Shown here: piece by piece, positions 1-64,000 of the stretch | How positions within the stretch are numbered: the first letter of the stretch is position 1 | Layout: every line of letters starts with the position of its first letter | Source: a virus | Length of the DNA stretch: 64,000 nt | IMG/VR virus record: IMGVR_UViG_3300031787_007614 | Span: 300,405 to 364,404 of that record | Reading direction: 5' to 3' (one strand) | Notes under the pieces: generated by a model | Told to the model about the DNA's origin: nothing | Database searches by the model: none | Seen by the model: the letters and a program-made list of their open reading frames with translations, nothing else | Position numbers and translations under genes: made by a program

Positions 1-2
1 AC

Positions 3-3000
3 ACTCTTCCATATGCCAACAGTTTGCTGTTTGGTGCAAAAGTTTGGGTTGACGACAATGGAGATGGTTTGTGGCAAGTGATTGAAAAACAAAACATTTT
101 CAGCGAAGTTACTTCAATTGCACCAGAGTATCTAGATGCCACAGAGGCATATGGATCAAGCGTATCTCAGGCCACTAATAGATTTGCTGCTTTAGTCGGC
201 AGCCCAAGATATGGATTTCCAACGTCTGCAAATCCAAAAGGCGGCGTTTACACTTATGTAAGAAGCACAAGCGATGTTTACCAGCCAGCTAGTCCTGTAT
301 CAAGCGGCGATGCGCTATTGACTTTGGATATAACTGGAGCAAGAGCGTATGGTACTTCAGTAAAATTTGGCAACAAAGACTGGGCAGTTGCAGGAGCACC
401 ATTGAGCTTGGGATCAGCCAGTCAAACCAATAACGGCTATGCCTGTGTAATCTATCGTGACACTGGATCTTATTTGCCAGACACCAACCCATATTTTAAT
501 TGGCAACTGTTGACCACTCCTGGTAGTGTGAGTGCAGACCAAGGAAGATTTGGCTATTCTGTAGCAATGAGTCTTGACGAACGTTGGATGTACGTTGGTG
601 CACCTGATGTAAACAAAGTGTATGCTTATGGCCGGGTTGACTGGGAAGATCAGTACTTTAGAACTGTAGGCAACGGATCTACAAAAGTATACTTGATCAA
701 TGATTACATCACTATAAGTGCAGCCACACAATTGCGTGTCACAGTTGATGGTGAGATTCAAACGTTGAACACAGATTACACAGTAAATGCTGCGTTGAAC
801 ACAGTGACATTTGTGTCTGCACCTGTAAGTGGATCTGATATTATCATTCGTCGTATTGCATTGCAAGATCTTGATGGCGCTGATTATTTCAGTGTAACAG
901 CCACTGGTGGATCGGGATCAGGAGCCTTGTTCACAGTTAGCAGACGTCGCGGAACTGTCACAGTTGGCGTTCAAGATGGCGGTACAGGTTATACTGTGGG
1001 CAATACATTGACTATTCCTGCTACCAGTTTTGGCGGCGGCACAGTGCCAGCCAATGATATTACATTTACGGTGGGCAGTGTAATAAGTGGTGAAATTATC
1101 ACTATTAGCACACCATCGTACACACCGCCAGCATTGGCAACTGTATTCTCATTAAATGAATATTTCTATCAAGTTGCACTGACAGACAGCACAATATACA
1201 GTTTTCAAATTGAAGTTGATGGAGTGCTTCAACGACCAAACATTGACTACACATTTAACACTTCAACCAAAGATGTTACCTTCTTGAATTCACCAGCCAG
1301 TGGCACCAGTATTTTGGCTCGAGCCAAAGACTATTGGTTGTATGTTGACACACTCACTGCTGGCGGTCTAGCTGCTGGCGCTCAATTTGGCTACAGCGTG
1401 AGTTGTAGTACTGATGGTCGTCAAGTCATGATTGGTGCGCCGTATGCCACTGCTGATGGAGAAACTGAAGCAGGTGTGGTATATGTGTTTGATCGCAATG
1501 TGCAAAAGTTTATCTGGAACAATGATCCAAGCTCGTCAAGTTTCACGGTGCTAGGTACACCAGTTGCGCCGGTGAGTGTGATTGTAAACAATCAGTTCTT
1601 GACCAATCAAAACTCCACCACACAAGATGCAAGCAATACCTTTACGGTCAATGGATCTACTGTGACTGTGAATCTTGCAAGCAATTTACAATCAGGTGAT
1701 ATTGTTGAAATTGAAACCAATCAGTTTGAACTGTTGCAAATCGTAACACAAGACGCTGTAGCTGAATTTAGCAACTTTGGGCAGAGTGTTGATCTCTGCA
1801 AATACAATTGCAGTCTATACGTTGGCGAACCGCAAAGCAGCATCCAGATTTACAAAGGTGGTGTGGTTGAACGAAGTCTAAATCAAAGCAGAGTGTATGG
1901 TGTAATTACTGCGCTGAATGCCAGTCCTGCCCTCACAGCTGGCAATACTTTGCGGGTGAACAATATGGATGTGGCGGTACCAACAGCACCCAACAACACT
2001 GTGTCTGGTTTGGCCGCAGCCATTAACGCTGCTGTGCCCAATGTAACAGCCACAGTGACCAGTGGCCTGCTCACACTCAGCGTGACAAATTTTGATTCTG
2101 CGCCTGCTGGAAACAAACTACAAGTGGCCCCAGGCAGCATAGGAGCAGCATTTGACAGTCTTGGATTTAACACATTTGAATGGACACAAACAATTCAAAG
2201 CCCGTACCCTGTAAAATTTGCTGGGTTTGGCTCCAGTATCAGCGTTGATGATACTGCAACCACTTTGGTAGTAGGTGCTCCTCGTGGAACCATGTACTTG
2301 ATCACAATATTTGATGACTATGTAGAGTTGTTTGATGCAGGTGCAACATCATTCTTTACCACTATAGATCAAAGTGGTGCTGTTTACACATATGATTTGT
2401 TGAACAGTGCCAACAGTAGCATAACCAATCCAAGCAAGTTTATTTTTGGTAATCAGATTGCCATAACTTCAATTGATTATCTGGATCAGTTGGGAGTTTC
2501 GGTTGACTACACATCTGGAGTGCTTTGGATGGGCGCACCTGGTACAGACTTCGGGGACAGTAGCAGTAGCAATTACGGTCAAGCTCATGTGTGGCAAAAT
2601 GCCACACGATCACCAGCTTGGGCTCCAATTAGAATTGAACAACCAGTTGTTGATGTGCGTCTGTTAAACAGCGTTTTCTTGTATGACAGAATATCATCGG
2701 CCACAACAGAATTTTTAGACTTCTTTAATCCATTGCAAGGCAAGATACTTGGTGCTGCTCGTCAGAACATTGATTACATTGGCGCAGTTGACCCTGGCAG
2801 TTACAATGTAGGACCAGTTGGAGTGCGCGGCACCACCTGGGGCGCAGAACATGTGGGAGAAATTTGGTGGGATATCAGTACAGTAAGATTTATTGATCCC
2901 AACCAAGACGATATTGTTTACGCCAGCCGACGTTGGGGACAAGTGTTTCCTGGCAGCTCAATTGATGTGTATCAGTGGATTGTGAGTTCTGTTCCACCTG

Positions 3001-6000
3001 CTAACTATGCTGGTCCTGGAACACCTTACAGCATATCTAGTTATACTATCAACACTGTGTTAAGTCGAGATGGCAACTTTAACACTCAATACTTTTTCTG
3101 GGTGCGTGGTATCACTGATGTGGCCACACAGAAAAATAAAACTCTTAGTGCAGCAACTATTTCTCAGTATATTGAAAATCCTCGATCAACTGGCATTGCA
3201 TATCTAGCACCAATTAATTCCAGCACAGTTGCATTATACAATTGTGAAACATTAATTGAAGCTGAAGATACCATACTCCACATTGAATTTGATAAAGAAC
3301 TAACCAATGCCAATGTTCACGTGGAATATGAACTGATAGCTCAAGGGCGTGCTGATGGCTTCTTGAGTGATAATCTCTATAGAAAACTACAAGATTCATT
3401 CTGCGGAGTTGACACAGCAGGTAATATAGTGCCAGACATTAATCTGGGGCCAGCTGAACGTTACGGAGTACAATTCCGTCCTCGACAGTCAATGTTTGTT
3501 GATAGATTTGCGGCACTAAAAAATTACATTGTTCGAGCCAATACTGTATTAAAACAGTACACAATAAGTGAAAGCCGTAGCTTTGCTTTGTTAAACAGTG
3601 CTGAACCTGAACTGCCATCTACAACGATAGTTAATGGAGCAACAGTAATTAACTGGAACAAGCGGATACCTAACTTAGAAATTTTAACTTATAATTTTGA
3701 AGCACCTGGCGGCGACGCCATTGGTTACAAATATCTTGTGGTTAGCGACAGTGACAATCGAGGTCTTTGGACAATTTACACTGTAGAAGAAAATCCAAAC
3801 ACTGGCAATCCAGAATTGGTATTGAGTCGAGTGCAAAATTATCGCACAACAGACTACTGGAGTTACATTGACTGGTATCGTCCAGGATACAATTCCAGTA
3901 TCAAACCTGTGGCAGAAGTTCCAACTTATTCTAGCTTGGCAACAATATCTGTGACCACAGGAGCCAGCGTAAAAGTAACTGCAAATGCACAAGGCAAATT
4001 TGAAATTTATCTAAAAACTGATCTTGGATTTGAGCGTGTGGGACTTGAAGATGGAACTATTGCAATTTCTGCAGAAATCTATGATTATGCTCTTGGAAGA
4101 TTTGGATTTGACGTTGAAGTGTTTGATGCACAATACTTTGACCAAGAACCTGTAATTGAAACAAGAAAAATTATCCAAGCTATCAATGAAGAATTGTTTG
4201 TGGATGATTTGGCCATTGAACGAAATCGCAGTTTGACTTTGATGTTTGACTTTATACTCAGCGAGTTTGCTGCTCCTGAATGGCTGGTCAAAACATCACT
4301 GATTGACGTTGATCACAGAATTCGAGAATTGCTGCCATTCCAGAATTACAGCCGTGACAATCAAGAATTTGTGATTGACTACCTTCAAGAAGTAAAACCA
4401 TATCACGTGCAAGTGCGCGAGTTCAATCTCACGTACTTTGGCAACGACTTGTACCAAGGAGATTTAACAGACTTTGACGTTCCAGCGTTTTATAACACCA
4501 CATTACCTGTACCACAATATACAAGTCCTATCTTGTTGCCGTACGCACACAGCGCGGCTCAAATTAGTAACACACTAAGTGATACTGAATCAACTGATCA
4601 AATTTGGACAGAGTGGCCTTACAGTCAGTGGTACAACAATTATCTGTTGAGCGTGGAAACAATTGTTGTTACATTCAACGGAACTGGATACACTACTGCA
4701 CCTCAGGTTACCATAGTAGGAGATGCGGTAACGCCCGCAGAAGCCACTGCTTTGATTAATTCAGCAGGACAAGTAGTAGCAATCAACGTAACCAATCCTG
4801 GCAGCGGATACCAAGCAACTCCCGCCATAGTGTTTTCAGGTGGTAACGGCACAGGCGCTCAAGCCTATGCCAACATGATTAACAGAAACTCAGCTGACTT
4901 TGATGCACAAGTTTACAACGTTAACCCTGCGGTAAATTTTGATCAATGGGAAATTGATACCAATAGCAACATACCTCTTACCACGGTGAGAGCATTCAAA
5001 ACAGTAATCAAGTACGACCGTTATCAGTATCAAACATCAGTACAAACTTGGAGTTCTACTGGAATTTACCTCAACGGAACTTTGGTACGTTATGATGATC
5101 GTGTGTGGAGTGCTGACAGTAGCGACGGAAGTTCAGCTGTGGTTGGCCCTACATTTGATCTTGAAGATTGGGTGGAAGTTGACCCGGGCACATTGAGTGG
5201 TGTAGACCGTACCATGGGCTACTATGTGTCTGGCATTAACTCGCCAGGACTTGAATTGCCTTTGTTGATTGATGGTGTTGACTACCCAGGAGTTCAAGTG
5301 TGGGGTGATTACTTCTTGGGCACAGAAATTGTTGATGCTCAATACGAAAGTGAATTTACAGACATTGAATTAGGGCTACGCAACACAGATGTCAATGTAG
5401 ACGGCGGCGAATTTATTGGGCCTTACGAAGGACATGCGCCAGAAGAATTGGTCAACGGATCAGAGTTTGATACATTGGACATAAGAGTTTATACTCGACC
5501 AGGATCTGACTGGCAAATGGACGGTCATGGATTCCAAATTGGTGTTATCAACTATGTGTACAACCCAGCAACATCTTATATTTTGAGCTGGAGCGGAGTG
5601 GTAGATCATCCAGTGCAAGTACTGGTTAGCAATCAAACGTCAGGGCGTACCATGACATTAGATGTGGATTACTACATCAATTGGGGCAACGAAACTGTAG
5701 AAATTGTTCCTAGCGAAGGATTTGCCACTGATGATGTTGTGAACATTTCAGTATATGAATTAGGTGGCGGCAACCAGTTGTATCGGGACAACTATACTGG
5801 TGCAGAAATTGGAAATTCAGTGATAATTCCAGTAGACGATGCAGAAATCTACACTGTGGCTATTTTTGTCAACGGCGAATCGTCTGCTGTCCCGTCTTGG
5901 GAACCATACTACGATGCAGATGCCTGGAACATTTTGCAAAGTTATCCAATCAACATGGTGGTTATTAATACCAGTGTTTACTACAGATCAATACAGGCAG

Positions 6001-7733
6001 TACCAGAAGGCACTGATATAACTGACACAACGTATTGGGAAGTGTATGTTCCCACATTGTTGACCAAAGTAACTTTGGCCAGTACACCCGGCGATGCTGA
6101 CGGTATCGCATTGGTAGCATTTGGAATTCAAACACCAACACAATACTCATGGTCTACTCCACAAGTTCAATATCAAGTGGTTGATGCAACAGTGATCAGC
6201 ACTAGTGGATTTACATTAGATAATTCTGTTGCAGGAACAAATCCTGCCAACATGATTGTAACAGTAAATGGACTGCGCTTGACTCCCCCAGCTGGCATTG
6301 AGTGGCAGGGAGACGACAGCTCAACCAGTTTTGGCCTGCCACAGAGATTGGGAAGTAGCTTTTTACAATCAACTATTAATGCCATAACAGATATACAAGT
6401 ATACAAAAACAGTGAGTTGCAAGTACAGAGCTTTGGTGCAACAGCTGGTGACTATTCTGTAACCAACTGGGACGGATCTAACACTCCAGGAAGACAAGTG
6501 GTGTTCAATGCTGCGCCAGCGGCTGGTGATACAATTTTAATTTCAGTAAGTACCCTGGCTGATTATAGTCTGGCAGGATCGTTATTGCAACTCAATACAA
6601 CACCACCATTGGATAGCATAATATCAGTAACCACATTCAATGAAACCACTCAGCAAAGTATTGCCACATTAGTGTTTGTTGGACCAATTGTTGAAGGTAT
6701 TACTATTGCAGAACCCTACGACAGCACTGATTTTGATACTGGATCAGTCAGCGGATTGCCAGGATCGTTTGACTACAGCGCAGGTACTGCTATCAGCAAA
6801 AATGATTTTTATCTAGATCGTCCAGGCATTGAAGCAGGCAGACTATGGGTAACATTAGATGGTTATCGTTTGTTTGAAGGTCAAGATTACACTGTGGTAG
6901 ACGACTACATAATTTTGGCCAGTGGTGCAATTGGCACATCTCAAATTTTAGCTGTTACAGAATTTACTGAAAGTCTAGTGCCCGAAGCATCCGCATTCCG
7001 CATATTCCAAGACATGCGTGGAGTTCAAGGAACTTACAGAATTACACCAGCAACCACAACCACGCTAACACAACCTTTGTTGGCTGCTGGCAACACAATT
7101 CATGTGGCTGATGCAAACGCATGTGCTGAACCCAATTTGCCAGAAGGTATATTTGGTATAATTACCATCGACGGTGAGCGAATCATGTACAGAGAGCGCA
7201 ATGTGGGCACACATACCTTGACAGGTCTGCGTCGCGGCACAGCAGGAACAGGTGCAGCCGACCATGAAACTGGCGCAGATGTGTATGACATGAGCCGCGG
7301 CAATTTGTTGGCCGAGCAGTATCAAAACTATGTGGTAAGTGATACCAGTGTTGGCGATGGTTCAACAACAATATTCTATGCCCCAAGTATTGATATCAGT
7401 GACTTTGGTGATTCCAGCAGCATTTACACAGAAACTATAGAAGTATATGTTGGAGGTGTTCGTCAGTATAACTACAGCGATAGTTCTGTATCAATTGAGC
7501 CCGGGCAATATCGTTGGATTGTAACTGATTTTGAACCGCTAGCAATTGAGTTTATTACTGATTCAAACCCAATTGATCCTATGTTAGCACCTCCTCCAGG
7601 CGTGGAAATAACCATATTGCAACGCCGCGGCTTGGGCTGGTACGGAACCGGAATCAAAGTCAATGACGGTTTGGCCCTGCAAGAAACTGACACACCGCAG
7701 GCAAGGTTCTTGACCGGGCGGAACGGAGCATAA
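3..7733 (+). CDS. Giant virion structural protein with FG-GAP-like repeats (5' partial)
   Basis: The reading frame is open from the first bases of the window, so the true start lies upstream and about 2575 residues are present. The first ~900 residues carry at least five FG-GAP-like units of the form 'FGxSV...VGAP', near residues 43, 173, 452, 730 and 822 counted from position 24. This is the pattern of integrin-type beta-propeller blades. The rest is beta-rich and Gly/Ser/Thr-rich, typical of tail fibre, baseplate or other giant phage surface proteins. A compact domain near the C-terminus (about 7100-7310) contains 'GLRRGTAGT'. It sits first in the rightward virion block, directly before a small overlapping gene pair. 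The virion role is inferred from composition and neighbours; the exact position in the particle is unknown. Confidence 0.85.
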   Translation, partial: TLPYANSLLFGAKVWVDDNGDGLWQVIEKQNIFSEVTSIAPEYLDATEAYGSSVSQATNRFAALVGSPRYGFPTSANPKGGVYTYVRSTSDVYQPASPVSSGDALLTLDITGARAYGTSVKFGNKDWAVAGAPLSLGSASQTNNGYACVIYRDTGSYLPDTNPYFNWQLLTTPGSVSADQGRFGYSVAMSLDERWMYVGAPDVNKVYAYGRVDWEDQYFRTVGNGSTKVYLINDYITISAATQLRVTVDGEIQTLNTDYTVNAALNTVTFVSAPVSGSDIIIRRIALQDLDGADYFSVTATGGSGSGALFTVSRRRGTVTVGVQDGGTGYTVGNTLTIPATSFGGGTVPANDITFTVGSVISGEIITISTPSYTPPALATVFSLNEYFYQVALTDSTIYSFQIEVDGVLQRPNIDYTFNTSTKDVTFLNSPASGTSILARAKDYWLYVDTLTAGGLAAGAQFGYSVSCSTDGRQVMIGAPYATADGETEAGVVYVFDRNVQKFIWNNDPSSSSFTVLGTPVAPVSVIVNNQFLTNQNSTTQDASNTFTVNGSTVTVNLASNLQSGDIVEIETNQFELLQIVTQDAVAEFSNFGQSVDLCKYNCSLYVGEPQSSIQIYKGGVVERSLNQSRVYGVITALNASPALTAGNTLRVNNMDVAVPTAPNNTVSGLAAAINAAVPNVTATVTSGLLTLSVTNFDSAPAGNKLQVAPGSIGAAFDSLGFNTFEWTQTIQSPYPVKFAGFGSSISVDDTATTLVVGAPRGTMYLITIFDDYVELFDAGATSFFTTIDQSGAVYTYDLLNSANSSITNPSKFIFGNQIAITSIDYLDQLGVSVDYTSGVLWMGAPGTDFGDSSSSNYGQAHVWQNATRSPAWAPIRIEQPVVDVRLLNSVFLYDRISSATTEFLDFFNPLQGKILGAARQNIDYIGAVDPGSYNVGPVGVRGTTWGAEHVGEIWWDISTVRFIDPNQDDIVYASRRWGQVFPGSSIDVYQWIVSSVPPANYAGPGTPYSISSYTINTVLSRDGNFNTQYFFWVRGITDVATQKNKTLSAATISQYIENPRSTGIAYLAPINSSTVALYNCETLIEAEDTILHIEFDKELTNANVHVEYELIAQGRADGFLSDNLYRKLQDSFCGVDTAGNIVPDINLGPAERYGVQFRPRQSMFVDRFAALKNYIVRANTVLKQYTISESRSFALLNSAEPELPSTTIVNGATVINWNKRIPNLEILTYNFEAPGGDAIGYKYLVVSDSDNRGLWTIYTVEENPNTGNPELVLSRVQNYRTTDYWSYIDWYRPGYNSSIKPVAEVPTYSSLATISVTTGASVKVTANAQGKFEIYLKTDLGFERVGLEDGTIAISAEIYDYALGRFGFDVEVFDAQYFDQEPVIETRKIIQAINEELFVDDLAIERNRSLTLMFDFILSEFAAPEWLVKTSLIDVDHRIRELLPFQNYSRDNQEFVIDYLQEVKPYHVQVREFNLTYFGNDLYQGDLTDFDVPAFYNTTLPVPQYTSPILLPYAHSAAQISNTLSDTESTDQIWTEWPYSQWYNNYLLSVETIVVTFNGTGYTTAPQVTIVGDAVTPAEATALINSAGQVVAINVTNPGSGYQATPAIVFSGGNGTGAQAYANMINRNSADFDAQVYNVNPAVNFDQWEIDTNSNIPLTTVRAFKTVIKYDRYQYQTSVQTWSSTGIYLNGTLVRYDDRVWSADSSDGSSAVVGPTFDLEDWVEVDPGTLSGVDRTMGYYVSGINSPGLELPLLIDGVDYPGVQVWGDYFLGTEIVDAQYESEFTDIELGLRNTDVNVDGGEFIGPYEGHAPEELVNGSEFDTLDIRVYTRPGSDWQMDGHGFQIGVINYVYNPATSYILSWSGVVDHPVQVLVSNQTSGRTMTLDVDYYINWGNETVEIVPSEGFATDDVVNISVYELGGGNQLYRDNYTGAEIGNSVIIPVDDAEIYTVAIFVNGESSAVPSWEPYYDADAWNILQSYPINMVVINTSVYYRSIQAVPEGTDITDTTYWEVYVPTLLTKVTLASTPGDADGIALVAFGIQTPTQYSWSTPQVQYQVVDATVISTSGFTLDNSVAGTNPANMIVTVNGLRLTPPAGIEWQGDDSSTSFGLPQRLGSSFLQSTINAITDIQVYKNSELQVQSFGATAGDYSVTNWDGSNTPGRQVVFNAAPAAGDTILISVSTLADYSLAGSLLQLNTTPPLDSIISVTTFNETTQQSIATLVFVGPIVEGITIAEPYDSTDFDTGSVSGLPGSFDYSAGTAISKNDFYLDRPGIEAGRLWVTLDGYRLFEGQDYTVVDDYIILASGAIGTSQILAVTEFTESLVPEASAFRIFQDMRGVQGTYRITPATTTTLTQPLLAAGNTIHVADANACAEPNLPEGIFGIITIDGERIMYRERNVGTHTLTGLRRGTAGTGAADHETGADVYDMSRGNLLAEQYQNYVVSDTSVGDGSTTIFYAPSIDISDFGDSSSIYTETIEVYVGGVRQYNYSDSSVSIEPGQYRWIVTDFEPLAIEFITDSNPIDPMLAPPPGVEITILQRRGLGWYGTGIKVNDGLALQETDTPQARFLTGRNGA

Positions 7734-7736
7734 ATA
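7729..7736 (+). promoter_or_regulatory. Possible T4-like late promoter box (CATAAATA)
   Basis: CATAAATA differs by one base from the T4 late -10 box TATAAATA. It overlaps the stop codon of the giant protein and lies just upstream of the small gene at 7744. The perfect box at 8491 in the same operon makes this one plausible. Confidence 0.4.
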
Positions 7737-7743
7737 ATAGACC

Positions 7744-7893
7744 ATGTCAAATACCGAAGTTAATAAACCTCAGAATCCCAAACCCGCTGATCCACAGCGC
7801 CGCCCAAATGAGCAGGGCACTATTTCTGTGCAGGCTCACATGAGGATTTTTGATCCAAAAACCCAAAAAACTTATGTGGAGGGAAGAGCATGA
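7744..7893 (+). CDS. Small Pro/Asn/Gln-rich protein, 49 aa, unknown function
   Basis: ATG at 7744 opens a 49-codon frame. The N-terminal half is polar and rich in Pro, Asn and Gln; the C-terminal half is more ordered ('HMRIFDPKTQKTYVEG'). Its TGA stop overlaps the ATG of the next gene (ATGA, 7890-7893), a sign of translational coupling and the main reason to accept it as real. It follows the giant structural gene and a possible late promoter box, so expression late with virion proteins is likely. I do not recognise the family; a small adaptor or an N-terminal piece of a tail component are possibilities. Confidence 0.65.
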   Translation: MSNTEVNKPQNPKPADPQRRPNEQGTISVQAHMRIFDPKTQKTYVEGRA

Positions 7894-8495
7894 TAGTACC
7901 AGGACTGTGCAAAATTGAAGGATTTGTAAAAATACATGACCCAGTTTCGGGCGAAATTTTACTAGATAAAAAGAACGCAATTCACTACGAAAATATATCC
8001 ATTGCCATGGCCCAAACACTGAGCAATAGAGGACTGGGTAGAATATACGAAATGGCATTTGGCAACGGCGGCAGCTCTGTAGATCCCACAGGCGTGATCA
8101 CTTACTTGCCCCCAAATACCACAGGACAAAACGCTGATCTTTATAACGAAACATACGCCAAGGTTGTGGACGATAATGATGCAGCAGACACTGACCCAAC
8201 CAATAATAAAATGACAGTGCTACACACATCGGGCACAGTGTACACAGATATCTTGGTAACTTGTTTGCTGGACTACGGCGAACCACCAGAACAACAGGCT
8301 TTTGATAATTCTACCAATTTCAATGGTGAATTTGTTTTTGACGAACTGGGACTCAAATCCTGGAATGGATCTGCTGACGATTTAAGATTGATTACACATG
8401 TGATTTTTCACCCTGTGCAAAAGAGCTTGAACCGTCAAATTCAGATTGACTACACACTGCGGATACAGACGCTGAGCAACATAAACGCTGTATAA
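7890..8495 (+). CDS. Putative virion/tail protein, 201 aa
   Basis: This 201-residue protein lies between the giant structural protein and the tail-fibre gene, overlapping the preceding small gene by ATGA. It starts 'MIVPGLCKIEGFVKIHDP' and contains Gly/Ser-rich stretches and beta-strand-like segments. No signal peptide, membrane segment or catalytic motif is visible. I do not recognise a family with certainty. The position and the late promoter box at its 3' end support a structural role such as a fibre connector or baseplate component. No frameshift or unusual codon use is apparent. Confidence 0.75.
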   Translation: MIVPGLCKIEGFVKIHDPVSGEILLDKKNAIHYENISIAMAQTLSNRGLGRIYEMAFGNGGSSVDPTGVITYLPPNTTGQNADLYNETYAKVVDDNDAADTDPTNNKMTVLHTSGTVYTDILVTCLLDYGEPPEQQAFDNSTNFNGEFVFDELGLKSWNGSADDLRLITHVIFHPVQKSLNRQIQIDYTLRIQTLSNINAV

Positions 8496-8498
8496 ATA
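8491..8498 (+). promoter_or_regulatory. T4-like late promoter TATAAATA
   Basis: An exact copy of the T4 late promoter -10 box lies 25 bp upstream of the tail-fibre ATG at 8524, overlapping the stop of the previous gene. In T4-like phages this box is read by gp55-loaded host RNA polymerase. It supports late expression of the fibre gene and a T4-like regulatory programme. Confidence 0.7.
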
Positions 8499-8523
8499 TT
8501 CGAACTAGGAACAGGTAACTGAC

Positions 8524-10305
8524 ATGGCATATACAATTACACTAACAGACGGCACAGTTTTTGCAACTATTGCTGATGGTGCAACAAACACCGCAAGCGC
8601 AATGACATTAGTGGGCAAAAACTACGCTGGATACGGTCAATTTTTGGACAATAACTTTGTTCGATTGTTGGAAAATGGATCTAACACTTCGGCGCCCGCT
8701 GCTCCGTTGACCGGACAGTTGTGGTGGGACAAAACCAACAACTTGCTGAAAGTTTACAATGGTTCTGTATTCAAAACTATTAGTGCTGCCACTGCAAGTT
8801 CTAGTGCTCCTGCATCAAACGTCACTGGCGACTTGTGGTATGATACCACTAACCAGCAGCTGAAAGTTTGGACTGGCGCTGCATTTATTGTGGTTGGCCC
8901 AGCATACAGTGCCAGCCAAGGAACGTCAGGTGCAATTCCTGAAACCATTACAGACTCAGTTGGTGGTACAAAATACATTACCAGTTTGTATGTAAACAAC
9001 AACCGTGTGGGTATTGTGTATGATACATCAAGTTTTGTTCCTCAAGCCAGCTTGCAAGCAACATTCCCCACAGTTTATCCTGGCATTACATTAACAGCTA
9101 CTAATAGCCCAATTTTTGCTGGTACTGCAAACAATGCCAGCTACCTTAACAGCTTGACCAGTTCACAATTCATGCGCAGTGATACCAATACTTCTACCAC
9201 TGGTATTTTGCGTGTGTTAAACAATTCAGGATTGTTTGTGGGTGCAACCAACGCATTCAGCGTAACACAAAGTTCAAATGATGCACAAATCCGCGGAGAC
9301 ATTTCAGGCGGCAATTTGATTATTCAAGCCAACGTGGGCGGAACTATCTACAACGTTGCTAGAGCATTAGGAGGCAATGGAACATTTGCAGTGGCCAATG
9401 CTGCCACAGTTGGCACCACACTTGGCGTTACAGGCAACGTCACAGGCGGTAACGTATTAACAGGCGGATTGGTCTCAGCCACAGGCAACGTCACAGGCGG
9501 TAACGTGATTGCAACCACCTTGGTACAAGGTGTCACAGTCAGTGCCAGCGGAAACGTACAAGCTGGCAACTTGCGTACTACTGGCCTGGTGTCGGCCACT
9601 GGTAACATTGATTCAGCTGGTAACATTGCTGGCACTTTCTTCCTTGGTAACGGCAGCCAGCTCACAGGGTTGAGCGCAGCGGTTAGCGTGACCAAGATTG
9701 TTAACGGATCCACTGAAGCCAACATTGGCGCACCAGGTGGTAACGCCAACATTTCTGTAGGCGGAACAGGAAACGTAGCAGTGTTTACAACTTCTGGTGC
9801 AATTCTTACAGGCCTAACTGTGCCTAGTATTGACAAGTCTGGCACAAACGCTGTAGGCAACATTGGGTCATCTGTGAATTATTTTAACCGTGTGTTTGCC
9901 ACAGCTACCACAGCCTTGTACGCTGACGTTGCAGAACGTTTTGAAGCAGACGAGTTACTAGAACCAGGCACTGTGGTTGAACTAGGCGGCACAAAAGAAA
10001 TCACTCGAGCACGTAAAGATCTAAGCGAAAATGTGTTTGGTGTGATAAGTACTAGACCAGCTTATACCATGAACGGTGGCGCAGGCGAGGACGATACACA
10101 TCCTCCAGTTGCAATGACTGGGCGTGTACCAGTTCAAGCAATTGGTGTAATACACAAAGGTGATAGATTGGTCAGCGCAGGCAACGGTGTTGCTCGTGCT
10201 GCACAAGCTGGTGAAGCCACAGCCTTCAATGTAATTGGCCGATCACTAGATAACAAACTAGACGCTGGATTGGGTACAATTGAAGCTATTGTGACAATAA
10301 AATAA
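8524..10305 (+). CDS. Tail fibre-like protein
   Basis: This 593-residue protein has the build of fibre proteins in marine T4-like phages. The N-terminal ~130 residues contain two copies of a 'GxLWWDTTNxxLKVWxG' type unit. The centre (about residues 300-390) has short Gly/Asn/Val repeats of the form 'ATGNVTGGNV', which probably form a trimeric beta-helical shaft. The C-terminal ~130 residues ('ADVAERFEAD' onward) form a conserved distal domain, likely needed for folding or tip formation. It is preceded by an exact late promoter box and a GGAAC-type ribosome site. It should act in host recognition. The receptor cannot be read from the sequence. Confidence 0.85.
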   Translation: MAYTITLTDGTVFATIADGATNTASAMTLVGKNYAGYGQFLDNNFVRLLENGSNTSAPAAPLTGQLWWDKTNNLLKVYNGSVFKTISAATASSSAPASNVTGDLWYDTTNQQLKVWTGAAFIVVGPAYSASQGTSGAIPETITDSVGGTKYITSLYVNNNRVGIVYDTSSFVPQASLQATFPTVYPGITLTATNSPIFAGTANNASYLNSLTSSQFMRSDTNTSTTGILRVLNNSGLFVGATNAFSVTQSSNDAQIRGDISGGNLIIQANVGGTIYNVARALGGNGTFAVANAATVGTTLGVTGNVTGGNVLTGGLVSATGNVTGGNVIATTLVQGVTVSASGNVQAGNLRTTGLVSATGNIDSAGNIAGTFFLGNGSQLTGLSAAVSVTKIVNGSTEANIGAPGGNANISVGGTGNVAVFTTSGAILTGLTVPSIDKSGTNAVGNIGSSVNYFNRVFATATTALYADVAERFEADELLEPGTVVELGGTKEITRARKDLSENVFGVISTRPAYTMNGGAGEDDTHPPVAMTGRVPVQAIGVIHKGDRLVSAGNGVARAAQAGEATAFNVIGRSLDNKLDAGLGTIEAIVTIK

Positions 10306-10317
10306 CGGGATACAAGA

Positions 10318-11268
10318 ATGACATATTCATCAGGCGGCTTAATTCAGGCCACAGATTACAACGGTTTTGTTAGCACCACTGCTGGCGCCAACGTTAACGC
10401 CACCTGGAACACAACATATGGGCAAACAGCAGTAGGCACAGTGAGTGCTGCTGGCACAGTAACAGCCACACAATGGGCCAGCTTGGTAAACACTATCAGC
10501 TCGCAGGCCAGCCATCAAGGCACTACAATTACTGCCAGAAGTGCTCCGACCACAGGAACTCTTGTGAGTGTGTTGGCAGCAGTAAACACTGACCTTACCA
10601 ATACCTACAACAATCGATATCAAGCTGTGGCTGTTGGCTCGCAGTTTACTGGCTGGAGTGGTACAAATTCTAAAACAGCAGCCACATCAGGTGCTACCTG
10701 GACTATTACTTTTACTAATACTGTTACCTTTGCATCATCTGCTGCTGCTCAATATTTTTTCAATGCTGGAGGCTTGGTGAAAATTGACGTGGCCAAATCA
10801 GCAACAGGACAAACAGGCGATCCAGAATGGAATGACTTGGCCTCAACCCTGTGCGGCGATATTTGGATTTCAGGACTGGCATCAGCTCACTCCATCGCTG
10901 GTACATCATACACTGGTGTAACCAAAATTGGCGGAACTGGTACACCAAATACATTGACCACAGGCAACGGTTGGGATGCCCTAACCGCTGGTGGAGCTGC
11001 CGTGATAGTTTACAAACAATTTGCTGACACAGCACCTTACACTGCAAACTTCATTCAGCACTCGCTTGCTAAAAATGCAGGATCAACTGCATTGACTATC
11101 ACCACGCTTTGGTCAGCATCTGACGGCGACCCAATTTCAGGCGGTACGGCTGCTTCAGGTGCAACACCTGGCACAGCGCCTTGTACCATTGTGACCTACT
11201 ATCCACCTAGCACAACATATCTAAGCGCAAGTTGGGGAACCCCTTCAGTCGCCGCAACAACAGCTTAA
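10318..11268 (+). CDS. Putative virion protein rich in Ala/Thr/Gly, 316 aa
   Basis: The 316 residues are dominated by Ala, Thr, Gly and Ser with alternating hydrophobic positions, typical of beta-rich phage surface proteins. It follows the tail-fibre gene by 12 bp with GGGAT as a possible ribosome site, so it is probably co-transcribed late. No catalytic motif, signal peptide or membrane segment is seen. Related proteins occur beside fibre genes of marine T4-like phages, but I cannot name a family. It ends the virion block: a hairpin and a sigma70-like promoter follow it. Confidence 0.75.
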   Translation: MTYSSGGLIQATDYNGFVSTTAGANVNATWNTTYGQTAVGTVSAAGTVTATQWASLVNTISSQASHQGTTITARSAPTTGTLVSVLAAVNTDLTNTYNNRYQAVAVGSQFTGWSGTNSKTAATSGATWTITFTNTVTFASSAAAQYFFNAGGLVKIDVAKSATGQTGDPEWNDLASTLCGDIWISGLASAHSIAGTSYTGVTKIGGTGTPNTLTTGNGWDALTAGGAAVIVYKQFADTAPYTANFIQHSLAKNAGSTALTITTLWSASDGDPISGGTAASGATPGTAPCTIVTYYPPSTTYLSASWGTPSVAATTA

Positions 11269-11271
11269 CCA

Positions 11272-11290
11272 AAAGGGTTGTAAACCCTTG
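11272..11290 (+). terminator. Hairpin after the virion block
   Basis: A 7-bp stem (AAGGGTT/AACCCTT, loop GTA) lies just after the stop codon at 11268. No strong T-run follows, so it may be a weak terminator or a processing site. It overlaps the -35 element of the promoter that follows. Confidence 0.3.
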
Positions 11291-11306
11291 CACTCTCTGT
11301 TATAAT
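11278..11306 (+). promoter_or_regulatory. Sigma70-like promoter TTGTAA-17-TATAAT
   Basis: The -35 TTGTAA (11278-11283) and perfect -10 TATAAT (11301-11306) are separated by exactly 17 bp. The -10 ends five bases before the ATG at 11312, so a start 6-7 bases downstream would give a leaderless mRNA. It would drive the accessory island from its first gene. Confidence 0.6.
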
Positions 11307-11311
11307 TCAAT

Positions 11312-11617
11312 ATGGATACTGAAAACTTAATTGCTCATGCACGAGCAAGATTTGATCACGCCACCGCCAAACGTATTCTCCGAGAAAAATACGAAGCACG
11401 GATGATCTTTGCGCACGACGGCGGTATGTGGCGTGCTGGCCCTGAACTCATAAACATCTTGGCCACTGTGCCTCCGGGCAATGCAGTGTTATTGGACTTG
11501 TATGAAACTCCTGTACAAGTTAGACCCGAAGAATTGCGTGGTATGGCCATGACTCGCTGGCAAGAGCAAATGAATGCTTGGCTTGCAGAACACAACAAAC
11601 TTAGCAAAAAGAGATGA
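11312..11617 (+). CDS. Conserved phage hypothetical protein, 101 aa
   Basis: This is a soluble, charged 101-residue protein with no signal peptide or membrane segment. It contains 'HARARFDHATAKRIL' (helical) and a C-terminal helix around 'WQEQMNAWLAEHNK'. It looks like small proteins found in T4-like marine phages, but I do not know a function. Its stop overlaps the start of the next gene (ATGA, 11614-11617), so it leads the glycosyltransferase operon. The upstream promoter leaves almost no 5' untranslated region, and no Shine-Dalgarno sequence is visible. Confidence 0.75.
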   Translation: MDTENLIAHARARFDHATAKRILREKYEARMIFAHDGGMWRAGPELINILATVPPGNAVLLDLYETPVQVRPEELRGMAMTRWQEQMNAWLAEHNKLSKKR

Positions 11618-12411
11618 CCACTGGCGCACTGATATTTGCTTTTGACAACGAGCAAACTGATTATATTTCTATGGCAGCATGGTCTGCCAAAAACATACAC
11701 CGACATCTTGGAATTCCTGTGGCTGTGGTAACTGATTATGAAAACCCGCCAGGCGACTTTGATTATGTCATAAATTCTCAGGCACAAAGTGGTGGTACCA
11801 GATACTTTGAAGATTACAATCAAACTGTGACTTGGCACAATGCTGGTAGAGTAGATGCATATACACTAAGCCCGTGGGAACAGACCCTGGTACTAGATGC
11901 AGACTATGTTGTGGCCAGCTCAGACCTCAAAACTGTTTTGGCATGTGACACAGATTTCATGTGTCACAAAACTGCTGTAAATCTTGCTGGCGGCCATCCG
12001 TTAACAGGACTCAATGTATTTGGACGTCACAACATTCCCATGTATTGGGCCACTGTGATGATGTTTCGACGATCAAACACTGCACAGTACATTTTTGATT
12101 GTATGAACATGATTCGTGACAACTGGCAACACTACAGAGATCTCTATCAGATAGACAAGAAAACTTATAGAAACGACTTTGCGTTGACCATCGCCATCGG
12201 CATTGTAAGCGGGCACACTGGCTCAGTAGACCAAATTCCCTGGCCCTTGATGACTGCCATGCCCGACACTGTGTTGACCAGTAATAGCCCAGACTACTAC
12301 ACAATAAATTACATGGACGGTGATCAAAAGCACAAAACTCTGGGTTGGGCAGGTATGGATTTTCACGCCATGGGCAAACGTCATTTGGAGATGATAATTG
12401 CGTCCCATTGA
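11614..12411 (+). CDS. Glycosyltransferase, GT8-like (GT-A fold)
   Basis: This 265-residue protein opens with a beta-alpha unit typical of GT-A enzymes ('GALIFAFDN'). It carries the metal-binding DxD motif within 'LVLDADYVV' at about residue 90, matching GT8-type retaining transferases that use UDP-sugars. 'GLNVFGRHN' and 'WATVMMFRR' are compatible with acceptor-side loops. No membrane anchor is seen. It overlaps both neighbours and is the first of two adjacent related transferases. It probably adds sugars to a virion protein or glycan; donor and acceptor are unknown. Confidence 0.75.
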   Translation: MTTGALIFAFDNEQTDYISMAAWSAKNIHRHLGIPVAVVTDYENPPGDFDYVINSQAQSGGTRYFEDYNQTVTWHNAGRVDAYTLSPWEQTLVLDADYVVASSDLKTVLACDTDFMCHKTAVNLAGGHPLTGLNVFGRHNIPMYWATVMMFRRSNTAQYIFDCMNMIRDNWQHYRDLYQIDKKTYRNDFALTIAIGIVSGHTGSVDQIPWPLMTAMPDTVLTSNSPDYYTINYMDGDQKHKTLGWAGMDFHAMGKRHLEMIIASH

Positions 12412-13165
12412 TGAACAAGGTTATGTGATACTGGCTGTCAACTCTGACAAAGTTGACTACTTGGATTGTGCTAGAACATTGACCAAAACAATCAAACGTT
12501 GGGATCCAGGTGCAAAGGTTTGTTTGATCACAGATGCCAAGCAAAGCAACGATCCCGTATACGATCACTATCGAGTGATTGACAATGTGGATCGTGAAAA
12601 CCCTTGGGCCAATGATTGGCAGGTATTCAAGAACTCACCGTTTAGGGAAACCATAAAGCTAGAAGCAGACATGCTGATTGTGAGTGACATATCGCACTGG
12701 TGGACCTTGTTTAGGCATCGTGATGTTGTGGTATCAACTGGTTGCAGAAACTGGCAAGACCAAGTCAGTCTAGCTAGAAACTACAGATCAGTGTTTGATG
12801 CAAACAACTTACCAGATGTGTACAATGCCATAACTTACTGGCGATTGAGCCTCACAGCTCGAGAGTTCTTTATGTTAGTGCGTGATATATTTGCCAACTG
12901 GCCGCAATTCAGGCAACTGTTGAAGTTTGCACCCGAAACAGCAGATACTGATCTAGTGTATGCCATGGCAGCTGAAATAATGGGTGTAGAACGTGTGACC
13001 TTGCCATTTGTTTCATATCCAAAAATTGTACACATGAAACGGCACCACGCTGGCACTGAAACTGAACACTGGGGTCGTGAACTGGTATGGGAATATTCAG
13101 ACTGGCGCCTGCGTATCAACACAGTGGCACAGTGGGGTGCATTTCATTACGGGCGAGGCTGGTGA
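12398..13165 (+). CDS. Glycosyltransferase-like protein, second of a tandem pair
   Basis: This 255-residue protein resembles its upstream neighbour in layout: an N-terminal 'YVILAVNSDKVDYLDCA' unit, then an acidic 'LEADMLIVSD' segment at the position of the GT-A DxD motif (here EAD). I chose the TTG at 12398 because GGAG lies about eight bases upstream; it overlaps the previous gene by 14 bp. The stop overlaps the next ATG (TGATG). The altered DxD suggests changed metal use or a partner role with the upstream enzyme. Membership of the GT8-like group is likely, but the specific function is not visible. Confidence 0.65.
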   Translation: MRPIDEQGYVILAVNSDKVDYLDCARTLTKTIKRWDPGAKVCLITDAKQSNDPVYDHYRVIDNVDRENPWANDWQVFKNSPFRETIKLEADMLIVSDISHWWTLFRHRDVVVSTGCRNWQDQVSLARNYRSVFDANNLPDVYNAITYWRLSLTAREFFMLVRDIFANWPQFRQLLKFAPETADTDLVYAMAAEIMGVERVTLPFVSYPKIVHMKRHHAGTETEHWGRELVWEYSDWRLRINTVAQWGAFHYGRGW

Positions 13166-13494
13166 TGACACCTGAAGAATTTTTTGGCGCATTGGAACAC
13201 ATGCCTATGCCTATGCCTGTAACTTATCGACTGTATCACGATGACCAAGGTTGTCCTTTATTTTACAGCATGGAAGGTCTGCCTGGTACATACATAGAAA
13301 TTGATCAAGAAACATTTGCCAAAAATTCCACTCGTGTGCGTGTTCGAGATGGAAAAATTGTAGAAACAACTTGGAAAACCACACAAAAACTTGTACCACA
13401 AAATTCAGGCACAATGTGTCATCCTGATGATGTAACTATTGTGGTAAAAGAACACGGCACATATTGGAGCAAACAAACTTATGAAACAGATTGA
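13165..13494 (+). CDS. Hypothetical protein, 109 aa
   Basis: ATG at 13165 overlaps the TGA of the previous gene, and the stop overlaps the next start by 14 bp, placing it inside the coupled operon. A longer frame beginning at 13087 would run far into the upstream gene and is not supported. It is a soluble, mixed alpha/beta protein with a repeated Met-Pro stretch near residue 12 and a His/Asp-containing C-terminal part ('MCHPDDVTIVVKEHGTYW'). I do not recognise the family. Its place between transferases suggests a helper in the same modification pathway. Confidence 0.75.
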   Translation: MTPEEFFGALEHMPMPMPVTYRLYHDDQGCPLFYSMEGLPGTYIEIDQETFAKNSTRVRVRDGKIVETTWKTTQKLVPQNSGTMCHPDDVTIVVKEHGTYWSKQTYETD

Positions 13495-14404
13495 CGTTGC
13501 AGACTTAGATTGCATATACTTGAGCTATGACGAACCACAACGAGAAGAATTTTGGGTCAAGATTAGGAATATGGTTCCTTGGGCACAACGGGTGGATGGC
13601 GTTAAAGGGAGCGATGCAGCTCACAAAGCGGCAGCCTCAGCGTCTAGTACGGATAGATTCATTCTCATCGATGGCGACAATCTCCCCGACCCGGCGTTTT
13701 TTAATCAGACACTTGTTTTTCCTAATGAAGAATATGAGAGTGCTGTGTTCCGGTGGCGGGCACGTAACCATATCAACGGACTGATGTATGGCAATGGTGG
13801 CCTGAGCTCTTGGACCAAAGACTTTGTGGGCAACATGCGTACACACGAAGCCACAGATGGTCGCGCAGAAACTGAAGTGGAGTTTTGCTTTGATCCATTG
13901 TACTGGCCCATGCATGACTGCTACTCCAATACCTATCCCAATGGATCACCATTCCATGCCTGGCGTGCAGGGTTCCGTGAAGGTGTCAAGATGTGCCTGC
14001 AACGTGGGCGCCGACCCACAGTGGAAGAATTTAAAAATCAGGTGCTACGTAATCTTGACAACTTGACTATCTGGCACAACATTGGCACAGACGTTGATCA
14101 TGGAGAATGGGCCATTGCTGGCAGCCGCCAAGGCACATACATGACCATGCTCACAAACTGGGATTACAAGCAGGTGCAAGATTTTGCTGCACTAGAGGCG
14201 CTGTGGAATACTGTGAAAGATTCAAACCCTCGCATACTCAGCAATCAACTGGGCCCAGAACTGGGCACACAATTGGATCTTCCAATGGGTATATTGGAAG
14301 CAGAACAATCAGCGTTCTTCAAATATCACTATCGGTCAGACTGGCGCAATCGTGGTGTTATGACACGCGAGATTGATGTAATTAGACAACAAGAAGGATG
14401 GTAA
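13481..14404 (+). CDS. Glycosyltransferase-like protein with DGD motif
   Basis: The 307 residues show a GT-A-like arrangement: 'VDGVKG' near residue 40, 'FILIDGDNLPDP' (metal-binding DGD) near residue 60, then 'NHINGLMYGNGG' and 'SPFHAWRAGFREGVK'. The same series of motifs occurs at the C-terminus of the 1199-residue repeat protein at 34675-38274, so the two are homologous. Here the DGD is intact, which points to a catalytic copy. It overlaps the upstream gene by 14 bp. Donor and acceptor are unknown; a role in decorating virion or surface structures is inferred. Confidence 0.65.
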   Translation: MKQIDVADLDCIYLSYDEPQREEFWVKIRNMVPWAQRVDGVKGSDAAHKAAASASSTDRFILIDGDNLPDPAFFNQTLVFPNEEYESAVFRWRARNHINGLMYGNGGLSSWTKDFVGNMRTHEATDGRAETEVEFCFDPLYWPMHDCYSNTYPNGSPFHAWRAGFREGVKMCLQRGRRPTVEEFKNQVLRNLDNLTIWHNIGTDVDHGEWAIAGSRQGTYMTMLTNWDYKQVQDFAALEALWNTVKDSNPRILSNQLGPELGTQLDLPMGILEAEQSAFFKYHYRSDWRNRGVMTREIDVIRQQEGW

Positions 14405-14405
14405 T

Positions 14406-15326
14406 ATGAAAAAATTAATCGCAACACTTTTGGCCGCACTGGCATTGCATGCTCAGGCAGAAGTAATCACAATCAAGTCTCCATATGGCGCACAGCATGC
14501 AGGGCATGCAGCATTGTATAAAATTATGGAAAAAGCCAATACTGCTCAAACTCAGTACGACTTTATACTAGAGTTAAAACCTGGTGCTAACGGAGTGTTA
14601 GCACTAAAAGATCTGGATCGTGCGCCAGCTACATCGCTGGGATTAATTCATGCTGGCTATGTGCAGAATACCATGGACAATTTGCTAAACGAAACAGACT
14701 ATGTTCCGGTTATGGCTCTTGGCGACGCCTGTTGGTTTGTTGCAAGCAACCAGGGTAATGAACAACAGGGTCTACGCAGTTTATATGGTAACCGTTTAGA
14801 TCTGGTCATGGGCGGTGTTGGCATTGGAACAGCAGCACATTTGACTTCTATGGAGATTGCTGAAAAAATAAATCACCCCATTAGGTTTGTTAGTTTTAAA
14901 TCAGGTGCAGAAGCAAATATTGTATTGGCTGGAGAAAACGGAGTACATGTCAGCATGATGTCAAGCAACGAATTTACAAATTTAAAAACACGGAACCCTC
15001 GCTTGCAAAGACTAGCTGTACATTGTGAACGCAGACTGCCCGAAGCTCCGGGAGTTGCTACCACAAAACAACAAGGCATCACAGCACCGTATGTCTTTAA
15101 CACAATTGTGGCCAATGTACACATGCCCGCAACCAAACTACAAGAAATCAAAGTTATATTAAACAATGCTGTGGTTGCAGTTGGTCAAGATCAAATACTG
15201 GCCATGAGCGATTTTAATCCTCCTAATTTTAGAAATCAAAGTGTTGATGACTATCACAAAGAAAAAGTGCGTGTTATGAAAGCAGCATTGATCAAACACC
15301 GTGCGGCAATTGAGGCTGCAAAATGA
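14406..15326 (+). CDS. TctC/Bug-type periplasmic substrate-binding protein
   Basis: The protein starts with a clear Sec signal peptide (MKK, hydrophobic core, 'LHAQA' with cleavage before Glu-20). The mature part follows the tripartite tricarboxylate receptor (TctC/Bug) pattern: an early 'ITIKSPYG' strand, 'LELKPGANGVLALKDL' near residue 60, and 'MGGVGIGTAAHLTSMEIA' in the middle. Such proteins bind carboxylates for TTT transporters. No transporter subunits are encoded nearby, so it may work with host components, or have been recruited to bind a metabolite for the adjacent AMP-ligase, whose start overlaps its stop. The family is numerous in Betaproteobacteria, a weak host hint. Confidence 0.8.
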   Translation: MKKLIATLLAALALHAQAEVITIKSPYGAQHAGHAALYKIMEKANTAQTQYDFILELKPGANGVLALKDLDRAPATSLGLIHAGYVQNTMDNLLNETDYVPVMALGDACWFVASNQGNEQQGLRSLYGNRLDLVMGGVGIGTAAHLTSMEIAEKINHPIRFVSFKSGAEANIVLAGENGVHVSMMSSNEFTNLKTRNPRLQRLAVHCERRLPEAPGVATTKQQGITAPYVFNTIVANVHMPATKLQEIKVILNNAVVAVGQDQILAMSDFNPPNFRNQSVDDYHKEKVRVMKAALIKHRAAIEAAK

Positions 15327-16408
15327 AACGAGTGGTACTGGCTGTCGCTGACCCTTGGAACTATTTTAATCAATGGCCAGGATACAGCTTGTCCATTATC
15401 AATCCAGACGGCGATGCCAACCGCAAACAATATCTCTTAGACAATTTAGACTGGAGTTTGTTGGTCACATCTGATGGCGTACAACATCGTGATGGTGGTG
15501 ATTACGGCGACGAGAAAATGGTAATGTACACTTCAGGCACAACCGGAGATTCAAAGTTTTTTAGTTATTCCACCACTCAGGTACAGCATGTTGTTGATAA
15601 CATAATTGCCAGCTACGAATTAACAGCCAATGATCGATTTTTGAGCGTTATGCCACTGTGGCATGGCCACGGACATATCCTAAACTATGTTGTTGCAACC
15701 GCTGGCATGCAAGTACACCATGTTCGACCGCCTGACTTGAAAAAACAAATAGAATTCAGCCCAACCTGGGTGTCTGCAATTCCTGACATACTTAGAGTAA
15801 TGTCACGCACTCAAAAATTCCCCGACTTGCGATTTGCTAGATCAGCCAGTGTTGCATTGCCCAACCAAGTGTTTGATGATTTAAAAAGATCATTTAATAC
15901 CCCAATCATTGAATCGTTTGGCATGTCTGAAGCCTGTAGCCATTGCTTTACCAATCCGTTGTATGGTGAACAACGTATAGGAACCATTGGACTTCCTGAC
16001 GGGATTGACGCAGACATACGCAACGGTAGCTTATGGCTGCGCGGCCCACAATGTCACACATCAGATTGGTTTGATACTGAAGACTTGGCTGAGCAAGACT
16101 CTGCAGGATACTACAAAATACTAGGACGTAGATCAGATCGACTGACCTTGCATGGCATCAAACTAAATCCATTGAGCATAGAAAATCAACTGTACAATCA
16201 CATACCACAACTGGATGAAGTTGTGGTGTTTGGCGAAAACAAAATGATGTGTGTGTACACCGGCAATGTTTTGCCCAATCAAGTGCGACAAGCATTAACT
16301 GATATTTCCACACACTGTAACCCCAAGTTCCTTAAACAAGTTGAAAGCATACCTAAAAATACCGCAGGCAAAGTATCACGTTCACTGCTAAAGGAAATTT
16401 ACAATTGA
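15323..16408 (+). CDS. Compact AMP-forming acyl/aryl ligase (ANL superfamily)
   Basis: Adenylate-forming enzyme of 361 residues. Key motifs are present in order: 'YTSGTTGDSK' (A3 phosphate loop, ~residue 69), 'PLWHGHGH', 'ESFGMSEA' (A5), 'WFDTEDLAEQD' (A7), 'ILGRRSDRL' (A8) and 'NTAGKVSR' with the catalytic lysine (A10). Family members usually have about 500 residues; here most of the N-terminal subdomain before A3 is missing, a natural compact form also seen in some biosynthetic clusters. It would activate a carboxylic acid as an adenylate, possibly then an acyl thioester. No carrier protein is seen nearby. It overlaps both neighbours by 4 bp. Confidence 0.85.
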   Translation: MKRVVLAVADPWNYFNQWPGYSLSIINPDGDANRKQYLLDNLDWSLLVTSDGVQHRDGGDYGDEKMVMYTSGTTGDSKFFSYSTTQVQHVVDNIIASYELTANDRFLSVMPLWHGHGHILNYVVATAGMQVHHVRPPDLKKQIEFSPTWVSAIPDILRVMSRTQKFPDLRFARSASVALPNQVFDDLKRSFNTPIIESFGMSEACSHCFTNPLYGEQRIGTIGLPDGIDADIRNGSLWLRGPQCHTSDWFDTEDLAEQDSAGYYKILGRRSDRLTLHGIKLNPLSIENQLYNHIPQLDEVVVFGENKMMCVYTGNVLPNQVRQALTDISTHCNPKFLKQVESIPKNTAGKVSRSLLKEIYN

Positions 16409-17115
16409 ATATCCTAGTGAACGGACCCAGTGTGTCACGAGGCCCTGGCAGTTGGCCGTACTTGTTGCAAGAGCACTACAACGCCGACCTTGTTAATTTG
16501 AGTCAGGCAGGGGCTGGAAATACTTACATTCATGAAACTACCGTGGCTGAACTTGCACAACGATCTTATGATCTAGTGGCAATCATGTGGGGAGATCAAC
16601 AACGACTAGATATCAAAGTAAAAAACATTGATTATTTTCATGATACTATCTACACCAGCAAATTCCAAAAGGCCATGAATGATTGGCCAGAGAAGATAGT
16701 AGAGCCTGTTAACGACCAAGACTATGTGCAAGACAACTGGGTGTTTGGTTGCGGATACATCAATACCAAAGATCCTTGTTTGGTAGAACTGTTTGATTCG
16801 TATTACCAGCATACTGACATTGACTCTCGATACTTTAGCAGTATTATCAAAATGATCAGTCTCCAGGGCGTACTTAAAAATCTTGGAATAAAATATGTAT
16901 TTTGCGGCACCCGCACATTGCCTTTGTTAAAACGCTACGAACATTTGTACAATCTATTAGATTGGAATTGTATAATCAATGATTTTACTCCCCATCACGT
17001 GGCCTACCGGGACAATTGCTGGGAAGCTGATCAACTACACCCTGGCCCGGCCGCACACCAAGAATTTGCCAAACACATGATTGCTCAACTTCAACAAAGA
17101 CATATACTTACATAA
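16405..17115 (+). CDS. SGNH/GDSL-family hydrolase or acyltransferase
   Basis: The N-terminus 'ILVNGPSVSRGPGSWP' replaces the usual GDS block I motif with a GPS form. An Asn/Gly-rich block ('QAGAGNTYIHE') follows near residue 35, and the C-terminal 'DQLHPGPAAH' supplies the Asp-x-x-His pair. This is the SGNH esterase/acetyltransferase layout at 236 residues, normal for a single-domain enzyme. The start is TTG overlapping the previous stop (TTGA), and its stop overlaps the next gene. It is the first of three SGNH-like genes in the island. It may remove or transfer acyl groups on a glycan; substrate unknown. Confidence 0.7.
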   Translation: MNILVNGPSVSRGPGSWPYLLQEHYNADLVNLSQAGAGNTYIHETTVAELAQRSYDLVAIMWGDQQRLDIKVKNIDYFHDTIYTSKFQKAMNDWPEKIVEPVNDQDYVQDNWVFGCGYINTKDPCLVELFDSYYQHTDIDSRYFSSIIKMISLQGVLKNLGIKYVFCGTRTLPLLKRYEHLYNLLDWNCIINDFTPHHVAYRDNCWEADQLHPGPAAHQEFAKHMIAQLQQRHILT

Positions 17116-18101
17116 TGATTAATATTCCGCACATTGATCTTAAGATTTGGAATCCTGAATTCAAAACAATTGAAATTGTGTCAGAGTTACAACAGCACGG
17201 CAATGTGTCTATTGGCATTGACGGCGAAGGCAGTGATTGTGAAACGCTGGGCTTGTATAAACTATTGGATGCAGTATGCAGTAACTTAGGTTACACACCC
17301 GGCGCCATAAGCATACACACTTGCAATCAATTAGAACACCATTCTTGCTATAAAATTATTAAACATCCGCCGTTGTACATACCCAGCGGGCAACAGTTTG
17401 CATCTCAGCACACGCTACCTGAGAAACGCTGGGACGCAATCAAGCACTTTGGAATTTTTGTTGGACGTAGCAGTTGGCAACGATTGTGGATGGCCAGTCA
17501 CACATGGAGCAACTACGGCGACATAACCTCCATGACTTATCATTACGATAGTAGCGTCGATTATCATCGCACACACTTGAGCTTTGATGAACTAGCATAT
17601 CAAATAGGATTGCCTAATGCAGTTAACACAGCAGGCAAGTTCATGCAACAATTGCCCATCAAGAACGAATCTGTTGATAGCTATCCTATACTAACTCCAG
17701 CACACTTTGCTATTGCTAAACTGTATCCTGATTTTTTTGTGGAAATAGTATGCGAAACTTTTCTAAGCGGCAACAGCTTTTACCCCACGGAAAAAACCTG
17801 GAGACCGTTTATATGTCGTACACCGTTTTTGACTCTGGGCCCACGTGGCTTTTTGGCAAACTTACACAAGCTGGGATTTAGAACATTCTCTCAGTGGTGG
17901 GACGAAAGCTACGACCAAGATGCTGACCTAGACAATGGGCGAATAGCCATCAAGTGTATACAACAAACACAACAACGCTTGAGCATACTCAGCACACAGG
18001 AGCTTGAAGGCATGTACATTGACATGAAAGATACTTTAGAACATAACTATCAACACTTCATGCAGTTAAAAGAAACGGACTTTGTAAAAATATGGCCATG
18101 A
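17115..18101 (+). CDS. TEK/DESYD-family glycosyltransferase-like protein (copy 1)
   Basis: This 328-residue protein is one of five paralogues in the window that share a C-terminal signature: a conserved Glu (here 'VCETFLSG'), then 'PTEKTWRPF', 'TPFLTLGPRGFL', a GF-RTF turn and 'WDESYDQ'. The order Glu-TEK-x-x-(K/R)-P-PF resembles the nucleotide-sugar-binding C-terminal half of GT-B enzymes such as the GT10 fucosyltransferases, but the relation is distant and inferred. The N-terminal half is unlike known families to my eye. No signal peptide or membrane segment is seen. It overlaps a radical SAM gene downstream. Confidence 0.6.
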   Translation: MINIPHIDLKIWNPEFKTIEIVSELQQHGNVSIGIDGEGSDCETLGLYKLLDAVCSNLGYTPGAISIHTCNQLEHHSCYKIIKHPPLYIPSGQQFASQHTLPEKRWDAIKHFGIFVGRSSWQRLWMASHTWSNYGDITSMTYHYDSSVDYHRTHLSFDELAYQIGLPNAVNTAGKFMQQLPIKNESVDSYPILTPAHFAIAKLYPDFFVEIVCETFLSGNSFYPTEKTWRPFICRTPFLTLGPRGFLANLHKLGFRTFSQWWDESYDQDADLDNGRIAIKCIQQTQQRLSILSTQELEGMYIDMKDTLEHNYQHFMQLKETDFVKIWP

Positions 18102-19498
18102 ACAAAGGCGATGAAACAGTAGACAACAAGAGTCGGTTCCTAAACTCTGCTGAAAAAATGGCAGAGAACCTAGGCCCTGCGCTGTGCCTGGCCAAATGGA
18201 AGCAAGTGAGCCTGCACCTGCCCACAGGACTTAACAATAGTTGTTACCATCCGCCATTGCACAAGATACCCGTAGAAAACTTAGCTACCAATCCAGGATC
18301 CTTGCACAACACACCGCACAAGAAAGCGCAACGTGTGATGATGCTACGCAACGAAAAGCCCGCAGAGTGCGAGTACTGCTGGAACATGGAAGCGGAAAAC
18401 AAACTGAGTGACAGGCACTATCGTTCAGGCGAGCCTTGGGCCGCAGTGGACTTTGAAAAGATCCAGAACTCAACAGGAGAAGAAAGTGACGTTATCCCTA
18501 GCTACGTTGAGGTTAATTTTAATAATGTTTGTAATCTCATGTGCAGTTATTGCAGTCCGCAATTCTCTAGCAGCTGGCAACAAGAAGTGGATCGATCAGG
18601 CGGCTACCCTACTGCTCGTGTTCACAATGATCCTGGGCATTTTGGTGGAGATCGCCGGGTTATACCAGTTAGAGAGCATAACCCTTATGTAGACGCATTC
18701 TGGGAGTGGTGGCCTACTTTGTACCCAGAACTGGTGCATTTCCGCATGACTGGGGGCGAACCCTTGTTAGACAAGAACACATACAGAGTGTTTGATCATG
18801 TGTTGGAGAACCCATCTGCCAAACTACATTTGAATGTAACATCAAACTTCTCAGTGGATGAAAAGTCATGGCAGAAGTACTTGGGGTATGTCAAGCAGTT
18901 GTGCGACGGGCGCATAGAACACTTCATGCAGTACGTGAGTTTAGACGGCTGGGGCTCACAAGCAGAATACATGCGTCACGGTATGGACTTCAATTTACTA
19001 TGGGACAGGGTAAATCAATTTCTAACAGAAGTACCCAGCTACAACAGTCTAACGTTTATTGTGACCATGAACAATCTATCAGTAACCAGCTTGGAAAACC
19101 TGTTTGCTGGCATTCTAGGTCTGCGTAAAACCTATAGCAAAACCTATCAACGTGTGTGGTTTGATACACCTGTACTACGCGAACCGGCTTGGCAGAGTTT
19201 GCAAATACTGCCAGAAAGCTATGCTGAACGACTGGAATATCTCTGGGCGTGGATGATACGTTGGACAGAAACTGCCGAAGATCCATTCCACGGATTCAAA
19301 GACTACGAACTTGCTAGACTGGACAGAGACATTGCATGGATGCGAGCAGGCCAAGGACAAGATCATTCCGCAGCAAAGGCAGACTTTTATAGATTCTTTC
19401 GAGAACACGATCGCCGCAGAGGCACTGACTTTTTAAAGACCTTTCCAGAAATGAAAAGCTGGTGGGCAGAATGTGCATATCATGCTAGGAACACATAA
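18092..19498 (+). CDS. Radical SAM enzyme with N-terminal twitch domain (copy 1)
   Basis: The radical SAM motif CxxxCxxC is 'CNLMCSYC' at about residue 148, followed by 'TGGEPLL', which contacts SAM. Upstream, cysteines at ~32 and ~51 ('SCYHPP') plus 'CEYCW' near residue 98 form the N-terminal auxiliary iron-sulfur (twitch) arrangement seen in the N-twitch radical SAM family. The C-terminal 150 residues end in a conserved 'RRGTDFLKTFPEM' type tail shared with copy 2. It starts at ATG 18092 and overlaps the preceding gene by 10 bp. These enzymes typically modify peptides or sugars by radical chemistry; the substrate is unknown. Confidence 0.9.
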   Translation: MAMNKGDETVDNKSRFLNSAEKMAENLGPALCLAKWKQVSLHLPTGLNNSCYHPPLHKIPVENLATNPGSLHNTPHKKAQRVMMLRNEKPAECEYCWNMEAENKLSDRHYRSGEPWAAVDFEKIQNSTGEESDVIPSYVEVNFNNVCNLMCSYCSPQFSSSWQQEVDRSGGYPTARVHNDPGHFGGDRRVIPVREHNPYVDAFWEWWPTLYPELVHFRMTGGEPLLDKNTYRVFDHVLENPSAKLHLNVTSNFSVDEKSWQKYLGYVKQLCDGRIEHFMQYVSLDGWGSQAEYMRHGMDFNLLWDRVNQFLTEVPSYNSLTFIVTMNNLSVTSLENLFAGILGLRKTYSKTYQRVWFDTPVLREPAWQSLQILPESYAERLEYLWAWMIRWTETAEDPFHGFKDYELARLDRDIAWMRAGQGQDHSAAKADFYRFFREHDRRRGTDFLKTFPEMKSWWAECAYHARNT

Positions 19499-20585
19499 GC
19501 TCATAGTAGACGAATGGGCCGAAGTCTGGGACTTGCTCAAGCCATATGCTGACAGCAGTTTTTGGCAGTTGCCCAGCTTGGATCCTGCCAATGTGTATGT
19601 TGTTGGCCGTGTGATATTGAAAGACAACTGGCAGACAATAACTGACTGGGCCACTCAGCACCCTGGACGCATTGTGTTCTCCAACCCTGCAGAAGGATCA
19701 GAAACCATACTGCTACAGCTCAAGCGACTGCGCATTGCTGACTTGGTCCAAGACGGGCGCATAGGACTGTTGACGTCTGGGGATTTAGAACCAGGGTGGA
19801 GCTATTGTAAAACAGACTGTTACTTTTCAAACATAGTGGAATACACAGAAAACAAATCGGCGCAACTACAAGCTGACATGGATTCAAAAGCGCATCGCCC
19901 ATATGATTTTCTTTTTTTAAATGGCCGCCTGCGCCCACATCGCAAAGCACTGATAGACGGCCTGCGTGAAAATCAGCTGTTGGATCATGCATTATGGACC
20001 AACCTGGGCAGTTCTGTTGAAATGGCATTTACTTCTGCACTGCAAACCAATCAGCTTGAGCCTATTAGACTGTTGCCCCCAGAATATGAAATTGAACGTG
20101 CTGTACCCAACATGGAATCAGCGTATGCACACAGTTTTTGCAAGCATCATTTGTTTGGCAATACCTGGGGCGATGCCATTGTTAATCCTGCTTGCTACAC
20201 AAGCACATGGTTCTCAGTGGTAACAGAAACCATATTTGATTACCCGCACACATTTAGAACAGAAAAGATATGGAAGCCCATATTAATGGCACACCCATTT
20301 GTGGCAGCTGCCAACAGGGGTTACTTGCGAGACTTGCGCAACGCAGGATTCCGCACGTTCCACAACTACATCGACGAATCCTACGACCAAATTGATTGTC
20401 CAAGCAAGCGAATAGATAGTATAATAGCAACAATTGGCGAGATCTGTCAGAACGGTGCTGCTGAATTCTGGACAGCCGCCCAGGATATCTGTAAATATAA
20501 TCAACAGCACCTAGTGGAGCACAATCAATTGGAACGTGCCCAACTCCCCATCAATTTAGAAAAGTATTTAGATGAACGATCTTGA
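19473..20585 (+). CDS. TEK/DESYD-family glycosyltransferase-like protein (copy 2)
   Basis: This 370-residue paralogue of the 17115-18101 product has the signature 'VTETIFDYPH', 'RTEKIWKPI', 'HPFVAAANRGYL', 'GFRTFHNY' and 'DESYDQ'. It begins at GTG 19473 or at the ATG three codons later (19482); both overlap the 3' end of the radical SAM gene. It ends inside the next radical SAM gene's start region (14 bp overlap). Alternation of this family with radical SAM genes suggests that each pair handles one step, or one residue, of the same product. Catalytic residues cannot be assigned from sequence alone. Confidence 0.6.
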   Translation: MHIMLGTHKLIVDEWAEVWDLLKPYADSSFWQLPSLDPANVYVVGRVILKDNWQTITDWATQHPGRIVFSNPAEGSETILLQLKRLRIADLVQDGRIGLLTSGDLEPGWSYCKTDCYFSNIVEYTENKSAQLQADMDSKAHRPYDFLFLNGRLRPHRKALIDGLRENQLLDHALWTNLGSSVEMAFTSALQTNQLEPIRLLPPEYEIERAVPNMESAYAHSFCKHHLFGNTWGDAIVNPACYTSTWFSVVTETIFDYPHTFRTEKIWKPILMAHPFVAAANRGYLRDLRNAGFRTFHNYIDESYDQIDCPSKRIDSIIATIGEICQNGAAEFWTAAQDICKYNQQHLVEHNQLERAQLPINLEKYLDERS

Positions 20586-21903
20586 GTTCCGTCAGCAAGT
20601 ATTAGACCCTCTCTCAGCCAGCTTTTGTGCGGCAAAATGGTATAACGCAACCATTTGGTTAGGAAGTGGACAGACCACAAGTTGTCATCACCCGCCAGCT
20701 CATTTGATCGACAAAGATAAAGTCAGCATCAACCCTAGGCTACTGCACAATACTGATCAAAAGAAGGCAGATCGCCAACAAATGATCAACGGGGAGCGTC
20801 CCCCTGGCTGTGAGTACTGTTGGAAAATAGAAGACATGGGTCGCAATGCCATTTCAGACCGTGTGTATAAGAGTAAGATATATCCCATAGAGGCATTACA
20901 TGAAGCTAGAAATACACCATACACTGAAGACGTCAACCTCCGTACACTTGAGATCGCTTTTGATCGCACTTGTCAGTTTGCTTGTAGCTATTGTAATCCA
21001 GCTTTCAGTTCAACATGGGTTAAAGACATCCGACGCAACGGAGCTTACCAGAACTTGGTCAGTGATGGTCGCAACCATTTTACCCATGATCATGCTAACG
21101 CACAACTTTGGGATTATGGAGAACACAATCCTTACATTGATGCATTTTTTAAGTGGTGGGAGTCGGATCTGCATCGCACACTGCAAGAGCTCCGTATCAC
21201 AGGAGGAGAGCCCCTCATGTCTGGTCACACATGGAAGCTCATTGACTGGTTTCGAACAAATTCAGGCAAGAGTTCAACACGCCTGGCTATCAACAGTAAC
21301 CTAGGCACAGACGTAGACATTGACCGCTTGCTAGATGCAACGCAAAACATGGCAATTGACATATACACTTCAAACGAAGCTGTGGGTGTGCAAGCAGAGT
21401 ACATACGCGACGGGTTGGTCTGGGCGGACTGGATGAACAATGTCAACCGCTTGTTAAGTTCCAAGCAGTTCCGTAGCATACATGTGATGTGTACCATCAA
21501 TGCCCTGTGCCTAGACAGCTTGGATCAATTGCTAGAGTGCATAGTGAAATGGAAGCTGGAGTATGGGCGTGATGCTATATCATTCACACTAAACATCTTG
21601 CGTTTTCCCAGCTTTCAAAGTCCGTTGATACTGCCTGCGGAGTTGAAAACACACTACAAAACAGTGTTGGAAACTTGGCTCACAAATCACAGCCACAGTG
21701 AATACCTGCACGAACACGAAATCAATCATTTACAAAGATTGATTGATTACCTGGATGTGGTGAAAACACCGCATTCAGACACATTTGAAATGCCCAAGCT
21801 ATTGAATGATTTCAAACAATTCCACACACAGTATGACCAGCGTCGCAACAAAGACTTTGGCACAGCGTTCCCAAATCTGCAGGCCTGGTATAATTCACTA
21901 TAA
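20572..21903 (+). CDS. Radical SAM enzyme with N-terminal twitch domain (copy 2)
   Basis: This 443-residue protein is the closest relative in the window of copy 1. It carries 'FCAAKW' and 'SCHHPP' plus 'CEYCW' in the N-terminal auxiliary cluster, radical SAM 'CQFACSYC' at about residue 133, and 'TGGEPLM'. The C-terminal tail matches copy 1 ('RRNKDFGTAFPNL'). The shared 'AKW...HHPP/YHPP' region suggests both act on similar substrates and arose by duplication. It overlaps the upstream transferase gene by 14 bp. A 10-bp tandem repeat containing its stop codon separates it from copy 3. Confidence 0.9.
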   Translation: MNDLEFRQQVLDPLSASFCAAKWYNATIWLGSGQTTSCHHPPAHLIDKDKVSINPRLLHNTDQKKADRQQMINGERPPGCEYCWKIEDMGRNAISDRVYKSKIYPIEALHEARNTPYTEDVNLRTLEIAFDRTCQFACSYCNPAFSSTWVKDIRRNGAYQNLVSDGRNHFTHDHANAQLWDYGEHNPYIDAFFKWWESDLHRTLQELRITGGEPLMSGHTWKLIDWFRTNSGKSSTRLAINSNLGTDVDIDRLLDATQNMAIDIYTSNEAVGVQAEYIRDGLVWADWMNNVNRLLSSKQFRSIHVMCTINALCLDSLDQLLECIVKWKLEYGRDAISFTLNILRFPSFQSPLILPAELKTHYKTVLETWLTNHSHSEYLHEHEINHLQRLIDYLDVVKTPHSDTFEMPKLLNDFKQFHTQYDQRRNKDFGTAFPNLQAWYNSL

Positions 21904-21914
21904 TTCACTATAAT
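21891..21914 (+). repeat. 10-bp tandem repeat with TATAAT boxes between two radical SAM genes
   Basis: TAATTCACTA is repeated twice, followed by TAAT and the ATG at 21913. This puts TATAAT at 21889, 21899 and 21909, ten bases apart. The stop codon of the previous gene lies inside. No good -35 element is seen 16-18 bp upstream, so it is more likely slippage than a set of promoters. Confidence 0.6.
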
Positions 21915-23172
21915 GTCATATAATTACAACTCTACAGATCTAGTAAGACCCACAGAATTAACTGAGCGTGAGGAATTCTTACTAAAAGATTCAAAGACAT
22001 TTTGCATTTATCCCTGGATCCATTTGCACGCCTATCCCACAGGCGAGGCATATCCCTGCTGTCATGCTGAAATGAAGCCAGGCATAGTAGGCAACTGTAG
22101 AACAAATACCTTAGAAGAAATATGGCAGGATGCACCCATGCAGAAGCTACGTGCAGACATGCTGAGCGAAACGCCACACGCTGCCTGCACACGTTGTTAT
22201 GAGCAGGAAGAATCAGGATTCTTTTCAGGCCGTAAGAGTGCCAACAAACATCACGGACATCACATAAAGAAGCTGGATCAAAATCCTTTTGAAATGACCT
22301 ACTGGGACATTCGTTTCTCAAACTTGTGCAATCTAAAATGCCGTAGCTGCGGATACATATTCAGCTCACAATGGTATCAGGATCAAGCCAAACTTGCTGG
22401 CGGCGACTGGAAAGCCCGCAACACAGTGCTAAACTATGCAGGGCGTACTGAAACTGACATGTGGGAACAATTAAAGCCTCATTTGGACTATGTGGAACAG
22501 ATCTACTTTGCTGGCGGTGAACCCTTGCTTATGGCGGAACACTACAATATTCTAGACGAGCTGGTGCGAAGAAAACGCTTTGACGTTAGACTCATATACA
22601 ACACCAACTTCACACACACGGATCTCAAGGGTCGTTCAGTATTTGAATACTGGCGCCAGTTCGATTCAGTTGCTGTGGGTGCCAGCCTGGATGCGTCGGG
22701 CGCACGTGGGGAATACATTAGAAAAGGCACAGACTGGGCCGTAGTAGAACAGAACAGACGTGATATGTTGCGTGTGTGCCCTGAAGTGGATTTTTACATT
22801 TCACCTACCTTGAGCATAATGAATGCCTGGCACCTGCCTGATTTCCACCGTGACTGGGTGGAAAAAGGCCTGATCCGCGCACAGGATTTAAATATAAATA
22901 TCCTACAAGATCCTGCGCACTATAGAATAGACATTGCCACAGCCGAATACAAACACTCACTCACAGCACTGTATCAAAATCATATCCATTGGCTTAAAGG
23001 TCAGGACCCGCTAAATCGTGCCACACAAGGCTTTGAATCAGCCATTACCTTTATGATGGCCACAGACAACACACACTTGATAGATACATTCTGGCGCAAA
23101 ACAAATGAACTAGATTCAATAAGAAATGAATCAATATTGGATATAATTCCAGAATTGGCGGCACTAAAATGA
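21913..23172 (+). CDS. Radical SAM enzyme with N-terminal twitch domain (copy 3)
   Basis: This 419-residue protein has an N-terminal twitch cluster in the form 'FCIYPWIHLHA' ... 'PCCHAEMK' ... 'CTRCYEQE', radical SAM 'CNLKCRSC' at about residue 139, and 'AGGEPLL'. The CxxPW...PCC pattern is shared with copies 4-6 and differs from copies 1-2, so the operon contains two subfamilies. A late 'SLDASGARGEYIRKG' segment resembles the strand-5/6 region of SPASM-type enzymes. Its stop overlaps the next start by 4 bp. A peptide or glycan substrate is possible; none is identified. Confidence 0.9.
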   Translation: MSYNYNSTDLVRPTELTEREEFLLKDSKTFCIYPWIHLHAYPTGEAYPCCHAEMKPGIVGNCRTNTLEEIWQDAPMQKLRADMLSETPHAACTRCYEQEESGFFSGRKSANKHHGHHIKKLDQNPFEMTYWDIRFSNLCNLKCRSCGYIFSSQWYQDQAKLAGGDWKARNTVLNYAGRTETDMWEQLKPHLDYVEQIYFAGGEPLLMAEHYNILDELVRRKRFDVRLIYNTNFTHTDLKGRSVFEYWRQFDSVAVGASLDASGARGEYIRKGTDWAVVEQNRRDMLRVCPEVDFYISPTLSIMNAWHLPDFHRDWVEKGLIRAQDLNINILQDPAHYRIDIATAEYKHSLTALYQNHIHWLKGQDPLNRATQGFESAITFMMATDNTHLIDTFWRKTNELDSIRNESILDIIPELAALK

Positions 23173-24386
23173 ATATTCCACACGATCAATTTTGCGTATT
23201 GCCCTGGGTGAGTTTAGAAGCCTCTCCCATTGGCACTGTACGCCCATGTTGTCTGGCAGATGATGAACTGACGGATGACTCTGGCACAAAGTTCTCGCTA
23301 TTGAATGCTAACTTTGCTGACATACAAAACTCACGTGCAATGACACGCCTGCGTGAACAGTTTCTTGCAGGCGAAAAGCCACAGACCTGCCGCAAGTGCT
23401 GGATGGAAGAACGTGCTGGCCGCACATCAAAACGCATGCACACCTTGGACAGAATGAAACACATGGGCATATCAGGAGAATGGACCACTGACGCCAAGCC
23501 GCTGATGTTCCTGGATTTGAAGCTGGGCAACATCTGCAATTTAAAATGTCGTATATGCGGATCATGGTCATCAAGCCAATTTGCCACAGAAGAATTAAAT
23601 GACATGCATCCAGATGACGATAAGAAAAAGACATTTCCCTATCAGATGCTGCGAGCAGGTGCGTGGCCCAGGGAAAATCAATCATTTTGGACAGAAATTG
23701 ATGCCTGTTTAAATGACATACGCTACATTGAATTTACAGGTGGCGAGCCATTCATGATTGATCAGCACTTTGACATGTTGCAGGGCATTGTGGATCGCGG
23801 AATTGCACATCAAGTGGAAATACACTACAACACAAATGGCACACAATGGCCTGCTCGCGGCCCGGACATCTGGCGCCATTTTAAAACAGTAGAAGTGGCG
23901 TTCTCAATAGATGATGTGGGTGAACGCTTTGAATATCAACGCACCAATGCAGACTGGGCATTGGTGCTGGACACAATCACAAGTTTTCAATATCTTAGAG
24001 ATCAACTGCCCAACCTGCGTTTACAATGCTGTAGTACCGTGAATGTGTTTAATGTGCGGTACATTGATCAACTAGCACACTGGATAGCACTGCAACGCTT
24101 TGACTTTGTGTACTGGAACATGATGCATGATGCCTGGTACTTTTCAATTGCCACACTGCCTGACACAGCCAAAGCTGCTGTCACAGAACACCTACGTTCA
24201 GCAGATGTGCCCGCACAATATCGTGAGGAGTTTGATAGAATCACAGACTTTATGAATGGGGGTGCGTCAACGGACGGCTTTATGTTGCGAATGAAAGTAC
24301 GTGATTTAGATCGCAAAAGAAAACAAAATTTACGTGATGTAGCGCCAGAATTTGCTGAAATAATTGGGTATGACTATGACCAGTAA
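23169..24386 (+). CDS. Radical SAM enzyme with N-terminal twitch domain (copy 4)
   Basis: The 405 residues contain 'FCVLPWVSLEA', 'RPCCLADDE' and 'CRKCWMEE' (N-terminal auxiliary cluster), 'CNLKCRIC' at about residue 122 for the SAM-bound cluster, and 'TGGEPFM'. It has the same subfamily layout as copies 3, 5 and 6. A conserved 'EFTGGEPF ... HYNTNGT' core matches the TIM-barrel strands. It starts by ATGA overlap with copy 3 and runs about 20 bp into the next transferase-like gene. Function is inferred only as radical-based modification. Confidence 0.9.
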   Translation: MNIPHDQFCVLPWVSLEASPIGTVRPCCLADDELTDDSGTKFSLLNANFADIQNSRAMTRLREQFLAGEKPQTCRKCWMEERAGRTSKRMHTLDRMKHMGISGEWTTDAKPLMFLDLKLGNICNLKCRICGSWSSSQFATEELNDMHPDDDKKKTFPYQMLRAGAWPRENQSFWTEIDACLNDIRYIEFTGGEPFMIDQHFDMLQGIVDRGIAHQVEIHYNTNGTQWPARGPDIWRHFKTVEVAFSIDDVGERFEYQRTNADWALVLDTITSFQYLRDQLPNLRLQCCSTVNVFNVRYIDQLAHWIALQRFDFVYWNMMHDAWYFSIATLPDTAKAAVTEHLRSADVPAQYREEFDRITDFMNGGASTDGFMLRMKVRDLDRKRKQNLRDVAPEFAEIIGYDYDQ

Positions 24387-25383
24387 TCTGGTATTGATGC
24401 ACGACACCAGACTGGTTCCTGCCAATTTGTCAAGGCATTTTCCTGTGGACTATGAGTTTTTTGATCCTGGCAAAACATATCCCAGCAACACAGTTTTTGT
24501 TTATGATCATTATCTCAGTGAAATTGCAGTCAAACAGCATCTTGACAGTCATCTGCAAGCTGGCTACAGAGTAATATACGACAACAAAAATGAACATTGG
24601 TTTACCACTGACCAATGGTGGATTGTTGAGCTGCTACAAAAATATCCACAACAACACCTTTTGTTTAGTTTGGGATCACAGCCTGGCGCATTGCCTGGAC
24701 TCAGAGTGCAGGCTGTGCCTGCTTGGATATGGCTGCGTTGCCGAGACTATTGGGAAAAATTGAACTATCACAATATTGCATATACTCCAACTGCACGGTA
24801 TAAAACATTGTGTATGATCAACTACACACGACCCTGGCGAGACCTGGTGTGGCAAGCATTGAATCCCATGGAGGCAGATGTGATGCGTAGTTATTTGTCC
24901 CAGGGGATCAGCATGCCCGACGATGTTACAGGTGATGGACACTTGTGGCAGGTAAATCCACGTTGGTTTCATATTTCTGCAATGAGCTTGGTGTGCGAAA
25001 GTTCAATTGGTGCTGTTTCTGGAGAAATTTCAGTCACTGCACCGTCAGGTGTGTTTGTGAGCGAAAAAAGTCTAAAGCCCATGGCCATGCAACATCCATT
25101 TATTGTGGTAGCAACCCCGGGTACCCTAGCAGAGATACAGAGTTTTGGATTTGAAACATTCCCAGAGTTATGGGACGAAAGCTACGATTCAATTGTGGAC
25201 TTTGGTCAGCGATTAAACGTCATTATGCAACAAGTGCAACAGTTTGATACAGCACAATTAAACCAGCTGGTAGTGCAACAAAAACTCCAACACAATCAGC
25301 ACAGGATTTTTGATCCTGCGGTAACACAGCAATTGCTACAGCAACAGGTGTTGGATCCCATATTAGAATTTTTAAATGAATAA
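24370..25383 (+). CDS. TEK/DESYD-family glycosyltransferase-like protein (copy 3)
   Basis: This is a third paralogue of the family: 'SLVCESS' (conserved Glu), 'VSEKSLKPMAM' (SEK variant of TEK), 'HPFIVVATPGTL', 'GFETFPEL' and 'WDESYDS'. ATG codons at 24370 and 24376 are both possible, and a TTG lies at 24364; none has a strong ribosome site, and all overlap the upstream gene. The N-terminal half is short and poorly conserved with the other copies. It lies between radical SAM copies 4 and 5, repeating the alternating layout of the operon. Confidence 0.6.
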   Translation: MTMTSNLVLMHDTRLVPANLSRHFPVDYEFFDPGKTYPSNTVFVYDHYLSEIAVKQHLDSHLQAGYRVIYDNKNEHWFTTDQWWIVELLQKYPQQHLLFSLGSQPGALPGLRVQAVPAWIWLRCRDYWEKLNYHNIAYTPTARYKTLCMINYTRPWRDLVWQALNPMEADVMRSYLSQGISMPDDVTGDGHLWQVNPRWFHISAMSLVCESSIGAVSGEISVTAPSGVFVSEKSLKPMAMQHPFIVVATPGTLAEIQSFGFETFPELWDESYDSIVDFGQRLNVIMQQVQQFDTAQLNQLVVQQKLQHNQHRIFDPAVTQQLLQQQVLDPILEFLNE

Positions 25384-26665
25384 ACCTGATACCATGTGCC
25401 TGGCACCTTGGGTGCATACCTATCTAAGCCCGCAAACTGAACGGCGCATGTGCTGTGCGTCACGCGAGCCTGCACAGAATTTTCGGCAGTACATAGACAC
25501 TGAGTCAGGTACTGGTCAGTATATTCCTGTCACACTTGAAGAACATTGGAATTCAAATCACATGCGATCAGTGCGTCGCAGAATGATGGCCGGAGAAACT
25601 TTACCTGAATGCGAAGTATGCAATGACCGACTCCTTAACACTAGCGTTTACCGCACCTACTTCGATCATTTATTTCAGCACAAACTGCCAGAAGTATACG
25701 CTAACACACAGCCCGATGGCACTACGACTATGGAACCTGTTTCATGGGATTATAGGTTCTCAAACTTATGTAACTTCAAATGCAGAACCTGCGGAGATAT
25801 GCTTTCAAGTGCCTGGGAGAGTGAACAAAAACAGAACAACATGGTCAACTGGGCTGATCCTAAAAACAATTGGATGCGAGACAGTATACGTGACAGCATC
25901 TCCCAATTTCAGGATAGTCAAATTGAAGCCGAATTTGCTGCCGCCGTTGAACAACATCGTGTAGAAGAAATCTACTGGGTGGGCGGAGAGCCGCTAATGT
26001 ACGAACAGCATTGGCGCCACATGAAAAGAATTGTTGAACTAGGAGATGGACCACGTGTTTATGCTAGATATAATACTAATCTCAGCCGTGTGCGTTACGG
26101 CGGTGTGGATCTATTTGATGATATCCTGGCGCACATTCGCGATTGGCAAATATGTGCTTCCCTGGATGGAACTGAGCAGATCGGGGAATATATTCGTACA
26201 GGATTGGATTATGCACAGTTCTGTCGTAATTTTGAACACGGACTCAAATACGCTACCAACCCTAGACAGATGCGTCTTGACTTTACCCTCACACTGCCCG
26301 GCATGTTCGAGACTGGCGCAATGGAAAAGTTATCACAGACGTATGGGGTACAATTGTTAGCCAAAGTGATATTCAGCTTTAGTCCAGACATTGTTATGAG
26401 TCCACTTGCGCTGCCCAGACACTTGTTGGATCCATGGGTTGACGAACTAGCAGGCCGCTCCGCAGGTGACATGCGTGATGTACTGCTACAATTAAAGAAC
26501 CGTCCATGCTTTGAGGAACAATGGCCGGATACATATCGCGCAGGACTTGCAAAAGGCAAAGCTCGTGTGTTACAATTAGAAAGCATACGCACACAGAAGA
26601 TTACTATGGCAGAAATACTTGCTCAAAGACCAGCAGTGCTAGAATGGTGGAATAAAATTGCTTGA
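25376..26665 (+). CDS. Radical SAM enzyme with N-terminal twitch domain (copy 5)
   Basis: This 429-residue protein has 'MCLAPWVHTYL', 'RRMCCASREP' and 'CEVCNDR' as the auxiliary-cluster cysteines, 'CNFKCRTC' at about residue 132 for the radical SAM cluster, and 'VGGEPLM'. It overlaps the upstream transferase-like gene by 8 bp and the next gene by 8 bp. It belongs to the same subfamily as copies 3 and 4. It is the last radical SAM gene of the operon. The downstream unknown gene at 26658 is coupled to it and could be its partner or substrate-binding subunit. Confidence 0.9.
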   Translation: MNKPDTMCLAPWVHTYLSPQTERRMCCASREPAQNFRQYIDTESGTGQYIPVTLEEHWNSNHMRSVRRRMMAGETLPECEVCNDRLLNTSVYRTYFDHLFQHKLPEVYANTQPDGTTTMEPVSWDYRFSNLCNFKCRTCGDMLSSAWESEQKQNNMVNWADPKNNWMRDSIRDSISQFQDSQIEAEFAAAVEQHRVEEIYWVGGEPLMYEQHWRHMKRIVELGDGPRVYARYNTNLSRVRYGGVDLFDDILAHIRDWQICASLDGTEQIGEYIRTGLDYAQFCRNFEHGLKYATNPRQMRLDFTLTLPGMFETGAMEKLSQTYGVQLLAKVIFSFSPDIVMSPLALPRHLLDPWVDELAGRSAGDMRDVLLQLKNRPCFEEQWPDTYRAGLAKGKARVLQLESIRTQKITMAEILAQRPAVLEWWNKIA

Positions 26666-27719
26666 TCACATTGAAATAGACCTACGCGGACAAAACAGCC
26701 TACTAACTGTGCATATAGATGTGGCGGACAACACACTAAGTCGCAAATGGCTAACCGCGCTAAATGACATCATTAGAACTGATCTTCATTTGGAAAAGAA
26801 TTACTGTTGGATGGGATGGACTGAAAGTGAACGAAATGCACAATACCTTTGTGAGCAAATTAATGCTAGTATTGATCACATCAATCGAAGTGGTATTGGC
26901 TATTGTATTGATTGTGATGCTTATACTGTAGAGAATACCATTGAGCCAGGAATCATTGGCACCAATCTAATCATCGGTGGCGTGGTGCATGAAAAAATGA
27001 ACAATCTACACAGGTATTTTGAAGACCTACAAGGGTGGTCAGGTGGCATTTCAAATTATTATACTCGTGCAGATCCTGCTACACGCTGGCACATACGTCA
27101 ACTAAATCTCCTGTGTCATGAATATGAAAGTCTTGTATTGAGCATGCGCAAGGCTGTGCATGCCCCTGAATGGCGCAGACCCTCACAGTTGATGTGTTGG
27201 CTTAATGCACCGCGTTTTGCACTAGAACCCGCGGACTATGAATTGTTTGGCGTAGAAACCATCAACAGAACTCTAGGCGGTGTTTATTTGGGTGTAAATA
27301 AAGCAGTTGGCAAACATCACTGGGAGGTGTTCAATGATGAAGGTAGGGATTCGCGTGTTGGCGAGCTTGTTACTACAGGACTGCGTGCTCAAACTGAAGC
27401 CGCTGGCGACTTTGATATCGAATGGGCCCGTGACCCAGGAGCATATCACTGGCAAATCAAAAAGTTACAAGAATTCCGCGCCTGGCTATTGGACAATGGG
27501 TTTGATCCAGAGGACAAAAGTCTCACCATTGGTCACCCAAAGGTGGCACAAGTTGACGTGATGCGAACATTTGGAACAACGGATTATGAAAAGATTTGGG
27601 CGCAGTTGGCTCAACATCTTGATGTGTTGAGCATACGTACCGGGTGGGGCGAAGCTACATACAACTATCGCTGGAGCGATCCAGACTATCATGAACAGCA
27701 AATAAGGAGATTGAAATGA
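26658..27719 (+). CDS. Unknown protein coupled to radical SAM gene, 353 aa
   Basis: Starts at TTG 26658, overlapping the stop of radical SAM copy 5 by 8 bp. The 353 residues are soluble and rich in Trp, His and Tyr. Notable segments are 'GIGYCIDCDAY', 'GVVHEKMNNLHRYFEDLQGW', 'LGGVYLGVNKAVGKHHWEVF' and 'TIGHPKVAQVDVMRTFG'. No standard catalytic signature is evident to me. The clustered His, Glu and Asp residues could bind a metal, but this is a guess. Its stop overlaps the ATG of a 33-residue gene. Its position at the end of the radical SAM run suggests a shared pathway. Confidence 0.75.
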   Translation: MLDHIEIDLRGQNSLLTVHIDVADNTLSRKWLTALNDIIRTDLHLEKNYCWMGWTESERNAQYLCEQINASIDHINRSGIGYCIDCDAYTVENTIEPGIIGTNLIIGGVVHEKMNNLHRYFEDLQGWSGGISNYYTRADPATRWHIRQLNLLCHEYESLVLSMRKAVHAPEWRRPSQLMCWLNAPRFALEPADYELFGVETINRTLGGVYLGVNKAVGKHHWEVFNDEGRDSRVGELVTTGLRAQTEAAGDFDIEWARDPGAYHWQIKKLQEFRAWLLDNGFDPEDKSLTIGHPKVAQVDVMRTFGTTDYEKIWAQLAQHLDVLSIRTGWGEATYNYRWSDPDYHEQQIRRLK

Positions 27720-27817
27720 ATTGGATTAGACAAATTTGGGATAGAATTACACTAGAGTATCGTTATCGTAAAAAACTAAAAGAGCTACGCAAAAGAGATC
27801 CTTTTATCTACAAATGA
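27716..27817 (+). CDS. Small basic helical protein, 33 aa
   Basis: This short frame is well supported: AAGGAGA sits six to seven bases before the ATG, its ATG overlaps the TGA of the upstream gene, and its TGA overlaps the ATG of the next gene (27814). The product is strongly basic and helical ('RYRKKLKELRKRDPFIYK'). Very similar short proteins ending in 'RDPFIYK' occur, as far as I recall, in other T4-like phages. Function unknown; a membrane-peripheral or protein-binding helix is possible. Confidence 0.75.
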   Translation: MNWIRQIWDRITLEYRYRKKLKELRKRDPFIYK

Positions 27818-28461
27818 AAAATCAGTTACTCACAATAGGTGATAGCTTTACACATGGTGACGAATTGTCAGATGTGTATCAAGCCTGGCCCTATCGTCTG
27901 TCAGACAAACTAGGATACGAAGTCCACAATCTTGGACAGTCAGGGTGCAGTAACGCTAGTATTTTGCGTAGAACATTAGAAGAACTTGCGACCAATCATT
28001 ATGATTTAGTTATTATAGGGTGGACTTATCCGGGTAGAATTGAATGGAAAGATGACATTGGCATAGCGTATGATTTATGGCCAGGTGTGCCCAACGATAC
28101 TAAATTTTTTAAAGATCATCCTTGGAGAGTTGATTTTTTAAACTTTATAAGTCAACATCACAATTCTGCTTATCTATACCAACAGTATCTGATACAAACA
28201 ATTTTGTTGCAATCGTTTTGCCAAGTCAACAGCATTGATTATAGAATGTTAGATGTACAATGGCACAATTACTACAGAAAAGTTGGATCAGAAATGCATG
28301 ATAAGTTAGAAGCAAAAATAGATACAACAAAATTTATAGGTTGGCAAAAGTTTGGTATGAGAGAACTAGTGGCTGATTTACCAAAAGGTCCTCAAAATCA
28401 TCCGCTAGAACAAGGACATGAGAGAATAGCAAATGAAATCGCAAAACATATTGGGAATTAG
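27814..28461 (+). CDS. SGNH/GDSL-family hydrolase (copy 2)
   Basis: The 215-residue protein begins with a canonical block I 'TIGDSFTHGDE' (nucleophile Ser ~10). Block II is 'NLGQSGCSNASILRR' and the catalytic His comes in 'QNHPLEQGHERIA' near the C-terminus. The Asp normally two positions before that His is replaced by Gln, so the triad may lack its acid or take it from elsewhere. It is coupled to the 33-residue gene upstream and overlaps the carbamoyltransferase gene downstream by 29 bp. It may deacylate or acylate a glycan. Confidence 0.8.
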   Translation: MKNQLLTIGDSFTHGDELSDVYQAWPYRLSDKLGYEVHNLGQSGCSNASILRRTLEELATNHYDLVIIGWTYPGRIEWKDDIGIAYDLWPGVPNDTKFFKDHPWRVDFLNFISQHHNSAYLYQQYLIQTILLQSFCQVNSIDYRMLDVQWHNYYRKVGSEMHDKLEAKIDTTKFIGWQKFGMRELVADLPKGPQNHPLEQGHERIANEIAKHIGN

Positions 28462-29923
28462 TGCAGGCTTTCATGACGCTGCCTTGACCTTGTTAGACCA
28501 GCACGGCAAGATTGTGTTTGCCGGCCATTCAGAACGTTACAGCAAGCAAAAAAATGATGCTGATATTTCATCAGCCATGCTTGACGAAATTGACATGAGT
28601 CAGGTAGGTACCATTGCGTACTACGAACGTCCGTGGATGAAACAACTGCGTCAATGGTATGCAGGACAGGGTATTGAGTGGAACAAAGTAACCACAAGAC
28701 AAATACTAGAGCAACAGCTTGGCGCTGACCAAGTCAATGGCAAACGCATTAAAAACTACAATCATCATTTGTGTCATGCTGCTGCTGGTTTTCAAACAAG
28801 CCCTTATCCCATAGCCACAGTGGTTGTGATAGATGCTGTGGGCGAATGGGACACAGTGTCAATCTGGGGAGCAATGTATGATAAAAATCTTAAAGCAACG
28901 TATACTCGACTTTGGTCGCAGAGTTATCCACATTCAATTGGATTATTCTACAGTGCTATTACTAAGCGCATTGGCCTACACCCACTAGACGAAGAATACA
29001 TCACCATGGGCATGGCCGGATGGGGAACACCTCGATGGACCGAAGTCATGCGTGATGTACTCGTGGACAATCCAGAACAACTGCGGTTTAGATCAAACTT
29101 ACACACAGGACTTGATTCAAGTTTTTTAGATTGTGCAACCAATGAAGATATTGCTGCTTCGGCACAACAACTCACAGAGTATCTAATACACCAAGTTATG
29201 ACCAAGGCCAAAAACTTTGGGTGGAGTGACAACTTGGTTTACATGGGCGGAGTGGCGCTAAACTGTTTGGCCAATAGGAGGTTAGGTGAATACTTTGATA
29301 ACATATGGATTATGCCTTGTCCTGGTGATGCTGGCAGTAGCCTGGGCGCCGCCGCTCTTGCACACGGCGGTTGTGTTCAGTGGACTAGTGCTAGTCTTGG
29401 CCATAATATACCTGGTGATTACCCTGTTTACAATGCCATGGCTGCTCTTCTCACTGATCGTATTGTGGGTGTGGCATCGGGCCGAGCAGAATTCGGACCC
29501 AGAGCCCTAGGCAATAGATCATTGCTAGCAGACCCCCGTGGCGCTGACATAAAAGACCAAGTGAATTCGATCAAACGCAGACAAAAATTTAGACCTTTTG
29601 CCCCAGTTATTCTGGAGGAGTTGGCTGACGATTACTTTGATATGCCTCGTTGCTGGAGTGACAGTAGGTATATGCAAATTGTCGCTCGTTGCCGGCATCC
29701 TGACTTATTTCCCGCTGTTATTCATGTTGACGGCACTAGTCGTGTACAGACTGTGCCCCGCGACGGATCAGGCATAAGAAAGCTGTTGGAAGCATGGTAC
29801 GCCGAGACAGGTTGCCCTATGTTGCTTAATACAAGTTTAAACATACGTGGGGAGCCAATGGTAAACGACAGAGCAGACGCAGACCGATTTGAAACACTGT
29901 ATGGTGTAAAGGTATGTTCATGA
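28433..29923 (+). CDS. Carbamoyltransferase, NodU/CmcH/TobZ family
   Basis: This 496-residue protein has the two-domain layout of O-carbamoyltransferases. The N-terminal Kae1/YrdC-like part starts 'ILGISAGFHDAALTLL' and has the metal-site His motif 'HHLCHAAAGF' (~residue 110). 'MGGVALNCLAN' precedes the C-terminal domain, which has 'AEFGPRALGNRSLLADPR' (~352) and 'NTSLNIRGEPMV' near the end. These enzymes use carbamoyl phosphate and ATP to carbamoylate sugar hydroxyls. Length is slightly below the usual 530-600. A diverged copy of its last 27 codons lies downstream of the next gene. Confidence 0.93.
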   Translation: MKSQNILGISAGFHDAALTLLDQHGKIVFAGHSERYSKQKNDADISSAMLDEIDMSQVGTIAYYERPWMKQLRQWYAGQGIEWNKVTTRQILEQQLGADQVNGKRIKNYNHHLCHAAAGFQTSPYPIATVVVIDAVGEWDTVSIWGAMYDKNLKATYTRLWSQSYPHSIGLFYSAITKRIGLHPLDEEYITMGMAGWGTPRWTEVMRDVLVDNPEQLRFRSNLHTGLDSSFLDCATNEDIAASAQQLTEYLIHQVMTKAKNFGWSDNLVYMGGVALNCLANRRLGEYFDNIWIMPCPGDAGSSLGAAALAHGGCVQWTSASLGHNIPGDYPVYNAMAALLTDRIVGVASGRAEFGPRALGNRSLLADPRGADIKDQVNSIKRRQKFRPFAPVILEELADDYFDMPRCWSDSRYMQIVARCRHPDLFPAVIHVDGTSRVQTVPRDGSGIRKLLEAWYAETGCPMLLNTSLNIRGEPMVNDRADADRFETLYGVKVCS

Positions 29924-30606
29924 TTATAATTATGGGCGATAGTTGGGGCGTGGGAGAATGGGGATCGGATAAAGATCGCAGTTGTTGTTTAACGGGTCCG
30001 GGAATAGGTCAATTGTTTTCTTTGCATGGCAAAGTAATAAATTTTAGTCAGGGCGGTGCTAATAATTTTGAACAACAACAGGAGTTTGAACGGTTGTTGG
30101 CAAAATTCAAACCAGATGACAATGATCAATTTTATTGGATAGTTACAGATCCTTTAAGAAATGTTGTACCTAGCACGTTACTAGAAACTGCTTCAAGTAT
30201 TGAATCTGCCGCACAAGAACTGTTAAATTTGTTTTTTAAAAATATTAATTTCATTGCAACTAGTCGCAATATAACCATTAGGTTAATTGGAGGGCTCTGT
30301 GATCTTGAACCTATATCTTACAGCCATTTAAAAGTGGTTGTTCCAAGTTGGTGCAAAATGCTTAATGCAACTCATACATCATCAATTTTTGTAGATGACA
30401 CAATTAAAGAGCTTGCACCATATATTGCAGCGCATAGGCCTGATTTAAAACATGAATGGACAGAAATAGCCAAAACTGCATTGGACAAAAGAAAAAGTGT
30501 TAAGTACTTAGAATCTTGTGGGCTAATAGTGGCAGACCATCCTTCAAGACAAGCGCACAGATTACTAAGAGATTATTTGTCACCGGGCAACGAAAATGTT
30601 TTTTAA
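29914..30606 (+). CDS. SGNH-like hydrolase (copy 3), inserted gene
   Basis: This 230-residue protein has 'IIMGDSWGVGEWG' (GDS block I), 'NFSQGGANNFEQQ' (Gly/Asn blocks) and 'VADHPSRQAHRLL' (Asp-His pair), so the SGNH triad looks complete. Base composition is more AT-rich than the carbamoyltransferase gene, which it overlaps by 10 bp. It is bracketed by two copies of the carbamoyltransferase 3' end, which indicates that it was inserted by recombination. The likely role is esterase or O-acyltransferase activity in the same decoration pathway. Confidence 0.7.
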   Translation: MFMIIIMGDSWGVGEWGSDKDRSCCLTGPGIGQLFSLHGKVINFSQGGANNFEQQQEFERLLAKFKPDDNDQFYWIVTDPLRNVVPSTLLETASSIESAAQELLNLFFKNINFIATSRNITIRLIGGLCDLEPISYSHLKVVVPSWCKMLNATHTSSIFVDDTIKELAPYIAAHRPDLKHEWTEIAKTALDKRKSVKYLESCGLIVADHPSRQAHRLLRDYLSPGNENVF

Positions 30607-30655
30607 AAACATTGGTGTTAATATAATGCTAATTCAATCAGTTGATTCTTGTGGG

Positions 30656-30751
30656 AGTTTGACCTTGCACATACGTGGTGAGCCCATGGTCAACGATAGA
30701 GCAGATGCAGATAGATTTGAACGTGAGTATGGTGTCAAGGTCTGTTCATGA
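30656..30751 (+). pseudogene. Remnant of a carbamoyltransferase 3' end
   Basis: About 30 in-frame codons encode 'HIRGEPMVNDRADADRFE' then 'YGVKVCS' and stop, nearly identical to the C-terminus of the gene ending at 29923. By hand, 69 of 83 bases match (29841-29923 against 30669-30751), with many differences silent. It has no start or upstream body. Its stop overlaps the ATG of the next gene (30748), just as the intact copy overlaps the ATG at 29914. It marks the far edge of the inserted gene. Confidence 0.8.
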
Positions 30752-31293
30752 ATGTGCATGCAATTCATTTGCCCAATCAGGCTCGATGTTTTTTAATTGA
30801 CAGCTTTTTCCCACAAAGTCATCTAGCCAGCATACATGAAATATGTGAGGCTTTCAGCAAAGAGTCTGTGGCCTGGCAGCATCCTGAGTGGACCACGTAT
30901 CGTTACATATATCAAAACTGCTCACCTGAATGGCAGTCAGTTGTGGACTATCTAAAAGTTCCCAACCCAGAACTCACTCAAGCACTGGGCTATGCTGTGA
31001 CATGTGATGAAGTGTTGTTATGGGCAGAGTTTCAAGGCATTGGAATATTGCAACCGCATGTTGAAATACCCGGCGGTAAAAATCTCAGTCAGTTGTATAT
31101 TACCAAACAGCCAGTGCCCAATAACGGCACTACCATCTATACCGATCAAAAAGAAATATTATGCTTGTTGCCGTATCGTGACAACTTTGGATGGTTCTTT
31201 GATGACAGTGGTCGAGTCATGCATGGGCGTGACAATGACGTACCACCAGACATCATACGTTTTACCATGATGATGCACTGGTCTAAAGTGTAA
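30748..31293 (+). CDS. Putative 2-oxoglutarate/Fe(II) oxygenase-like protein
   Basis: A 181-residue soluble protein. 'LQPHVEIPGGKNLSQLYI' could provide an H-x-E pair and 'GRVMHGRDNDVPPDIIRF' a distal His and a substrate-binding Arg, the usual order in small double-stranded beta-helix oxygenases. I infer this from motif order only, and confidence is moderate. The start overlaps the carbamoyltransferase remnant, suggesting that it originally followed a carbamoyltransferase gene directly. It ends one base before the convergent amidinotransferase gene. It may hydroxylate a protein side chain or sugar. Confidence 0.6.
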   Translation: MNVHAIHLPNQARCFLIDSFFPQSHLASIHEICEAFSKESVAWQHPEWTTYRYIYQNCSPEWQSVVDYLKVPNPELTQALGYAVTCDEVLLWAEFQGIGILQPHVEIPGGKNLSQLYITKQPVPNNGTTIYTDQKEILCLLPYRDNFGWFFDDSGRVMHGRDNDVPPDIIRFTMMMHWSKV

Positions 31294-32322
31294 TTACAGA
31301 TAAGTTTCTAAACCGCCACGACGGCGGATATCCTGTGTGCAACAAGATATACCGCCGTCCCAGAAGTAGCTGTGACGCAACTCACATATAATGGGTTCAA
31401 TCCCATGCTTCCTACAGTAATCAAAAACTTCTTTGTTGTACGCACTAAAGATCACGTGCGATTCATCTAACACAAGACAGTTGACATCAAACACAGTTTC
31501 GGCCACAAAGCCAGTCCATTTGGTCAGATAAGTGTTCACAAAGTCTGTGAACTCAGGTGTGGGTGTTTGGCCTTGCACATACCATGCGCCAGGTGATTGT
31601 TCGTACTTGAACTTGCCCACTTCCATAGCGGCCCAGATTGAACTGTCCCAGATCTTACATACGTCCCAGCCAGGAAAGTCTTTGGCTAGATCCAAGTTAA
31701 CATCGTGCTTGCTGGACAGTAACACACCGGGTTTGAGAATAGCAAACACAGCATCACCGTGTCCATCTGTAACAGCTTCGTGTATGCGATACTCTGGACC
31801 TAGGCAATTGTCCACAATCCAACGAGTTTGATCAGGACGCAAAAAGTCTGAGTTGTCAAAGAACACATCACGCCCCACACGCACAATACAACTTGCACTT
31901 GCACCATTTAGTATGCAATCTGGATCCCAGGCGCTTTTGTGTGGGTTAATGACTGCATCTCCGTAGCCTCGGCAAACGTTATCCAGTTCAGGCATGGCCA
32001 ACACACGCAACAATTTGCCGCCCAAGGTGATTTGCCAGTCGCGTGGTGTGAGTGGCGGCAGCGGAGCACCTCCTCCTTCAGTTTGGAACCATACAAATTG
32101 ATCTTTTGCAGGTAGATCTGGACGACGAACTTGAGCTCCAAACTGCTCAATGGTCTTGGACAAGTTAGCAAGATCTTCTTCAGTTTCATGGAGAATCTGT
32201 TGCAGTTGATTGCGCACTTGTGGATTGTCTATGAAATCAAAGTAGTCAGGCGAGTAAGCACGACCCACAATTACTTCTTCAAGTGGTTGCCAGCTGGTGT
32301 AGGAGTTAACGATATTGCTCAT
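31294..32322 (-). CDS. Amidinotransferase (glycine amidinotransferase-like)
   Basis: The protein has about 342 residues. The family catalytic set is visible: acidic residues in the middle, 'TDGHGDAVF' with the catalytic His/Asp, and the nucleophilic Cys in 'GGISCCTQDIRR' near the C-terminus. It matches glycine/inosamine-phosphate amidinotransferases, which move an amidino group from arginine to an amine. I prefer the ATG at 32322 to a TTG at 32334. It overlaps the upstream gene by 17 bp. In this context it may place a guanidino group on an amino sugar such as one made by the aminotransferase at 38246. Confidence 0.88.
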   Translation of the reverse strand: MSNIVNSYTSWQPLEEVIVGRAYSPDYFDFIDNPQVRNQLQQILHETEEDLANLSKTIEQFGAQVRRPDLPAKDQFVWFQTEGGGAPLPPLTPRDWQITLGGKLLRVLAMPELDNVCRGYGDAVINPHKSAWDPDCILNGASASCIVRVGRDVFFDNSDFLRPDQTRWIVDNCLGPEYRIHEAVTDGHGDAVFAILKPGVLLSSKHDVNLDLAKDFPGWDVCKIWDSSIWAAMEVGKFKYEQSPGAWYVQGQTPTPEFTDFVNTYLTKWTGFVAETVFDVNCLVLDESHVIFSAYNKEVFDYCRKHGIEPIICELRHSYFWDGGISCCTQDIRRRGGLETYL

Positions 32323-33496
32323 GTATTTTCTCAATCAAGCTATTTAAACGCTTGCTCTTGTTGGCAACAAATAATTGCTGGTTGTGTTCTATGTCTGCTC
32401 TGGCAGCTTCGAACAACTGCGGTAACCTGGGTTGAGCGGCTGCTATGCTGTCACGCAAGCTCTCCCAACGCTGTGTGTGGTTTGCAATTTTATCGTAACT
32501 GTTATCCAGTATGCCATCAAACACACGATAGCCCAGATCACGCAACACTTGCAAACTACCAGCACCACCGCCCACAAAAAACAACTGCCCGTGTTTGATA
32601 GGTTTGAATGTTTTTTCTGTAACAAATGCACCATTTGACTGATCCACATCAAATTGACTTTCCAACACTATGTTACAGTATGCGTTTGCAAAATATTTTG
32701 GTTCCATTACAGAATGATTGTTGCGATCGCTATCACTTAGTTCATCGCTGATGTAAGGTGCCTGATCCAGGAACCGTTTGCGATCATAACGCAGCTGACT
32801 GATCATATCTACTTCTATTGGGCAGTCGGTATCTTCACCGTAAGGTTCTTCACAATAACTCCAATAACTGTTGCTCAGTATACCAGAGCGATGCAGGTCT
32901 GCCATGGCAGTGGCCCGCCACCATTTGTGCAGTCTGCTCAAACAAGTAAAATCTCGTTCTCGTGGCAAGTTGTGAATTTCTAAAGGCGCACTGTTGATGT
33001 TGCGCTGATAATACCACAGTTCAAAGTCGTGAAATGTAACAAAGCCGGGCAACTGGTCTGCGGATGTATTACTGCTGACAAATATATAACAGTCTGGTGG
33101 CAACAGGTGTTGTTCGGCTAATGCGTCCAGTCTGTTTTTGATTCGTCTAGGACTGTCACCTTCGTGGTACATGAACAACACACGTAACTCACTGCGGTGC
33201 AGTTTTTTTCTTACAGCAACTGTCATTAATTCAAAGTAGTCAATGTCAAAGTCAAAGAATCCCAAGCAAACAGGATAGTATGTGTTGGCTGGCAAGCTGT
33301 GGTCGATGTTGTGAACTGTTAAATCAATACCATGTTGACCACAGTATTCTTGTATTCGCACAGGAGTAGTGTATGGCCAGTGCTCGCCAAACTGTCTCCA
33401 GCCGGGAGTGTAAGGTCTAGCTTCGTGCCGTGCCAGGGCAGGATATATTTTACCTTTGATGGTTTGATCAGCAACAAGATTAAGTTTGTAATTCAT
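32306..33496 (-). CDS. TEK/DESYD-family glycosyltransferase-like protein (copy 4)
   Basis: This 396-residue paralogue has 'VLESQFDVD' (Glu), 'VTEKTFKPIKHGQLFF', 'GGAGSL', 'LGYRVFDGIL' and 'DNSYDKI', where DESYD has become DNSYD. A central 'DFTCLSRLHKWWRATAMADL' segment is shared in style with fucosyltransferase-like GT-B proteins. It overlaps both neighbours on the minus strand, forming a three-gene inverted block with the amidinotransferase and copy 5. The substitution in the terminal motif may mark a different donor or reduced activity. Confidence 0.6.
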   Translation of the reverse strand: MNYKLNLVADQTIKGKIYPALARHEARPYTPGWRQFGEHWPYTTPVRIQEYCGQHGIDLTVHNIDHSLPANTYYPVCLGFFDFDIDYFELMTVAVRKKLHRSELRVLFMYHEGDSPRRIKNRLDALAEQHLLPPDCYIFVSSNTSADQLPGFVTFHDFELWYYQRNINSAPLEIHNLPRERDFTCLSRLHKWWRATAMADLHRSGILSNSYWSYCEEPYGEDTDCPIEVDMISQLRYDRKRFLDQAPYISDELSDSDRNNHSVMEPKYFANAYCNIVLESQFDVDQSNGAFVTEKTFKPIKHGQLFFVGGGAGSLQVLRDLGYRVFDGILDNSYDKIANHTQRWESLRDSIAAAQPRLPQLFEAARADIEHNQQLFVANKSKRLNSLIEKIHEQYR

Positions 33497-34676
33497 ACAA
33501 CATGTTTTGTAGTTCAGGCCAAAGTATGCTAGTCAATCCGCCTTGGTAAAAATGATGAAAGTTGTGTTCTACTAAGGGCACACATGCACGATGAATTTGC
33601 TCACGTTCTTTCAACGACAAACTGTCAAGGTCCTTGAGTAATTTTACTACCTTTTCCACACGCAGTTGATCATCGGTTTCTTGGTCGTAACTTTCGTCAA
33701 ACACAGAATCAAATGTTTTGAAACCATAACTGCGCATGTATTCCAAACTGCCAGCAGGCGCCATCAACACAAACGGCATTTCTAATGCAATGGCCTTGAA
33801 TGTTTTTTCAGTAATGTGCAATCGACGTCCAAAATAAACTGTTTCAGTTGGCACATACACAAGAGAATCCTGCGCTTCTGTAAAATTGGTAAGCCAACAG
33901 CTGGCCATCTGTTGAGTTTCTTCGCCAGCAAACAGTCTAGGCAATTCAGCAGTTCGAAACACTTGCTCAATGTCTGGATATATGTTATTATACTTCTTAG
34001 CAATGTCAACAATGTCAACATTTTCATACACACAGACTCGTGGAGCTGAAATGTGATTGTGTTCCAATTGCTGTTTGAACACATGATACAAAAACAACAC
34101 TCGATGATCACGTTTGCCAGCAACAATCCGATTGGGACTCATGAACGTTTTGGTAGGAGCACGATCACGTGCTCTAGGAATCAAAAAAGACTTATCGTAT
34201 CCACGAAACCAATCTTGACAGGCCCATCCATGATAAAAATAGTAATGACTTTTCCAGCCATATATATCACACAACTGTTCAACTTGTTCTCCATGCTCGC
34301 TAACAATAACATGTCCTTGTGATGTTTTTATTTGTTTGTTTTTAATAATGTTTGCTAAATTTAGATCAGTATAATTTGCAATTAAAAAATCAGCCATGTT
34401 AATGTAGTTGCTGTCAGGATCGTTAAGTCTGTACACAACATCAGCCATGCGATCTAACACTTCGTTAAACAATCCTCCATGTGCATCTAAATGAACTGGT
34501 TCTTGATCATGAAAAAATATATAATCTTCTTCCTCGATGCCATCATACCCAAAATTCAACAATGCGTTGGGGCTGGTATCACCAGGTGGATCACAAAAGA
34601 ACATGCGTGTGCCAGGAACATTTTGCTTGATCCAAGGCCAAAATGTATTGTTGTAAATTTCGTCTATTCTAATCAT
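33480..34676 (-). CDS. TEK/DESYD-family glycosyltransferase-like protein (copy 5)
   Basis: The 398 residues include 'VPTETVYFG', 'ITEKTFKAIALEMPFVL', 'APAGSLEYM', 'GFKTFDSVF' and 'DESYDQE'. An acidic 'YIFFHDQEPV' patch and 'MSPNRIVAGKRDHRVLFLY' lie in the N-terminal half. It starts at ATG 34676, whose bases overlap the ATG of the divergent gene at 34675, so neither gene has a separate leader. It heads the inverted block. No promoter is visible on the minus strand within the divergent gene's first 100 bases, so how it is transcribed is unclear. Confidence 0.6.
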   Translation of the reverse strand: MIRIDEIYNNTFWPWIKQNVPGTRMFFCDPPGDTSPNALLNFGYDGIEEEDYIFFHDQEPVHLDAHGGLFNEVLDRMADVVYRLNDPDSNYINMADFLIANYTDLNLANIIKNKQIKTSQGHVIVSEHGEQVEQLCDIYGWKSHYYFYHGWACQDWFRGYDKSFLIPRARDRAPTKTFMSPNRIVAGKRDHRVLFLYHVFKQQLEHNHISAPRVCVYENVDIVDIAKKYNNIYPDIEQVFRTAELPRLFAGEETQQMASCWLTNFTEAQDSLVYVPTETVYFGRRLHITEKTFKAIALEMPFVLMAPAGSLEYMRSYGFKTFDSVFDESYDQETDDQLRVEKVVKLLKDLDSLSLKEREQIHRACVPLVEHNFHHFYQGGLTSILWPELQNMLYELQT

Positions 34677-37600
34677 GTTTGATGTTTTTTATTCGGGGAA
34701 AAAACCCAATGTTGTGGTGGGAGTACAAGAAGCTGAATCGATTGATCATGCACGTCAGTTGAGTCGCACACGATATTTTTGGTGGATACACTACTTAGCA
34801 GATCTCGAGCACTGGGATTTTTCTTGGGAGCCTGTACCGTGGCAAAGTCACCAACGCCACGCCTGGGCCAACCAACATCAACCTGACGCTGGCATATATC
34901 TTGTGCCTGCAAACTGGGATGGGCAAGAAACCAATTATCACTCTGCTCCTGCAATACATCACGGGGTTGATGCAAACTACTGGCACATTCCCGGCTGGAT
35001 TGATGCTACCAGCATAGATCCACAATGGAGTCCAGACCCAATGGATCCACCTTATATCTACGAGTTTCCTGTGGAGTGGGGATGGGATAGAATTGGTGGG
35101 CCACAGTATCGAGTTCCTGGTGCTAGTGAAATCAAATACGTCAACGCTTTTGTAACAAAAACTCAGCACAATCCATTGCCTTGGTTTCAGCATTGTGAGT
35201 TTAACTGGACTGACGAAGCCTATCGTTGGCGCCCATGTCCCGAAGATCCTCCTTACATCTATGTGTTTGGTAATCAATGGTATCCAGCTGAAGTCATGCC
35301 TACTGTGGAATATCGAGTTCCTGGCGCCACAGAACGCAAATACATGGATCTGCGTGTGCAGTTACCAGAACGTCACACTAACCACTGGCACACTTTGCAT
35401 GATTGCGAATGGGATTATTCATGGGTGCCAGACCCAGGAGATCCACCTTATATCTATGTTTTTGGCAATCAACATTGGCCTGCTGAAAAAATGCCCACAG
35501 TGGAATATCATGTGCCAGGCGCTACCGAGCGCAAGTACATGCACATGACTGCAAGATTACTCAGTGACAAAACCAATTGGACCATACACGAATACATCAA
35601 ACGATGGGACTATTCATGGGTGCCGGATCCAGGAGACCCACCATACATCTACATATGGGGCAATCAACATTGGCCCGGCGAGATCATGCCCACCTTAACA
35701 TATACAATGCCTGGTGCAACAGATATCAAATACGTAGATGGACCACAACCTGAGTTGGGCAGTTGCATGGGCAATTGGGAATGGTGCGAAGATATCAACG
35801 ACAGTGAGTGGGATTGGACGTGGGTACCCAACCCCAAGGACCCTCCCTATATCTATGTGTTTGGCAATCAATGGAATCCGCCAGAATTAAAAGCCAGTAT
35901 CAAGTATCATGTAGATGGTGCTACAGAAGTCAAGTATATGGATCGACGCACCACAAGATTGCCGCAGCCTGATCTTTTTACTAATGTTCTTCCAGTGACG
36001 CAGTTTGATTACTCTTGGGAACCTGATCCCACAGATCCGCCAATGACCTATGTGTTTGGTAGTCAGTGGAATCCTGGTGTGCTAGAACCCGCTGTAACAT
36101 ACAGCACTGGAGGCACAGAAATCAAGTATGTAGACAACATAATTGCTCAAGTGGCACCAAACCCTGAGTCCTGGACACTGCTGGACGATGTGATAGAGTT
36201 TGACTACAGTTGGAGACCAAATCCCACAGATCCCCCTTACATTTATGTGTTTGGTAATCAATGGCTAAGTGCAGAAGTCCGACCTGCACTAGAGTATCAT
36301 GTGCCAGGTGCTACAGAACGCAAGTACATGGATCATCCACGGGCTCAACGTCGTGGCAACCCAGAGTTATTTGTGAAGTTACATCCTTGTGCGTTTGATT
36401 GGTCGTGGGAACCAGAACCAGGATCGCCTCCTTACAAGTATGTGTTTGGTAATCAATGGCACGCCGCAGAAATCATGCCCACAGTTGAATACAACATGCC
36501 AGGTGCTACTGAACTCAAGTATATGGACGAGCCAAAAGCTAAACTACCCGAAAACCCCAATCGACCTTGGTACAATGTAGTTGAGAGCGACATGGATTAT
36601 TCATGGGTACCGGATCCCGGAGATCCTCCATATATCTATGTGTTTGGCAATCAATGGCACTCAGCTGAAATCATGCCCACAGTAGAATATCGCATGCCCG
36701 GCGCTACAGAACGCAAGTACGTGGATATATCCGCACAATTGCTACCTGACTTGACACACTGGCACATACCTGATCATGTTGATGTCACGGACATGGACTT
36801 CTCTTGGGTACCTGATCCAGGTGAGCCGCCCTACATCTATCAGTTTGCCACACAGCACCAAAAAACAGGCGGCCCGCAATATCGGGTGCCATGTGCTAGT
36901 GAAGTCAAGTATGTGGATATGATGCGAGCCGAAGTCAAACGTGAGGCTGTGCCTATTTTTGAAATTGATCACATGGACGGCAATGCTGGTCAGATCCCTA
37001 ACGTGGTCAAAAAGATTCGATATTTTGACAACTATAGAGACACTCTAATACGTCTGGCCAAGAGTCTAGTGGGCGAATACGAGCATGTGTGGGTGTGTAG
37101 CAGTATATGCGATTACACTGACTTTGATTTTTCATGGCATCCAGAAACATGGCAAAGCACCATGCTCCATGTGTTCCCTAGCAACAAACAAAAGTTTGGG
37201 GACACATTCTACATGCATGTGCCTACCTTTGCTGAACGAGCAGAAAAGAAACAGTTGTTAGAATGGTATTCGGTAAACTATGTGTCACGACGGGCAGTGC
37301 CACGCAGACCTATGCCTGTGATTGTGCATGATGGCGACAGTCAAGTTGATGCTGTAAAGTCACAAGACTTTGTGGGTCCATTGGCCATGTTTACCAATCA
37401 TGACTATGTGCCTAGCGACCTTGTTACAGTGCCCTTGTGGCGGCAAGAAACCAAGACTATTGTGCCTGTAAGTTCAGGCGCTGGCAGTGTAGTTGTGCCT
37501 AAAGTGGCTGTGCCCTTTATCAAGACACAGTTGTATGACTATCCGCACATAGACAAAACACAACGAATGTTGAAAGACAAGCCATTAGACATTGTGTTTA

Positions 37601-38274
37601 TCAGCAATGGTGAAATCAACGCTAATCGACACTTTGAACATCTAGCCAGTGCGACTTGTAATTTAAAAAATAAACTGCATCGTGTGGATGGTGTGAATGG
37701 ACGTGTGGCTGCTTATCATGCTGCCGCACAGGTCAGCGGTACACCTTGGTTCTTTGCAGTATTTGCTAAGTTGCAGGTCAATAAAGAATTTGACTGGAAC
37801 TGGCAACCTGACCGCATGCAACAGGCCAAACACTATATCTTTCATGCCAAGAATCCTCTCAATGGACTGGTATACGGACACCAGGCCATGATTGCATACA
37901 ACAAGAAGTTAGTGCTAGAGAACAAAGGTCTGGGCCTAGACTTCACACTAGACCAGCCACACGAAGTAGTACCCATCTTGTCAGGCACAGCATGGTACAC
38001 TGACTCACCGTGGATGGCCTGGCGTACTGCTTTCCGTGAAGTAATTAAACTGATGACCACTTTGCCTGATGTGGAAAGTGAATACCGCTTGAACAAATGG
38101 CTTGATATCAACAGCGACGAAGCGGACCCGCAGTGGAGTCGACTTGGTGCAGAAGATGCTGAGGAATATTACAACTCAGTCAACGGAGACTTTGCAGAAC
38201 TGCGAAAGAGTTATGATTGGGCTTGGCTGGCTAGCTATGCGTTTATTAAACGATCTCTAACAACTGATCAATAA
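34675..38274 (+). CDS. Giant repeat protein with C-terminal degenerate glycosyltransferase-like domain
   Basis: This 1199-residue protein has three parts. Residues ~25-90 form an N-terminal module ('FWWIHYLADLEHWDFSWEP'). Residues ~110-750 hold ten tandem units of about 65-70 residues with the consensus 'DYSWVPDPGDPPYIYVFGNQ', then 'MPTVEYxVPGATERKYMD'. A further module ('DFDFSWHPETWQS') follows. The last ~240 residues are homologous to the DGD protein at 13481: 'VDGVNG', 'NPLNGLVYG' and 'SPWMAWRTAFREVIK' align, but the DGD is replaced ('FAVFAKL'). The enzyme site therefore looks lost. It may be a binding scaffold or a virion-bound lectin-like protein. No signal peptide. Confidence 0.85.
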   Translation: MFDVFYSGKKPNVVVGVQEAESIDHARQLSRTRYFWWIHYLADLEHWDFSWEPVPWQSHQRHAWANQHQPDAGIYLVPANWDGQETNYHSAPAIHHGVDANYWHIPGWIDATSIDPQWSPDPMDPPYIYEFPVEWGWDRIGGPQYRVPGASEIKYVNAFVTKTQHNPLPWFQHCEFNWTDEAYRWRPCPEDPPYIYVFGNQWYPAEVMPTVEYRVPGATERKYMDLRVQLPERHTNHWHTLHDCEWDYSWVPDPGDPPYIYVFGNQHWPAEKMPTVEYHVPGATERKYMHMTARLLSDKTNWTIHEYIKRWDYSWVPDPGDPPYIYIWGNQHWPGEIMPTLTYTMPGATDIKYVDGPQPELGSCMGNWEWCEDINDSEWDWTWVPNPKDPPYIYVFGNQWNPPELKASIKYHVDGATEVKYMDRRTTRLPQPDLFTNVLPVTQFDYSWEPDPTDPPMTYVFGSQWNPGVLEPAVTYSTGGTEIKYVDNIIAQVAPNPESWTLLDDVIEFDYSWRPNPTDPPYIYVFGNQWLSAEVRPALEYHVPGATERKYMDHPRAQRRGNPELFVKLHPCAFDWSWEPEPGSPPYKYVFGNQWHAAEIMPTVEYNMPGATELKYMDEPKAKLPENPNRPWYNVVESDMDYSWVPDPGDPPYIYVFGNQWHSAEIMPTVEYRMPGATERKYVDISAQLLPDLTHWHIPDHVDVTDMDFSWVPDPGEPPYIYQFATQHQKTGGPQYRVPCASEVKYVDMMRAEVKREAVPIFEIDHMDGNAGQIPNVVKKIRYFDNYRDTLIRLAKSLVGEYEHVWVCSSICDYTDFDFSWHPETWQSTMLHVFPSNKQKFGDTFYMHVPTFAERAEKKQLLEWYSVNYVSRRAVPRRPMPVIVHDGDSQVDAVKSQDFVGPLAMFTNHDYVPSDLVTVPLWRQETKTIVPVSSGAGSVVVPKVAVPFIKTQLYDYPHIDKTQRMLKDKPLDIVFISNGEINANRHFEHLASATCNLKNKLHRVDGVNGRVAAYHAAAQVSGTPWFFAVFAKLQVNKEFDWNWQPDRMQQAKHYIFHAKNPLNGLVYGHQAMIAYNKKLVLENKGLGLDFTLDQPHEVVPILSGTAWYTDSPWMAWRTAFREVIKLMTTLPDVESEYRLNKWLDINSDEADPQWSRLGAEDAEEYYNSVNGDFAELRKSYDWAWLASYAFIKRSLTTDQ

Positions 38275-39346
38275 TGTATTCTACCTCTAAGTCTGTAAGC
38301 TCAGGGTAGATAGGCAAACTCAAACATCTGCGGCTAAGTGCATAACTGGCACTCAACATGTCTGGCCCTTGGTACTGTTGGAATACAGGCAGTTCCTGTA
38401 GTGGTTCGGCATAGTGGATCTTGGTTTCAATCTTGCGCAAAGAGAGATTGCGTTGCACAATGTCACGTTGATCCACTTCAATCACAAACTTGTGATAGCA
38501 ATGTTTGTCAAAATTGCTTTTGTCAATCAATGATCGTATGGGTGACTTTTCCAAGCGGTTCATCCAATAGGCAGCAATAGTACTTCTACGACTTTGCCAT
38601 GCAGCCAAGTGCCGGGTCTTGATCATCATTTGCGCACAGTCCACCTCACTCATGCGTGAGTTGGTGCCTATTTCGCTGTGCTTGAGATACTTGCCGTTGT
38701 TTACATAGTCTCTAGCAAACTCTTGCAGTTCATACCTGTTGGTCACTACAGCACCACCGTTGCCGTAGTTGGCAAAGTTTTTTGTAGGGTCAAAACTTAT
38801 AGCGGCTGATTCGCTATGTCTATGGCATTTGTCGGCCAACCAGTGCTGTGCGGCATCTTCCACAATGATGTCGCCGTGATTGCGCCAGTGCTGATGAACA
38901 CTCTGTCCATACAGGCCAACAAGGCACACTGCTTGATAACTTAGGTCTCGAGGCAACTTTCTATAGTCCATTTGCCCATAGTTGTCTGTGTCCAAGATGT
39001 AGATATTCCAGCCGGCTCGAATCCAAGCATTGGCAGTGGCTGGATAGGTCAGCGCAGGTATGACCACTGTGGGTGGTGTGATGCCGATCTTGCTTCTAAA
39101 GTATTCAGCAATGATCTCTAGGGCATGTGTGCCTGAGTGACACAAGGTAGCATACTTGACACCGTTCTTTCTGCTGATCCAATGCGCAAACTCAGCAGTA
39201 TAGTTGCCATCCATCAGTTGTCCCGAACGCAACACTTCATCAGTCACGTCCAGGATTTCCTGTCGGAGATTGTTATACTGCTTGCGGAGACCAGTAAACG
39301 GAATTGTTAAGCCAGTGGTAGTAATTTTCAAATCCTTCTTGAACAT
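38246..39346 (-). CDS. DegT/DnrJ/EryC1/StrS sugar aminotransferase
   Basis: This PLP-dependent fold-I enzyme has about 366 residues. Visible motifs are 'CHSGTHALEII' (phosphate-binding), 'VVIPALTYPATANA', 'IIVEDAAQH' (pyridine-binding Asp) and 'SFDPTKNFANYGNGG' with the Schiff-base Lys. The length is right for nucleotide-sugar aminotransferases, which make amino sugars from keto sugars with glutamate as donor. ATG 39346 is chosen; a longer frame starts at 39361. It overlaps the epimerase gene upstream by about 70 bp and converges with the giant repeat gene (29-bp overlap). It likely works with the epimerase. Confidence 0.9.
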   Translation of the reverse strand: MFKKDLKITTTGLTIPFTGLRKQYNNLRQEILDVTDEVLRSGQLMDGNYTAEFAHWISRKNGVKYATLCHSGTHALEIIAEYFRSKIGITPPTVVIPALTYPATANAWIRAGWNIYILDTDNYGQMDYRKLPRDLSYQAVCLVGLYGQSVHQHWRNHGDIIVEDAAQHWLADKCHRHSESAAISFDPTKNFANYGNGGAVVTNRYELQEFARDYVNNGKYLKHSEIGTNSRMSEVDCAQMMIKTRHLAAWQSRRSTIAAYWMNRLEKSPIRSLIDKSNFDKHCYHKFVIEVDQRDIVQRNLSLRKIETKIHYAEPLQELPVFQQYQGPDMLSASYALSRRCLSLPIYPELTDLEVEYIIDQLLEIV

Positions 39347-40241
39347 CAACCCGGGGATCAAAGCCTAATACTTGTCTGGCCTTGTCGATATTTAGTGCGC
39401 CACGGCTGGGAAAGTCTGCGTCTTTGTCTTTTACTTCTATTGAGCCCGAGCCCACAATGTCAACCACCATTTGGGCGGCCTGGAGGAGTGAGACTGAATG
39501 AGATTTAGTGATATTGTAAGTGTCGTTCGCAGCACCCACTTCCAATGCAGCCGCCACAATGCCATCCGCAGCGTCATCAACATAGGTAAAGTCAAGAGTC
39601 TCTCCCGCTCCGTTGACATTGAGAACTTGACCACGCATGGCTCGGAGCATAAATTTTGCCACAACACGATCTTCAACATCCAACGGACCGTATACCGCTG
39701 AGGGGCGTATAATAACATATTCCATTCCTGTTCGACGAGCATAATCTTTTACCAGCCATTCTCCTGCAAGTTTCATGATGCCGTATTGTCCAATTGGATT
39801 GCACGGAGCATCCTCAGTTACCTGATCGTCGAAGTCTCCGTACACCATTGAGCTTGAGATGTACACAAAGCGTCTAACACCGTATCTTTTGGCACTCTCA
39901 AGAACGTTGATCAGGCCACGCATCATTACATCAGCGCCGTGTGCAGGATTGGCGTTGACAACTTTCTGACGTGGAAATGAGGCCATATGGACAATCACTT
40001 CAGGCTGTTGAACTCTGATCACATAGTCAATGGTGTCCGCAGTTTCAATTGAGGCTGCATACAAAGGATGCCGATCAATCTTGACGGCTCGTTCTTCCAT
40101 CAAGTAGTCTAATTCGGCCTGTGGAATAATGCCATAGTTGGTTTTGTTGTCAATGATGCTGACTGTGTGACCCTGGCGTTTGAGCCTTTGCACCACATTG
40201 TGTCCAATTAGGCCGTAGCCACCAGTTGTTAGTATTTTCAT
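39273..40241 (-). CDS. NAD-dependent nucleotide-sugar epimerase/dehydratase (extended SDR)
   Basis: Start at 40241 is set by GGAG about nine bases upstream and by the N-terminal 'MKILTTGGYGLIGHN' Rossmann glycine motif. 'YISSSMVYGD' and 'GQYGIMKLAGE' supply the catalytic Ser/Thr-Tyr-x-x-x-Lys set of extended SDR enzymes. 'RPSAVYGP' and 'LDFTYVDDAADGI' are typical substrate-side motifs. At 322 residues it is normal for the family. It would interconvert or dehydrate an NDP-sugar in the cytoplasm and feeds logically into the coupled aminotransferase. Substrate is not predictable. Confidence 0.92.
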   Translation of the reverse strand: MKILTTGGYGLIGHNVVQRLKRQGHTVSIIDNKTNYGIIPQAELDYLMEERAVKIDRHPLYAASIETADTIDYVIRVQQPEVIVHMASFPRQKVVNANPAHGADVMMRGLINVLESAKRYGVRRFVYISSSMVYGDFDDQVTEDAPCNPIGQYGIMKLAGEWLVKDYARRTGMEYVIIRPSAVYGPLDVEDRVVAKFMLRAMRGQVLNVNGAGETLDFTYVDDAADGIVAAALEVGAANDTYNITKSHSVSLLQAAQMVVDIVGSGSIEVKDKDADFPSRGALNIDKARQVLGFDPRVDVQEGFENYYHWLNNSVYWSPQAV

Positions 40242-40519
40242 TTGTTTCTCCACTTCATTTGATACCACATATAGACTCGTTCGTCCATTATGGTAAAGTT
40301 GCCTGCTCTACTGTAGTCCCAAAAACGCCCATTGATATATTGTCCTGGATAGCCATAAGTTTCGATCAACCAACGCTCTTGCTCTATAGTATGCACACCT
40401 TTGTGTTTGTACAGTGTCATTGGCACAAACTTTTCACCATCCCATACCTGCTTGCGCACCGGAGGTGGGAGAACTATATCTGACTCGTCGGCATATTCTA
40501 TTACTGGTTGCCACCCCAT
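40238..40519 (-). CDS. Small hypothetical protein, 93 aa
   Basis: ATG 40519 is preceded by GGAGG at a good distance and overlaps the upstream gene by 19 bp. The protein has the sequence style 'VWDGEKFVPMTLYKHKGVHT' and ends 'WYQMKWRNK'. Its layout resembles the next gene (40501-40830): 'MGWQPV/THWQPS' starts, 'DGEKFV/DGKWIS' and 'MKW/LKW' ends. The two may be diverged tandem duplicates. It is translationally coupled to the epimerase (4-bp overlap at 40238-40241). Function unknown. Confidence 0.75.
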   Translation of the reverse strand: MGWQPVIEYADESDIVLPPPVRKQVWDGEKFVPMTLYKHKGVHTIEQERWLIETYGYPGQYINGRFWDYSRAGNFTIMDERVYMWYQMKWRNK

Positions 40520-40830
40520 TTGAGCCTCCAGAAACATTCATTCTGTTCGCTGAGTCTGGCCACAATATCATAACGATGCCCGTAACTGGCATAGTCAGTA
40601 GTTCTGTGCCAGTAAGGTTTTTCCACAGCATGTTCCATGACGAATTTACCAGCATCACTTTCTTGCCATTCGTAAATGGGCTGTGCCACAAACAGGTCTG
40701 GATCTTCAACATCGCCCATGCGGATGGTGTGTACTATAACATCACGGAAACTGATCCATTTACCATCAACCCATTTGGTTTGAGATGGTTGCCAGTGAGT
40801 GGGTTTGGTATGATCTTGTGTGATGCCCAT
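40501..40830 (-). CDS. Small hypothetical protein, 109 aa
   Basis: This 109-residue protein has 'THWQPSQTKWVDGKWISF' and 'DVIVHTIRMGDVEDPDLF', then a Trp/Tyr-rich C-terminus. A sigma70-like promoter (40836-40864) ends five bases before its ATG, implying a leaderless mRNA. It is probably related to the downstream 93-residue protein. It leads the transcription unit that continues into the epimerase and aminotransferase genes. Function unknown. Confidence 0.75.
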   Translation of the reverse strand: MGITQDHTKPTHWQPSQTKWVDGKWISFRDVIVHTIRMGDVEDPDLFVAQPIYEWQESDAGKFVMEHAVEKPYWHRTTDYASYGHRYDIVARLSEQNECFWRLKWGGNQ

Positions 40831-40835
40831 GTGCT

Positions 40836-40864
40836 AGTATAGCACACCGACTATGATTGTGCAA
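40836..40864 (-). promoter_or_regulatory. Sigma70-like promoter TTGCAC-17-TATACT
   Basis: On the minus strand, -35 TTGCAC (40864-40859) and -10 TATACT (40841-40836) are 17 bp apart, with TGC directly before the -10 (extended -10). It lies at the 3' end of thyX and ends five bases before the ATG at 40830. Confidence 0.65.
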
Positions 40865-41543
40865 CCAAGTCTGCAGCCATTGGAAAGATTGCAGTAATGG
40901 CCTGGGCACAAGCACGGGCAATATCCATGTGTTCTTTTTGGGTGCCATTGCTGGCACGAAGTTCGATGTAATGTATCCACGAGCGCAATGTACCGTTCAT
41001 GTACATGCGGCTAACAGTGAGACCTTCGGGCAACACTGCACGAGCTTGTTCTTTGGCAATACCGTTGTCAATAGCCCACTTGTACTCTTTCTTCACAGCA
41101 TACAACACACGCTTTTGAGCACGTTCCCACTCGTAAGCAAGAAGCTTCTGCTCCTCATCCTCCATGTCCAAGTCTACGCTGTTCTGTCTATTCCGGGTGT
41201 CTTGGAATCGTGCCTCACGTAACACAAACGCCTCATCGAGTTCAGCTGTAGGATCAGCATATCGCTGGGAGAACTCTTGAAAGCTGAAACTTCTGTGACG
41301 TAGAATCTGTCGCGCAATGTCACGGGTGGTGACAATTTCCATGCAGGCAGAGACCATTTCGAGTGGGCTCCAGTGCTGGTGCTTGATAAGGTATCTGATG
41401 AGTCGTTCGCTTGTGTCTGTGTTGAATTGATTGGCTGGGTTGGACACACGGGCGCAATACGCAATGAGTTCCTGAGCGTCATCAACACCTTGGGATCTAA
41501 ATGATTCAGTTGGTTGACTGTAGGAAAGTAGCTTAACATTCAT
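40851..41543 (-). CDS. thyX: Flavin-dependent thymidylate synthase
   Basis: The 230-residue protein carries the ThyX motif in the form 'RHRSFSFQEFSQRY' (consensus RHRxxSxxxxSxR), with 'ARVSNPANQ' and 'HWSPLEMV' N-terminal to it. It converts dUMP to dTMP using FAD, NADPH and methylene-tetrahydrofolate, supplying thymidylate for phage DNA synthesis. The length is normal. It overlaps the upstream gene by 4 bp and belongs to the leftward early/middle block. It is common in marine phages in place of ThyA. Confidence 0.95.
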   Translation of the reverse strand: MNVKLLSYSQPTESFRSQGVDDAQELIAYCARVSNPANQFNTDTSERLIRYLIKHQHWSPLEMVSACMEIVTTRDIARQILRHRSFSFQEFSQRYADPTAELDEAFVLREARFQDTRNRQNSVDLDMEDEEQKLLAYEWERAQKRVLYAVKKEYKWAIDNGIAKEQARAVLPEGLTVSRMYMNGTLRSWIHYIELRASNGTQKEHMDIARACAQAITAIFPMAADLVAQS

Positions 41544-41845
41544 TTTAATTTGATAAGAATTTTATCAGTTTCGGGTTGTACAATTTCGGCAACAGCCGCG
41601 GCATCAACAATAAAGTTAACGGTATGAAGATCAGCTTCAATTTCACTAAGTGTGCGGCCCACAACAATCTCTAGTTCTTCACTGTCGAGACCCTGGCGCC
41701 GCAGTGTCTGCAGATTGATGGTTTTCTGTTTGCCACCTTTCTGCCGAATCACCACTTTTTTAATACATTCAAGTGGAATTTGTGTTTTGGTAACCTCATC
41801 AATGAGGTGCTCCCACTTGGCTAGAAATTCGTCACTGAACGGCAT
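41540..41845 (-). CDS. Conserved phage protein, 101 aa, unknown function
   Basis: Soluble 101-residue protein with 'VVIRQKGGKQKTINLQTLRRQG' (basic strand-loop) and 'EELEIVVGRTLSEIEADLHTVNF' (helical). Related proteins sit near ThyX or head genes in T4-like phages as far as I can judge, but no function is known to me. It overlaps the upstream gene by 14 bp and thyX by 4 bp, so it is translated as part of that operon. Confidence 0.8.
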   Translation of the reverse strand: MPFSDEFLAKWEHLIDEVTKTQIPLECIKKVVIRQKGGKQKTINLQTLRRQGLDSEELEIVVGRTLSEIEADLHTVNFIVDAAAVAEIVQPETDKILIKLK

Positions 41846-42560
41846 GTGCGGTTACCTTGGCAGGTCGACCACGTTTCTTTGCTGGTGCAGCCACAGGTGC
41901 TTGCACGGTGTTGTTTACAACCACTCCAGGAAACATACGTTCAGCTTCTTTTTTCATTCTAGCAGCTTCGTTGATCAAGCCCTGTGCGTCAGCTTCCATG
42001 CGCTTGGCTTGCGTTAACATATTTGATGCAAGTGTTTTGTCATCCAGTGCATTGGAGGCATCGGCTTGCATGACTGGCATGCCGGCACGTTGTTGAGCAG
42101 CTTCTTGTTCTAAACGTTGACGTTTGAACTCTTGCTCGGCCTGGCGCTTTTGCGCAGGATCAACCAAGCCAGAATTTGAATCTAGATCAGCCATGCGTTT
42201 GGCAGCATCTTGACCTGATTCCATTTCTTTGACCAGTCGATTGAGTTCGTCTAGCTTGACTGAACTGGTTGTGGTAGGAGTAACAATAACTTGATTGGTA
42301 GGAATCTTTTTAAGCATGCCTTCTTTGTGCAATGCTTCAAGGATTGCACGACCATCAGGCAGCAAGCTACGATGTAATGCATTGGCTAATGAAGTTTCTT
42401 GTTGTCCTGTTGGACTTTCTAACACTCTCATTACGGTATCATGAATGTGTGTGGGCAACACATCTGGATAAATTACAAGGCACATGTGATCTTCGCCAGG
42501 TATCTCTCTGAATATAATTGCGACCTTTCGATCGCCGTGACGTCCTACGTGTTTAAGCAT
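41832..42560 (-). CDS. Conserved phage protein with coiled-coil region, 242 aa
   Basis: Start at 42560 follows AAGGAGATCAAA. The N-terminal ~90 residues are mixed alpha/beta ('VAIIFREIPGEDHMCLVIYP'). Residues ~120-210 are Lys/Glu/Gln/Ala-rich, likely coiled-coil. The tail contains 'AKKRGRPAK', an AT-hook-like basic stretch that may bind DNA. It overlaps its neighbours on both sides. A DNA-associated or scaffold role is possible but unproven. Confidence 0.78.
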   Translation of the reverse strand: MLKHVGRHGDRKVAIIFREIPGEDHMCLVIYPDVLPTHIHDTVMRVLESPTGQQETSLANALHRSLLPDGRAILEALHKEGMLKKIPTNQVIVTPTTTSSVKLDELNRLVKEMESGQDAAKRMADLDSNSGLVDPAQKRQAEQEFKRQRLEQEAAQQRAGMPVMQADASNALDDKTLASNMLTQAKRMEADAQGLINEAARMKKEAERMFPGVVVNNTVQAPVAAPAKKRGRPAKVTAHAVQ

Positions 42561-42747
42561 TTTGATCTCCTTGTGCTTGTTGTGCTTGTAGTTGAGCTTG
42601 ACTATGGTCGAGAAACTTAGACAGTTTGTCATAGAGTCCACCAACAGTGCTCATTTCGGCTGCTTTGAATGCACCCCGATTGCAAGCCGCTTCGAGAAGC
42701 GACTTCATTGAAGCCATATCGGCTAGGGTAAGTTGTACATTTTCCAT
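42553..42747 (-). CDS. Small phage protein, 64 aa
   Basis: The protein is helical and ends in a Gln/Ala-rich tail ('QAQLQAQQAQGDQ'). It begins 'MENVQLTLADMASMKSLLEAA'. Its stop overlaps the next start by 8 bp. Proteins of this style are common in T4-like marine phages. No known function; oligomerisation through the helix is plausible. Confidence 0.75.
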   Translation of the reverse strand: MENVQLTLADMASMKSLLEAACNRGAFKAAEMSTVGGLYDKLSKFLDHSQAQLQAQQAQGDQNA

Positions 42748-42785
42748 ACAGATATTTAATATATAAACATCTGACGGAAATGTTT

Positions 42786-42992
42786 TTATGGGGTATTTTG
42801 GAAGAATTTGTTGGCCTTTTGGACAGCCTCTTCAATGGTCAGCGCAGGCACTATCACAAATGCCTGGTTGCTCACTATCTCCATGTCGTAAGGTATGCTA
42901 CCAGTAAAACAAAAATCTTCTGGCACTTCCACCTGCACTTCAAAGTCCTGCATGCGGCGTGCTCGATCAATTACGTCAAGATGATCGCTCAC
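42786..42992 (-). CDS. Small hypothetical protein, 68 aa
   Basis: This acidic 68-residue protein contains 'FEVQVEVPEDFCFTGSIPYD' and a C-terminal helix 'IEEAVQKANKFFQN'. Its start overlaps the upstream gene's stop (ATGA, 42989-42992). I do not recognise a family. A 38-bp gap with an AT-rich stretch follows before the next gene. Confidence 0.75.
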   Translation of the reverse strand: MSDHLDVIDRARRMQDFEVQVEVPEDFCFTGSIPYDMEIVSNQAFVIVPALTIEEAVQKANKFFQNTP

Positions 42993-43177
42993 AGGATCTT
43001 ACGCTCGTGGATCAGTGTTTCAAAGGTATCCCAGACTTTTTGGAACTTGCGTTCGTAGTAGTCAATCAGGACCTTGGTGTCTTCAATGCTGGCACCTTGA
43101 TCAATGTACATTTGCAAATCATTCGTGATCTTCCAGCACTCCATAATTTCTTGCTCAAAATCAAAACGGTCACTCAT
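42989..43177 (-). CDS. Small hypothetical protein, 62 aa
   Basis: This all-helical 62-residue protein has 'MECWKITNDLQMYIDQGAS' and 'VLIDYYERKFQKVWDTFETL', as seen in short T4-like phage proteins. It is coupled on both sides by 4-bp overlaps. Function unknown. Confidence 0.78.
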   Translation of the reverse strand: MSDRFDFEQEIMECWKITNDLQMYIDQGASIEDTKVLIDYYERKFQKVWDTFETLIHERKIL

Positions 43178-43455
43178 TTGAACTCCTTTAGTTCTTTGGG
43201 TTTCACAAAAATAAAATTATGCACTCGGCCATCCAGCTTGATAGGCAAATCCAAATGCACACTCACACGCGGACCTTCTACTAAGTTTATCTGCGTGTCA
43301 TTGCCTACAGTGCCTCGGAATGGAATTTTGTTCCAAGTGCCTTGCACACGGTCTCCTATAAACCAAGTTGGCTTATATCCCACACGATTAAAATAATCAG
43401 TTTGATTACCCACGGGGCTGACTCCATTCATCACGTGCCAGTTTGAACTCTGCAT
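43174..43455 (-). CDS. Small hypothetical protein, 93 aa
   Basis: The beta-rich 93-residue protein has 'GDRVQGTWNKIPFRGTVGND' and 'VSVHLDLPIKLDGRVHNFIF', suggesting a small OB- or SH3-like barrel. ATG at 43455 or 43431 may be the start; both overlap the small membrane-protein gene upstream. It is coupled to the next gene by 4 bp. Function unknown. Confidence 0.75.
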   Translation of the reverse strand: MQSSNWHVMNGVSPVGNQTDYFNRVGYKPTWFIGDRVQGTWNKIPFRGTVGNDTQINLVEGPRVSVHLDLPIKLDGRVHNFIFVKPKELKEFK

Positions 43456-43546
43456 ACACTCGGCGGAGCATGGTCACCACAGGAATAAAGAAAAAGCCCG
43501 CAATAAATCCATACAGCAACCACTTTACGGCTTCCCATAAATCCAT
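43406..43546 (-). CDS. Small membrane protein, 46 aa
   Basis: This short frame encodes one strong transmembrane helix ('WLLYGFIAGFFFIPVVTML') followed by a basic, then polar tail, so the C-terminus is probably cytoplasmic. AGGA lies about ten bases upstream. It overlaps the stop of the upstream gene and the start of the 93-residue gene. Tiny single-span proteins are common in early phage regions, where they may alter the host envelope. Confidence 0.6.
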   Translation of the reverse strand: MDLWEAVKWLLYGFIAGFFFIPVVTMLRRVYAEFKLARDEWSQPRG

Positions 43547-43773
43547 CATACAATTTGTCCTAGTCCTGCATAGATAAGTTGATCCAGCTCTGTTTGATAA
43601 TCTGTACGACCCATTCTGCGTTTAAGCCAAATAGCGTTCAACAAATCTTTGGCACCATGCGAACTGTCAACAGGCAACTCGGCTCTAGACTCTAGTTCTT
43701 CTAAGAGATCTTCAGTATCAAAGTCACCAAGATCAACATCTACTTCTACTTCTGTGGTAATAGTTCTATACAT
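43546..43773 (-). CDS. Small acidic protein, 75 aa
   Basis: The N-terminus is a highly acidic strand ('TEVEVDVDLGDFDTEDLLEE'), followed by helices. ATG 43773 follows AGGA at 9-10 bases; a TTG lies two codons further up. It overlaps the upstream gene by 8 bp and the small membrane-protein gene by 1-4 bp. The strong negative charge near the N-terminus could mimic nucleic acid, but no evidence goes beyond that. Function unknown. Confidence 0.72.
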   Translation of the reverse strand: MYRTITTEVEVDVDLGDFDTEDLLEELESRAELPVDSSHGAKDLLNAIWLKRRMGRTDYQTELDQLIYAGLGQIV

Positions 43774-43990
43774 CTTCAATTCCTAATGTTGCAGGAGCAT
43801 GATCCAACACATCTTGATCATCGCGGCGATAAAAATGCGCATCTGGATCTGTTATGGTCACACACAAATCACTGTGAGCGATGTCGTAGTCAACAAAGTC
43901 TCCACTGCTATTGTATACTCTAAACAAATAGGTGTCAAGTAATGCACTGTAGATCAAATGCCCTTCCACGCCGTTTGCAGATTGTGTCAT
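43766..43990 (-). CDS. Small conserved phage protein, 74 aa
   Basis: ATG 43990 is preceded by GAGGAAAAG, giving a 74-residue protein. It contains 'YLFRVYNSSGDFVDYDIAHS' and 'ITDPDAHFYRRDDQDVLDH', a pattern I associate with short proteins of T4-like phages. A longer frame in the same phase runs back into the metallopeptidase/VWA gene and is not credible. Function unknown. Confidence 0.75.
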   Translation of the reverse strand: MTQSANGVEGHLIYSALLDTYLFRVYNSSGDFVDYDIAHSDLCVTITDPDAHFYRRDDQDVLDHAPATLGIEDV

Positions 43991-43991
43991 C

Positions 43992-45302
43992 TTACTTTTC
44001 CTCGTAGTAGGCGTATTGACCCCAGGGCGGAACAATGCTGTCGGTGCCATGCAGTATCCATACAGTGTCTGCATAATTCTCATCACCCCACGAACCAAAC
44101 GGGTAGCCGTCTGTAAACACAACCAGACGCTTGGGCTCAATTTCATTTTCTTTGAGATAGCGGAAGATAGCATCAAAGTCTGTTCCGCCGCCACCTGCGA
44201 CTTCGTAATCACAAATACCGTCCAAATTGTCCGAGTCGTATTGTGCAGGGTTATAACACTCGGTATCAAAGGTAACCACATGGATTCGGTATGCAGGGAA
44301 CGATTCCATGATGCCTTGGATTTCGCTTAAGAAGTCCTTGAGCATGCTCTCGCTAATGGATCCACTTGCATCCAACGCCACTGCAATATCAATCATAGGA
44401 TCCAGCTTCATGCCTGGCATCACAGCATCCATGTGCCAACCTTTGCGGCTGGCTCGCATCCATGTGTAGTCTGACTTGATGGTTGACTCCAATTGCATAC
44501 GGAGCAATTCGCGCCAGTTCATCTTGGGCTCGGTCAAGTCCTGAATCAGACGTTTGACACCTGCGGGCAAGTTACCTGCTCCATCCACTGTAGCGGCAGC
44601 CGCTAACATGGCTTCCTTGATCTCGTCCTTAATTGCTTGACGCTCTTCGGGTGTGAGTTTGGGGCGACCCTTGCCTTTGCCTTCCTCGTCTCCGTCTCCG
44701 TCACCATCTGCGGGATCGCCATCACCGTCCAGATGGTCGTCCAACAACTTGTCAACAAGGTCGCTCAAGTTAATTTTCTTGGCGTTCTTCATCAAGTCAT
44801 CATACACTTCCTCCGAACTCATACCCTCATACTTCTTGTCATACAGGCAAGGCACGGAAGTAATGAACTCACCCACATTGTGCTTTTTCAAGTCTGCGTT
44901 AACACAGAAGTCATTGGCAACGTTCCAAATCTGCGGGTCCCGCTCGCCACGGCGTCCAAAGTGGTCATACACACAATGCAACACCTCATGTCCAAACAAG
45001 AATTCAACTTCTTTGGGCTTGAGCAATTTAATGAACTTGCAGTTATAGTAGAAATTGCGTCCATCCGTTGCGGCAGTAGGACACCATTCGTCAGCGTTCA
45101 CCAACTTCAAACGAGTAGCAAGATTGCCAAAGAAACTGGCCTTAAGCAACAAACCCACACGGGCAGTAATCAATTGTTCACGCACCTCGCGATCCAGTTT
45201 GGGATCCATCTTGCCCAATAGATTTTTAAACTTGTCTGCTTCTTTGGAGTCAGCAGTGGTGCCTGCTTTGGCATATAACATGTCTGGATTGAAATATTGC
45301 AT
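43992..45302 (-). CDS. VWA domain protein with predicted metallopeptidase-like domain
   Basis: ATG 45302 follows AAGGAAC; this start gives 436 residues. The N-terminal part contains 'GHEVLHCVYDH' near residue 104, a zinc-peptidase-like HExxH. A highly charged Asp/Gly/Glu/Lys linker follows near residue 215. The C-terminal part has the MIDAS motif DASGS in 'VALDASGSISES' (~307) and 'VVFTDGYPFG'. This is the DUF2201-type metallopeptidase plus VWA-like layout. With the MoxR AAA ATPase upstream it forms the widespread MoxR-VWA pair, thought to act as a metal-insertion or complex-assembly chaperone. It has its own sigma70-like promoter. Confidence 0.85.
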   Translation of the reverse strand: MQYFNPDMLYAKAGTTADSKEADKFKNLLGKMDPKLDREVREQLITARVGLLLKASFFGNLATRLKLVNADEWCPTAATDGRNFYYNCKFIKLLKPKEVEFLFGHEVLHCVYDHFGRRGERDPQIWNVANDFCVNADLKKHNVGEFITSVPCLYDKKYEGMSSEEVYDDLMKNAKKINLSDLVDKLLDDHLDGDGDPADGDGDGDEEGKGKGRPKLTPEERQAIKDEIKEAMLAAAATVDGAGNLPAGVKRLIQDLTEPKMNWRELLRMQLESTIKSDYTWMRASRKGWHMDAVMPGMKLDPMIDIAVALDASGSISESMLKDFLSEIQGIMESFPAYRIHVVTFDTECYNPAQYDSDNLDGICDYEVAGGGGTDFDAIFRYLKENEIEPKRLVVFTDGYPFGSWGDENYADTVWILHGTDSIVPPWGQYAYYEEK

Positions 45303-45327
45303 GGGCTGTTCCTTAGTTGATGTGTAT

Positions 45328-45356
45328 ATTATAGCAAAAGATGATTTATTCGTCAA
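45328..45356 (-). promoter_or_regulatory. Sigma70-like promoter TTGACG-17-TATAAT
   Basis: -35 TTGACG (45356-45351), a 17-bp spacer beginning AATAAATC and ending TTTTGC, and -10 TATAAT (45333-45328), so TGC precedes the -10 (extended -10). It drives the VWA gene at 45302 with a 5' leader of about 20 bases. Confidence 0.75.
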
Positions 45357-45661
45357 CTTACGACTTCAGTATTAGTTGTGGGTCTGTTCAGGTATTTGAG
45401 CTGGAACCAACTTTGTGCGGCTTCGCTAAAGAAGTCAACATGCACTTGCTGTTCGTAGTGCATGCTGGGACCGTCTTTGTATGGATGCTCGTTTGCAACC
45501 AAGCCACGATGGTGCCGATACGTGAAACCCATCTCTTTTCGAAGCTGAGTCCGCAGTGCCATTTTCATGCCAAAGTCTCGAAGAATCATGGCATAGATGT
45601 CCGACCACTCTCCGGGGTTGTGAAAGATGATCAAGTTCTTTTTGACAGTTACTTTGGACAT
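45353..45661 (-). CDS. Hypothetical protein, 102 aa
   Basis: Soluble protein with 'NLIIFHNPGEWSDIYAMILRD' and 'MGFTYRHHRGLVANEHPYKD'. A large hairpin with a T-run lies immediately upstream of the ATG and no ribosome site is visible, so expression must come from read-through or another start. The coding potential is good (consistent frame over 102 codons, no alternative). Function unknown. Its 3' end overlaps the VWA promoter. Confidence 0.68.
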   Translation of the reverse strand: MSKVTVKKNLIIFHNPGEWSDIYAMILRDFGMKMALRTQLRKEMGFTYRHHRGLVANEHPYKDGPSMHYEQQVHVDFFSEAAQSWFQLKYLNRPTTNTEVVS

Positions 45662-45665
45662 ACTC

Positions 45666-45723
45666 TAAAAAGAGAGAGCCGTGTAGTCCACAGCCCGTGT
45701 ATTTAATCTACACAGCCCTCTCT
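45666..45723 (-). terminator. Rho-independent terminator after the AAA ATPase gene
   Basis: A 16-bp stem (45723-45708 pairing with 45686-45671, two G-T wobbles) with a 21-base loop is followed by a run of five T on the minus strand. It lies four bases below the ATPase stop codon and directly before the next ATG at 45661. It may also act as an attenuator for that gene. Confidence 0.8.
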
Positions 45724-45727
45724 TATA

Positions 45728-46813
45728 TTAGGCTGATGCCTGCAAGATGTACTTGCCGTATTTGCTGTGGAACTCGTCAAAGTTCTTGAGCTTGGTGGGC
45801 AAGAACGGCAAGTCGTATGTGGTAAGTGCAATACGAGCACCCATCACAGTGAGCTCAGTCTCAAAGTTCTTCATCATGAAACCCAGGAAGTTATCCGCCA
45901 TCTCATGGAACTTCTTGTCCTCAACCTTCTTCTCCACTGCATCCTTGAGCTCATAGCACATGGAGATAACCAGTGAGTACATGGCACTGACCTCTTTCAC
46001 GTTCAAGTCCTTGACCTTGCCTGCCAACACATCTGCAGGGTTGGGCATCTTGCTGGACACCTTGCGGTGGGCCATGAACTTAACTGCAAGACCTTCGCCC
46101 ACAGTACCAGCAATCAAGTTGGTAAGGGTATCATTGTCTCCATCCTCGTCCTCCAACAGCTGGCTCACAAAGGTCCAGGTACGTGGAGTAGCAAAGGCAC
46201 GGCTAGAACTCTTGGCATCAAAGTCGTACAAGTCCTGCTTGGCAAAACTCAAGTAACCCACCACGTCCTTGTGGATTTTGTTTTTAACAGCCCAGTCTTG
46301 GTAGCTGGCAAAGTCCACTTTCATTTCCTGGTGCAGGAAACGGTTTGCAAGCGGAGTAGGCATGCGGTAGGTAACACCCTTGTCCGACTCACGGTTACCT
46401 GCGGCAACCATCACAACGTTCTTGGGCAAGTGGTACTTGCCAATGCGTCGATTCAGAATCAACTGGTATGCGGCACTCTGCACTGACGGAGCCGCAGAGT
46501 TGAGCTCGTCCAAGAACAGTACCACAATGGGATACTGGCTGGCAGTAGCCTCATCAGGCAATTCCACAGGAGGTGCCCAATCCATGACACCTTTGTCTTT
46601 GTTGTAATAGGGAATGCCACGGATGTCTGTGGGCTCCATCTGACCCAAGCGGAGGTCAATCATGAGTCCGTCAAGTTCTTTAGTAATGCCCTCAACCAGC
46701 TCTGACTTGCCGATGCCGGGAGGACCCCACAGGAACAACGGACGCTGAACTTTAAATGCTTTGAGCAGGCTTTTACGTGCCTGGACGGAATTGACGGTGC
46801 GGGTATCTGACAT
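45728..46813 (-). CDS. MoxR-type AAA+ ATPase
   Basis: This 361-residue protein has Walker A 'GPPGIGKSELVEG' (residues ~31), 'QMEPTDIRGIPYY', Walker B 'VVLFLDELNSA' (~96), sensor 1 'VMVAAGNRESD', and 'MPTPLANRF' arginine-finger region, matching MoxR-like ATPases. It probably remodels or loads a complex together with the downstream VWA/metallopeptidase protein. It follows a sigma70-like promoter and AAGGA ribosome site and ends at a strong terminator, so it forms its own transcription unit. Confidence 0.9.
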   Translation of the reverse strand: MSDTRTVNSVQARKSLLKAFKVQRPLFLWGPPGIGKSELVEGITKELDGLMIDLRLGQMEPTDIRGIPYYNKDKGVMDWAPPVELPDEATASQYPIVVLFLDELNSAAPSVQSAAYQLILNRRIGKYHLPKNVVMVAAGNRESDKGVTYRMPTPLANRFLHQEMKVDFASYQDWAVKNKIHKDVVGYLSFAKQDLYDFDAKSSSRAFATPRTWTFVSQLLEDEDGDNDTLTNLIAGTVGEGLAVKFMAHRKVSSKMPNPADVLAGKVKDLNVKEVSAMYSLVISMCYELKDAVEKKVEDKKFHEMADNFLGFMMKNFETELTVMGARIALTTYDLPFLPTKLKNFDEFHSKYGKYILQASA

Positions 46814-46847
46814 GGGCTGTGTCCTTAAAATGTGTTAGTAAGCCGTT

Positions 46848-46876
46848 AGTATAACTGAAGTTGATTTATTGGTCAA
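46848..46876 (-). promoter_or_regulatory. Sigma70-like promoter TTGACC-17-TATACT
   Basis: -35 TTGACC (46876-46871), a 17-bp spacer beginning AATAAATC, and -10 TATACT (46853-46848). It lies 35 bases ahead of the ATPase ATG at 46813. The first base of the upstream gene's stop codon touches the -35. Confidence 0.75.
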
Positions 46877-47049
46877 CTATTGCAAGTCTCAAAAGGACTA
46901 AACAATTCTTCGTGATTGTCGCTTTCTTGCGACAGTTGTTCGTAGACCCACTCCACAGGGATCTCAAGATATCGTGCAATGGCACGAGGTTCGTGGCCTT
47001 CTTCCAGCATGGATTGGATGTCAATGCTAAGTTCGCTCATTCTACTCAT
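46873..47049 (-). CDS. Small HTH-like protein, 58 aa
   Basis: ATG 47049 overlaps the stop of the previous gene (TAATG). The 58-residue product has a helix-turn-helix-like segment 'PRAIARYLEIPVEWVYEQL' between acidic ends, similar to small resolvase/sigma-like HTH units. It could bind DNA or RNA, but this is inferred from pattern only. It is the last gene of a three-gene unit (47593 to 46873) with its own promoter. Confidence 0.7.
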   Translation of the reverse strand: MSRMSELSIDIQSMLEEGHEPRAIARYLEIPVEWVYEQLSQESDNHEELFSPFETCNS

Positions 47050-47330
47050 TATACAGTTCCTTCAAGGTAAGGTTGAATTCGTTTGGCTTGACGGAAATCT
47101 TTTTCGGTCCACAACAGCCAGCTGTCAATGTCTTTTCTAGAGTCAGACAGTGTCATGTAATAACAAATATGGTGTCCACTGGGTGATTTGGCAAGCAGAG
47201 TATTTTTATAATCTTCGTATGTGACAGCGGCTGGATTAAACACCTTGACAAGGCGAGTGTAAGGATCGTAAAAATGCGTCTGTGTGACCAGCTCCACGTA
47301 GAAATCTCTTAGTTCAGAAAAATTACTCAT
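47049..47330 (-). CDS. Hypothetical protein, 93 aa
   Basis: ATG 47330 follows AAGGAGA, and overlaps the stop of the upstream gene. It is a soluble protein with 'FYVELVTQTHFYDPYTRLVK' and 'HHICYYMTLSDSRKDIDSWL'. The frame could start seven codons earlier, but that start lacks a ribosome site. Function unknown. Confidence 0.78.
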   Translation of the reverse strand: MSNFSELRDFYVELVTQTHFYDPYTRLVKVFNPAAVTYEDYKNTLLAKSPSGHHICYYMTLSDSRKDIDSWLLWTEKDFRQAKRIQPYLEGTV

Positions 47331-47593
47331 TATGCAGTCTCCTTCATGCAATATTCAAACAAAACCCACTTGGCGCGGTTCAAAAATTGACGAGCATAGT
47401 CGGCACGCTTGGCGTTAACCTTACCATATTCCGAGTCGATCATTTCCTGGGCATCACTCATCAAACTGGCTACCAACGTAGCAGGACTAGAATAACGATA
47501 GATCAGGTCTTGCTCAACTTCTTCGCGCAATTCTGCTTCGGTCATGCCATACATGTGGATATCGCGTTTTTGACTTTCATTTAGTTGCTTCAT
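47330..47593 (-). CDS. Hypothetical protein, 87 aa
   Basis: Helical protein beginning 'MKQLNESQKRDIHMYGMT', with 'ATLVASLMSDAQEMIDSEYG' and a basic C-terminal helix. AAAAGGAG precedes the ATG, and a sigma70-like promoter (47624-47652) lies upstream. This arrangement of short helical proteins is typical of phage early regions. Function unknown. Confidence 0.8.
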   Translation of the reverse strand: MKQLNESQKRDIHMYGMTEAELREEVEQDLIYRYSSPATLVASLMSDAQEMIDSEYGKVNAKRADYARQFLNRAKWVLFEYCMKETA

Positions 47594-47623
47594 TCCAGGC
47601 TCCTTTTTGCTTTGTATGCCACT

Positions 47624-47652
47624 ATTGTAGCAGATAGGGATTTATTGGTCAA
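47624..47652 (-). promoter_or_regulatory. Sigma70-like promoter TTGACC-17-TACAAT
   Basis: -35 TTGACC (47652-47647), a 17-bp spacer beginning AATAAATC and ending CTGC, and -10 TACAAT (47629-47624). It is sited just downstream of a strong terminator, insulating the two units. Confidence 0.75.
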
Positions 47653-47654
47653 AC

Positions 47655-47684
47655 CAAAAAAAAAGCCCTACATGTTGTAGGGCT
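47655..47684 (-). terminator. Rho-independent terminator
   Basis: A 9-bp perfect stem (AGCCCTACA/TGTAGGGCT, loop of three) is followed by nine T on the minus strand. It ends the desaturase/hydroxylase unit (genes 49887 to 47730). Confidence 0.88.
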
Positions 47685-47729
47685 ATTGTAACACTTGAGT
47701 ATTACCTTTTGAAATGTAGTACTCTAGTA

Positions 47730-48461
47730 TTACATTGGGATCAAATGCTCCAGCTCGCTTTGCCCATGCACATCAATGATAAAGTGCAGTCTTGGATGTG
47801 GGCTGTTATTTTTTACCCAGTGCTTTAGACCTGCGTTGAAAAAATAAACACGACCGTCTGCTGGTAGGTGCTGTTCTTGTATGCCTTGTTTGGTTAGCAT
47901 AAACATACTGACGTCAGGGTGAGTCAGCACAGGAATGTGAAACCTTGTGACATAACTGGGGTCATAATCAAAGTGCGGTTTGATTTCGTGACCTGCTCCT
48001 AGGTATGCCAGTCTTGCTCTAGTAATTCGACTGGTAAACATGTCAAAAATCCGTTCAATCTCACCAGTCACCATGTTGGTGCGTACTCCGTAGTTGAGAT
48101 CGTCAGCTTCGGGCACATACCGAGGATCATTGGGATCCTGACGCTTGACTCGTTCTATCATGGTTGTGGCTTTAACTTCCACAGGCCCACGGCTTTTTGA
48201 TTTGTCAAACTCAGTAAGTTGTATCTGTCTAAATTTTTCACTTTCCAAACTGGGTGCATCTGCTTCTTTAAACAAATTATCCAAGGTCCATTGGTTGGCT
48301 TTGATGAATGGAGTGAATGCACCATCAGTACTGGCCTTGACATCAACATAGTGATCCCAGTCTAGGAGACTGTTGTCTTTCAAGTGTTTGATCAATTGTG
48401 GTGTGTCTATGTGAAAATTGTTCAGATAGCCAAACGCTGGAAGTTGTTTTCGTGTTTTCAT
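47730..48461 (-). CDS. Aspartyl/asparaginyl beta-hydroxylase-like oxygenase
   Basis: The C-terminal half of this 243-residue protein has 'EIKPHFDYDPSYVTRFHIPV', giving His-x-Asp and the RxHIP motif. 'FNAGLKHWVKNNSPHPRLHFIIDV' gives the distal His and the 2-oxoglutarate-binding Arg. This matches the Asp/Asn beta-hydroxylase-like family of 2OG/Fe(II) oxygenases. It could hydroxylate a protein side chain or a small molecule. It overlaps the desaturase gene upstream by 4 bp and is followed by a strong terminator. Confidence 0.82.
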   Translation of the reverse strand: MKTRKQLPAFGYLNNFHIDTPQLIKHLKDNSLLDWDHYVDVKASTDGAFTPFIKANQWTLDNLFKEADAPSLESEKFRQIQLTEFDKSKSRGPVEVKATTMIERVKRQDPNDPRYVPEADDLNYGVRTNMVTGEIERIFDMFTSRITRARLAYLGAGHEIKPHFDYDPSYVTRFHIPVLTHPDVSMFMLTKQGIQEQHLPADGRVYFFNAGLKHWVKNNSPHPRLHFIIDVHGQSELEHLIPM

Positions 48462-49189
48462 TGTTTGACCAGTCTAATTAAATATCCAGCAACATCAATT
48501 TGCCACCACTTTAGTCCAAAGCGCCAGTCACTGGGATTGGCATGATGATTGTTGTGCCATCCTTCGCCCCACACAAGTACACCTAAAATAGGATTGTTAA
48601 CACTGGTATCTTTGCCAGGATAATCTTGCCAGCCTATGGTGTGACCAATGTTGTTGATCAAACCGCCTGCATGGAATAAAAACAAAGCAGGCACCAAGTG
48701 AGCATAGACCACAGCCATTGGATCTATAGCATACAGTATCACAGCATACGCACCGTGTATGGCCCAATAGTAATTGTGCATGAATGCATGAAATCTACTG
48801 CGCATGAGATCAGTAACCATTCTAAGACTGGGCTGATTGAACATGATTAAAAATTGCACACGGAAGAATCCTTTGTGCAAGGGACTGTGGGGATCGCGTT
48901 CGGTATCCACAAATTTATGATGTTCACGATGTATGGCAACCCAAGCAATACTAGAGCCCACTCCACCGAGAGTGCCAATTATGGTGCCAAGGTATTCCCA
49001 CCAAGCAGGTGCTTTATAACTTCTATGACTCAATAGTCTGTGAAAAGTTGCACTGGCACCAATACTGCCAGTTACAACGTATACGCCAAACGCTACGGCC
49101 CATTGCCACCATTCACCATTCACCATTAGGCACACCAAGGCAGCTATGCACATGGTTTGAAAAACAAACAACCAGTTTATGCGTTTCAT
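48458..49189 (-). CDS. Membrane fatty acid desaturase (copy 1)
   Basis: The 243 residues include the three His boxes of acyl-CoA/lipid desaturases, 'HRLLSHRSY', 'HREHHKF' and 'WHNNHH', and four hydrophobic spans. The family uses a di-iron centre, O2 and electrons to insert a double bond, usually at delta-9. It is short for the family, without a fused electron carrier. It lies in an operon with an acyltransferase-like and a hydroxylase gene. It may remodel host membrane lipids or modify an acyl decoration. Confidence 0.9.
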   Translation of the reverse strand: MKRINWLFVFQTMCIAALVCLMVNGEWWQWAVAFGVYVVTGSIGASATFHRLLSHRSYKAPAWWEYLGTIIGTLGGVGSSIAWVAIHREHHKFVDTERDPHSPLHKGFFRVQFLIMFNQPSLRMVTDLMRSRFHAFMHNYYWAIHGAYAVILYAIDPMAVVYAHLVPALFLFHAGGLINNIGHTIGWQDYPGKDTSVNNPILGVLVWGEGWHNNHHANPSDWRFGLKWWQIDVAGYLIRLVKQ

Positions 49190-49887
49190 GATCTTACTAC
49201 CTCGCCATAGATTCTTCTAGTGTTGTTGCCACCAGCCAAAGAAACAATCTCTCCCGGTTCTACATCTCTAGTAACAGTGATTCGAGGATGTAGTTCAGCA
49301 TTACTACCAATATTTGGTCCGCGCTCATTGTTAAATTTGCCGTACCCTACAATTGCAGTGTCAGGGTGAATTAACACATTGTCACCTAATGTTACTCTAC
49401 TACAAATTTTTACAAATTCATGTAGGATGCAATTTTTTCCAATAGTGGTATGATGCGCAACAGTAGTAGAATTATGTATTCGGCTGTGAGCACCAATCTT
49501 TGTATAATGTGCTACTCCGGCGTTGAATCCAATATAGCACCCTGGGCCAATTTCTGCTTCGTCATACACCTCACTGGCTGGATGTATCAGCGTTGCACAG
49601 TTGAGTTTATGTTGATCAATCAGATCAATATACGCAAGTCTTTTGGATTTCGATCTTAGATCAAGACTTGACCAAGACATTCCAACAAAAAAATCATACT
49701 GGTCTCGAGCAGCCTCAAAATCAAACGAGTCTTCGCTTCCAATCACAGGCAATCCATTTTTAGTATCAGTGTTCCTGTAATAATCACTGTCAACAATACC
49801 TGCAACGGGTATGTTACGAAGAGTACACACTCTTATAAAAATTTCTAAGTTTGTACTGGTGCCTAAAAAAACAATTGGTTTGTGCAT
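49186..49887 (-). CDS. NeuD-like sugar O-/N-acyltransferase (left-handed beta-helix)
   Basis: Start at 49887 is set by the N-terminal Rossmann-like 'KPIVFLGTSTNLEIFIRV', as in NeuD/PglD-type acyltransferases. The C-terminal half has hexapeptide repeats ('IGPGCYIGFNAGV', 'IGAHSRIHNSTTVAHHTTIG'), with a catalytic His in 'AHHTTIG'. It would transfer an acetyl or other acyl group to an amino or hydroxyl group on a sugar. No ribosome site is evident. It is coupled to the desaturase gene (4-bp overlap) and diverges from the second desaturase gene. Confidence 0.85.
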   Translation of the reverse strand: MHKPIVFLGTSTNLEIFIRVCTLRNIPVAGIVDSDYYRNTDTKNGLPVIGSEDSFDFEAARDQYDFFVGMSWSSLDLRSKSKRLAYIDLIDQHKLNCATLIHPASEVYDEAEIGPGCYIGFNAGVAHYTKIGAHSRIHNSTTVAHHTTIGKNCILHEFVKICSRVTLGDNVLIHPDTAIVGYGKFNNERGPNIGSNAELHPRITVTRDVEPGEIVSLAGGNNTRRIYGEVVRS

Positions 49888-49928
49888 GCGATTATTTAAG
49901 TTAGTGTGCGAGCAAATAAATATTTCAT

Positions 49929-50711
49929 ATGAAAATCTCTCGCTCCTTGATCGACCCAGTGGCACTCAGTTCCGTTGGCATGTTATTTCCAATTTGGACA
50001 GTGATCTGGTTGACAATAAACTGGTCATGGACTACATTTTTTGTTGTGCTATTGACCAGTTGGTTTATGGGAATTCACATCACTATGTTTGCGCATCGCG
50101 CCTGGTGTCATCGCGCCTGGAAACCTAGTTCAGTAGTTGATTTGTATGGACTTGTTGTATTTACCTTGTGCCTAGTAGGCAACAGCATTGGATGGGTGGG
50201 AATTCATCGCGAACATCATGCACATTGTGACACTGACCGTGATCCACATTCTCCATATCATAAGAGTCGGTGGGCTATTCAATTTTTGAGCTATTTCAAT
50301 CAAGTCAAAACCAAATACATTGTGGACCTTGGTAGAGATTCTCGCCATCTTTGGTTTTATCATTGGTACTGGGCCCTCAACATAGTTTGGTTTGCATTGT
50401 TATTTGCAATTGATCCTGCCCTGGTAGGATTATGGATAGCAGTAATTGGACTCACAGTGTTCAAACTTCACACAATCAATTCATTGTGTCATCGCACACC
50501 TTGGTTCTTGCTACCTATACACAATGATGACACCAGCAGTAACAGTGTGCTGATGGTGTTATTAAACATCAACAATGGCGAAGCTTGGCACAAGAACCAT
50601 CATCAAAATGCAGCCAACTATAGATTCAGTCAACGCTGGTATGAAATTGACCCACCTGCCAGAATAATTGAACTACTGGCGCAATTCAAGCTGGCCAGTA
50701 TCAATCGCTGA
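49929..50711 (+). CDS. Membrane fatty acid desaturase (copy 2)
   Basis: A 260-residue integral membrane protein with His boxes 'HRAWCHRAW', 'HREHHAH' and 'WHKNHHQN', and four predicted spans. It is homologous to copy 1 but clearly diverged, and is transcribed in the opposite direction from a 41-bp intergenic gap containing an AAATAAATA stretch. It converges on the oxygenase gene at 50673 with a 39-bp overlap. Two desaturases in one phage suggest two positions, or two lipid classes, being modified. Confidence 0.9.
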   Translation: MKISRSLIDPVALSSVGMLFPIWTVIWLTINWSWTTFFVVLLTSWFMGIHITMFAHRAWCHRAWKPSSVVDLYGLVVFTLCLVGNSIGWVGIHREHHAHCDTDRDPHSPYHKSRWAIQFLSYFNQVKTKYIVDLGRDSRHLWFYHWYWALNIVWFALLFAIDPALVGLWIAVIGLTVFKLHTINSLCHRTPWFLLPIHNDDTSSNSVLMVLLNINNGEAWHKNHHQNAANYRFSQRWYEIDPPARIIELLAQFKLASINR

Positions 50712-51584
50712 CCCATCAAATGGGCTAACATAGCCCATGGCTCTCCACAACAGACGGTTTTCAATATTTTCAAATGCAGGACGAGCATGCATGCTCAACC
50801 ACTGGCAATTGATAATTATTTCATAGTCTTGCCAATGATGAGCGTACTGGTACTTGGGCTGAGTTAGAAATTTGTACAGATAACTGAACCATGCTTGTTG
50901 TCCAGCGTTTGGAACTGGTGTTTTGCCAATATAGAATATTGGATTTTGCATGGGTGACCAATGGATGCCCGTGGCCCCTGATTTGTTTTGAGTAACAAAT
51001 TTGTTAAATCCTGTTCTGCCTTGATAGTTAACGTCTGCAGCCATAGGCCCGTTATCTGTACTGCCTGAGTAATTGTAATAACACATGAGCTGATCCAGAC
51101 TTCTTAATAGTCCAACTGGTGTATCGGTTGCTTGCCTAAGATCGTTTAATGCTTGTATGCTGTTGGTAAATCCTGTGATGCTGCCTTCAGTATGTTCTAC
51201 CCCGTACAAACACAAAGCATCGGGACGTTCTGCGGCAGTTCTTCCTGGTTCGTTGCAGTGCCAAGGCAAATCATCTGGCATGCCAAATAATCCAGTGATT
51301 TCACCGTGGACATCTTTCTTACCAGTGACTCTGATAATTTCTTTGTTGGTTTGTTCGACAAATATTTTTTCTTTGGCTGGAAGATCGTTATTGAGATCAT
51401 CAAACACACCAGAAGTAAATTGATGATATTGATCAATGGTTAACGGTTGCGTGTTATGGATTACAACCAGCAAGTTGGTATAAGGTAGCGTTCTTAATTG
51501 ATCGCGTTCGGTGCTGTTTACATCTAGCACGTTTAGTTGATCTACATGCACTACCCAGCCGTTTGGATCTAAAGTTAATTTCAT
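50673..51584 (-). CDS. TauD/clavaminate synthase-like oxygenase homologue (copy 1)
   Basis: This 303-residue protein has the overall order of TauD-like 2OG/Fe(II) oxygenases: 'DDLPWHCNEPG' at the position of the His-x-Asp pair and 'QWLSMHARPAFENIENRLLWR' with the distal His and Arg. The Asp of the facial triad is replaced by Asn (HCN). It is a paralogue of 52625-53494, which has the same HCN. The substitution suggests altered metal ligation or a different reaction. Substrate unknown. Confidence 0.72.
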   Translation of the reverse strand: MKLTLDPNGWVVHVDQLNVLDVNSTERDQLRTLPYTNLLVVIHNTQPLTIDQYHQFTSGVFDDLNNDLPAKEKIFVEQTNKEIIRVTGKKDVHGEITGLFGMPDDLPWHCNEPGRTAAERPDALCLYGVEHTEGSITGFTNSIQALNDLRQATDTPVGLLRSLDQLMCYYNYSGSTDNGPMAADVNYQGRTGFNKFVTQNKSGATGIHWSPMQNPIFYIGKTPVPNAGQQAWFSYLYKFLTQPKYQYAHHWQDYEIIINCQWLSMHARPAFENIENRLLWRAMGYVSPFDGSAIDTGQLELRQ

Positions 51585-51703
51585 AATTGTAATAAAATTA
51601 CCGGTTACGACTCCGGTGCTGAACTATGGTGTCAGCCGTTCTGATCTGTACCCTATCACTTCACCATACTTTCACAAGCAGAGGGCTAGGCAGAAAGCCG
51701 CCT

Positions 51704-52324
51704 TTAATCTACATGATGCTCAGTTTTGAAATTGCCGTTTTGCAAGCCAATCCGTCCACCTTCTGCTTCAATGCGTTTGTACACATCTTCCAACAAGATA
51801 GGCGCAAAATCAGTCTGCTCCACACATACGCAATGATACCGCACATCCAGTTCTGTGCCATACAAGATCTCTCCTGTACGGGCATCAACACCACGAGCTT
51901 TCTTAACTCGAGTGGCGTGCAAGTGTCCGTGGATGTTTACACCAAAGCGACCCAAGCTAGATTCATGCACAGGAATGTGACTCAAGATCATTCCGTTCAA
52001 CACATGATATGCTCGCAATTCACGAAAGTACCTGCGGTACTCATCATCACGGAAGATATCATGGTTGCCGCGGATCAATACCTTGTCGCCGTTCAAGCGA
52101 TGTAACGTAGGCAATGCCTTGCGGTTAATAACCACGTCACCCAAATGGTAGACCTTGTCTGATGGACGAACACGGTCGTTCCAACGGCGGATCATTTCCT
52201 CATCCATCTCTGCAGGATCATCCCACGGACGCAATTTCACAGTGTCATCATCTGGGTGTGTAAACTTGCACACGCCAACATGACCAAAATGCGTGTCGCT
52301 TACCAAAAATGTTGCTGGCATCAT
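51704..52324 (-). CDS. Calcineurin-like metallophosphoesterase
   Basis: Dimetal phosphoesterase of 206 residues with motifs 'SDTHFGH', 'KVYHLGDVV', 'GNHDIFR', 'SHIPVH' and 'GHLHA' in order. AAGGAGG precedes the ATG (52324 or 52321). Such phage enzymes hydrolyse phosphodiesters, nucleotides or polynucleotide ends; the precise substrate is unclear. About 120 bp with no gene separate it from the oxygenase downstream; that stretch contains small inverted repeats but no clear feature. Confidence 0.92.
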   Translation of the reverse strand: MMPATFLVSDTHFGHVGVCKFTHPDDDTVKLRPWDDPAEMDEEMIRRWNDRVRPSDKVYHLGDVVINRKALPTLHRLNGDKVLIRGNHDIFRDDEYRRYFRELRAYHVLNGMILSHIPVHESSLGRFGVNIHGHLHATRVKKARGVDARTGEILYGTELDVRYHCVCVEQTDFAPILLEDVYKRIEAEGGRIGLQNGNFKTEHHVD

Positions 52325-52335
52325 GTGCCTCCTTT

Positions 52336-52569
52336 TTATTCTACTACTTTACAATAACGGCACTGAAATGCAAATGCTAATTTTTGATGAGTTTTTCTCT
52401 CACCATTGTCTTGCCATTCGTATTCAATCCAGTCACCGTCTACTGTGACAATTTTGACTTCGCGGTTACTGCCGTCGGCAGGTGCCCAGCGTTGACCGCT
52501 TGCAAGCTCGTCGGCCGGGAAGAAGTGGCCACAAACAAGGTTGCGACCGTTTACAGTTTCAATTCTCAT
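52336..52569 (-). CDS. Small hypothetical protein, 77 aa
   Basis: Beta-rich 77-residue protein with 'NLVCGHFFPADELASGQRWAP', 'VTVDGDWIEYEWQDNGERKT' and a C-terminal 'CRYC' that could, with other Cys/His residues, bind zinc. AAAGGAG lies upstream, as does a sigma70-like promoter. It leads the unit that includes the phosphoesterase. Function unknown. Confidence 0.8.
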   Translation of the reverse strand: MRIETVNGRNLVCGHFFPADELASGQRWAPADGSNREVKIVTVDGDWIEYEWQDNGERKTHQKLAFAFQCRYCKVVE

Positions 52570-52595
52570 TTTGCACTCCTTTCTGTTAATGTGTA

Positions 52596-52624
52596 ATTAT
52601 AGCAGATCAGGAATTTTTGGTCAA
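52596..52624 (-). promoter_or_regulatory. Sigma70-like promoter TTGACC-17-TATAAT
   Basis: -35 TTGACC (52624-52619), a 17-bp spacer ending CTGC, and perfect -10 TATAAT (52601-52596) with extended TGC. The 5' leader to ATG 52569 is about 20 bases. Confidence 0.78.
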
Positions 52625-53494
52625 TCACACTAAAGTATTAGAAATGTTGCAGTGATCAAAGTTAAGAGCAATGCGATGCACCACTCGATTCTGAATGTTT
52701 TCACAGCGCCATCTTTTGTGAATACTTAACCATTGTTCACTTAACACAATGTCACCGTCTTGCCAATCGTGGTGATATGTGTATTTTTCTTGCTCCACAT
52801 GTTGTCGTAATTTTTGAATTAGGGCATCGCTTTTGTCTTTGTCAAAACCCAGTATCTGATGAATTTGTAAAAACGAAAAAAACATGCCTGTGACACCAGC
52901 CTGGTTGGTGTGTAACAAACTTGGATACCAATTGTGGTTGATGGCATTTGAATCTCGACTGGTGATTGTGTAAGTGTCTTCAGAGATCACCCTAGCATCA
53001 AACCCCATGACCAGTTTTAAATCTTTGATTTGTTCTTTGAGTTCTTGGTCAAGATCTTGATAACTCAAAATGTTGTTGATCCAACTGGTTCGGCTGCCAA
53101 CAGAATCTTTTACTGAATACAACCAAATCAACGGATCTCGGTCTTCACTACCGGTTCTATTGCAGTGCCAATCTAGATCACTCACATGTTCAAACACACC
53201 TGGTTGTCCATGATGGTGACCACCGCCACCTACTCTGACAATTTTACCACGCCCGCCTTGTACTAATTTTGTGCCCGGTGTTGGCGTATTAGCCGGCGCC
53301 ACTTGCTCACATGCACCAATTTTTTCACAGATGTCAACTTCGTCTCCGGGCAAAAGGTGTTGATCGCGTATCACAACCACGGTGTCTTTGGCAGCAAGCC
53401 AAGCAATGGTATTCATCTCTTGCTGTGAAGCAGAACGTAAATCAATATCAGTAATGATTGAAGTCCAACCATTTTCGTGTAGTTGTATTTTCAT
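52625..53494 (-). CDS. TauD-like oxygenase homologue (copy 2)
   Basis: The 289 residues show 'DLDWHCNRTGSE' (His-Cys-Asn in place of His-x-Asp) and 'EQWLSIHKRWRCENIQNRVVHR' (distal His, Arg), as in the paralogue at 50673-51584. A Gly/His-rich loop ('GGGHHHGQPGVF') precedes the first motif and may bind metal. It overlaps the upstream gene by 4 bp and is followed directly by the promoter at 52596-52624. The shared Asn substitution argues against a sequencing accident. Confidence 0.72.
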   Translation of the reverse strand: MKIQLHENGWTSIITDIDLRSASQQEMNTIAWLAAKDTVVVIRDQHLLPGDEVDICEKIGACEQVAPANTPTPGTKLVQGGRGKIVRVGGGGHHHGQPGVFEHVSDLDWHCNRTGSEDRDPLIWLYSVKDSVGSRTSWINNILSYQDLDQELKEQIKDLKLVMGFDARVISEDTYTITSRDSNAINHNWYPSLLHTNQAGVTGMFFSFLQIHQILGFDKDKSDALIQKLRQHVEQEKYTYHHDWQDGDIVLSEQWLSIHKRWRCENIQNRVVHRIALNFDHCNISNTLV

Positions 53495-53916
53495 GTGTCT
53501 AATTGCACTTCTTGCCAGGTCGAGTCGCCGAGCATTTTAACTGCCATCACGTAGGTGTGCTGTTCTCCAGGGCCAGCGCACCAGTGATGCGGATGATTCA
53601 TACTCAACCAATGCTCGTTTTTTATTGAGTTAAAATACACATAGTAAGTTTTACCATGTCGAGGTTGTAAGCCGTACTTGACGCCGTGCATGATCTCACT
53701 AACATGCAGGCGTTGTTGAAGTGCGTCGGCCTGTTGTTTTAACACTTCAACTTGTTGCATGATCCTGTCATATTCTTGTTGAGCATGCATTCGCCCTACA
53801 TTGAGTATGACATCTTTTTCTCGTTCAACAGGAACAGGGGCAAACGCAGGACTGCCCAACTCCATTGGGTAAGGCAGACTGTTTCTTCTATCTCCGTCTT
53901 CTTTAGATAGATCCAT
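53491..53916 (-). CDS. Conserved phage protein (DUF2452-like), 141 aa
   Basis: This 141-residue protein has 'NSLPYPMELGSPAFAPVPVE' near the N-terminus, a central helical coiled-coil ('EYDRIMQQVEVLKQQADALQ'), then 'GKTYYVYFNSIKNEHWLSM' and a C-terminal beta region. The layout resembles the DUF2452 family found in phages and bacteria, though I cannot verify the match. It overlaps both neighbours in the early operon. Function unknown. Confidence 0.75.
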   Translation of the reverse strand: MDLSKEDGDRRNSLPYPMELGSPAFAPVPVEREKDVILNVGRMHAQQEYDRIMQQVEVLKQQADALQQRLHVSEIMHGVKYGLQPRHGKTYYVYFNSIKNEHWLSMNHPHHWCAGPGEQHTYVMAVKMLGDSTWQEVQLDT

Positions 53917-54172
53917 TGGTTCTACGTCTACGTCGGGGTTCTAAATCTTGTTCGCGATAGAGATAGTCTCTTGTGATTTTGCCTTGTTCAATTTCTTCAA
54001 GTACTGCCACTGAGTTGCTGTTTTTACTTGCAACTTTTCGCATGTCGCCGCGATTGAGTTCGCGCAATCGTCGAGAAGCCACTAGCACCAAGTCATAGCG
54101 ATTGCCAATTGCGGCTACTGCGGCTTCGCTGGTCAACCCGGCTGTTCTGTCGTTACTGTGAATAATTTTCAT
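53903..54172 (-). CDS. RNA polymerase omega subunit homologue (RpoZ-like)
   Basis: The core 'AVAAIGNRYDLVLVASRRLREL' near residue 19 is an unmistakable omega motif (bacterial RpoZ has 'GNRFDLVLVAARRARQ'). 'SVAVLEEIEQGKI' corresponds to the second conserved helix. The product is 89 residues, close to the bacterial 80-91, and ends in a basic 'PRRRRRTNG' tail. It probably binds the beta-prime subunit of host RNA polymerase and could replace host omega or tether phage factors. It is in an early operon under a strong sigma70-like promoter with an operator-like palindrome. Confidence 0.88.
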   Translation of the reverse strand: MKIIHSNDRTAGLTSEAAVAAIGNRYDLVLVASRRLRELNRGDMRKVASKNSNSVAVLEEIEQGKITRDYLYREQDLEPRRRRRTNGSI

Positions 54173-54458
54173 TGTTGTTTCCGTTTGAGTGATGGTGGTT
54201 GAGGGAATCTAAATCTTGAAATAGTTTTTTCTCTTGGGCTGTAAGTTTGTCTTTATGTGTCTTACGTGGATTGCCACACAAGTAACATGCAGGATTGCCG
54301 CAGTCCATGGCATGATGTTTGGCCAGGCGATGTGTTTGCCTAATGCTTCGTAAGTTGTAGGTGCTATGACTTTTGGCAATTTTGACTTGTCTAGCAATTG
54401 CAACATCTGTTTTATGACGGCGAGCTGAGTTTTTGAATTTAGCAAAGTCGTTAGCCAT
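54153..54458 (-). CDS. Small basic zinc-ribbon-like phage protein, 101 aa
   Basis: This 101-residue protein is basic in its first half and has 'HAMDCGNPACYLCGNPRK', with Cys/His spacing fitting one zinc site, then 'KLTAQEKKLFQDL'. Proteins with this 'CGNPxCxxCxNPRK' pattern recur in tailed phages, so a conserved, perhaps nucleic-acid-binding, role is likely, but none is known to me. It overlaps the omega-like gene downstream by 20 bp. Confidence 0.78.
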   Translation of the reverse strand: MANDFAKFKNSARRHKTDVAIARQVKIAKSHSTYNLRSIRQTHRLAKHHAMDCGNPACYLCGNPRKTHKDKLTAQEKKLFQDLDSLNHHHSNGNNNENYSQ

Positions 54459-54631
54459 CAGCCACCTCTTCCGCTGGCTTTTCTAACAGGTGCTCCTTTG
54501 ATCATTGGTGCGCCGTAGTTTTGTTTGGTCTTGGTAGTTTTGGTTTTTACTGTGGGTCGAGCAGCCTCATGCTTTTTGGCAAGAGCCTCTCGCACAGCGT
54601 CAGTGAGTTTGGAAGATTTTGGATCGTTCAT
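54458..54631 (-). CDS. Small basic protein, 57 aa, first gene of early operon
   Basis: ATG 54631 is preferred to a TTG five codons upstream, which would nearly coincide with the transcription start. The protein is Lys/Thr/Ala-rich and strongly basic ('TVKTKTTKTKQNYGAP'), so it may bind nucleic acid. Only about 18 bases separate the predicted transcription start from the ATG, with no ribosome site. It overlaps the next gene by 1 bp. Function unknown. Confidence 0.68.
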   Translation of the reverse strand: MNDPKSSKLTDAVREALAKKHEAARPTVKTKTTKTKQNYGAPMIKGAPVRKASGRGG

Positions 54632-54641
54632 ATAACTATTT

Positions 54642-54679
54642 AACAATGTAGAACCAGTATAACACAGTTCTACATTGTT
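54642..54679. promoter_or_regulatory. Operator-like 13-bp inverted repeat over the promoter
   Basis: AACAATGTAGAAC (54642-54654) and GTTCTACATTGTT (54667-54679) are perfect inverted copies, 12 bp apart. One arm fills the -35/-10 spacer and the other covers the transcription start, with the -10 between them. This is the expected geometry for a dimeric repressor, although an RNA hairpin role is not excluded for the transcribed arm. Confidence 0.65.
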
Positions 54680-54684
54680 GTCAA
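54656..54684 (-). promoter_or_regulatory. Strong sigma70-like promoter TTGACA-17-TATACT
   Basis: A perfect -35 TTGACA (54684-54679), a 17-bp spacer and -10 TATACT (54661-54656) drive the basic-protein/RpoZ-like operon leftwards. It is overlapped by a 13-bp inverted repeat. Confidence 0.8.
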
Positions 54685-54685
54685 G

Positions 54686-54814
54686 TTACATTGCCTGGAA
54701 TTCTTCCTTACCGCAACCACACTCTGGACAGTTATAGTATTTTGGCAAATCGTCAAATTTACCATCTGTCTCTTCATTGTGGACATGGCCACATACAGTG
54801 CATACGTATTCCAT
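54686..54814 (-). CDS. Rubredoxin-like protein, 42 aa
   Basis: ATG 54814 follows AAGGAG. The 42-residue product has two metal-binding pairs, 'CTVCGHVH' and 'CPECGCGK', as in the C-terminal rubredoxin-like domain of rubrerythrin, which holds one iron on four Cys. Normally this domain is fused to the di-iron domain; here it is a separate gene 10 bp after the rubrerythrin gene. It probably passes electrons to the di-iron protein during peroxide reduction. Confidence 0.88.
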   Translation of the reverse strand: MEYVCTVCGHVHNEETDGKFDDLPKYYNCPECGCGKEEFQAM

Positions 54815-54824
54815 TTCCGTCTCC

Positions 54825-55262
54825 TTATTGTGCTTCTTTGTGAGCAGCCAGGGCTTTGGTGAAACGATTGGCATGTGAGCGTTCGGCTTTGGCCAGTGTT
54901 TCAAACCAGTCAGCAATCTCGTCTAAGCCTTCGTCTCTGGCAGTTTTGGCCATGCCAGGATACATGTCAGTGTATTCATGTGTTTCGCCATGAATAGCAC
55001 TTTCCAGAGCCTGCTCAACAGATTTGGCACTCATGCCAGTGGCGGGATCTCCAGCACCACCTTCGATCAAGTATTCCATATGACCGTGTGCATGTCCAGT
55101 TTCGCCTTCGGCAGTTGAACGGAACAAGGCAGCAACGTCATTGTCGCCTGCTACGTCGGCCATGTTTGCGAAATACAAGTATCGACGATTGGCTTGCGAT
55201 TCTCCGGCAAATGCCGCCTTCAAGTTTTCTTCGGTACGGGTACCTTTTACAGATTGTGTCAT
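54825..55262 (-). CDS. Rubrerythrin di-iron domain protein
   Basis: Ferritin-like four-helix protein of 145 residues. Helix motifs '[20 protein letters not shown]' and '[21 protein letters not shown]' give the first Glu/ExxH pair, and '[18 protein letters not shown]' and '[20 protein letters not shown]' the second. Rubrerythrins reduce hydrogen peroxide. The usual C-terminal rubredoxin domain is encoded separately downstream. It has a strong AGGAGG ribosome site and its own promoter. It may protect infection, or oxygen-sensitive iron-sulfur enzymes such as the radical SAM set, from oxidative damage. Confidence 0.93.
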
Positions 55263-55286
55263 GTTTCCTCCTATAGTGACATCACT

Positions 55287-55316
55287 AGTATATAGTATAG
55301 AACATACCTAAGTCAA
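55287..55316 (-). promoter_or_regulatory. Sigma70-like promoter TTGACT-18-TATACT
   Basis: -35 TTGACT (55316-55311), 18-bp spacer and -10 TATACT (55292-55287); another TATACT lies 7 bp closer to the -35. It drives rubrerythrin and the rubredoxin-like gene. A small palindrome AGTGATGTCACT lies between the -10 and the ribosome site. Confidence 0.65.
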
Positions 55317-55364
55317 GGCATTTTGCTATTGTATTTTTCTATGACGGAGTTTGAGGTTTTTTAT

Positions 55365-55439
55365 TGGCCGGCCCTGAGAGGATCGAACTCCCACCGCTTG
55401 TTTCGAAGACAAGCATGATATCCATTTCACCAAGGGCCG
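55365..55439 (-). tRNA. tRNA-Arg(TCG)
   Basis: A 75-nt cloverleaf with encoded CCA. The anticodon loop is CTTCGAA on a 5-bp stem, and the T loop is TTCGATC. It reads CGA and CGG-type codons. Confidence 0.94.
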
Positions 55440-55444
55440 AGAAT

Positions 55445-55518
55445 TGGTGCTCCCAACTGGTAACGATCCAGTGTTTCTACATTACCAATGTAGTGTAATG
55501 CCTTTATACTATGAGAGC
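55445..55518 (-). tRNA. tRNA-Thr(GGT)
   Basis: A 74-nt cloverleaf ending TGGGAGCACCA. The anticodon loop is TTGGTAA on stem CTACA/TGTAG, and CCA is encoded. Confidence 0.92.
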
Positions 55519-55522
55519 TAAG

Positions 55523-55596
55523 TGGAGCAGGATACCAGAATCGAACTGGTGACTGGACCTTGGCAAGGTTCTATTTTACCCCTAAACTAATCCTGC
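55523..55596 (-). tRNA. tRNA-Gly(GCC)
   Basis: A 74-nt cloverleaf with acceptor GCAGGAT/ATCCTGC, discriminator T and encoded CCA. The anticodon loop is TTGCCAA; there is one mismatch in the anticodon stem. Confidence 0.92.
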
Positions 55597-55609
55597 ATTC
55601 CGTTACTTA

Positions 55610-56080
55610 TTAGGCAGCTCGTAAACTCTTAAATCTATCTGCCGCGTATGATGCTGCAAATGCTTCTGGCTTCACAAACGGAATCACATTGCATGTTCCT
55701 TTGATGTAGCCCACAGCTTGCGAGATCACACAACTTGAACCGTATTGTTCGTCTGGGTTGATGTCCAAGTGAACTTCAACTTGACGGCCTTCTAGTACGT
55801 CAGCCAGTTTCAAATACAGTTCTGAAACCTTGTACACTTCGGTCATCAAACGCATGGCAGGTTTGCCTGGTTTCACGTCCCACACACGCTCGCGTTGAAC
55901 TTCGCCAAACAGTTTGCAGCCGTTGTTGCCGTTGATGTGTACCACAATGGCCAACACATAGTCGGCATACCAGGTACCGTCAATTTTGATTCGTTCAGAG
56001 TCGCAGCCAAGGTAGATGCGAGTTTCGGGCGTTTGTTTCTGGATAAATTCTGCTACTGATGCTATATCGAGCTTTTTCAT
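55610..56080 (-). CDS. YkuK-like RNase H-fold protein (DUF458 family)
   Basis: The 156-residue protein has 'IYLGCDSERI' (first acidic residue), 'LAIVVHINGNNGCKLFGEVQ', a central Arg/Met-rich helix, and 'VEVHLDINPDEQYGSS' followed by 'VGYIKGTCNVIPFVKPEAFAA'. This is the order seen in the DUF458 RNase H-like family (Bacillus YkuK). Catalytic acids of an RNase H fold are plausible, but no activity is established. ATG 56080 is preferred over TTG 56086. It lies among tRNA genes, so a role in RNA processing is conceivable. Confidence 0.85.
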   Translation of the reverse strand: MKKLDIASVAEFIQKQTPETRIYLGCDSERIKIDGTWYADYVLAIVVHINGNNGCKLFGEVQRERVWDVKPGKPAMRLMTEVYKVSELYLKLADVLEGRQVEVHLDINPDEQYGSSCVISQAVGYIKGTCNVIPFVKPEAFAASYAADRFKSLRAA

Positions 56081-56109
56081 TTTCAACTTTCAAAAATATT
56101 TATTGATAG

Positions 56110-56186
56110 TGGTACCCCAGGAGGGATTCGAACCCTCAGAATTCTCCTTTTGAGAGAGACACGTATTCCAGTTCCGTCACCGGGGC
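56110..56186 (-). tRNA. tRNA-Leu(CAA) with short variable loop
   Basis: A 77-nt cloverleaf with encoded CCA. The anticodon loop is CTCAAAA on stem TCTCT/GGAGA. The D region (TGACGGAACTGG) is typical of tRNA-Leu, but the variable loop is only five bases (ATTCT) instead of the long class II arm. Confidence 0.9.
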
Positions 56187-56192
56187 ATTTGC

Positions 56193-56224
56193 AAAAAAAA
56201 AAACAGTAGGACTGGCCTACTGTT
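56193..56224 (-). terminator. Rho-independent terminator
   Basis: A 9-bp perfect stem (AACAGTAGG/CCTACTGTT, loop ACTGG) is followed on the minus strand by a run of about eleven T. It ends the methyltransferase unit. A shorter T-run on the + side makes it partly bidirectional. Confidence 0.88.
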
Positions 56225-56257
56225 TTTATAACTTGTGTCAGACAATCTGATCATGCG

Positions 56258-56557
56258 TTATTCTGTATAATCTTCTACAGTAAATGACACAGGAACAACA
56301 CTAAAAGTTGAAAGTTGTGCAGTCATCCATTCAACAAAGTCTTCTGCATTTTTTTTGTTTTCCCATTTTCGAGTTACAGTTAAATGGGTGGGACCTAGTT
56401 CTGACGGGTCGAGACCTGCGGTACCAACCACAGTAAAGTCATCATGCCCACCGTCTCCAACAATTTGTAAATAATTACTCCAAGGGATAATAGTTCTTGC
56501 TGTTTCTCGATCTTCTACAGACGCATACACCAACACAGTTTTAGCAACTATAGCCAT
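56258..56557 (-). CDS. Hypothetical protein, 99 aa
   Basis: ATG 56557 follows AAGGAG. The 99-residue product ('MAIVAKTVLVYASVEDRETA') looks like a small ferredoxin-like alpha/beta fold, with 'WENKKNAEDFVEWMTAQL' as a helix and 'VVPVSFTVEDY' as a last strand. It lies between a methyltransferase gene and a terminator. Function unknown. Confidence 0.8.
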   Translation of the reverse strand: MAIVAKTVLVYASVEDRETARTIIPWSNYLQIVGDGGHDDFTVVGTAGLDPSELGPTHLTVTRKWENKKNAEDFVEWMTAQLSTFSVVPVSFTVEDYTE

Positions 56558-56576
56558 AATAATCTCCTTTTTGTAT

Positions 56577-57350
56577 TTATTGCTTTGCGGCAATCACGCT
56601 TAAATGCCAACCTAGCTGTTGATTGACAGCCTGGCGTTGTGCATCGCTCATGGCAGCAAACCATGGTTCCAACACATAATTTCCTTGTTTGTACTGCTCT
56701 ACATTGTACATAAAACAGTAATCTTGCTTGATGCTTTTGATATCAAAGTGTACGTCCAGCAGTTTTTGTATTTCTCCTTGACTGTAAACTCTGGCATATG
56801 GGCAGTTGTCTTGCGCTTCAAACTGGTCCAGCCCAGACTGAATCATTGCCCATTTCCAACTGTTGCGAGCATACACTAGGAAACGAAACTCCCCATCAGA
56901 TGCTAGACTTGCGTAAGCATTGCTGACCACTTGTTCTACATTGGGATAGTGATGCAATACACCACAAGCATACACCATATCAAATTGTCCTAGCCCTGCA
57001 ACACGCTGACTGTCGCCTGCGTCCATGTGATAGAATTCAGCATCTAATCCCATAACAGTAAATCTCTGCTCACAAAGTTCTATGCTACGACTGCTAAGAT
57101 CAATCCCAACGTATTCAGCACCATGCCGTACAAATTGTTCAGCATCAGATCCAATGCCGCATCCTAGTTCTAGCACCCGCCGTCCCTTGCAGTTTTCAAA
57201 GTCGGCCAACTGCCACAAATGCGGCCCAACAAACCATCTACGACGATTGATGTTGTTCCAAAATTCTTCTGTGCCTTCTGGTGCCAACCCATGCTTTATA
57301 TTACAAGGTTGTTGATCCCAGTACTGTTCTATTTGAGTAATTGTAGCCAT
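56577..57350 (-). CDS. SAM-dependent class I methyltransferase
   Basis: This 257-residue protein has motif I 'RVLELGCGIGSDAEQF' (SAM glycine loop), motif II 'YVGIDLSSRSIELC', and 'FDMVYACGVLHHYPNVEQVV' (motif IV/post-I), as in UbiG/Coq5-type methyltransferases. An N-terminal 'YWDQQPCNIKHG' motif resembles methyltransferases in surface-sugar clusters, where it precedes the catalytic fold. It may methylate a sugar or small molecule. It begins 38 bp from a tRNA gene and is followed by a 99-residue gene and a terminator. Confidence 0.88.
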   Translation of the reverse strand: MATITQIEQYWDQQPCNIKHGLAPEGTEEFWNNINRRRWFVGPHLWQLADFENCKGRRVLELGCGIGSDAEQFVRHGAEYVGIDLSSRSIELCEQRFTVMGLDAEFYHMDAGDSQRVAGLGQFDMVYACGVLHHYPNVEQVVSNAYASLASDGEFRFLVYARNSWKWAMIQSGLDQFEAQDNCPYARVYSQGEIQKLLDVHFDIKSIKQDYCFMYNVEQYKQGNYVLEPWFAAMSDAQRQAVNQQLGWHLSVIAAKQ

Positions 57351-57388
57351 ACAGTGTATTTAAAAGTCTGTGCAAGCTACATTAAATT

Positions 57389-57465
57389 TGGTGCCCCAGA
57401 GGAGACTCGAACTCCTAAAATTTGGCTTCTAAGACCAACACGTATACCAATTCCGTCACCGGGGC
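57389..57465 (-). tRNA. tRNA-Leu(TAG) with short variable loop
   Basis: A 77-nt cloverleaf with encoded CCA. The anticodon loop is CTTAGAA on stem TTGGT/GCCAA, and the D region is TGACGGAATTGG as in tRNA-Leu. As in the CAA tRNA, the variable loop has only five bases (ATTTT). Confidence 0.9.
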
Positions 57466-57476
57466 TTAAATACATC

Positions 57477-57680
57477 ATGCAAACCAAACAAGACTCCATC
57501 AAAAAAATAGAGCGTTTGCTTGCAATGGAAACATTGGGCAAAACGTTTGTGACCAAACAACAACAGTTGGCCTACGAGCGCGGATATCTAACAGGCTTGC
57601 TGGCTGCTATGGCCTACAACGACAATTCAGTCGAGCATGTGGTGAATCAACGCATCAAACATCTTACACCTAAAATCTAA
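57477..57680 (+). CDS. Small hypothetical protein, 67 aa, on the strand opposite to the tRNAs
   Basis: ATG 57477 to 57680 encodes a soluble helical protein ('KQDSIKKIERLLAMETLGKT', 'LAYERGYLTGLLAAMAYND'). The amphipathic pattern and clean frame suggest a real gene, but no ribosome site is visible and it opposes the flanking tRNAs. A longer frame that extends back through the tRNA is not credible. Function unknown. Confidence 0.55.
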   Translation: MQTKQDSIKKIERLLAMETLGKTFVTKQQQLAYERGYLTGLLAAMAYNDNSVEHVVNQRIKHLTPKI

Positions 57681-57681
57681 C

Positions 57682-57757
<76 letters not shown>

Positions 57758-57762
57758 ATGAA

Positions 57763-57837
57763 TGGTGGGTGATGAGAGGATCGAACTCCCGACAAACTGC
57801 GTGTAAGGCAGCGACTCTACCGCTGAGCTAATCACCC
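57763..57837 (-). tRNA. tRNA-Val(TAC)
   Basis: A 75-nt cloverleaf, acceptor GGGTGAT/ATCACCC, encoded CCA. The anticodon loop is CTTACAC. Confidence 0.95.
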
Positions 57838-57842
57838 GTATA

Positions 57843-57933
57843 TGGTGGAAGTGGTGAGATTCGAACTCACGGACCCCTTTCGGAGCCGGCAGTTTTCAAG
57901 ACTGCTGCAATCAACCAACTCTGCCACACTTCC
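57843..57933 (-). tRNA. tRNA-Ser(TGA)
   Basis: A 91-nt class II cloverleaf with a long variable arm (CGGCTCCGAAAGGGGTCCG), encoded CCA and anticodon loop CTTGAAA. Confidence 0.95.
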
Positions 57934-57944
57934 TAAAAAATTAA

Positions 57945-58127
57945 AAAAGATACTGCTTTGCGTTTAAAGGTACTGAACATCCTTTCGGGTAGCTCACATC
58001 CTTCCTGGCACATGGTTCGACTGTGACTAGCAGTCTGGAACTTAATCCCAGCGGCACCTGGATAACGTTAAGGTCCCTAGCAGTTGGGCCCATAGTCAAT
58101 GAGTTTTTCACACATCTTTTCTAAACT
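57945..58127 (-). other. Gene-free stretch between tRNA-Ser and tRNA-Cys, possible structured RNA
   Basis: No credible ORF. The minus strand holds CTGGGATTAAGTTCCAG and ACTGCTAGTCACAGT hairpins and a GAAA-capped stem (CCCGAAAGG), suggesting a folded RNA. I cannot assign it to a family. Confidence 0.35.
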
Positions 58128-58203
58128 TGGAGTAGGTGACAGGACTCGAACCTGCATTATACGGATTTGCAATCCGGCGCCTAGCCATTCGGCACACACC
58201 TAC
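58128..58203 (-). tRNA. tRNA-Cys(GCA)
   Basis: A 76-nt cloverleaf with discriminator T and encoded CCA. The anticodon loop is TTGCAAA; the outermost anticodon stem pair is mismatched. Confidence 0.92.
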
Positions 58204-58209
58204 ATCTAT

Positions 58210-58286
58210 TGGTCGGAGTACGAGGGTTCGAACCTCGGACCTCCTGGTCCCAAACCAGGCGCACTACCAGGCTGTGCTATACTCCG
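58210..58286 (-). tRNA. tRNA-Pro(TGG)
   Basis: A 77-nt cloverleaf, acceptor CGGAGTA/TACTCCG, encoded CCA. The anticodon loop is TTTGGGA. Confidence 0.95.
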
Positions 58287-58292
58287 TGTATT

Positions 58293-58511
58293 TTATTTTA
58301 CTTTGGGTTCTTGACTTTTGTCAAGTTCATGGGGTTCAGCAAATCTTGTGCCGTGGCCCAGATTCCAACTGTCTGCTGTGAAAATTTTTACAGGCTTCCA
58401 GTAACGACTTATGATGTTGTTGACAGCAACAGCCGCCGCCACAATCACTACAAATCCTATTGCTGTCAAAATACTACCAGCTAAGAATACAGCCGCTTGA
58501 TCCATGTCCAT
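58293..58511 (-). CDS. Single-span membrane protein, 72 aa
   Basis: ATG 58511 follows AAGGAA. The product has an N-terminal acidic stub, one long hydrophobic helix (about residues 6-32, 'FLAGSILTAIGFVVIVAAAV') and a polar C-terminal tail. The acidic N-terminus and the basic residues after the helix suggest an N-out, C-in orientation. It is the only membrane protein gene inside the tRNA cluster. Function unknown. Confidence 0.75.
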   Translation of the reverse strand: MDMDQAAVFLAGSILTAIGFVVIVAAAVAVNNIISRYWKPVKIFTADSWNLGHGTRFAEPHELDKSQEPKVK

Positions 58512-58524
58512 TGTTTGTTCCTTG

Positions 58525-58598
58525 TGGAGCAGGGTAGGGGAATCGAACCCCTCGCTTTAGCTTGGAAGGCTAAGGTATTACCACTATACGAACCCTGC
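58525..58598 (-). tRNA. tRNA-Gly(TCC)
   Basis: A 74-nt cloverleaf, acceptor GCAGGGT/ACCCTGC, discriminator T, encoded CCA. The anticodon loop is CTTCCAA on stem TTAGC/GCTAA. Confidence 0.95.
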
Positions 58599-58646
58599 GT
58601 TAAAATACTTATTATACAACACTCAGACACTGTTGTAAAGATCATT

Positions 58647-58721
58647 TGGTTGCCATGGACAGTTTCGAAATGTCGACCTATCGCTTATCAAGCGATTGCT
58701 CTTCCTCTGAGCTACACGGCA
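58647..58721 (-). tRNA. tRNA-Ile(GAT)
   Basis: A 75-nt cloverleaf, acceptor TGCCGTG/CATGGCA with one wobble, encoded CCA. The anticodon loop is TTGATAA on stem ATCGC/GCGAT. Confidence 0.92.
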
Positions 58722-58727
58722 AAAACT

Positions 58728-58801
58728 TGGCACGGGTACTAGGGCTCGAACCTAGAATGACAGAGTCAAAGTCTGTAGTGTTACCATTACACTATACCCG
58801 A
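58728..58801 (-). tRNA. tRNA-Gln(TTG)
   Basis: A 74-nt cloverleaf with the weak first acceptor pair (T1-T72) and discriminator G typical of tRNA-Gln. The anticodon loop is CTTTGAC; CCA is encoded. Confidence 0.92.
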
Positions 58802-58813
58802 ACAAAAACTATT

Positions 58814-58888
58814 TGGTGGATGTAAGTAGAGTCGAACTACCACTTGACTCCGTATGAAGGAGGCGCACTACCATTATGCTATACATCC
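58814..58888 (-). tRNA. tRNA-Met(CAT), elongator or Ile2 type
   Basis: A 75-nt cloverleaf, acceptor GGATGTA/TACATCC, encoded CCA, anticodon loop TTCATAC. It lacks the C1-A72 mismatch of an initiator. It could be elongator Met, or Ile2 if C34 is modified to lysidine. Confidence 0.92.
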
Positions 58889-58892
58889 ATGT

Positions 58893-58984
58893 TGGTACCC
58901 CCACCGGGAGTCGAACCCAGATGAACCAATTATCTGTTGCTTACGGGATATAAATCCGCCGTTTTACCATTAAACTATAGGGGC
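58893..58984 (-). tRNA. Atypical tRNA with apparent TAT anticodon and long variable arm
   Basis: This 92-nt cloverleaf has acceptor GCCCCTA/TGGGGGT, D arm GTTT/AAAC and encoded CCA. The anticodon loop reads TTTATAT, giving TAT (Ile, AUA) with an A-C mismatch closing the loop. The variable region has about 22 bases, as in class II tRNAs, which does not fit tRNA-Ile. Isotype uncertain. Confidence 0.72.
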
Positions 58985-58989
58985 ATGTC

Positions 58990-59064
58990 TGGGGTGTCGT
59001 ATGAGAATCGAACTCATGACAGCGGAATCACAACCCGCGGTTTTGCCACTAAACTAACGTCACC
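58990..59064 (-). tRNA. tRNA-His(GTG)
   Basis: Cloverleaf with the extra G-1 paired to C73, the hallmark of tRNA-His. The anticodon loop is TTGTGAT and CCA is encoded. Confidence 0.94.
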
Positions 59065-59152
59065 ATATAGGAACACACTCAGGCGTAGTAGTTCGTTAGC
59101 CCACTAAGATACACGGCTACCACCCGTGTCATTAGTTGAATGTGTTTTTATA
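59065..59152 (-). other. Structured spacer with AACACATTC/GAGTGTGTT stem
   Basis: On the minus strand the element is closed by AACACATTCA pairing with TGAGTGTGTT and contains an inner ACACGG/CCGTGT hairpin. It resembles the 3' end of the large noncoding RNA at 61.8 kb. It is probably a processed spacer or a small RNA. Confidence 0.45.
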
Positions 59153-59227
59153 TGGTAGGGGCGCCGGGATTCGAACCCGAAATTGGCAGATTAAAAGTCT
59201 GCTGTGATACCGTTTCACCACACCCCC
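59153..59227 (-). tRNA. tRNA-Lys(TTT)
   Basis: A 75-nt cloverleaf, acceptor GGGGGTG/CGCCCCT, encoded CCA. The anticodon loop is CTTTTAA on stem GCAGA/TCTGC. Confidence 0.95.
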
Positions 59228-59288
59228 GGTATCTTGTCACTCTTGTCACTATTCATGACAGACTCTCCTTTTTAAAATAAGTATTTGA

Positions 59289-60413
59289 ATGAACAAATAT
59301 TGTCCAAAACCATTTGTTAGTATTCATATGTATACTGATAAAGATCTCAATCCAACTGTTAGGCCTTGTTGCAATTACAAACCTATCAAGCAGTACGCAA
59401 CGATTAATGATTATTTGCAATCATCTGAACTAGCGTCTCTTCAGCAACATTTGCTTACAAAAGAATCATTGCCAGATGGATGCAAGGCATGCAAAGTAGA
59501 CGAAGATAATAACTTGCCTAGTATCCGAAACAAGTATATTAAAGTGTTTGAGCATGAAACCAAAACTAAAATTGTTGACTTGGAAATTTTCCCTGGCAAC
59601 GCATGTAATCTCAGTTGCTTGTCGTGCAATCCTTCTCATAGTACCAAATCAGGTCAGGAATATGCCAAACTTGGATGGATTAAACAATCAATAGTGATCA
59701 ATCACGAAGATCATGCACTTGAAGTTATTAAACAGTTGCCAGACCTTAAATCAATAGGTTTTATTGGCGGCGAATTTTTTGTAACCAAACACAATATTGA
59801 ATTGCTCGATGCGGTTATTGAAAAAAATCTTAAAACACGAATTATTACCAATGCCACTCAACTAACCAAAAAACATCTTGAGCGGTTACAAAAAATATCT
59901 GACCTTGATGTGATGGTTAGTGTAGACGGTACTGGGCCAACATTTGAATTTTTACGCTATCCGGCACAATGGTCAGTTGTGCAATCAAACATTGTTGCAC
60001 TACAACAGGCATTGCCCGGAGCAAAGATACATTTGTCGGCAGTGTTGCAATTTTTAAATTTGCAAAATATCATTGAACTGTTTGAATACGCCAATGTCCG
60101 TCGACTGCCATTTAATGTGATCCCTTTATCTTATCCTGTTTGGCTACAGTCAGAAGTGCTTACCACTCTCGAACGTCAGCAGTTGATTGCAGTTATACAA
60201 AAACAACTAACAGTTGCAAAACTTACCAAAACACAAAAACAGTTAATGACTGATACATGTAGTATGCTAGAAACAATACAGCACTCACCTGCTCAACGAG
60301 AACAGTTTGTGTCTCGAACAAGCCAGCTGATTCGACTGCGCAACATCACACAACACACAATCAACTCAGTGTTTGGTGTGCTAGAAAATTTAGCGCAAGA
60401 AGTTATACAATAG
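59289..60413 (+). CDS. Radical SAM enzyme with N-terminal twitch domain (copy 6), within the tRNA cluster
   Basis: The 374 residues include 'YCPKPFVSIHM', 'RPCCNYKP' and 'CKACKVDED' (N-terminal auxiliary cluster), radical SAM 'CNLSCLSC' at ~106, and 'IGGEFF', where GGEP has become GGEF. Strand motifs 'RIITNATQL' and 'VMVSVDGTG' follow. It is the shortest and most AT-rich of the six. It lies alone on the + strand between leftward tRNAs, far from the 18-27 kb operon, so it is either a separately acquired copy or one used for another substrate, such as tRNA. The leader has a TTGTCAC repeat and a TGTCA/TGACA inverted repeat. Confidence 0.9.
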   Translation: MNKYCPKPFVSIHMYTDKDLNPTVRPCCNYKPIKQYATINDYLQSSELASLQQHLLTKESLPDGCKACKVDEDNNLPSIRNKYIKVFEHETKTKIVDLEIFPGNACNLSCLSCNPSHSTKSGQEYAKLGWIKQSIVINHEDHALEVIKQLPDLKSIGFIGGEFFVTKHNIELLDAVIEKNLKTRIITNATQLTKKHLERLQKISDLDVMVSVDGTGPTFEFLRYPAQWSVVQSNIVALQQALPGAKIHLSAVLQFLNLQNIIELFEYANVRRLPFNVIPLSYPVWLQSEVLTTLERQQLIAVIQKQLTVAKLTKTQKQLMTDTCSMLETIQHSPAQREQFVSRTSQLIRLRNITQHTINSVFGVLENLAQEVIQ

Positions 60414-60453
60414 CCAGGGACCTAACTCGTCAAGGGAGAGTATGGCTATGTGT

Positions 60454-60531
60454 TGGTACCACCTGAGAGATTCGAACTCCCCGCCCCTGCGTTCGTAGCA
60501 CAGTGCTCTAATCCAAATGAGCTAAGGTGGT
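60454..60531 (-). tRNA. tRNA-Arg(ACG)
   Basis: A 78-nt cloverleaf, acceptor ACCACCT/AGGTGGT, encoded CCA. The anticodon loop is CTACGAA, whose A34 would normally be converted to inosine by TadA. Confidence 0.93.
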
Positions 60532-60742
60532 GTATTGAATTTGAGAGTAGTAGCATCACTGTTATTGCTACCATTGACCCGTGTAATAAAGCCGGCCGGG
60601 AGGGTGATACGTCACTTGGAATACTTAACACACAGATTGATTACTTAGTTGTGTACGGAATCACGCCGCCCGTGCTTTACACTAGGTTGACCTTCGAAGA
60701 ATCTTCCTAGCGTGTCTTTCTCTTGCTGACACTCTCAAAACT
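60532..60742 (-). other. Gene-free stretch between tRNA-Arg and tRNA-Thr
   Basis: About 210 bases without a credible ORF. The minus strand contains GC-rich blocks (CCCGGCCGGC) and short inverted repeats. It could hold a structured RNA, but I cannot define its limits or family. Confidence 0.3.
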
Positions 60743-60816
60743 TGGTGCCCCACGACAGAATCGAACTGCCATCACAGGATTACAAAACCAGTGTACTACC
60801 ATTGTACTAGTAGGGC
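60743..60816 (-). tRNA. tRNA-Thr(TGT)
   Basis: A 74-nt cloverleaf, acceptor GCCCTAC/GTGGGGC, D arm GTAC/GTAC, encoded CCA. The anticodon loop is TTTGTAA; two T-T mismatches weaken the anticodon stem. Confidence 0.85.
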
Positions 60817-60822
60817 GAATTG

Positions 60823-60912
60823 TGGTGGAAGACTAGGGAGTCGAACCCTATGACCCTATTACTAGAATCTACAGATTAGCAATCTGCTGCATTACCGTCC
60901 TGCCCGTCTTCC
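60823..60912 (-). tRNA. tRNA-Ser(GCT)
   Basis: A 90-nt class II cloverleaf with long variable arm, acceptor GGAAGAC/GTCTTCC, encoded CCA. The anticodon loop is TTGCTAA. Confidence 0.94.
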
Positions 60913-60917
60913 TGACT

Positions 60918-60993
60918 TGGCTCCCCAGCGTGGGATCGAACCACGGACACCTTGATTAACAGTCAAGTGCAACTACCGCTGTGCTACTAGGGA
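60918..60993 (-). tRNA. tRNA-Asn(GTT)
   Basis: A 76-nt cloverleaf with T1-A72, discriminator G and encoded CCA, as expected for tRNA-Asn. The anticodon loop is CTGTTAA on stem CTTGA/TCAAG. Confidence 0.95.
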
Positions 60994-61033
60994 ATAATCT
61001 ACTTAGTAGGCACTCGAGCCTACTACAAAAATA

Positions 61034-61126
61034 TGGTGGAGCAACTTGGAGTCGAACCAAGAATGTTTACCACGAGGGGACGGATTTACAGTCCGCCGAT
61101 GCACACGCCATAGCATCAATTGCTCC
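61034..61126 (-). tRNA. tRNA-Tyr(GTA)
   Basis: A 93-nt class II cloverleaf with long variable arm, acceptor GGAGCAA/TTGCTCC, encoded CCA. The anticodon loop is CTGTAAA. Confidence 0.95.
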
Positions 61127-61131
61127 ATATT

Positions 61132-61206
61132 TGGTGGACCGGCGGGGGATCGAACCCCGACTAAAGGCTTGCAAAGCCCCTGTGCTCCCATTATCACTAC
61201 CAGCCC
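61132..61206 (-). tRNA. tRNA-Ala(TGC)
   Basis: A 75-nt cloverleaf, acceptor GGGCTGG/CCGGTCC containing the G3-T70 pair that identifies alanine. The anticodon loop is TTTGCAA; CCA is encoded. Confidence 0.95.
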
Positions 61207-61212
61207 AAATTT

Positions 61213-61286
61213 TGGCATCCCGGGAGGGACTCGAACCCCCACGAACGGTTTTGGAGACCGTCATGCTGCCATTACACCACCGAGAC
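61213..61286 (-). tRNA. tRNA-Trp(CCA)
   Basis: A 74-nt cloverleaf with discriminator G and encoded CCA. The anticodon loop is CTCCAAA on stem ACGGT/ACCGT. Confidence 0.95.
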
Positions 61287-61315
61287 ATAATTTTAACACA
61301 CTCTTGCGAATGTGT

Positions 61316-61371
61316 GTATTAAAACATTCTAAACTACTTAGGCTGCCTGTTTGTAAAGAATGTTTTAATAC
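61316..61371. repeat. 15-bp perfect inverted repeat
   Basis: GTATTAAAACATTCT (61316-61330) and AGAATGTTTTAATAC (61357-61371) are perfect inverted copies separated by 26 bases. They would fold into a long AT-rich hairpin in the tRNA spacer. It may be a processing signal, a recombination site or a terminator core. Confidence 0.7.
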
Positions 61372-61467
61372 GCTCGGATTTTTTTATGTACAAGAACATA
61401 AGCCATCCCCGAGGCCGCCCATTTGTAGTTTAGAGTGATACAGGCTCGCGTTGCCGTTGCACTAAAT

Positions 61468-61496
61468 GAAAAAACCCAGGGTTTTTACGCCTGGGT
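61468..61496 (-). terminator. Rho-independent terminator of the 35-aa unit
   Basis: The stem ACCCAGG/CCTGGGT (7 bp), with a nine-base loop, is followed by six T on the minus strand. It lies 29 bases after the stop of the 35-residue ORF. Confidence 0.8.
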
Positions 61497-61524
61497 CCTT
61501 GGGTAAGATACGGTTGTATACTAC

Positions 61525-61632
61525 TTAGGACCCTCTGCCTCCTGGAATGCTATTCATGCGACCATAGGCGTGTGACCAAACTGGTGTCTGGGCAAACTTG
61601 GGTAGCAGTGAACAATATTGTGTTTTCATCAT
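61525..61632 (-). CDS. 35-aa small protein (or small RNA) with own promoter and terminator
   Basis: The frame from ATG 61632 (a second ATG is adjacent) encodes 35 residues, including 'LLPKFAQTPVWSHAYGRM' and ending 'IPGGRGS'. A TTGACC-17-TACAAT promoter lies directly upstream, with the -10 only seven bases from the ATG, so the mRNA would be leaderless. A terminator follows. The unit of ~165 nt could instead be a small RNA. The ordered residue composition (Trp, Pro, Tyr, Gly) favours a real peptide. Function unknown. Confidence 0.6.
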   Translation of the reverse strand: MMKTQYCSLLPKFAQTPVWSHAYGRMNSIPGGRGS

Positions 61633-61639
61633 AAGTCCT

Positions 61640-61668
61640 ATTGTACAGTATTTACCTTTTGAGGTCAA
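61640..61668 (-). promoter_or_regulatory. Sigma70-like promoter TTGACC-17-TACAAT
   Basis: -35 TTGACC (61668-61663), 17-bp spacer ending CTG, and -10 TACAAT (61645-61640). It drives the 35-residue ORF and terminates at 61468. Confidence 0.72.
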
Positions 61669-61704
61669 CCACTGTGTTAAAGTTATTTAGCCTTTCGGCT
61701 GAAT

Positions 61705-61779
61705 TGGTTGCGGGGGAAGGAATCGAACCTCCGTCTCCCAGGTTATGAGCCTGGTGGTCTACCGCTGACGTACCCCGCG
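61705..61779 (-). tRNA. Initiator tRNA-fMet(CAT)
   Basis: A 75-nt cloverleaf with the C1-A72 acceptor mismatch that marks bacterial initiator tRNA, encoded CCA, and anticodon loop CTCATAA. The anticodon stem (CCAGG/CCTGG) lacks the three consecutive G-C pairs usual for initiators. Confidence 0.92.
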
Positions 61780-61794
61780 ATTGAATTATTTATA

Positions 61795-62774
61795 TAGAAA
61801 CACACTCTATGCTTGGGGAACAATTCATTGAATTGAGCAACCACCAACGGGTACGGAGTGCGTTTGTATATAAAGTGGCGGACTGAGAATACATCCTAAC
61901 CCAGTAACACCTCGGACATTATTACAAACCTTGCGAGTCTGCTTTCTTCCGATTTCCACTGCAACCATATTGCTATGTATCACAGTCTGTTACCAGTATC
62001 GCCGTTTTTAAAGACAGGCAGTAGTCTTGTCATCACATGCTACTCTACACCATCTATCCCGTTGACCTTTAGAGCCATTCACTGTCGCTAAACAGTTACG
62101 AAACTTCCAGTATAAACAGATTTCACCTTGCGAGTTACGTCTGACTGTATTGCCTTGCGGCTACAGCATTAGATACTTTTCACACATGACCGAGTCAGTC
62201 TTTGCTTTTATGTTAGATAGTGGTTTTGAAGCCACAGCCTATTCCTTAACAGGGAATTGCTCTACGATGAGCTATATCAACCTACTGCGATGTGCTGACT
62301 CAGTTGCTTCATACTCTTTTGGAATACAAAATACAACACACCACGTTCCTTTTGTCTTGCGAACTACTCAGACGTCTTTTGCGATCAGTGTCGGGTCTCG
62401 GCTTTCGCGTACCTCCACCAACCACTCAAACTGCATACGAGCCCTTGGGTGCAACCCCTCGGACCGATACGCTACCCTTTCTCATACCAATTAACTGGGC
62501 TGGTTTTGTATAGAAGTCAGCACCACCTGTTACTTTTCTGCAACTCCGGTTACCCTTGCGGGCCGGTAAGTTACAGCTCTTTCCTATACTCCCAGCGTCA
62601 TTGTTACAACCACCGGTCTTATCAGTGATCGGATCCTCACGGACCTGAGCAGGCTTGTTTACATGAACCATTGCTGGCGGACTTATGTAGGCATACATCC
62701 TTTGGCTGGGTCACCCCAGTTATTCTTCGTACAGCTGGGCGAACCATACTGCACAGGACAATAAACTGCCCTAT
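61795..62774 (-). ncRNA. Large structured noncoding RNA candidate (GOLLD/ROOL-like)
   Basis: About 980 bases between tRNA-fMet and a sigma70-like promoter have no credible ORF but many signs of RNA structure on the minus strand. These include GNRA-capped hairpins (CCCGCAAGGG, GCCGCAAGGC within CTGTA...TACAG, GCGAAAGC), a twice-repeated ACTCGCAAGGT motif (+ strand 61928-61938, 62125-62135), and an embedded tRNA-Asn-like domain. Its 3' end folds into an AAACGCACTC/GAGTGTGTTT stem. Giant ornate RNAs such as GOLLD and ROOL sit next to tRNAs in phages, and some GOLLD RNAs contain a tRNA. Assignment to a named family is inference. Confidence 0.65.
62212..62281 (-). tRNA. tRNA-Asn-like domain (GTT) inside the large RNA
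   Basis: The minus strand reads GTTGATA, then D arm TAGCTCATCGTAGAGCA, and anticodon stem-loop ATTCC-CTGTTAA-GGAAT with GTT at 34-36. The acceptor re-pairs as TATC(T)AAC with one bulge. The T arm is degenerate (GTGG/CCAC with an eight-base loop) and no CCA is encoded. It is tRNA-like rather than a normal tRNA; a canonical tRNA-Asn exists at 60918. Confidence 0.55.
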
Positions 62775-62780
62775 GTATCT

Positions 62781-62809
62781 ATTGTAAGACAAACGTCTTT
62801 TGTTGTCAA
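62781..62809 (-). promoter_or_regulatory. Sigma70-like promoter TTGACA-17-TACAAT for the large RNA and tRNAs
   Basis: A perfect -35 TTGACA (62809-62804), 17-bp spacer and -10 TACAAT (62786-62781) on the minus strand. The predicted start is near 62774, which sets the 5' end of the noncoding RNA. It may also feed downstream tRNAs. Confidence 0.78.
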
Positions 62810-62813
62810 ACAG

Positions 62814-62846
62814 TTTTGGATAAATTTGTTGTTTATCTATCCAAAA
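62814..62846. promoter_or_regulatory. Inverted repeat upstream of the large-RNA promoter
   Basis: TTTTGGATA (62814-62822) and TATCCAAAA (62838-62846) are perfect 9-bp inverted copies, just upstream of the -35. They may be an operator or a weak terminator between divergent units. Confidence 0.45.
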
Positions 62847-62850
62847 TAGT

Positions 62851-62880
62851 CTGTAACAGTTTTCTGCAGTCGTGTTACAG
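62851..62880. promoter_or_regulatory. Operator-like 8-bp inverted repeat before the ketosynthase gene
   Basis: CTGTAACA (62851-62858) and TGTTACAG (62873-62880) are perfect inverted copies 14 bases apart, 20 bp before the ATG at 62901. They could bind a dimeric regulator. Confidence 0.45.
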
Positions 62881-62900
62881 TGGGCAAATAAGTACCCCAC

Positions 62901-63872
62901 ATGATCACTGAAATCTTAACCTATCACCACAGTCTCGACTGGAACATTGAACAATTCGTTGATAGCACATGTCTAGCAAACATTGTTCAGCCACACTGGC
63001 CAATGGTAACTTCTTCCAAAGGAGGATTGATACCAACAAATAAACCCAGCCGAGACTTTTTTGAGCTCAATAAAAAACGAGGACGTCCTACTGAACTTAG
63101 GAACAGTACCATTGACGCCTTGGTCAGTCTTGTGGCAACAAAATTGCATCTCAACGGATTTGTTACGAATGTGGTAGCAGAATGCAGTGGAAGCATGCAT
63201 GCCTTGTACACTGCATCCATGGTGAGCTTGCAACACCAATTACCAGTGATTGTTTTTTGTGCTGATAATTTAGTTGATGACGAACTTCACATGTGGCGAT
63301 TTGCCAGTATGGGTGCATTGGATCAATCCTCAGGAAGAGCATTTGACTCAACCAGTACTGGATTTCGAATGGGTAGAGGCATGGCTGCAATGTTGATAAA
63401 ACATCCAAGTGTAAAATTCAACATGAGTGCATTTGCCACAATCAGCAATTATATCTTTCGTACCAACCCCACACTCATAGCCAATCCAGGTGATGCGCAC
63501 CAATTGGCCAGAGATATTTCTGGCATCAATTTTGACACCATTGATTTTTGGAATGCACATGCAACAGGCACTCCAGTGGGAGATCAATTTGAGTACAATG
63601 TTTTTAATTCTTTAGTTCACAAAGACATACCTATTGTCAGCTACAAAAGCCGCATAGGGCACTGTATCTCAGCCAGCGGCGCCATTGAAATGTGCATGAG
63701 TTTTGACGATTACCGTGCAAAAACCCTAAGACCCAATGTGTTAGCTGGTGATCTCATAGTCAAAGATTCAAGGATCATCGTAGATGCTGTGCCGTTTCCG
63801 GGCAAACGCATACTCAAGGCCAATTTTGGATTTGGCGGCAAAAACAGTTTTTGCCAAATTGACATTGAATAG
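62901..63872 (+). CDS. Beta-ketoacyl synthase-like protein
   Basis: Thiolase-fold protein of 323 residues with the KAS catalytic set: Cys in 'VVAECSGSMHALYTAS' (~93), His in 'NAHATGTPVGDQFEYN' (~219), and Lys/His in 'SYKSRIGHCISASGAIE' (~249). A final 'ANFGFGGKNSF' matches the family's C-terminal glycine motif. It is shorter than the usual 400-420 residues, missing part of the N-terminal half. KAS enzymes condense acyl thioesters with malonyl-ACP. No ACP is visible nearby. It may act with host fatty acid synthase or the phage AMP-ligase on an acyl group. Confidence 0.85.
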   Translation: MITEILTYHHSLDWNIEQFVDSTCLANIVQPHWPMVTSSKGGLIPTNKPSRDFFELNKKRGRPTELRNSTIDALVSLVATKLHLNGFVTNVVAECSGSMHALYTASMVSLQHQLPVIVFCADNLVDDELHMWRFASMGALDQSSGRAFDSTSTGFRMGRGMAAMLIKHPSVKFNMSAFATISNYIFRTNPTLIANPGDAHQLARDISGINFDTIDFWNAHATGTPVGDQFEYNVFNSLVHKDIPIVSYKSRIGHCISASGAIEMCMSFDDYRAKTLRPNVLAGDLIVKDSRIIVDAVPFPGKRILKANFGFGGKNSFCQIDIE

Positions 63873-64000
63873 ATTCTATAGTCAAGCACCGAGAGATGCT
63901 CAATTTATGCGTCCTCCGCTAAGAGTGCAATAGCCGATAGCAGTTATATTAGGATCCGTTCCCGGCCGGTTGGACCCGAATAGCGTAAGCGTCCTTACAC
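63873..64000 (+). other. Gene-free end of window, possible start of a second structured RNA
   Basis: No ORF of note. The + strand has GNRA-like hairpins (AGCGTAAGCGT, GCACCGAGAGATGC) and a GC-rich CCCGGCCGG stretch, resembling the composition of the 61.8-62.8 kb RNA. It is cut off by the window end, so nothing firm can be said. Confidence 0.3.

Follow-up and report, generated by a model that had tools for sequence, protein, structure and literature searches.

Five N-twitch radical SAM genes, glycosyltransferase-like genes and a tiny peptide ORF sit directly behind the tail-fibre genes of giant lake phages

Introduction

What would a giant phage do with five radical SAM enzymes, encoded among glycosyltransferase-like proteins and directly behind its tail-fibre genes? 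We addressed this question in the last 64 kb of the 364,404-bp virus record IMGVR_UViG_3300031787_007614 (the whole stretch of 64,000 nucleotides, referred to as the window), which derives from a T4-like phage (Gp23 capsid PF07068, 325 bits). A preliminary description of the locus had proposed a dedicated pathway, amplified within the phage, perhaps for radical modification of a glycan or a virion peptide, and had stated that no described system of this composition was known to its author. The last statement was too strong, since radical SAM/glycosyltransferase phage loci are already in print (PMC7029224, PMC5332604; both in excerpt). According to the excerpts of PMC7029224, the host-recognition clusters of the T4-like pelagimyophages resemble the present locus: inserted among the structural genes, they form a variable island that combines tail fibres with several glycosyltransferases, of which GT8 is the commonest type, and radical SAM cassettes accompany these in part of the genomes. 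However, these cassettes are noted there as a difference between two genomes, with no analysis of them in the excerpts, and as missing from freshwater pelagimyophages, whereas here five defined subfamilies form a constant core, accompanied by a small conserved ORF and by carbamoyl- and amidinotransferases. PF11649, the anchor for the VrlC-gp14 position, gave no match here or in any control. For the T4-like genome TARA_ERS488813_N000010 (183 kb), PMC5332604, which also covers relatives with Fe-S carriers, describes an A-type carrier together with 12 radical SAM genes; the order of the genes, their subfamilies and any glycan context are absent from the excerpts of that paper. Radical SAM enzymes and phages are also mentioned together in the excerpts of PMC12390700 and PMC10783043, and no radical SAM appears in the literature excerpts listed for PMC12619734 and PMC9723584.

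Organization of the gene block

Genes are designated by their first coordinate in the window, and counts out of 52 refer to those loci with full flanks among the 80 top matches (232 in all) to radical SAM protein 21913. This set is partly redundant: L009-L011 hardly differ from the window, and some of the other loci lie on shared contigs or duplicate one another. All nine ORFs from 17115 to 26658 were present in position on the + strand, and the near-total gene overlap noticed earlier held. The junctions between 16405 and 27719 overlap by 1, 10, 26, 14, 4, 17-23 (for an ATG or TTG start of 24370/24364), 8 and 8 bp, the only gap being 9 bp at 21903/21913. Between position 7733, where the virion gene stops, and 30606, successive + strand genes are never more than 43 bp apart when the 49-aa and 33-aa ORFs are counted, and terminator-like sites in the block are at shuffle level (19 vs 18.5), from which we infer that the block may be co-transcribed. 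Conserved in it are tail-fibre genes, glycosyltransferases that are putative or have a predicted GT-B fold, five distinct N-twitch radical SAMs, the 33-aa ORF and an O-carbamoyltransferase, while an amidinotransferase, a sugar aminotransferase and an epimerase lie nearby. Tail fibres and glycosyltransferases share a single island, as judged from PHROG matches and the predicted fold of 19473. The upstream part contains:

24..7733, + strand: 3' portion of a much longer virion-protein frame, 2569 codons when counted from its first start codon in the window; phrog_10938, virion structural, E 1.7e-66
7744..7893, + strand: 49-aa ORF between the virion gene and 7890; similar small ORFs in 28/59 loci L089-L147
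7890..8495, + strand: conserved 201-aa protein; phrog_11259, no function annotated
8524..10305, + strand: tail-fibre-like protein; virion and weak tail-fibre PHROG matches
10318..11268, + strand: putative adhesin, Ser/Thr/Ala-rich, by composition; 35/52 loci, flank-limited
11312..11617, + strand: small conserved protein; 37/52 loci
11614..12411, + strand: putative GT-A-like protein, from its LDADYVV motif
12398..13165, + strand: putative GT-A-like protein, LEADM motif; phrog_1903, no function annotated
13087..13494, + strand: small conserved protein; 46/52 loci
13481..14404, + strand: putative glycosyltransferase, LIDGDN motif; 48/52 loci, dN/dS 0.07
14406..15326, + strand: variable insert, TctC-type binding protein; PF03401, 8/52 loci
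15323..16408, + strand: variable insert, AMP-binding enzyme; PF00501 E 4e-23, 11/52 loci
16405..17115, + strand: variable insert, SGNH-hydrolase-like protein; matches below cut-off, 7/52 loci

The frame of 24..7733 stays open for 2334 codons further back in locus L148, and its product is ~25% identical to jumbo-phage virion proteins over at most 24% of its length. Protein 11614 is related to 12398 (hhalign E 1.2e-15) and had no telling Pfam or PDB match. A search for GT8 membership of 11614, 12398 and 13481 with Pfam, PDB and hhalign gave nothing.

The radical SAM quintet

The five N-twitch radical SAM proteins reported in the preliminary description all exceeded the cut-off of 170 bits of the NCBIfam N-twitch radical SAM family NF033640:

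18092..19498, + strand: core radical SAM 1, AKW..HPP type; 315 bits, 52/52 loci
20572..21903, + strand: core radical SAM 2, AKW..HPP type; 297 bits, 52/52 loci
21913..23172, + strand: core radical SAM 3, PCC type; 387 bits, the query that chose the loci
23169..24386, + strand: core radical SAM 4, PCC type; 329 bits, 52/52 loci
25376..26665, + strand: core radical SAM 5, PCC type; 281 bits, 52/52 loci
59289..60413, + strand: sixth N-twitch radical SAM, outside the cassette; 198 bits

The whole virus record holds nine NF033640 genes above the cut-off and four weaker matches. All five quintet proteins fell below the cut-off of Pfam Radical_SAM, and Pfam SPASM was passed by 21913 and 23169, with 25376 below its cut-off. 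The CxxxCxxC Fe-S ligands were invariant in the five orthologue sets (57-69 sequences each, all at least 45% identical to the window proteins), as were the N-terminal twitch cysteines, save Cys31 of 21913 (63/64). Both motif types are visible in the alignment, and in a tree calculated by a quick method and containing long branches 18092 and 20572 formed a separate clade with their relatives (19 rows, SH-aLRT 100), in agreement with the two subfamilies distinguished earlier by motif. The amplification suggested earlier did not survive: the quintet members are five separate old subfamilies in the tree, which rules out recent tandem amplification in the phage. Decaying genes were likewise ruled out by the conserved ligands and by a median dN/dS of 0.07-0.15 across 12 orthologue sets, which are under strong purifying selection.

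The order of seven genes was kept in 52/52 full-flank loci, the quintet being in order in every one, and that of nine genes in 46/52. This synteny excludes chance neighbours. The dedicated multi-gene pathway envisaged before is supported, as is co-occurrence in relatives. In mostly marine phage contigs, a label based in part on record titles, the quintet is also clustered, with the last two genes swapped and at 39-61% identity. As TEK/DESYD proteins and 26658 are absent from the marine quintets, the quintet is, judged by gene content, the core of the cassette. Homologues of tail fibre 8524 were found in L236-L238 and L240.

Similar to the phages, the Bacteriovoracaceae MAG contig L242 contains the quintet subfamilies in a cluster, each of the five being represented in the tree by a member that falls inside it or beside it as a sister. 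In contrast to the phage block, it has eight copies and neighbours that read as housekeeping genes, and no TEK protein, 26658, 33-aa homologue or tail gene was found in it, nor any recognised glycosyltransferase inside the radical SAM run. NF033640 proteins occurred in 49/97 sampled genomes of one Bdellovibrionota order, with at most 16 candidates scored per genome. Among isolated phages, Vibrio phage K566 (OZ196521) likewise has a run in which four radical SAMs of N-twitch type are interspersed with three other proteins, two GT8 and one GT4-like; the GT4-like protein and two of the four radical SAMs are below their cut-offs (2/6 NF033640 matches in K566 exceed it). Unlike those of the window, the K566 enzymes are only ~21% identical and are placed by the tree, on long branches, in none of the five subfamilies, and the stretch contains neither a TEK protein nor a 33-aa homologue. 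Vibrio phage K567 also gave tblastn matches. Near DNA relatives of the window were not found in 50,697 phage records, in which 26658, 34675 and 33480 had no tblastn match either.

TEK/DESYD proteins

The three TEK/DESYD genes of the preliminary description are all present, but the window holds five:

17115..18101, + strand: TEK/DESYD protein, variable; TEK profile E 6.6e-18, 22/52 loci including distant paralogues
19473..20585, + strand: TEK/DESYD protein, GT-B fold predicted; AF2 pLDDT 93.5, pTM 0.90, VIA Z 13.1, 48/52 loci
24364..25383, + strand: TEK/DESYD protein, variable; TEK profile E 1.2e-20, 21/52 loci
32306..33496, - strand: fourth TEK/DESYD protein, by TEK profile
33480..34676, - strand: fifth TEK/DESYD protein, by TEK profile; hhalign to A3 E 8.9e-12 over ~105 C-terminal columns

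By its predicted model, 19473 has a GT-B glycosyltransferase fold: all 50 VIA rows listed reached Z 11.1-13.1, and all of them are, by title or protein name, glycosyltransferases. Foldseek returned one match under E 0.001, and one viral structural match was named UDP-glucose/GDP-mannose dehydrogenase. The fold is shared with GT10 fucosyltransferases and other GT-B enzymes (FutA, Z 12.9 over 265 residues), although identity is ~10% and no Pfam glycosyltransferase family matched any of 52 TEK/DESYD members at E up to 10; a PDB profile search with 19473 likewise gave nothing meaningful. GT10 enzymes carry a TEK-like motif. The remaining members would belong to GT-B through C-terminal homology. 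Hence, of the earlier glycosyltransferase reading the fold stands, at the level of prediction, whereas the role of an essential quintet partner does not: the TEK profile had no match in L236-L238, L240 and L242, and record G007 is without the cassette copy, which rules out an obligatory partnership. Neither a loss of co-occurrence in related phages nor a structure unrelated to glycosyltransferases was encountered. TEK proteins are also present in phage contigs L289, L295 and L304 beside different radical SAM sets. Away from the cassette, 14/38 TEK genes lie within 4 kb of a radical SAM gene vs 5.5 expected, counted among the matches listed, where the weakest radical SAM rows are absent, with three near-duplicate genomes excluded and 12 kb round the cassette masked.

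Protein 26658 and the 33-aa ORF

26658..27719, + strand: conserved protein; 52/52 loci, AF2 pLDDT 86.6, VIA Z 8.3, borderline
27716..27817, + strand: 33-aa ORF ending ELRKRDPFIYK, candidate modified peptide or small partner; 52/52 full-flank loci

The fold of 26658 is possibly a cyclophilin-like barrel with a helical insert, as cyclophilins mostly came first among 22 VIA rows for its model (Z up to 8.3, 137 residues, 3.6 A), a level also reached by unrelated models; Foldseek gave no match under E 0.001, and the PDB profile search nothing meaningful.

The 33-aa ORF, which starts inside the end of 26658, fell below the 60-aa limit of the earlier ORF list. A homologue was also found in 79/79 loci (L155-L233) of another search, whose contigs overlap with those of the 52-locus set. 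In 37 distinct sequences W3, E14, Y17-R18, K20 and E23-Y32 are unchanged. Behind the marine quintets of L236 and L240 there is a 34-aa homologue, in L236 despite an intervening gene unrelated to 26658 (hhalign). When loci were selected by the peptide, a radical SAM gene lay upstream in 79/80 of the closest 80 of 323, the remaining locus being too short; L423 and L431 each place a radical SAM gene of 301 bits directly next to a 55-aa ORF that shares the C-terminus of the peptide. However, this could be a small protein of phages in general, since the 19/20 pattern loci with KRDPFIYE in a small ORF (stretches of 2.9-14 kb) included a radical SAM above 100 bits in only 6, a weak one in 4 and none in 9. 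In addition, no homologue was found in 76/78 genome_contigs loci, L242 included, and tblastn was empty in the 50,697 phage records, where the low-complexity filter may hide matches.

Downstream neighbours and Fe-S carriers

27814..28461, + strand: SGNH-hydrolase-like protein, DUF6071, variable; PF19547 E 9e-11, 5/52 loci
28433..29923, + strand: O-carbamoyltransferase (NodU/TobZ type); Carbam_trans N and C, E 3e-38 and 1e-48, 52/52 loci, PDB relatives NovN/GdmN/TobZ
31294..32334, - strand: amidinotransferase (AGAT/StrB1 relatives); PDB phmmer E 3.1e-16 to AGAT, 6.4e-13 to 1bwd
34675..38274, + strand: protein with 11 repeat units (~65 aa each), similar to 13481 in its C-terminal part
38246..39361, - strand: DegT/DnrJ-type aminotransferase; PF01041 E 5e-53
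39273..40268, - strand: NAD-dependent sugar epimerase; PF01370, phrog_540

Two A-type Fe-S carriers are encoded in this genome. Such a carrier was present in 13/14 related large records, chosen for holding the cassette (G008 is close to the window's own phage, and G004 and G013 look duplicate), and in 0/8 comparison phages, namely six virion-protein matches, K566 and S-SCSM2R.

Possible functions of the cassette

Taken together, the cassette probably serves to decorate the virus particle, a peptide or the surface of the host in an unusual way. We tentatively prefer a late cytosolic pathway that builds an unusual radical-modified sugar and attaches it to virion (or host) structures. The radical SAMs would perform successive C-H chemistry on a sugar, which neighbouring enzymes would also aminate, amidinate or carbamoylate and the glycosyltransferases would attach; a co-made phage protein, be it the tail fibre 8524, the adhesin 10318 or the 33-aa product itself, would be a more likely acceptor than a host surface glycan. 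This sugar pathway is consistent with the fibre-adjacent, gap-poor block and its conserved order, the GT-B fold of 19473, the carbamoyltransferase, amidinotransferase, DegT and epimerase genes, the invariant CxxxCxxC ligands and A-type carriers, a hydrophobic segment in only 1/33 selected window proteins, the interleaving in K566 and the TEK genes near radical SAMs elsewhere. However, the Fe-S carrier is absent from K566 and G014, the GT-A calls for 11614, 12398 and 13481 are motif-based, and the excerpts retrieved in our literature search named no substrate for any NF033640 enzyme. Moreover, the quintet may act on something other than a sugar, since the L242 cluster is without TEK protein or recognised glycosyltransferase in its run.

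The conserved 33-aa ORF behind both freshwater and marine quintets, as expected of a peptide substrate, lowered our confidence in the sugar pathway, and made the peptide half of the original proposal more serious, raising it from improbable to a close, if still doubtful, rival. The quintet may modify a peptide by analogy with SPASM/twitch maturases of RiPP pathways, peptides being the best-known substrates of these enzymes in the literature excerpts, and glycosyltransferases may add a sugar; the 33-aa product would be the most likely substrate, before the 34675 repeats or adhesin 10318. As in RiPP pathways, radical SAMs with auxiliary-cluster cysteines lie beside a small conserved ORF. Unlike in RiPP pathways, there would be five maturases, the candidate is conserved at its C-terminus, and small ORFs without a radical SAM nearby can carry the same motif. 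That end lacks Cys, and the PDB profile matches of the radical SAMs were mixed (SkfB, viperin, BlsE, MoaA).

A remodelling of the host surface, like that proposed for the glycosyltransferases of pelagimyophages, in which altered O-antigen/LPS or capsule precursors would block superinfection or re-adsorption, is rather unlikely. The synthesis of O-chains commonly involves DegT, epimerase and carbamoyltransferase enzymes, all present here. Among the 33 selected window proteins there was, one binding protein aside, neither a flippase nor a polymerase nor any membrane protein, although lipid-linked intermediates may occur in the cytosol. Host O-chain modification is the reading given in the excerpts of PMC7029224 to clusters with tail fibres, GT8 and some radical SAM cassettes, which also speaks against a sugar destined for the virion. 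A pathway to a free metabolite or modified nucleotide is very unlikely. In its favour, small molecules are the substrates of TobZ- and StrB1-type relatives, and T4 beta-glucosyltransferase is among the GT-B neighbours of 19473 (Z 12.3); against it, dozens of other GT-B enzymes stand level with the T4 enzyme and the cassette lies next to tail fibres.

Returning to the quintet itself, that lake phages, mostly marine phage contigs and a bacterial contig have all kept the five enzymes together implies a reaction of several steps, for which the literature search found no assignment. NF033640 proteins are frequent, yet the search found no chemistry for the family, and the phage block offers candidate substrates in the constant 33-aa peptide, the tail fibres and the sugars of the neighbouring enzymes. 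A radical pathway would also explain why these phages bring their own Fe-S carriers. A bolder proposal, which we consider unlikely, is that the quintet is a portable assembly line of aquatic phages and predatory Bdellovibrionota that in phages modifies the 33-aa peptide, possibly capped by glycosyltransferases, for the virion or the infected cell. If true, this would be a radical-modified, phage-made peptide of a kind for which the literature search found no earlier description, and a wider family of such peptides would be indicated by the small ORFs in other phages that end in this motif.

Gene order and genomic setting

All open reading frames (ORFs) of the preliminary description were found in the window, and the five radical SAM proteins (18092, 20572, 21913, 23169 and 25376, named like the other genes by their start in the window) passed the cut-off of NF033640, the NCBIfam N-twitch radical SAM family, with a match to Pfam Radical_SAM below its cut-off in each. 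Pfam SPASM was matched over its cut-off by 21913 and 23169 and below it by 25376, while the Pfam and NCBIfam search gave nothing for 26658, the conserved protein behind the fifth radical SAM, or for the three TEK/DESYD proteins (17115, 19473 and 24364/24370). The window is the end of a 364,404-bp virus record, which also encodes a T4-type Gp23 capsid protein. Five proteins from the preceding 20 kb were searched; one had no match, and the matches of the others included a baseplate wedge (phrog_10646, E 5.5e-276), a baseplate hub and virion proteins. A very long virion-protein frame, which remains open for 2334 codons ahead of the window, has its final part inside it and ends at 7733. Since no gap between 7733 and 30606 on the + strand exceeds 43 bp, counting a 49-aa (7744) and a 33-aa (27716) ORF, the cassette looks like a putative extension of the tail-fibre operon.

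The expectation that other phage genomes share this gene order was borne out by an IMG/VR search with 21913 (232 related stretches, best 80 kept, 52 with full flanks). The order 18092, 20572, 21913, 23169, 25376, 26658, 28433 on one strand was present in 52/52 full-flank loci, and 13481 and 19473 were additionally in place in 46 (matches had to span at least half of the query and reach 45% identity, the latter filter being waived for 19473 and 26658). The radical SAMs had median identities of 73-85%, compared with 67% in 26658 and 46% in 19473; 14406-17115 and 24364 were patchy (7-22 of 52 loci). A TctC-type binding protein, found here in a phage, is encoded at 14406-15326 (8/52 loci) and was alone among 33 selected window proteins in having a KD19 peak of at least 1.6. 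The search with 26658 gave at least 552 related stretches. All 14 large related records (214-353 kb) carried NF033640 genes over cut-off (7-17 matches per record), and 5-7 of the matches listed lay within 12 kb in each of them and in the window's genome; 13 had a cassette TEK copy. The cassette TEK matches at G009:C1 47467-48585 and G012:C1 208608-209705 each contain one in-frame TGA.

Across 12 orthologue sets the NG86 method gave a median dN/dS of 0.07-0.15, computed on pairs whose dS lay between 0.2 and 1.5, and the CxxxCxxC cysteines were invariant, as were the twitch cysteines save one site at 63/64. The cassette is real, widespread and strongly conserved. Two A-type Fe-S carriers occur in the window's genome (G000:C1 99115-99417 and 168852-169154) and at least one in 13 of the 14 related records, the sole exception being G014 (214 kb), in contrast to 0/8 comparison phages. 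One of these eight, Vibrio phage K566, encodes radical SAMs yet lacks a carrier; the two are therefore not strictly linked. A rubrerythrin gene (54825-55262, - strand, PF02915) possibly protects Fe-S enzymes from oxygen.

Neighboring genes and the TEK/DESYD proteins

Further genes of the window are:
28433, O-carbamoyltransferase
31294, amidinotransferase
38246, DegT
39273, epimerase
43992-45356 and 45728-46813, - strand, DUF2201 metallopeptidase/VWA-like protein and adjoining AAA/MoxR-like ATPase
within 47730-53494, - strand, Asp/Asn hydroxylase-like gene (47730) and two TauD-type genes (50673, 52625)
55365-61779, - strand, 25 tRNA genes
62901-63872, ketoacyl-synthase gene

The putative glycosyltransferases 11614, 12398 and 13481 were assigned from motifs only. 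The 1199-aa protein of 34675-38274 comprises 11 units of a Trp/Tyr/Pro-rich repeat of about 65 aa (8-14 units across ten such proteins, including this one) and had 0 matches in 50,697 phage records. The contigs of Marine virus AG-345-D19, a single-cell virus (MH319724, MH319720, MH319727), contain amidinotransferase sequences at three places, together with one relative of the radical SAMs.

The TEK/DESYD proteins had been described as glycosyltransferase-like, and the structure model of 19473 (52 orthologues) agrees, being GT-B, with VIA matches at Z of at least 11.1 in all 50 rows (glucosyltransferase 8xsh 13.1, FutA 12.9, T4 BGT 12.3). Foldseek gave one match at E <0.001 (SenB, 5.9e-4) and BFVD 31, 22 of them to uncultured Caudovirales proteins, mostly uncharacterised. 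The window's genome has twelve TEK genes (13 places). Outside the cassette, 14 of 38 TEK genes had a radical SAM within 4 kb, versus 5.5 expected (P 0.001; 2000 random placements, 12 genomes), a modest proximity compatible with shared glycan islands. A radical-modified sugar on the virion is tentatively put forward as the product of the cassette.

A small ORF behind the cassette

The 33-aa ORF (27716-27817) overlaps 26658 and 27814 by 4 bp each. Homologues were found in 52/52 full-flank loci and in 79/79 loci of a second set (L155-L233; many contigs common to both), with E23-Y32, W3, E14, Y17, R18 and K20 invariant among 37 distinct sequences. A peptide-only search gave 323 relatives, of which the best 80 were kept; in 79 of these a radical SAM of >100 bits lay upstream in the same orientation, the remaining locus having just 1.5 kb upstream, and in 52 a 26658 homologue ended within 400 bp. 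No homologue was found in seven other sampled stretches of the window's genome or in the K566 and S-SCSM2R stretches.

Of 20 IMG/VR stretches whose DNA encodes KRDPFIYE, 19 had a small ORF that ended with this motif or shortly after it; a radical SAM of >100 bits was present in six of these 19 stretches, a weak one in four and none in nine. In L423 and L431 the small ORF immediately adjoins a radical SAM of >100 bits, a second pairing of peptide and radical SAM in which the N-terminal half of the peptide differs. The ORF there is 55 aa, ends in ELRKRDPFIYE and lies directly before a 301-bit N-twitch radical SAM (L423 895-1071, L431 8577-8753). Small phage ORFs of L424-L441 combine the constant KRDPFIYE end with variable, aromatic-rich N-termini. 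Because this end is also seen without a radical SAM, two alternatives are left side by side: the 33-aa product may serve the radical SAMs as a substrate or partner, or it may be a small protein, widespread among phages, whose gene came to lie at this place. Peptide modification as the role of the cassette is somewhat doubtful, and it now stands close to the virion-sugar reading because this ORF was found. Remodelling of the host surface is the least probable of the three, and we consider it unlikely.

Deeper relatives and precedents

A genome-collection scan gave 252 relatives, the best 80 of which formed 78 loci. In L236, L237 and L240, homologues of 8524 (tail-fibre-like), 10318 (putative adhesin), 11614, 12398 and 13481 are followed by those of 18092, 20572, 21913, 25376 and 23169, the last two reversed relative to the window; L238 has the same series up to its contig end, and L236 continues with homologues of 28433, 38246, 34675 and 39273. 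All four are contigs of phages that had been assigned to bacterial MAG bins; their radical SAMs are 39-61% identical to those of the window, and the TEK and 26658 profiles had no match in them. In L236 and L240 the fifth radical SAM is followed by a 264-aa gene, in L236 unrelated to 26658 by hhalign, and directly 3' by a 34-aa homologue of the small ORF; the L237 and L238 contigs stop before its expected position. L289, L295 and L304 have tail homologues, different radical SAM sets and TEK proteins. On all seven contigs the tail-gene homologues lie in bacterial MAG bins of the species-representative set.

L242, a Bacteriovoracaceae MAG contig with neighbours that we take to be ObgE- and Lgt-like, has eight N-twitch radical SAMs. 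In an 89-row tree (quick method), each window radical SAM formed a clade with freshwater and marine orthologues and one L242 sequence (SH-aLRT 98 for 18092, 100 for 20572, 100 for 23169, 100 for 25376 and 98 for 21913, whose clade has 15 rows, six from unplaced MAGs). Judged from this tree, the quintet consists of distinct subfamilies of old origin, which either remained together or moved as a group. Within the Bdellovibrionota order to which G015 belongs, N-twitch radical SAMs over cut-off occurred in 49 of the 97 genomes sampled, with up to 12 in one genome among the matches listed.

Vibrio phage K566 is an independent case, with a series of radical SAM, GT8, two radical SAMs and a GT4-like gene (below cut-off), and with a radical SAM and GT8 on the other strand; its radical SAMs are about 21% identical to those of the window, and 2 of 6 matches exceed the NF033640 cut-off. 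No description of the five-gene set was found in the titles and abstract starts listed from the open-licence PMC literature, and precedents for this kind of locus appear in parts of two articles (PMC7029224, PMC5332604). The anatomy of the cassette is new in detail, while the kind of locus is already known.
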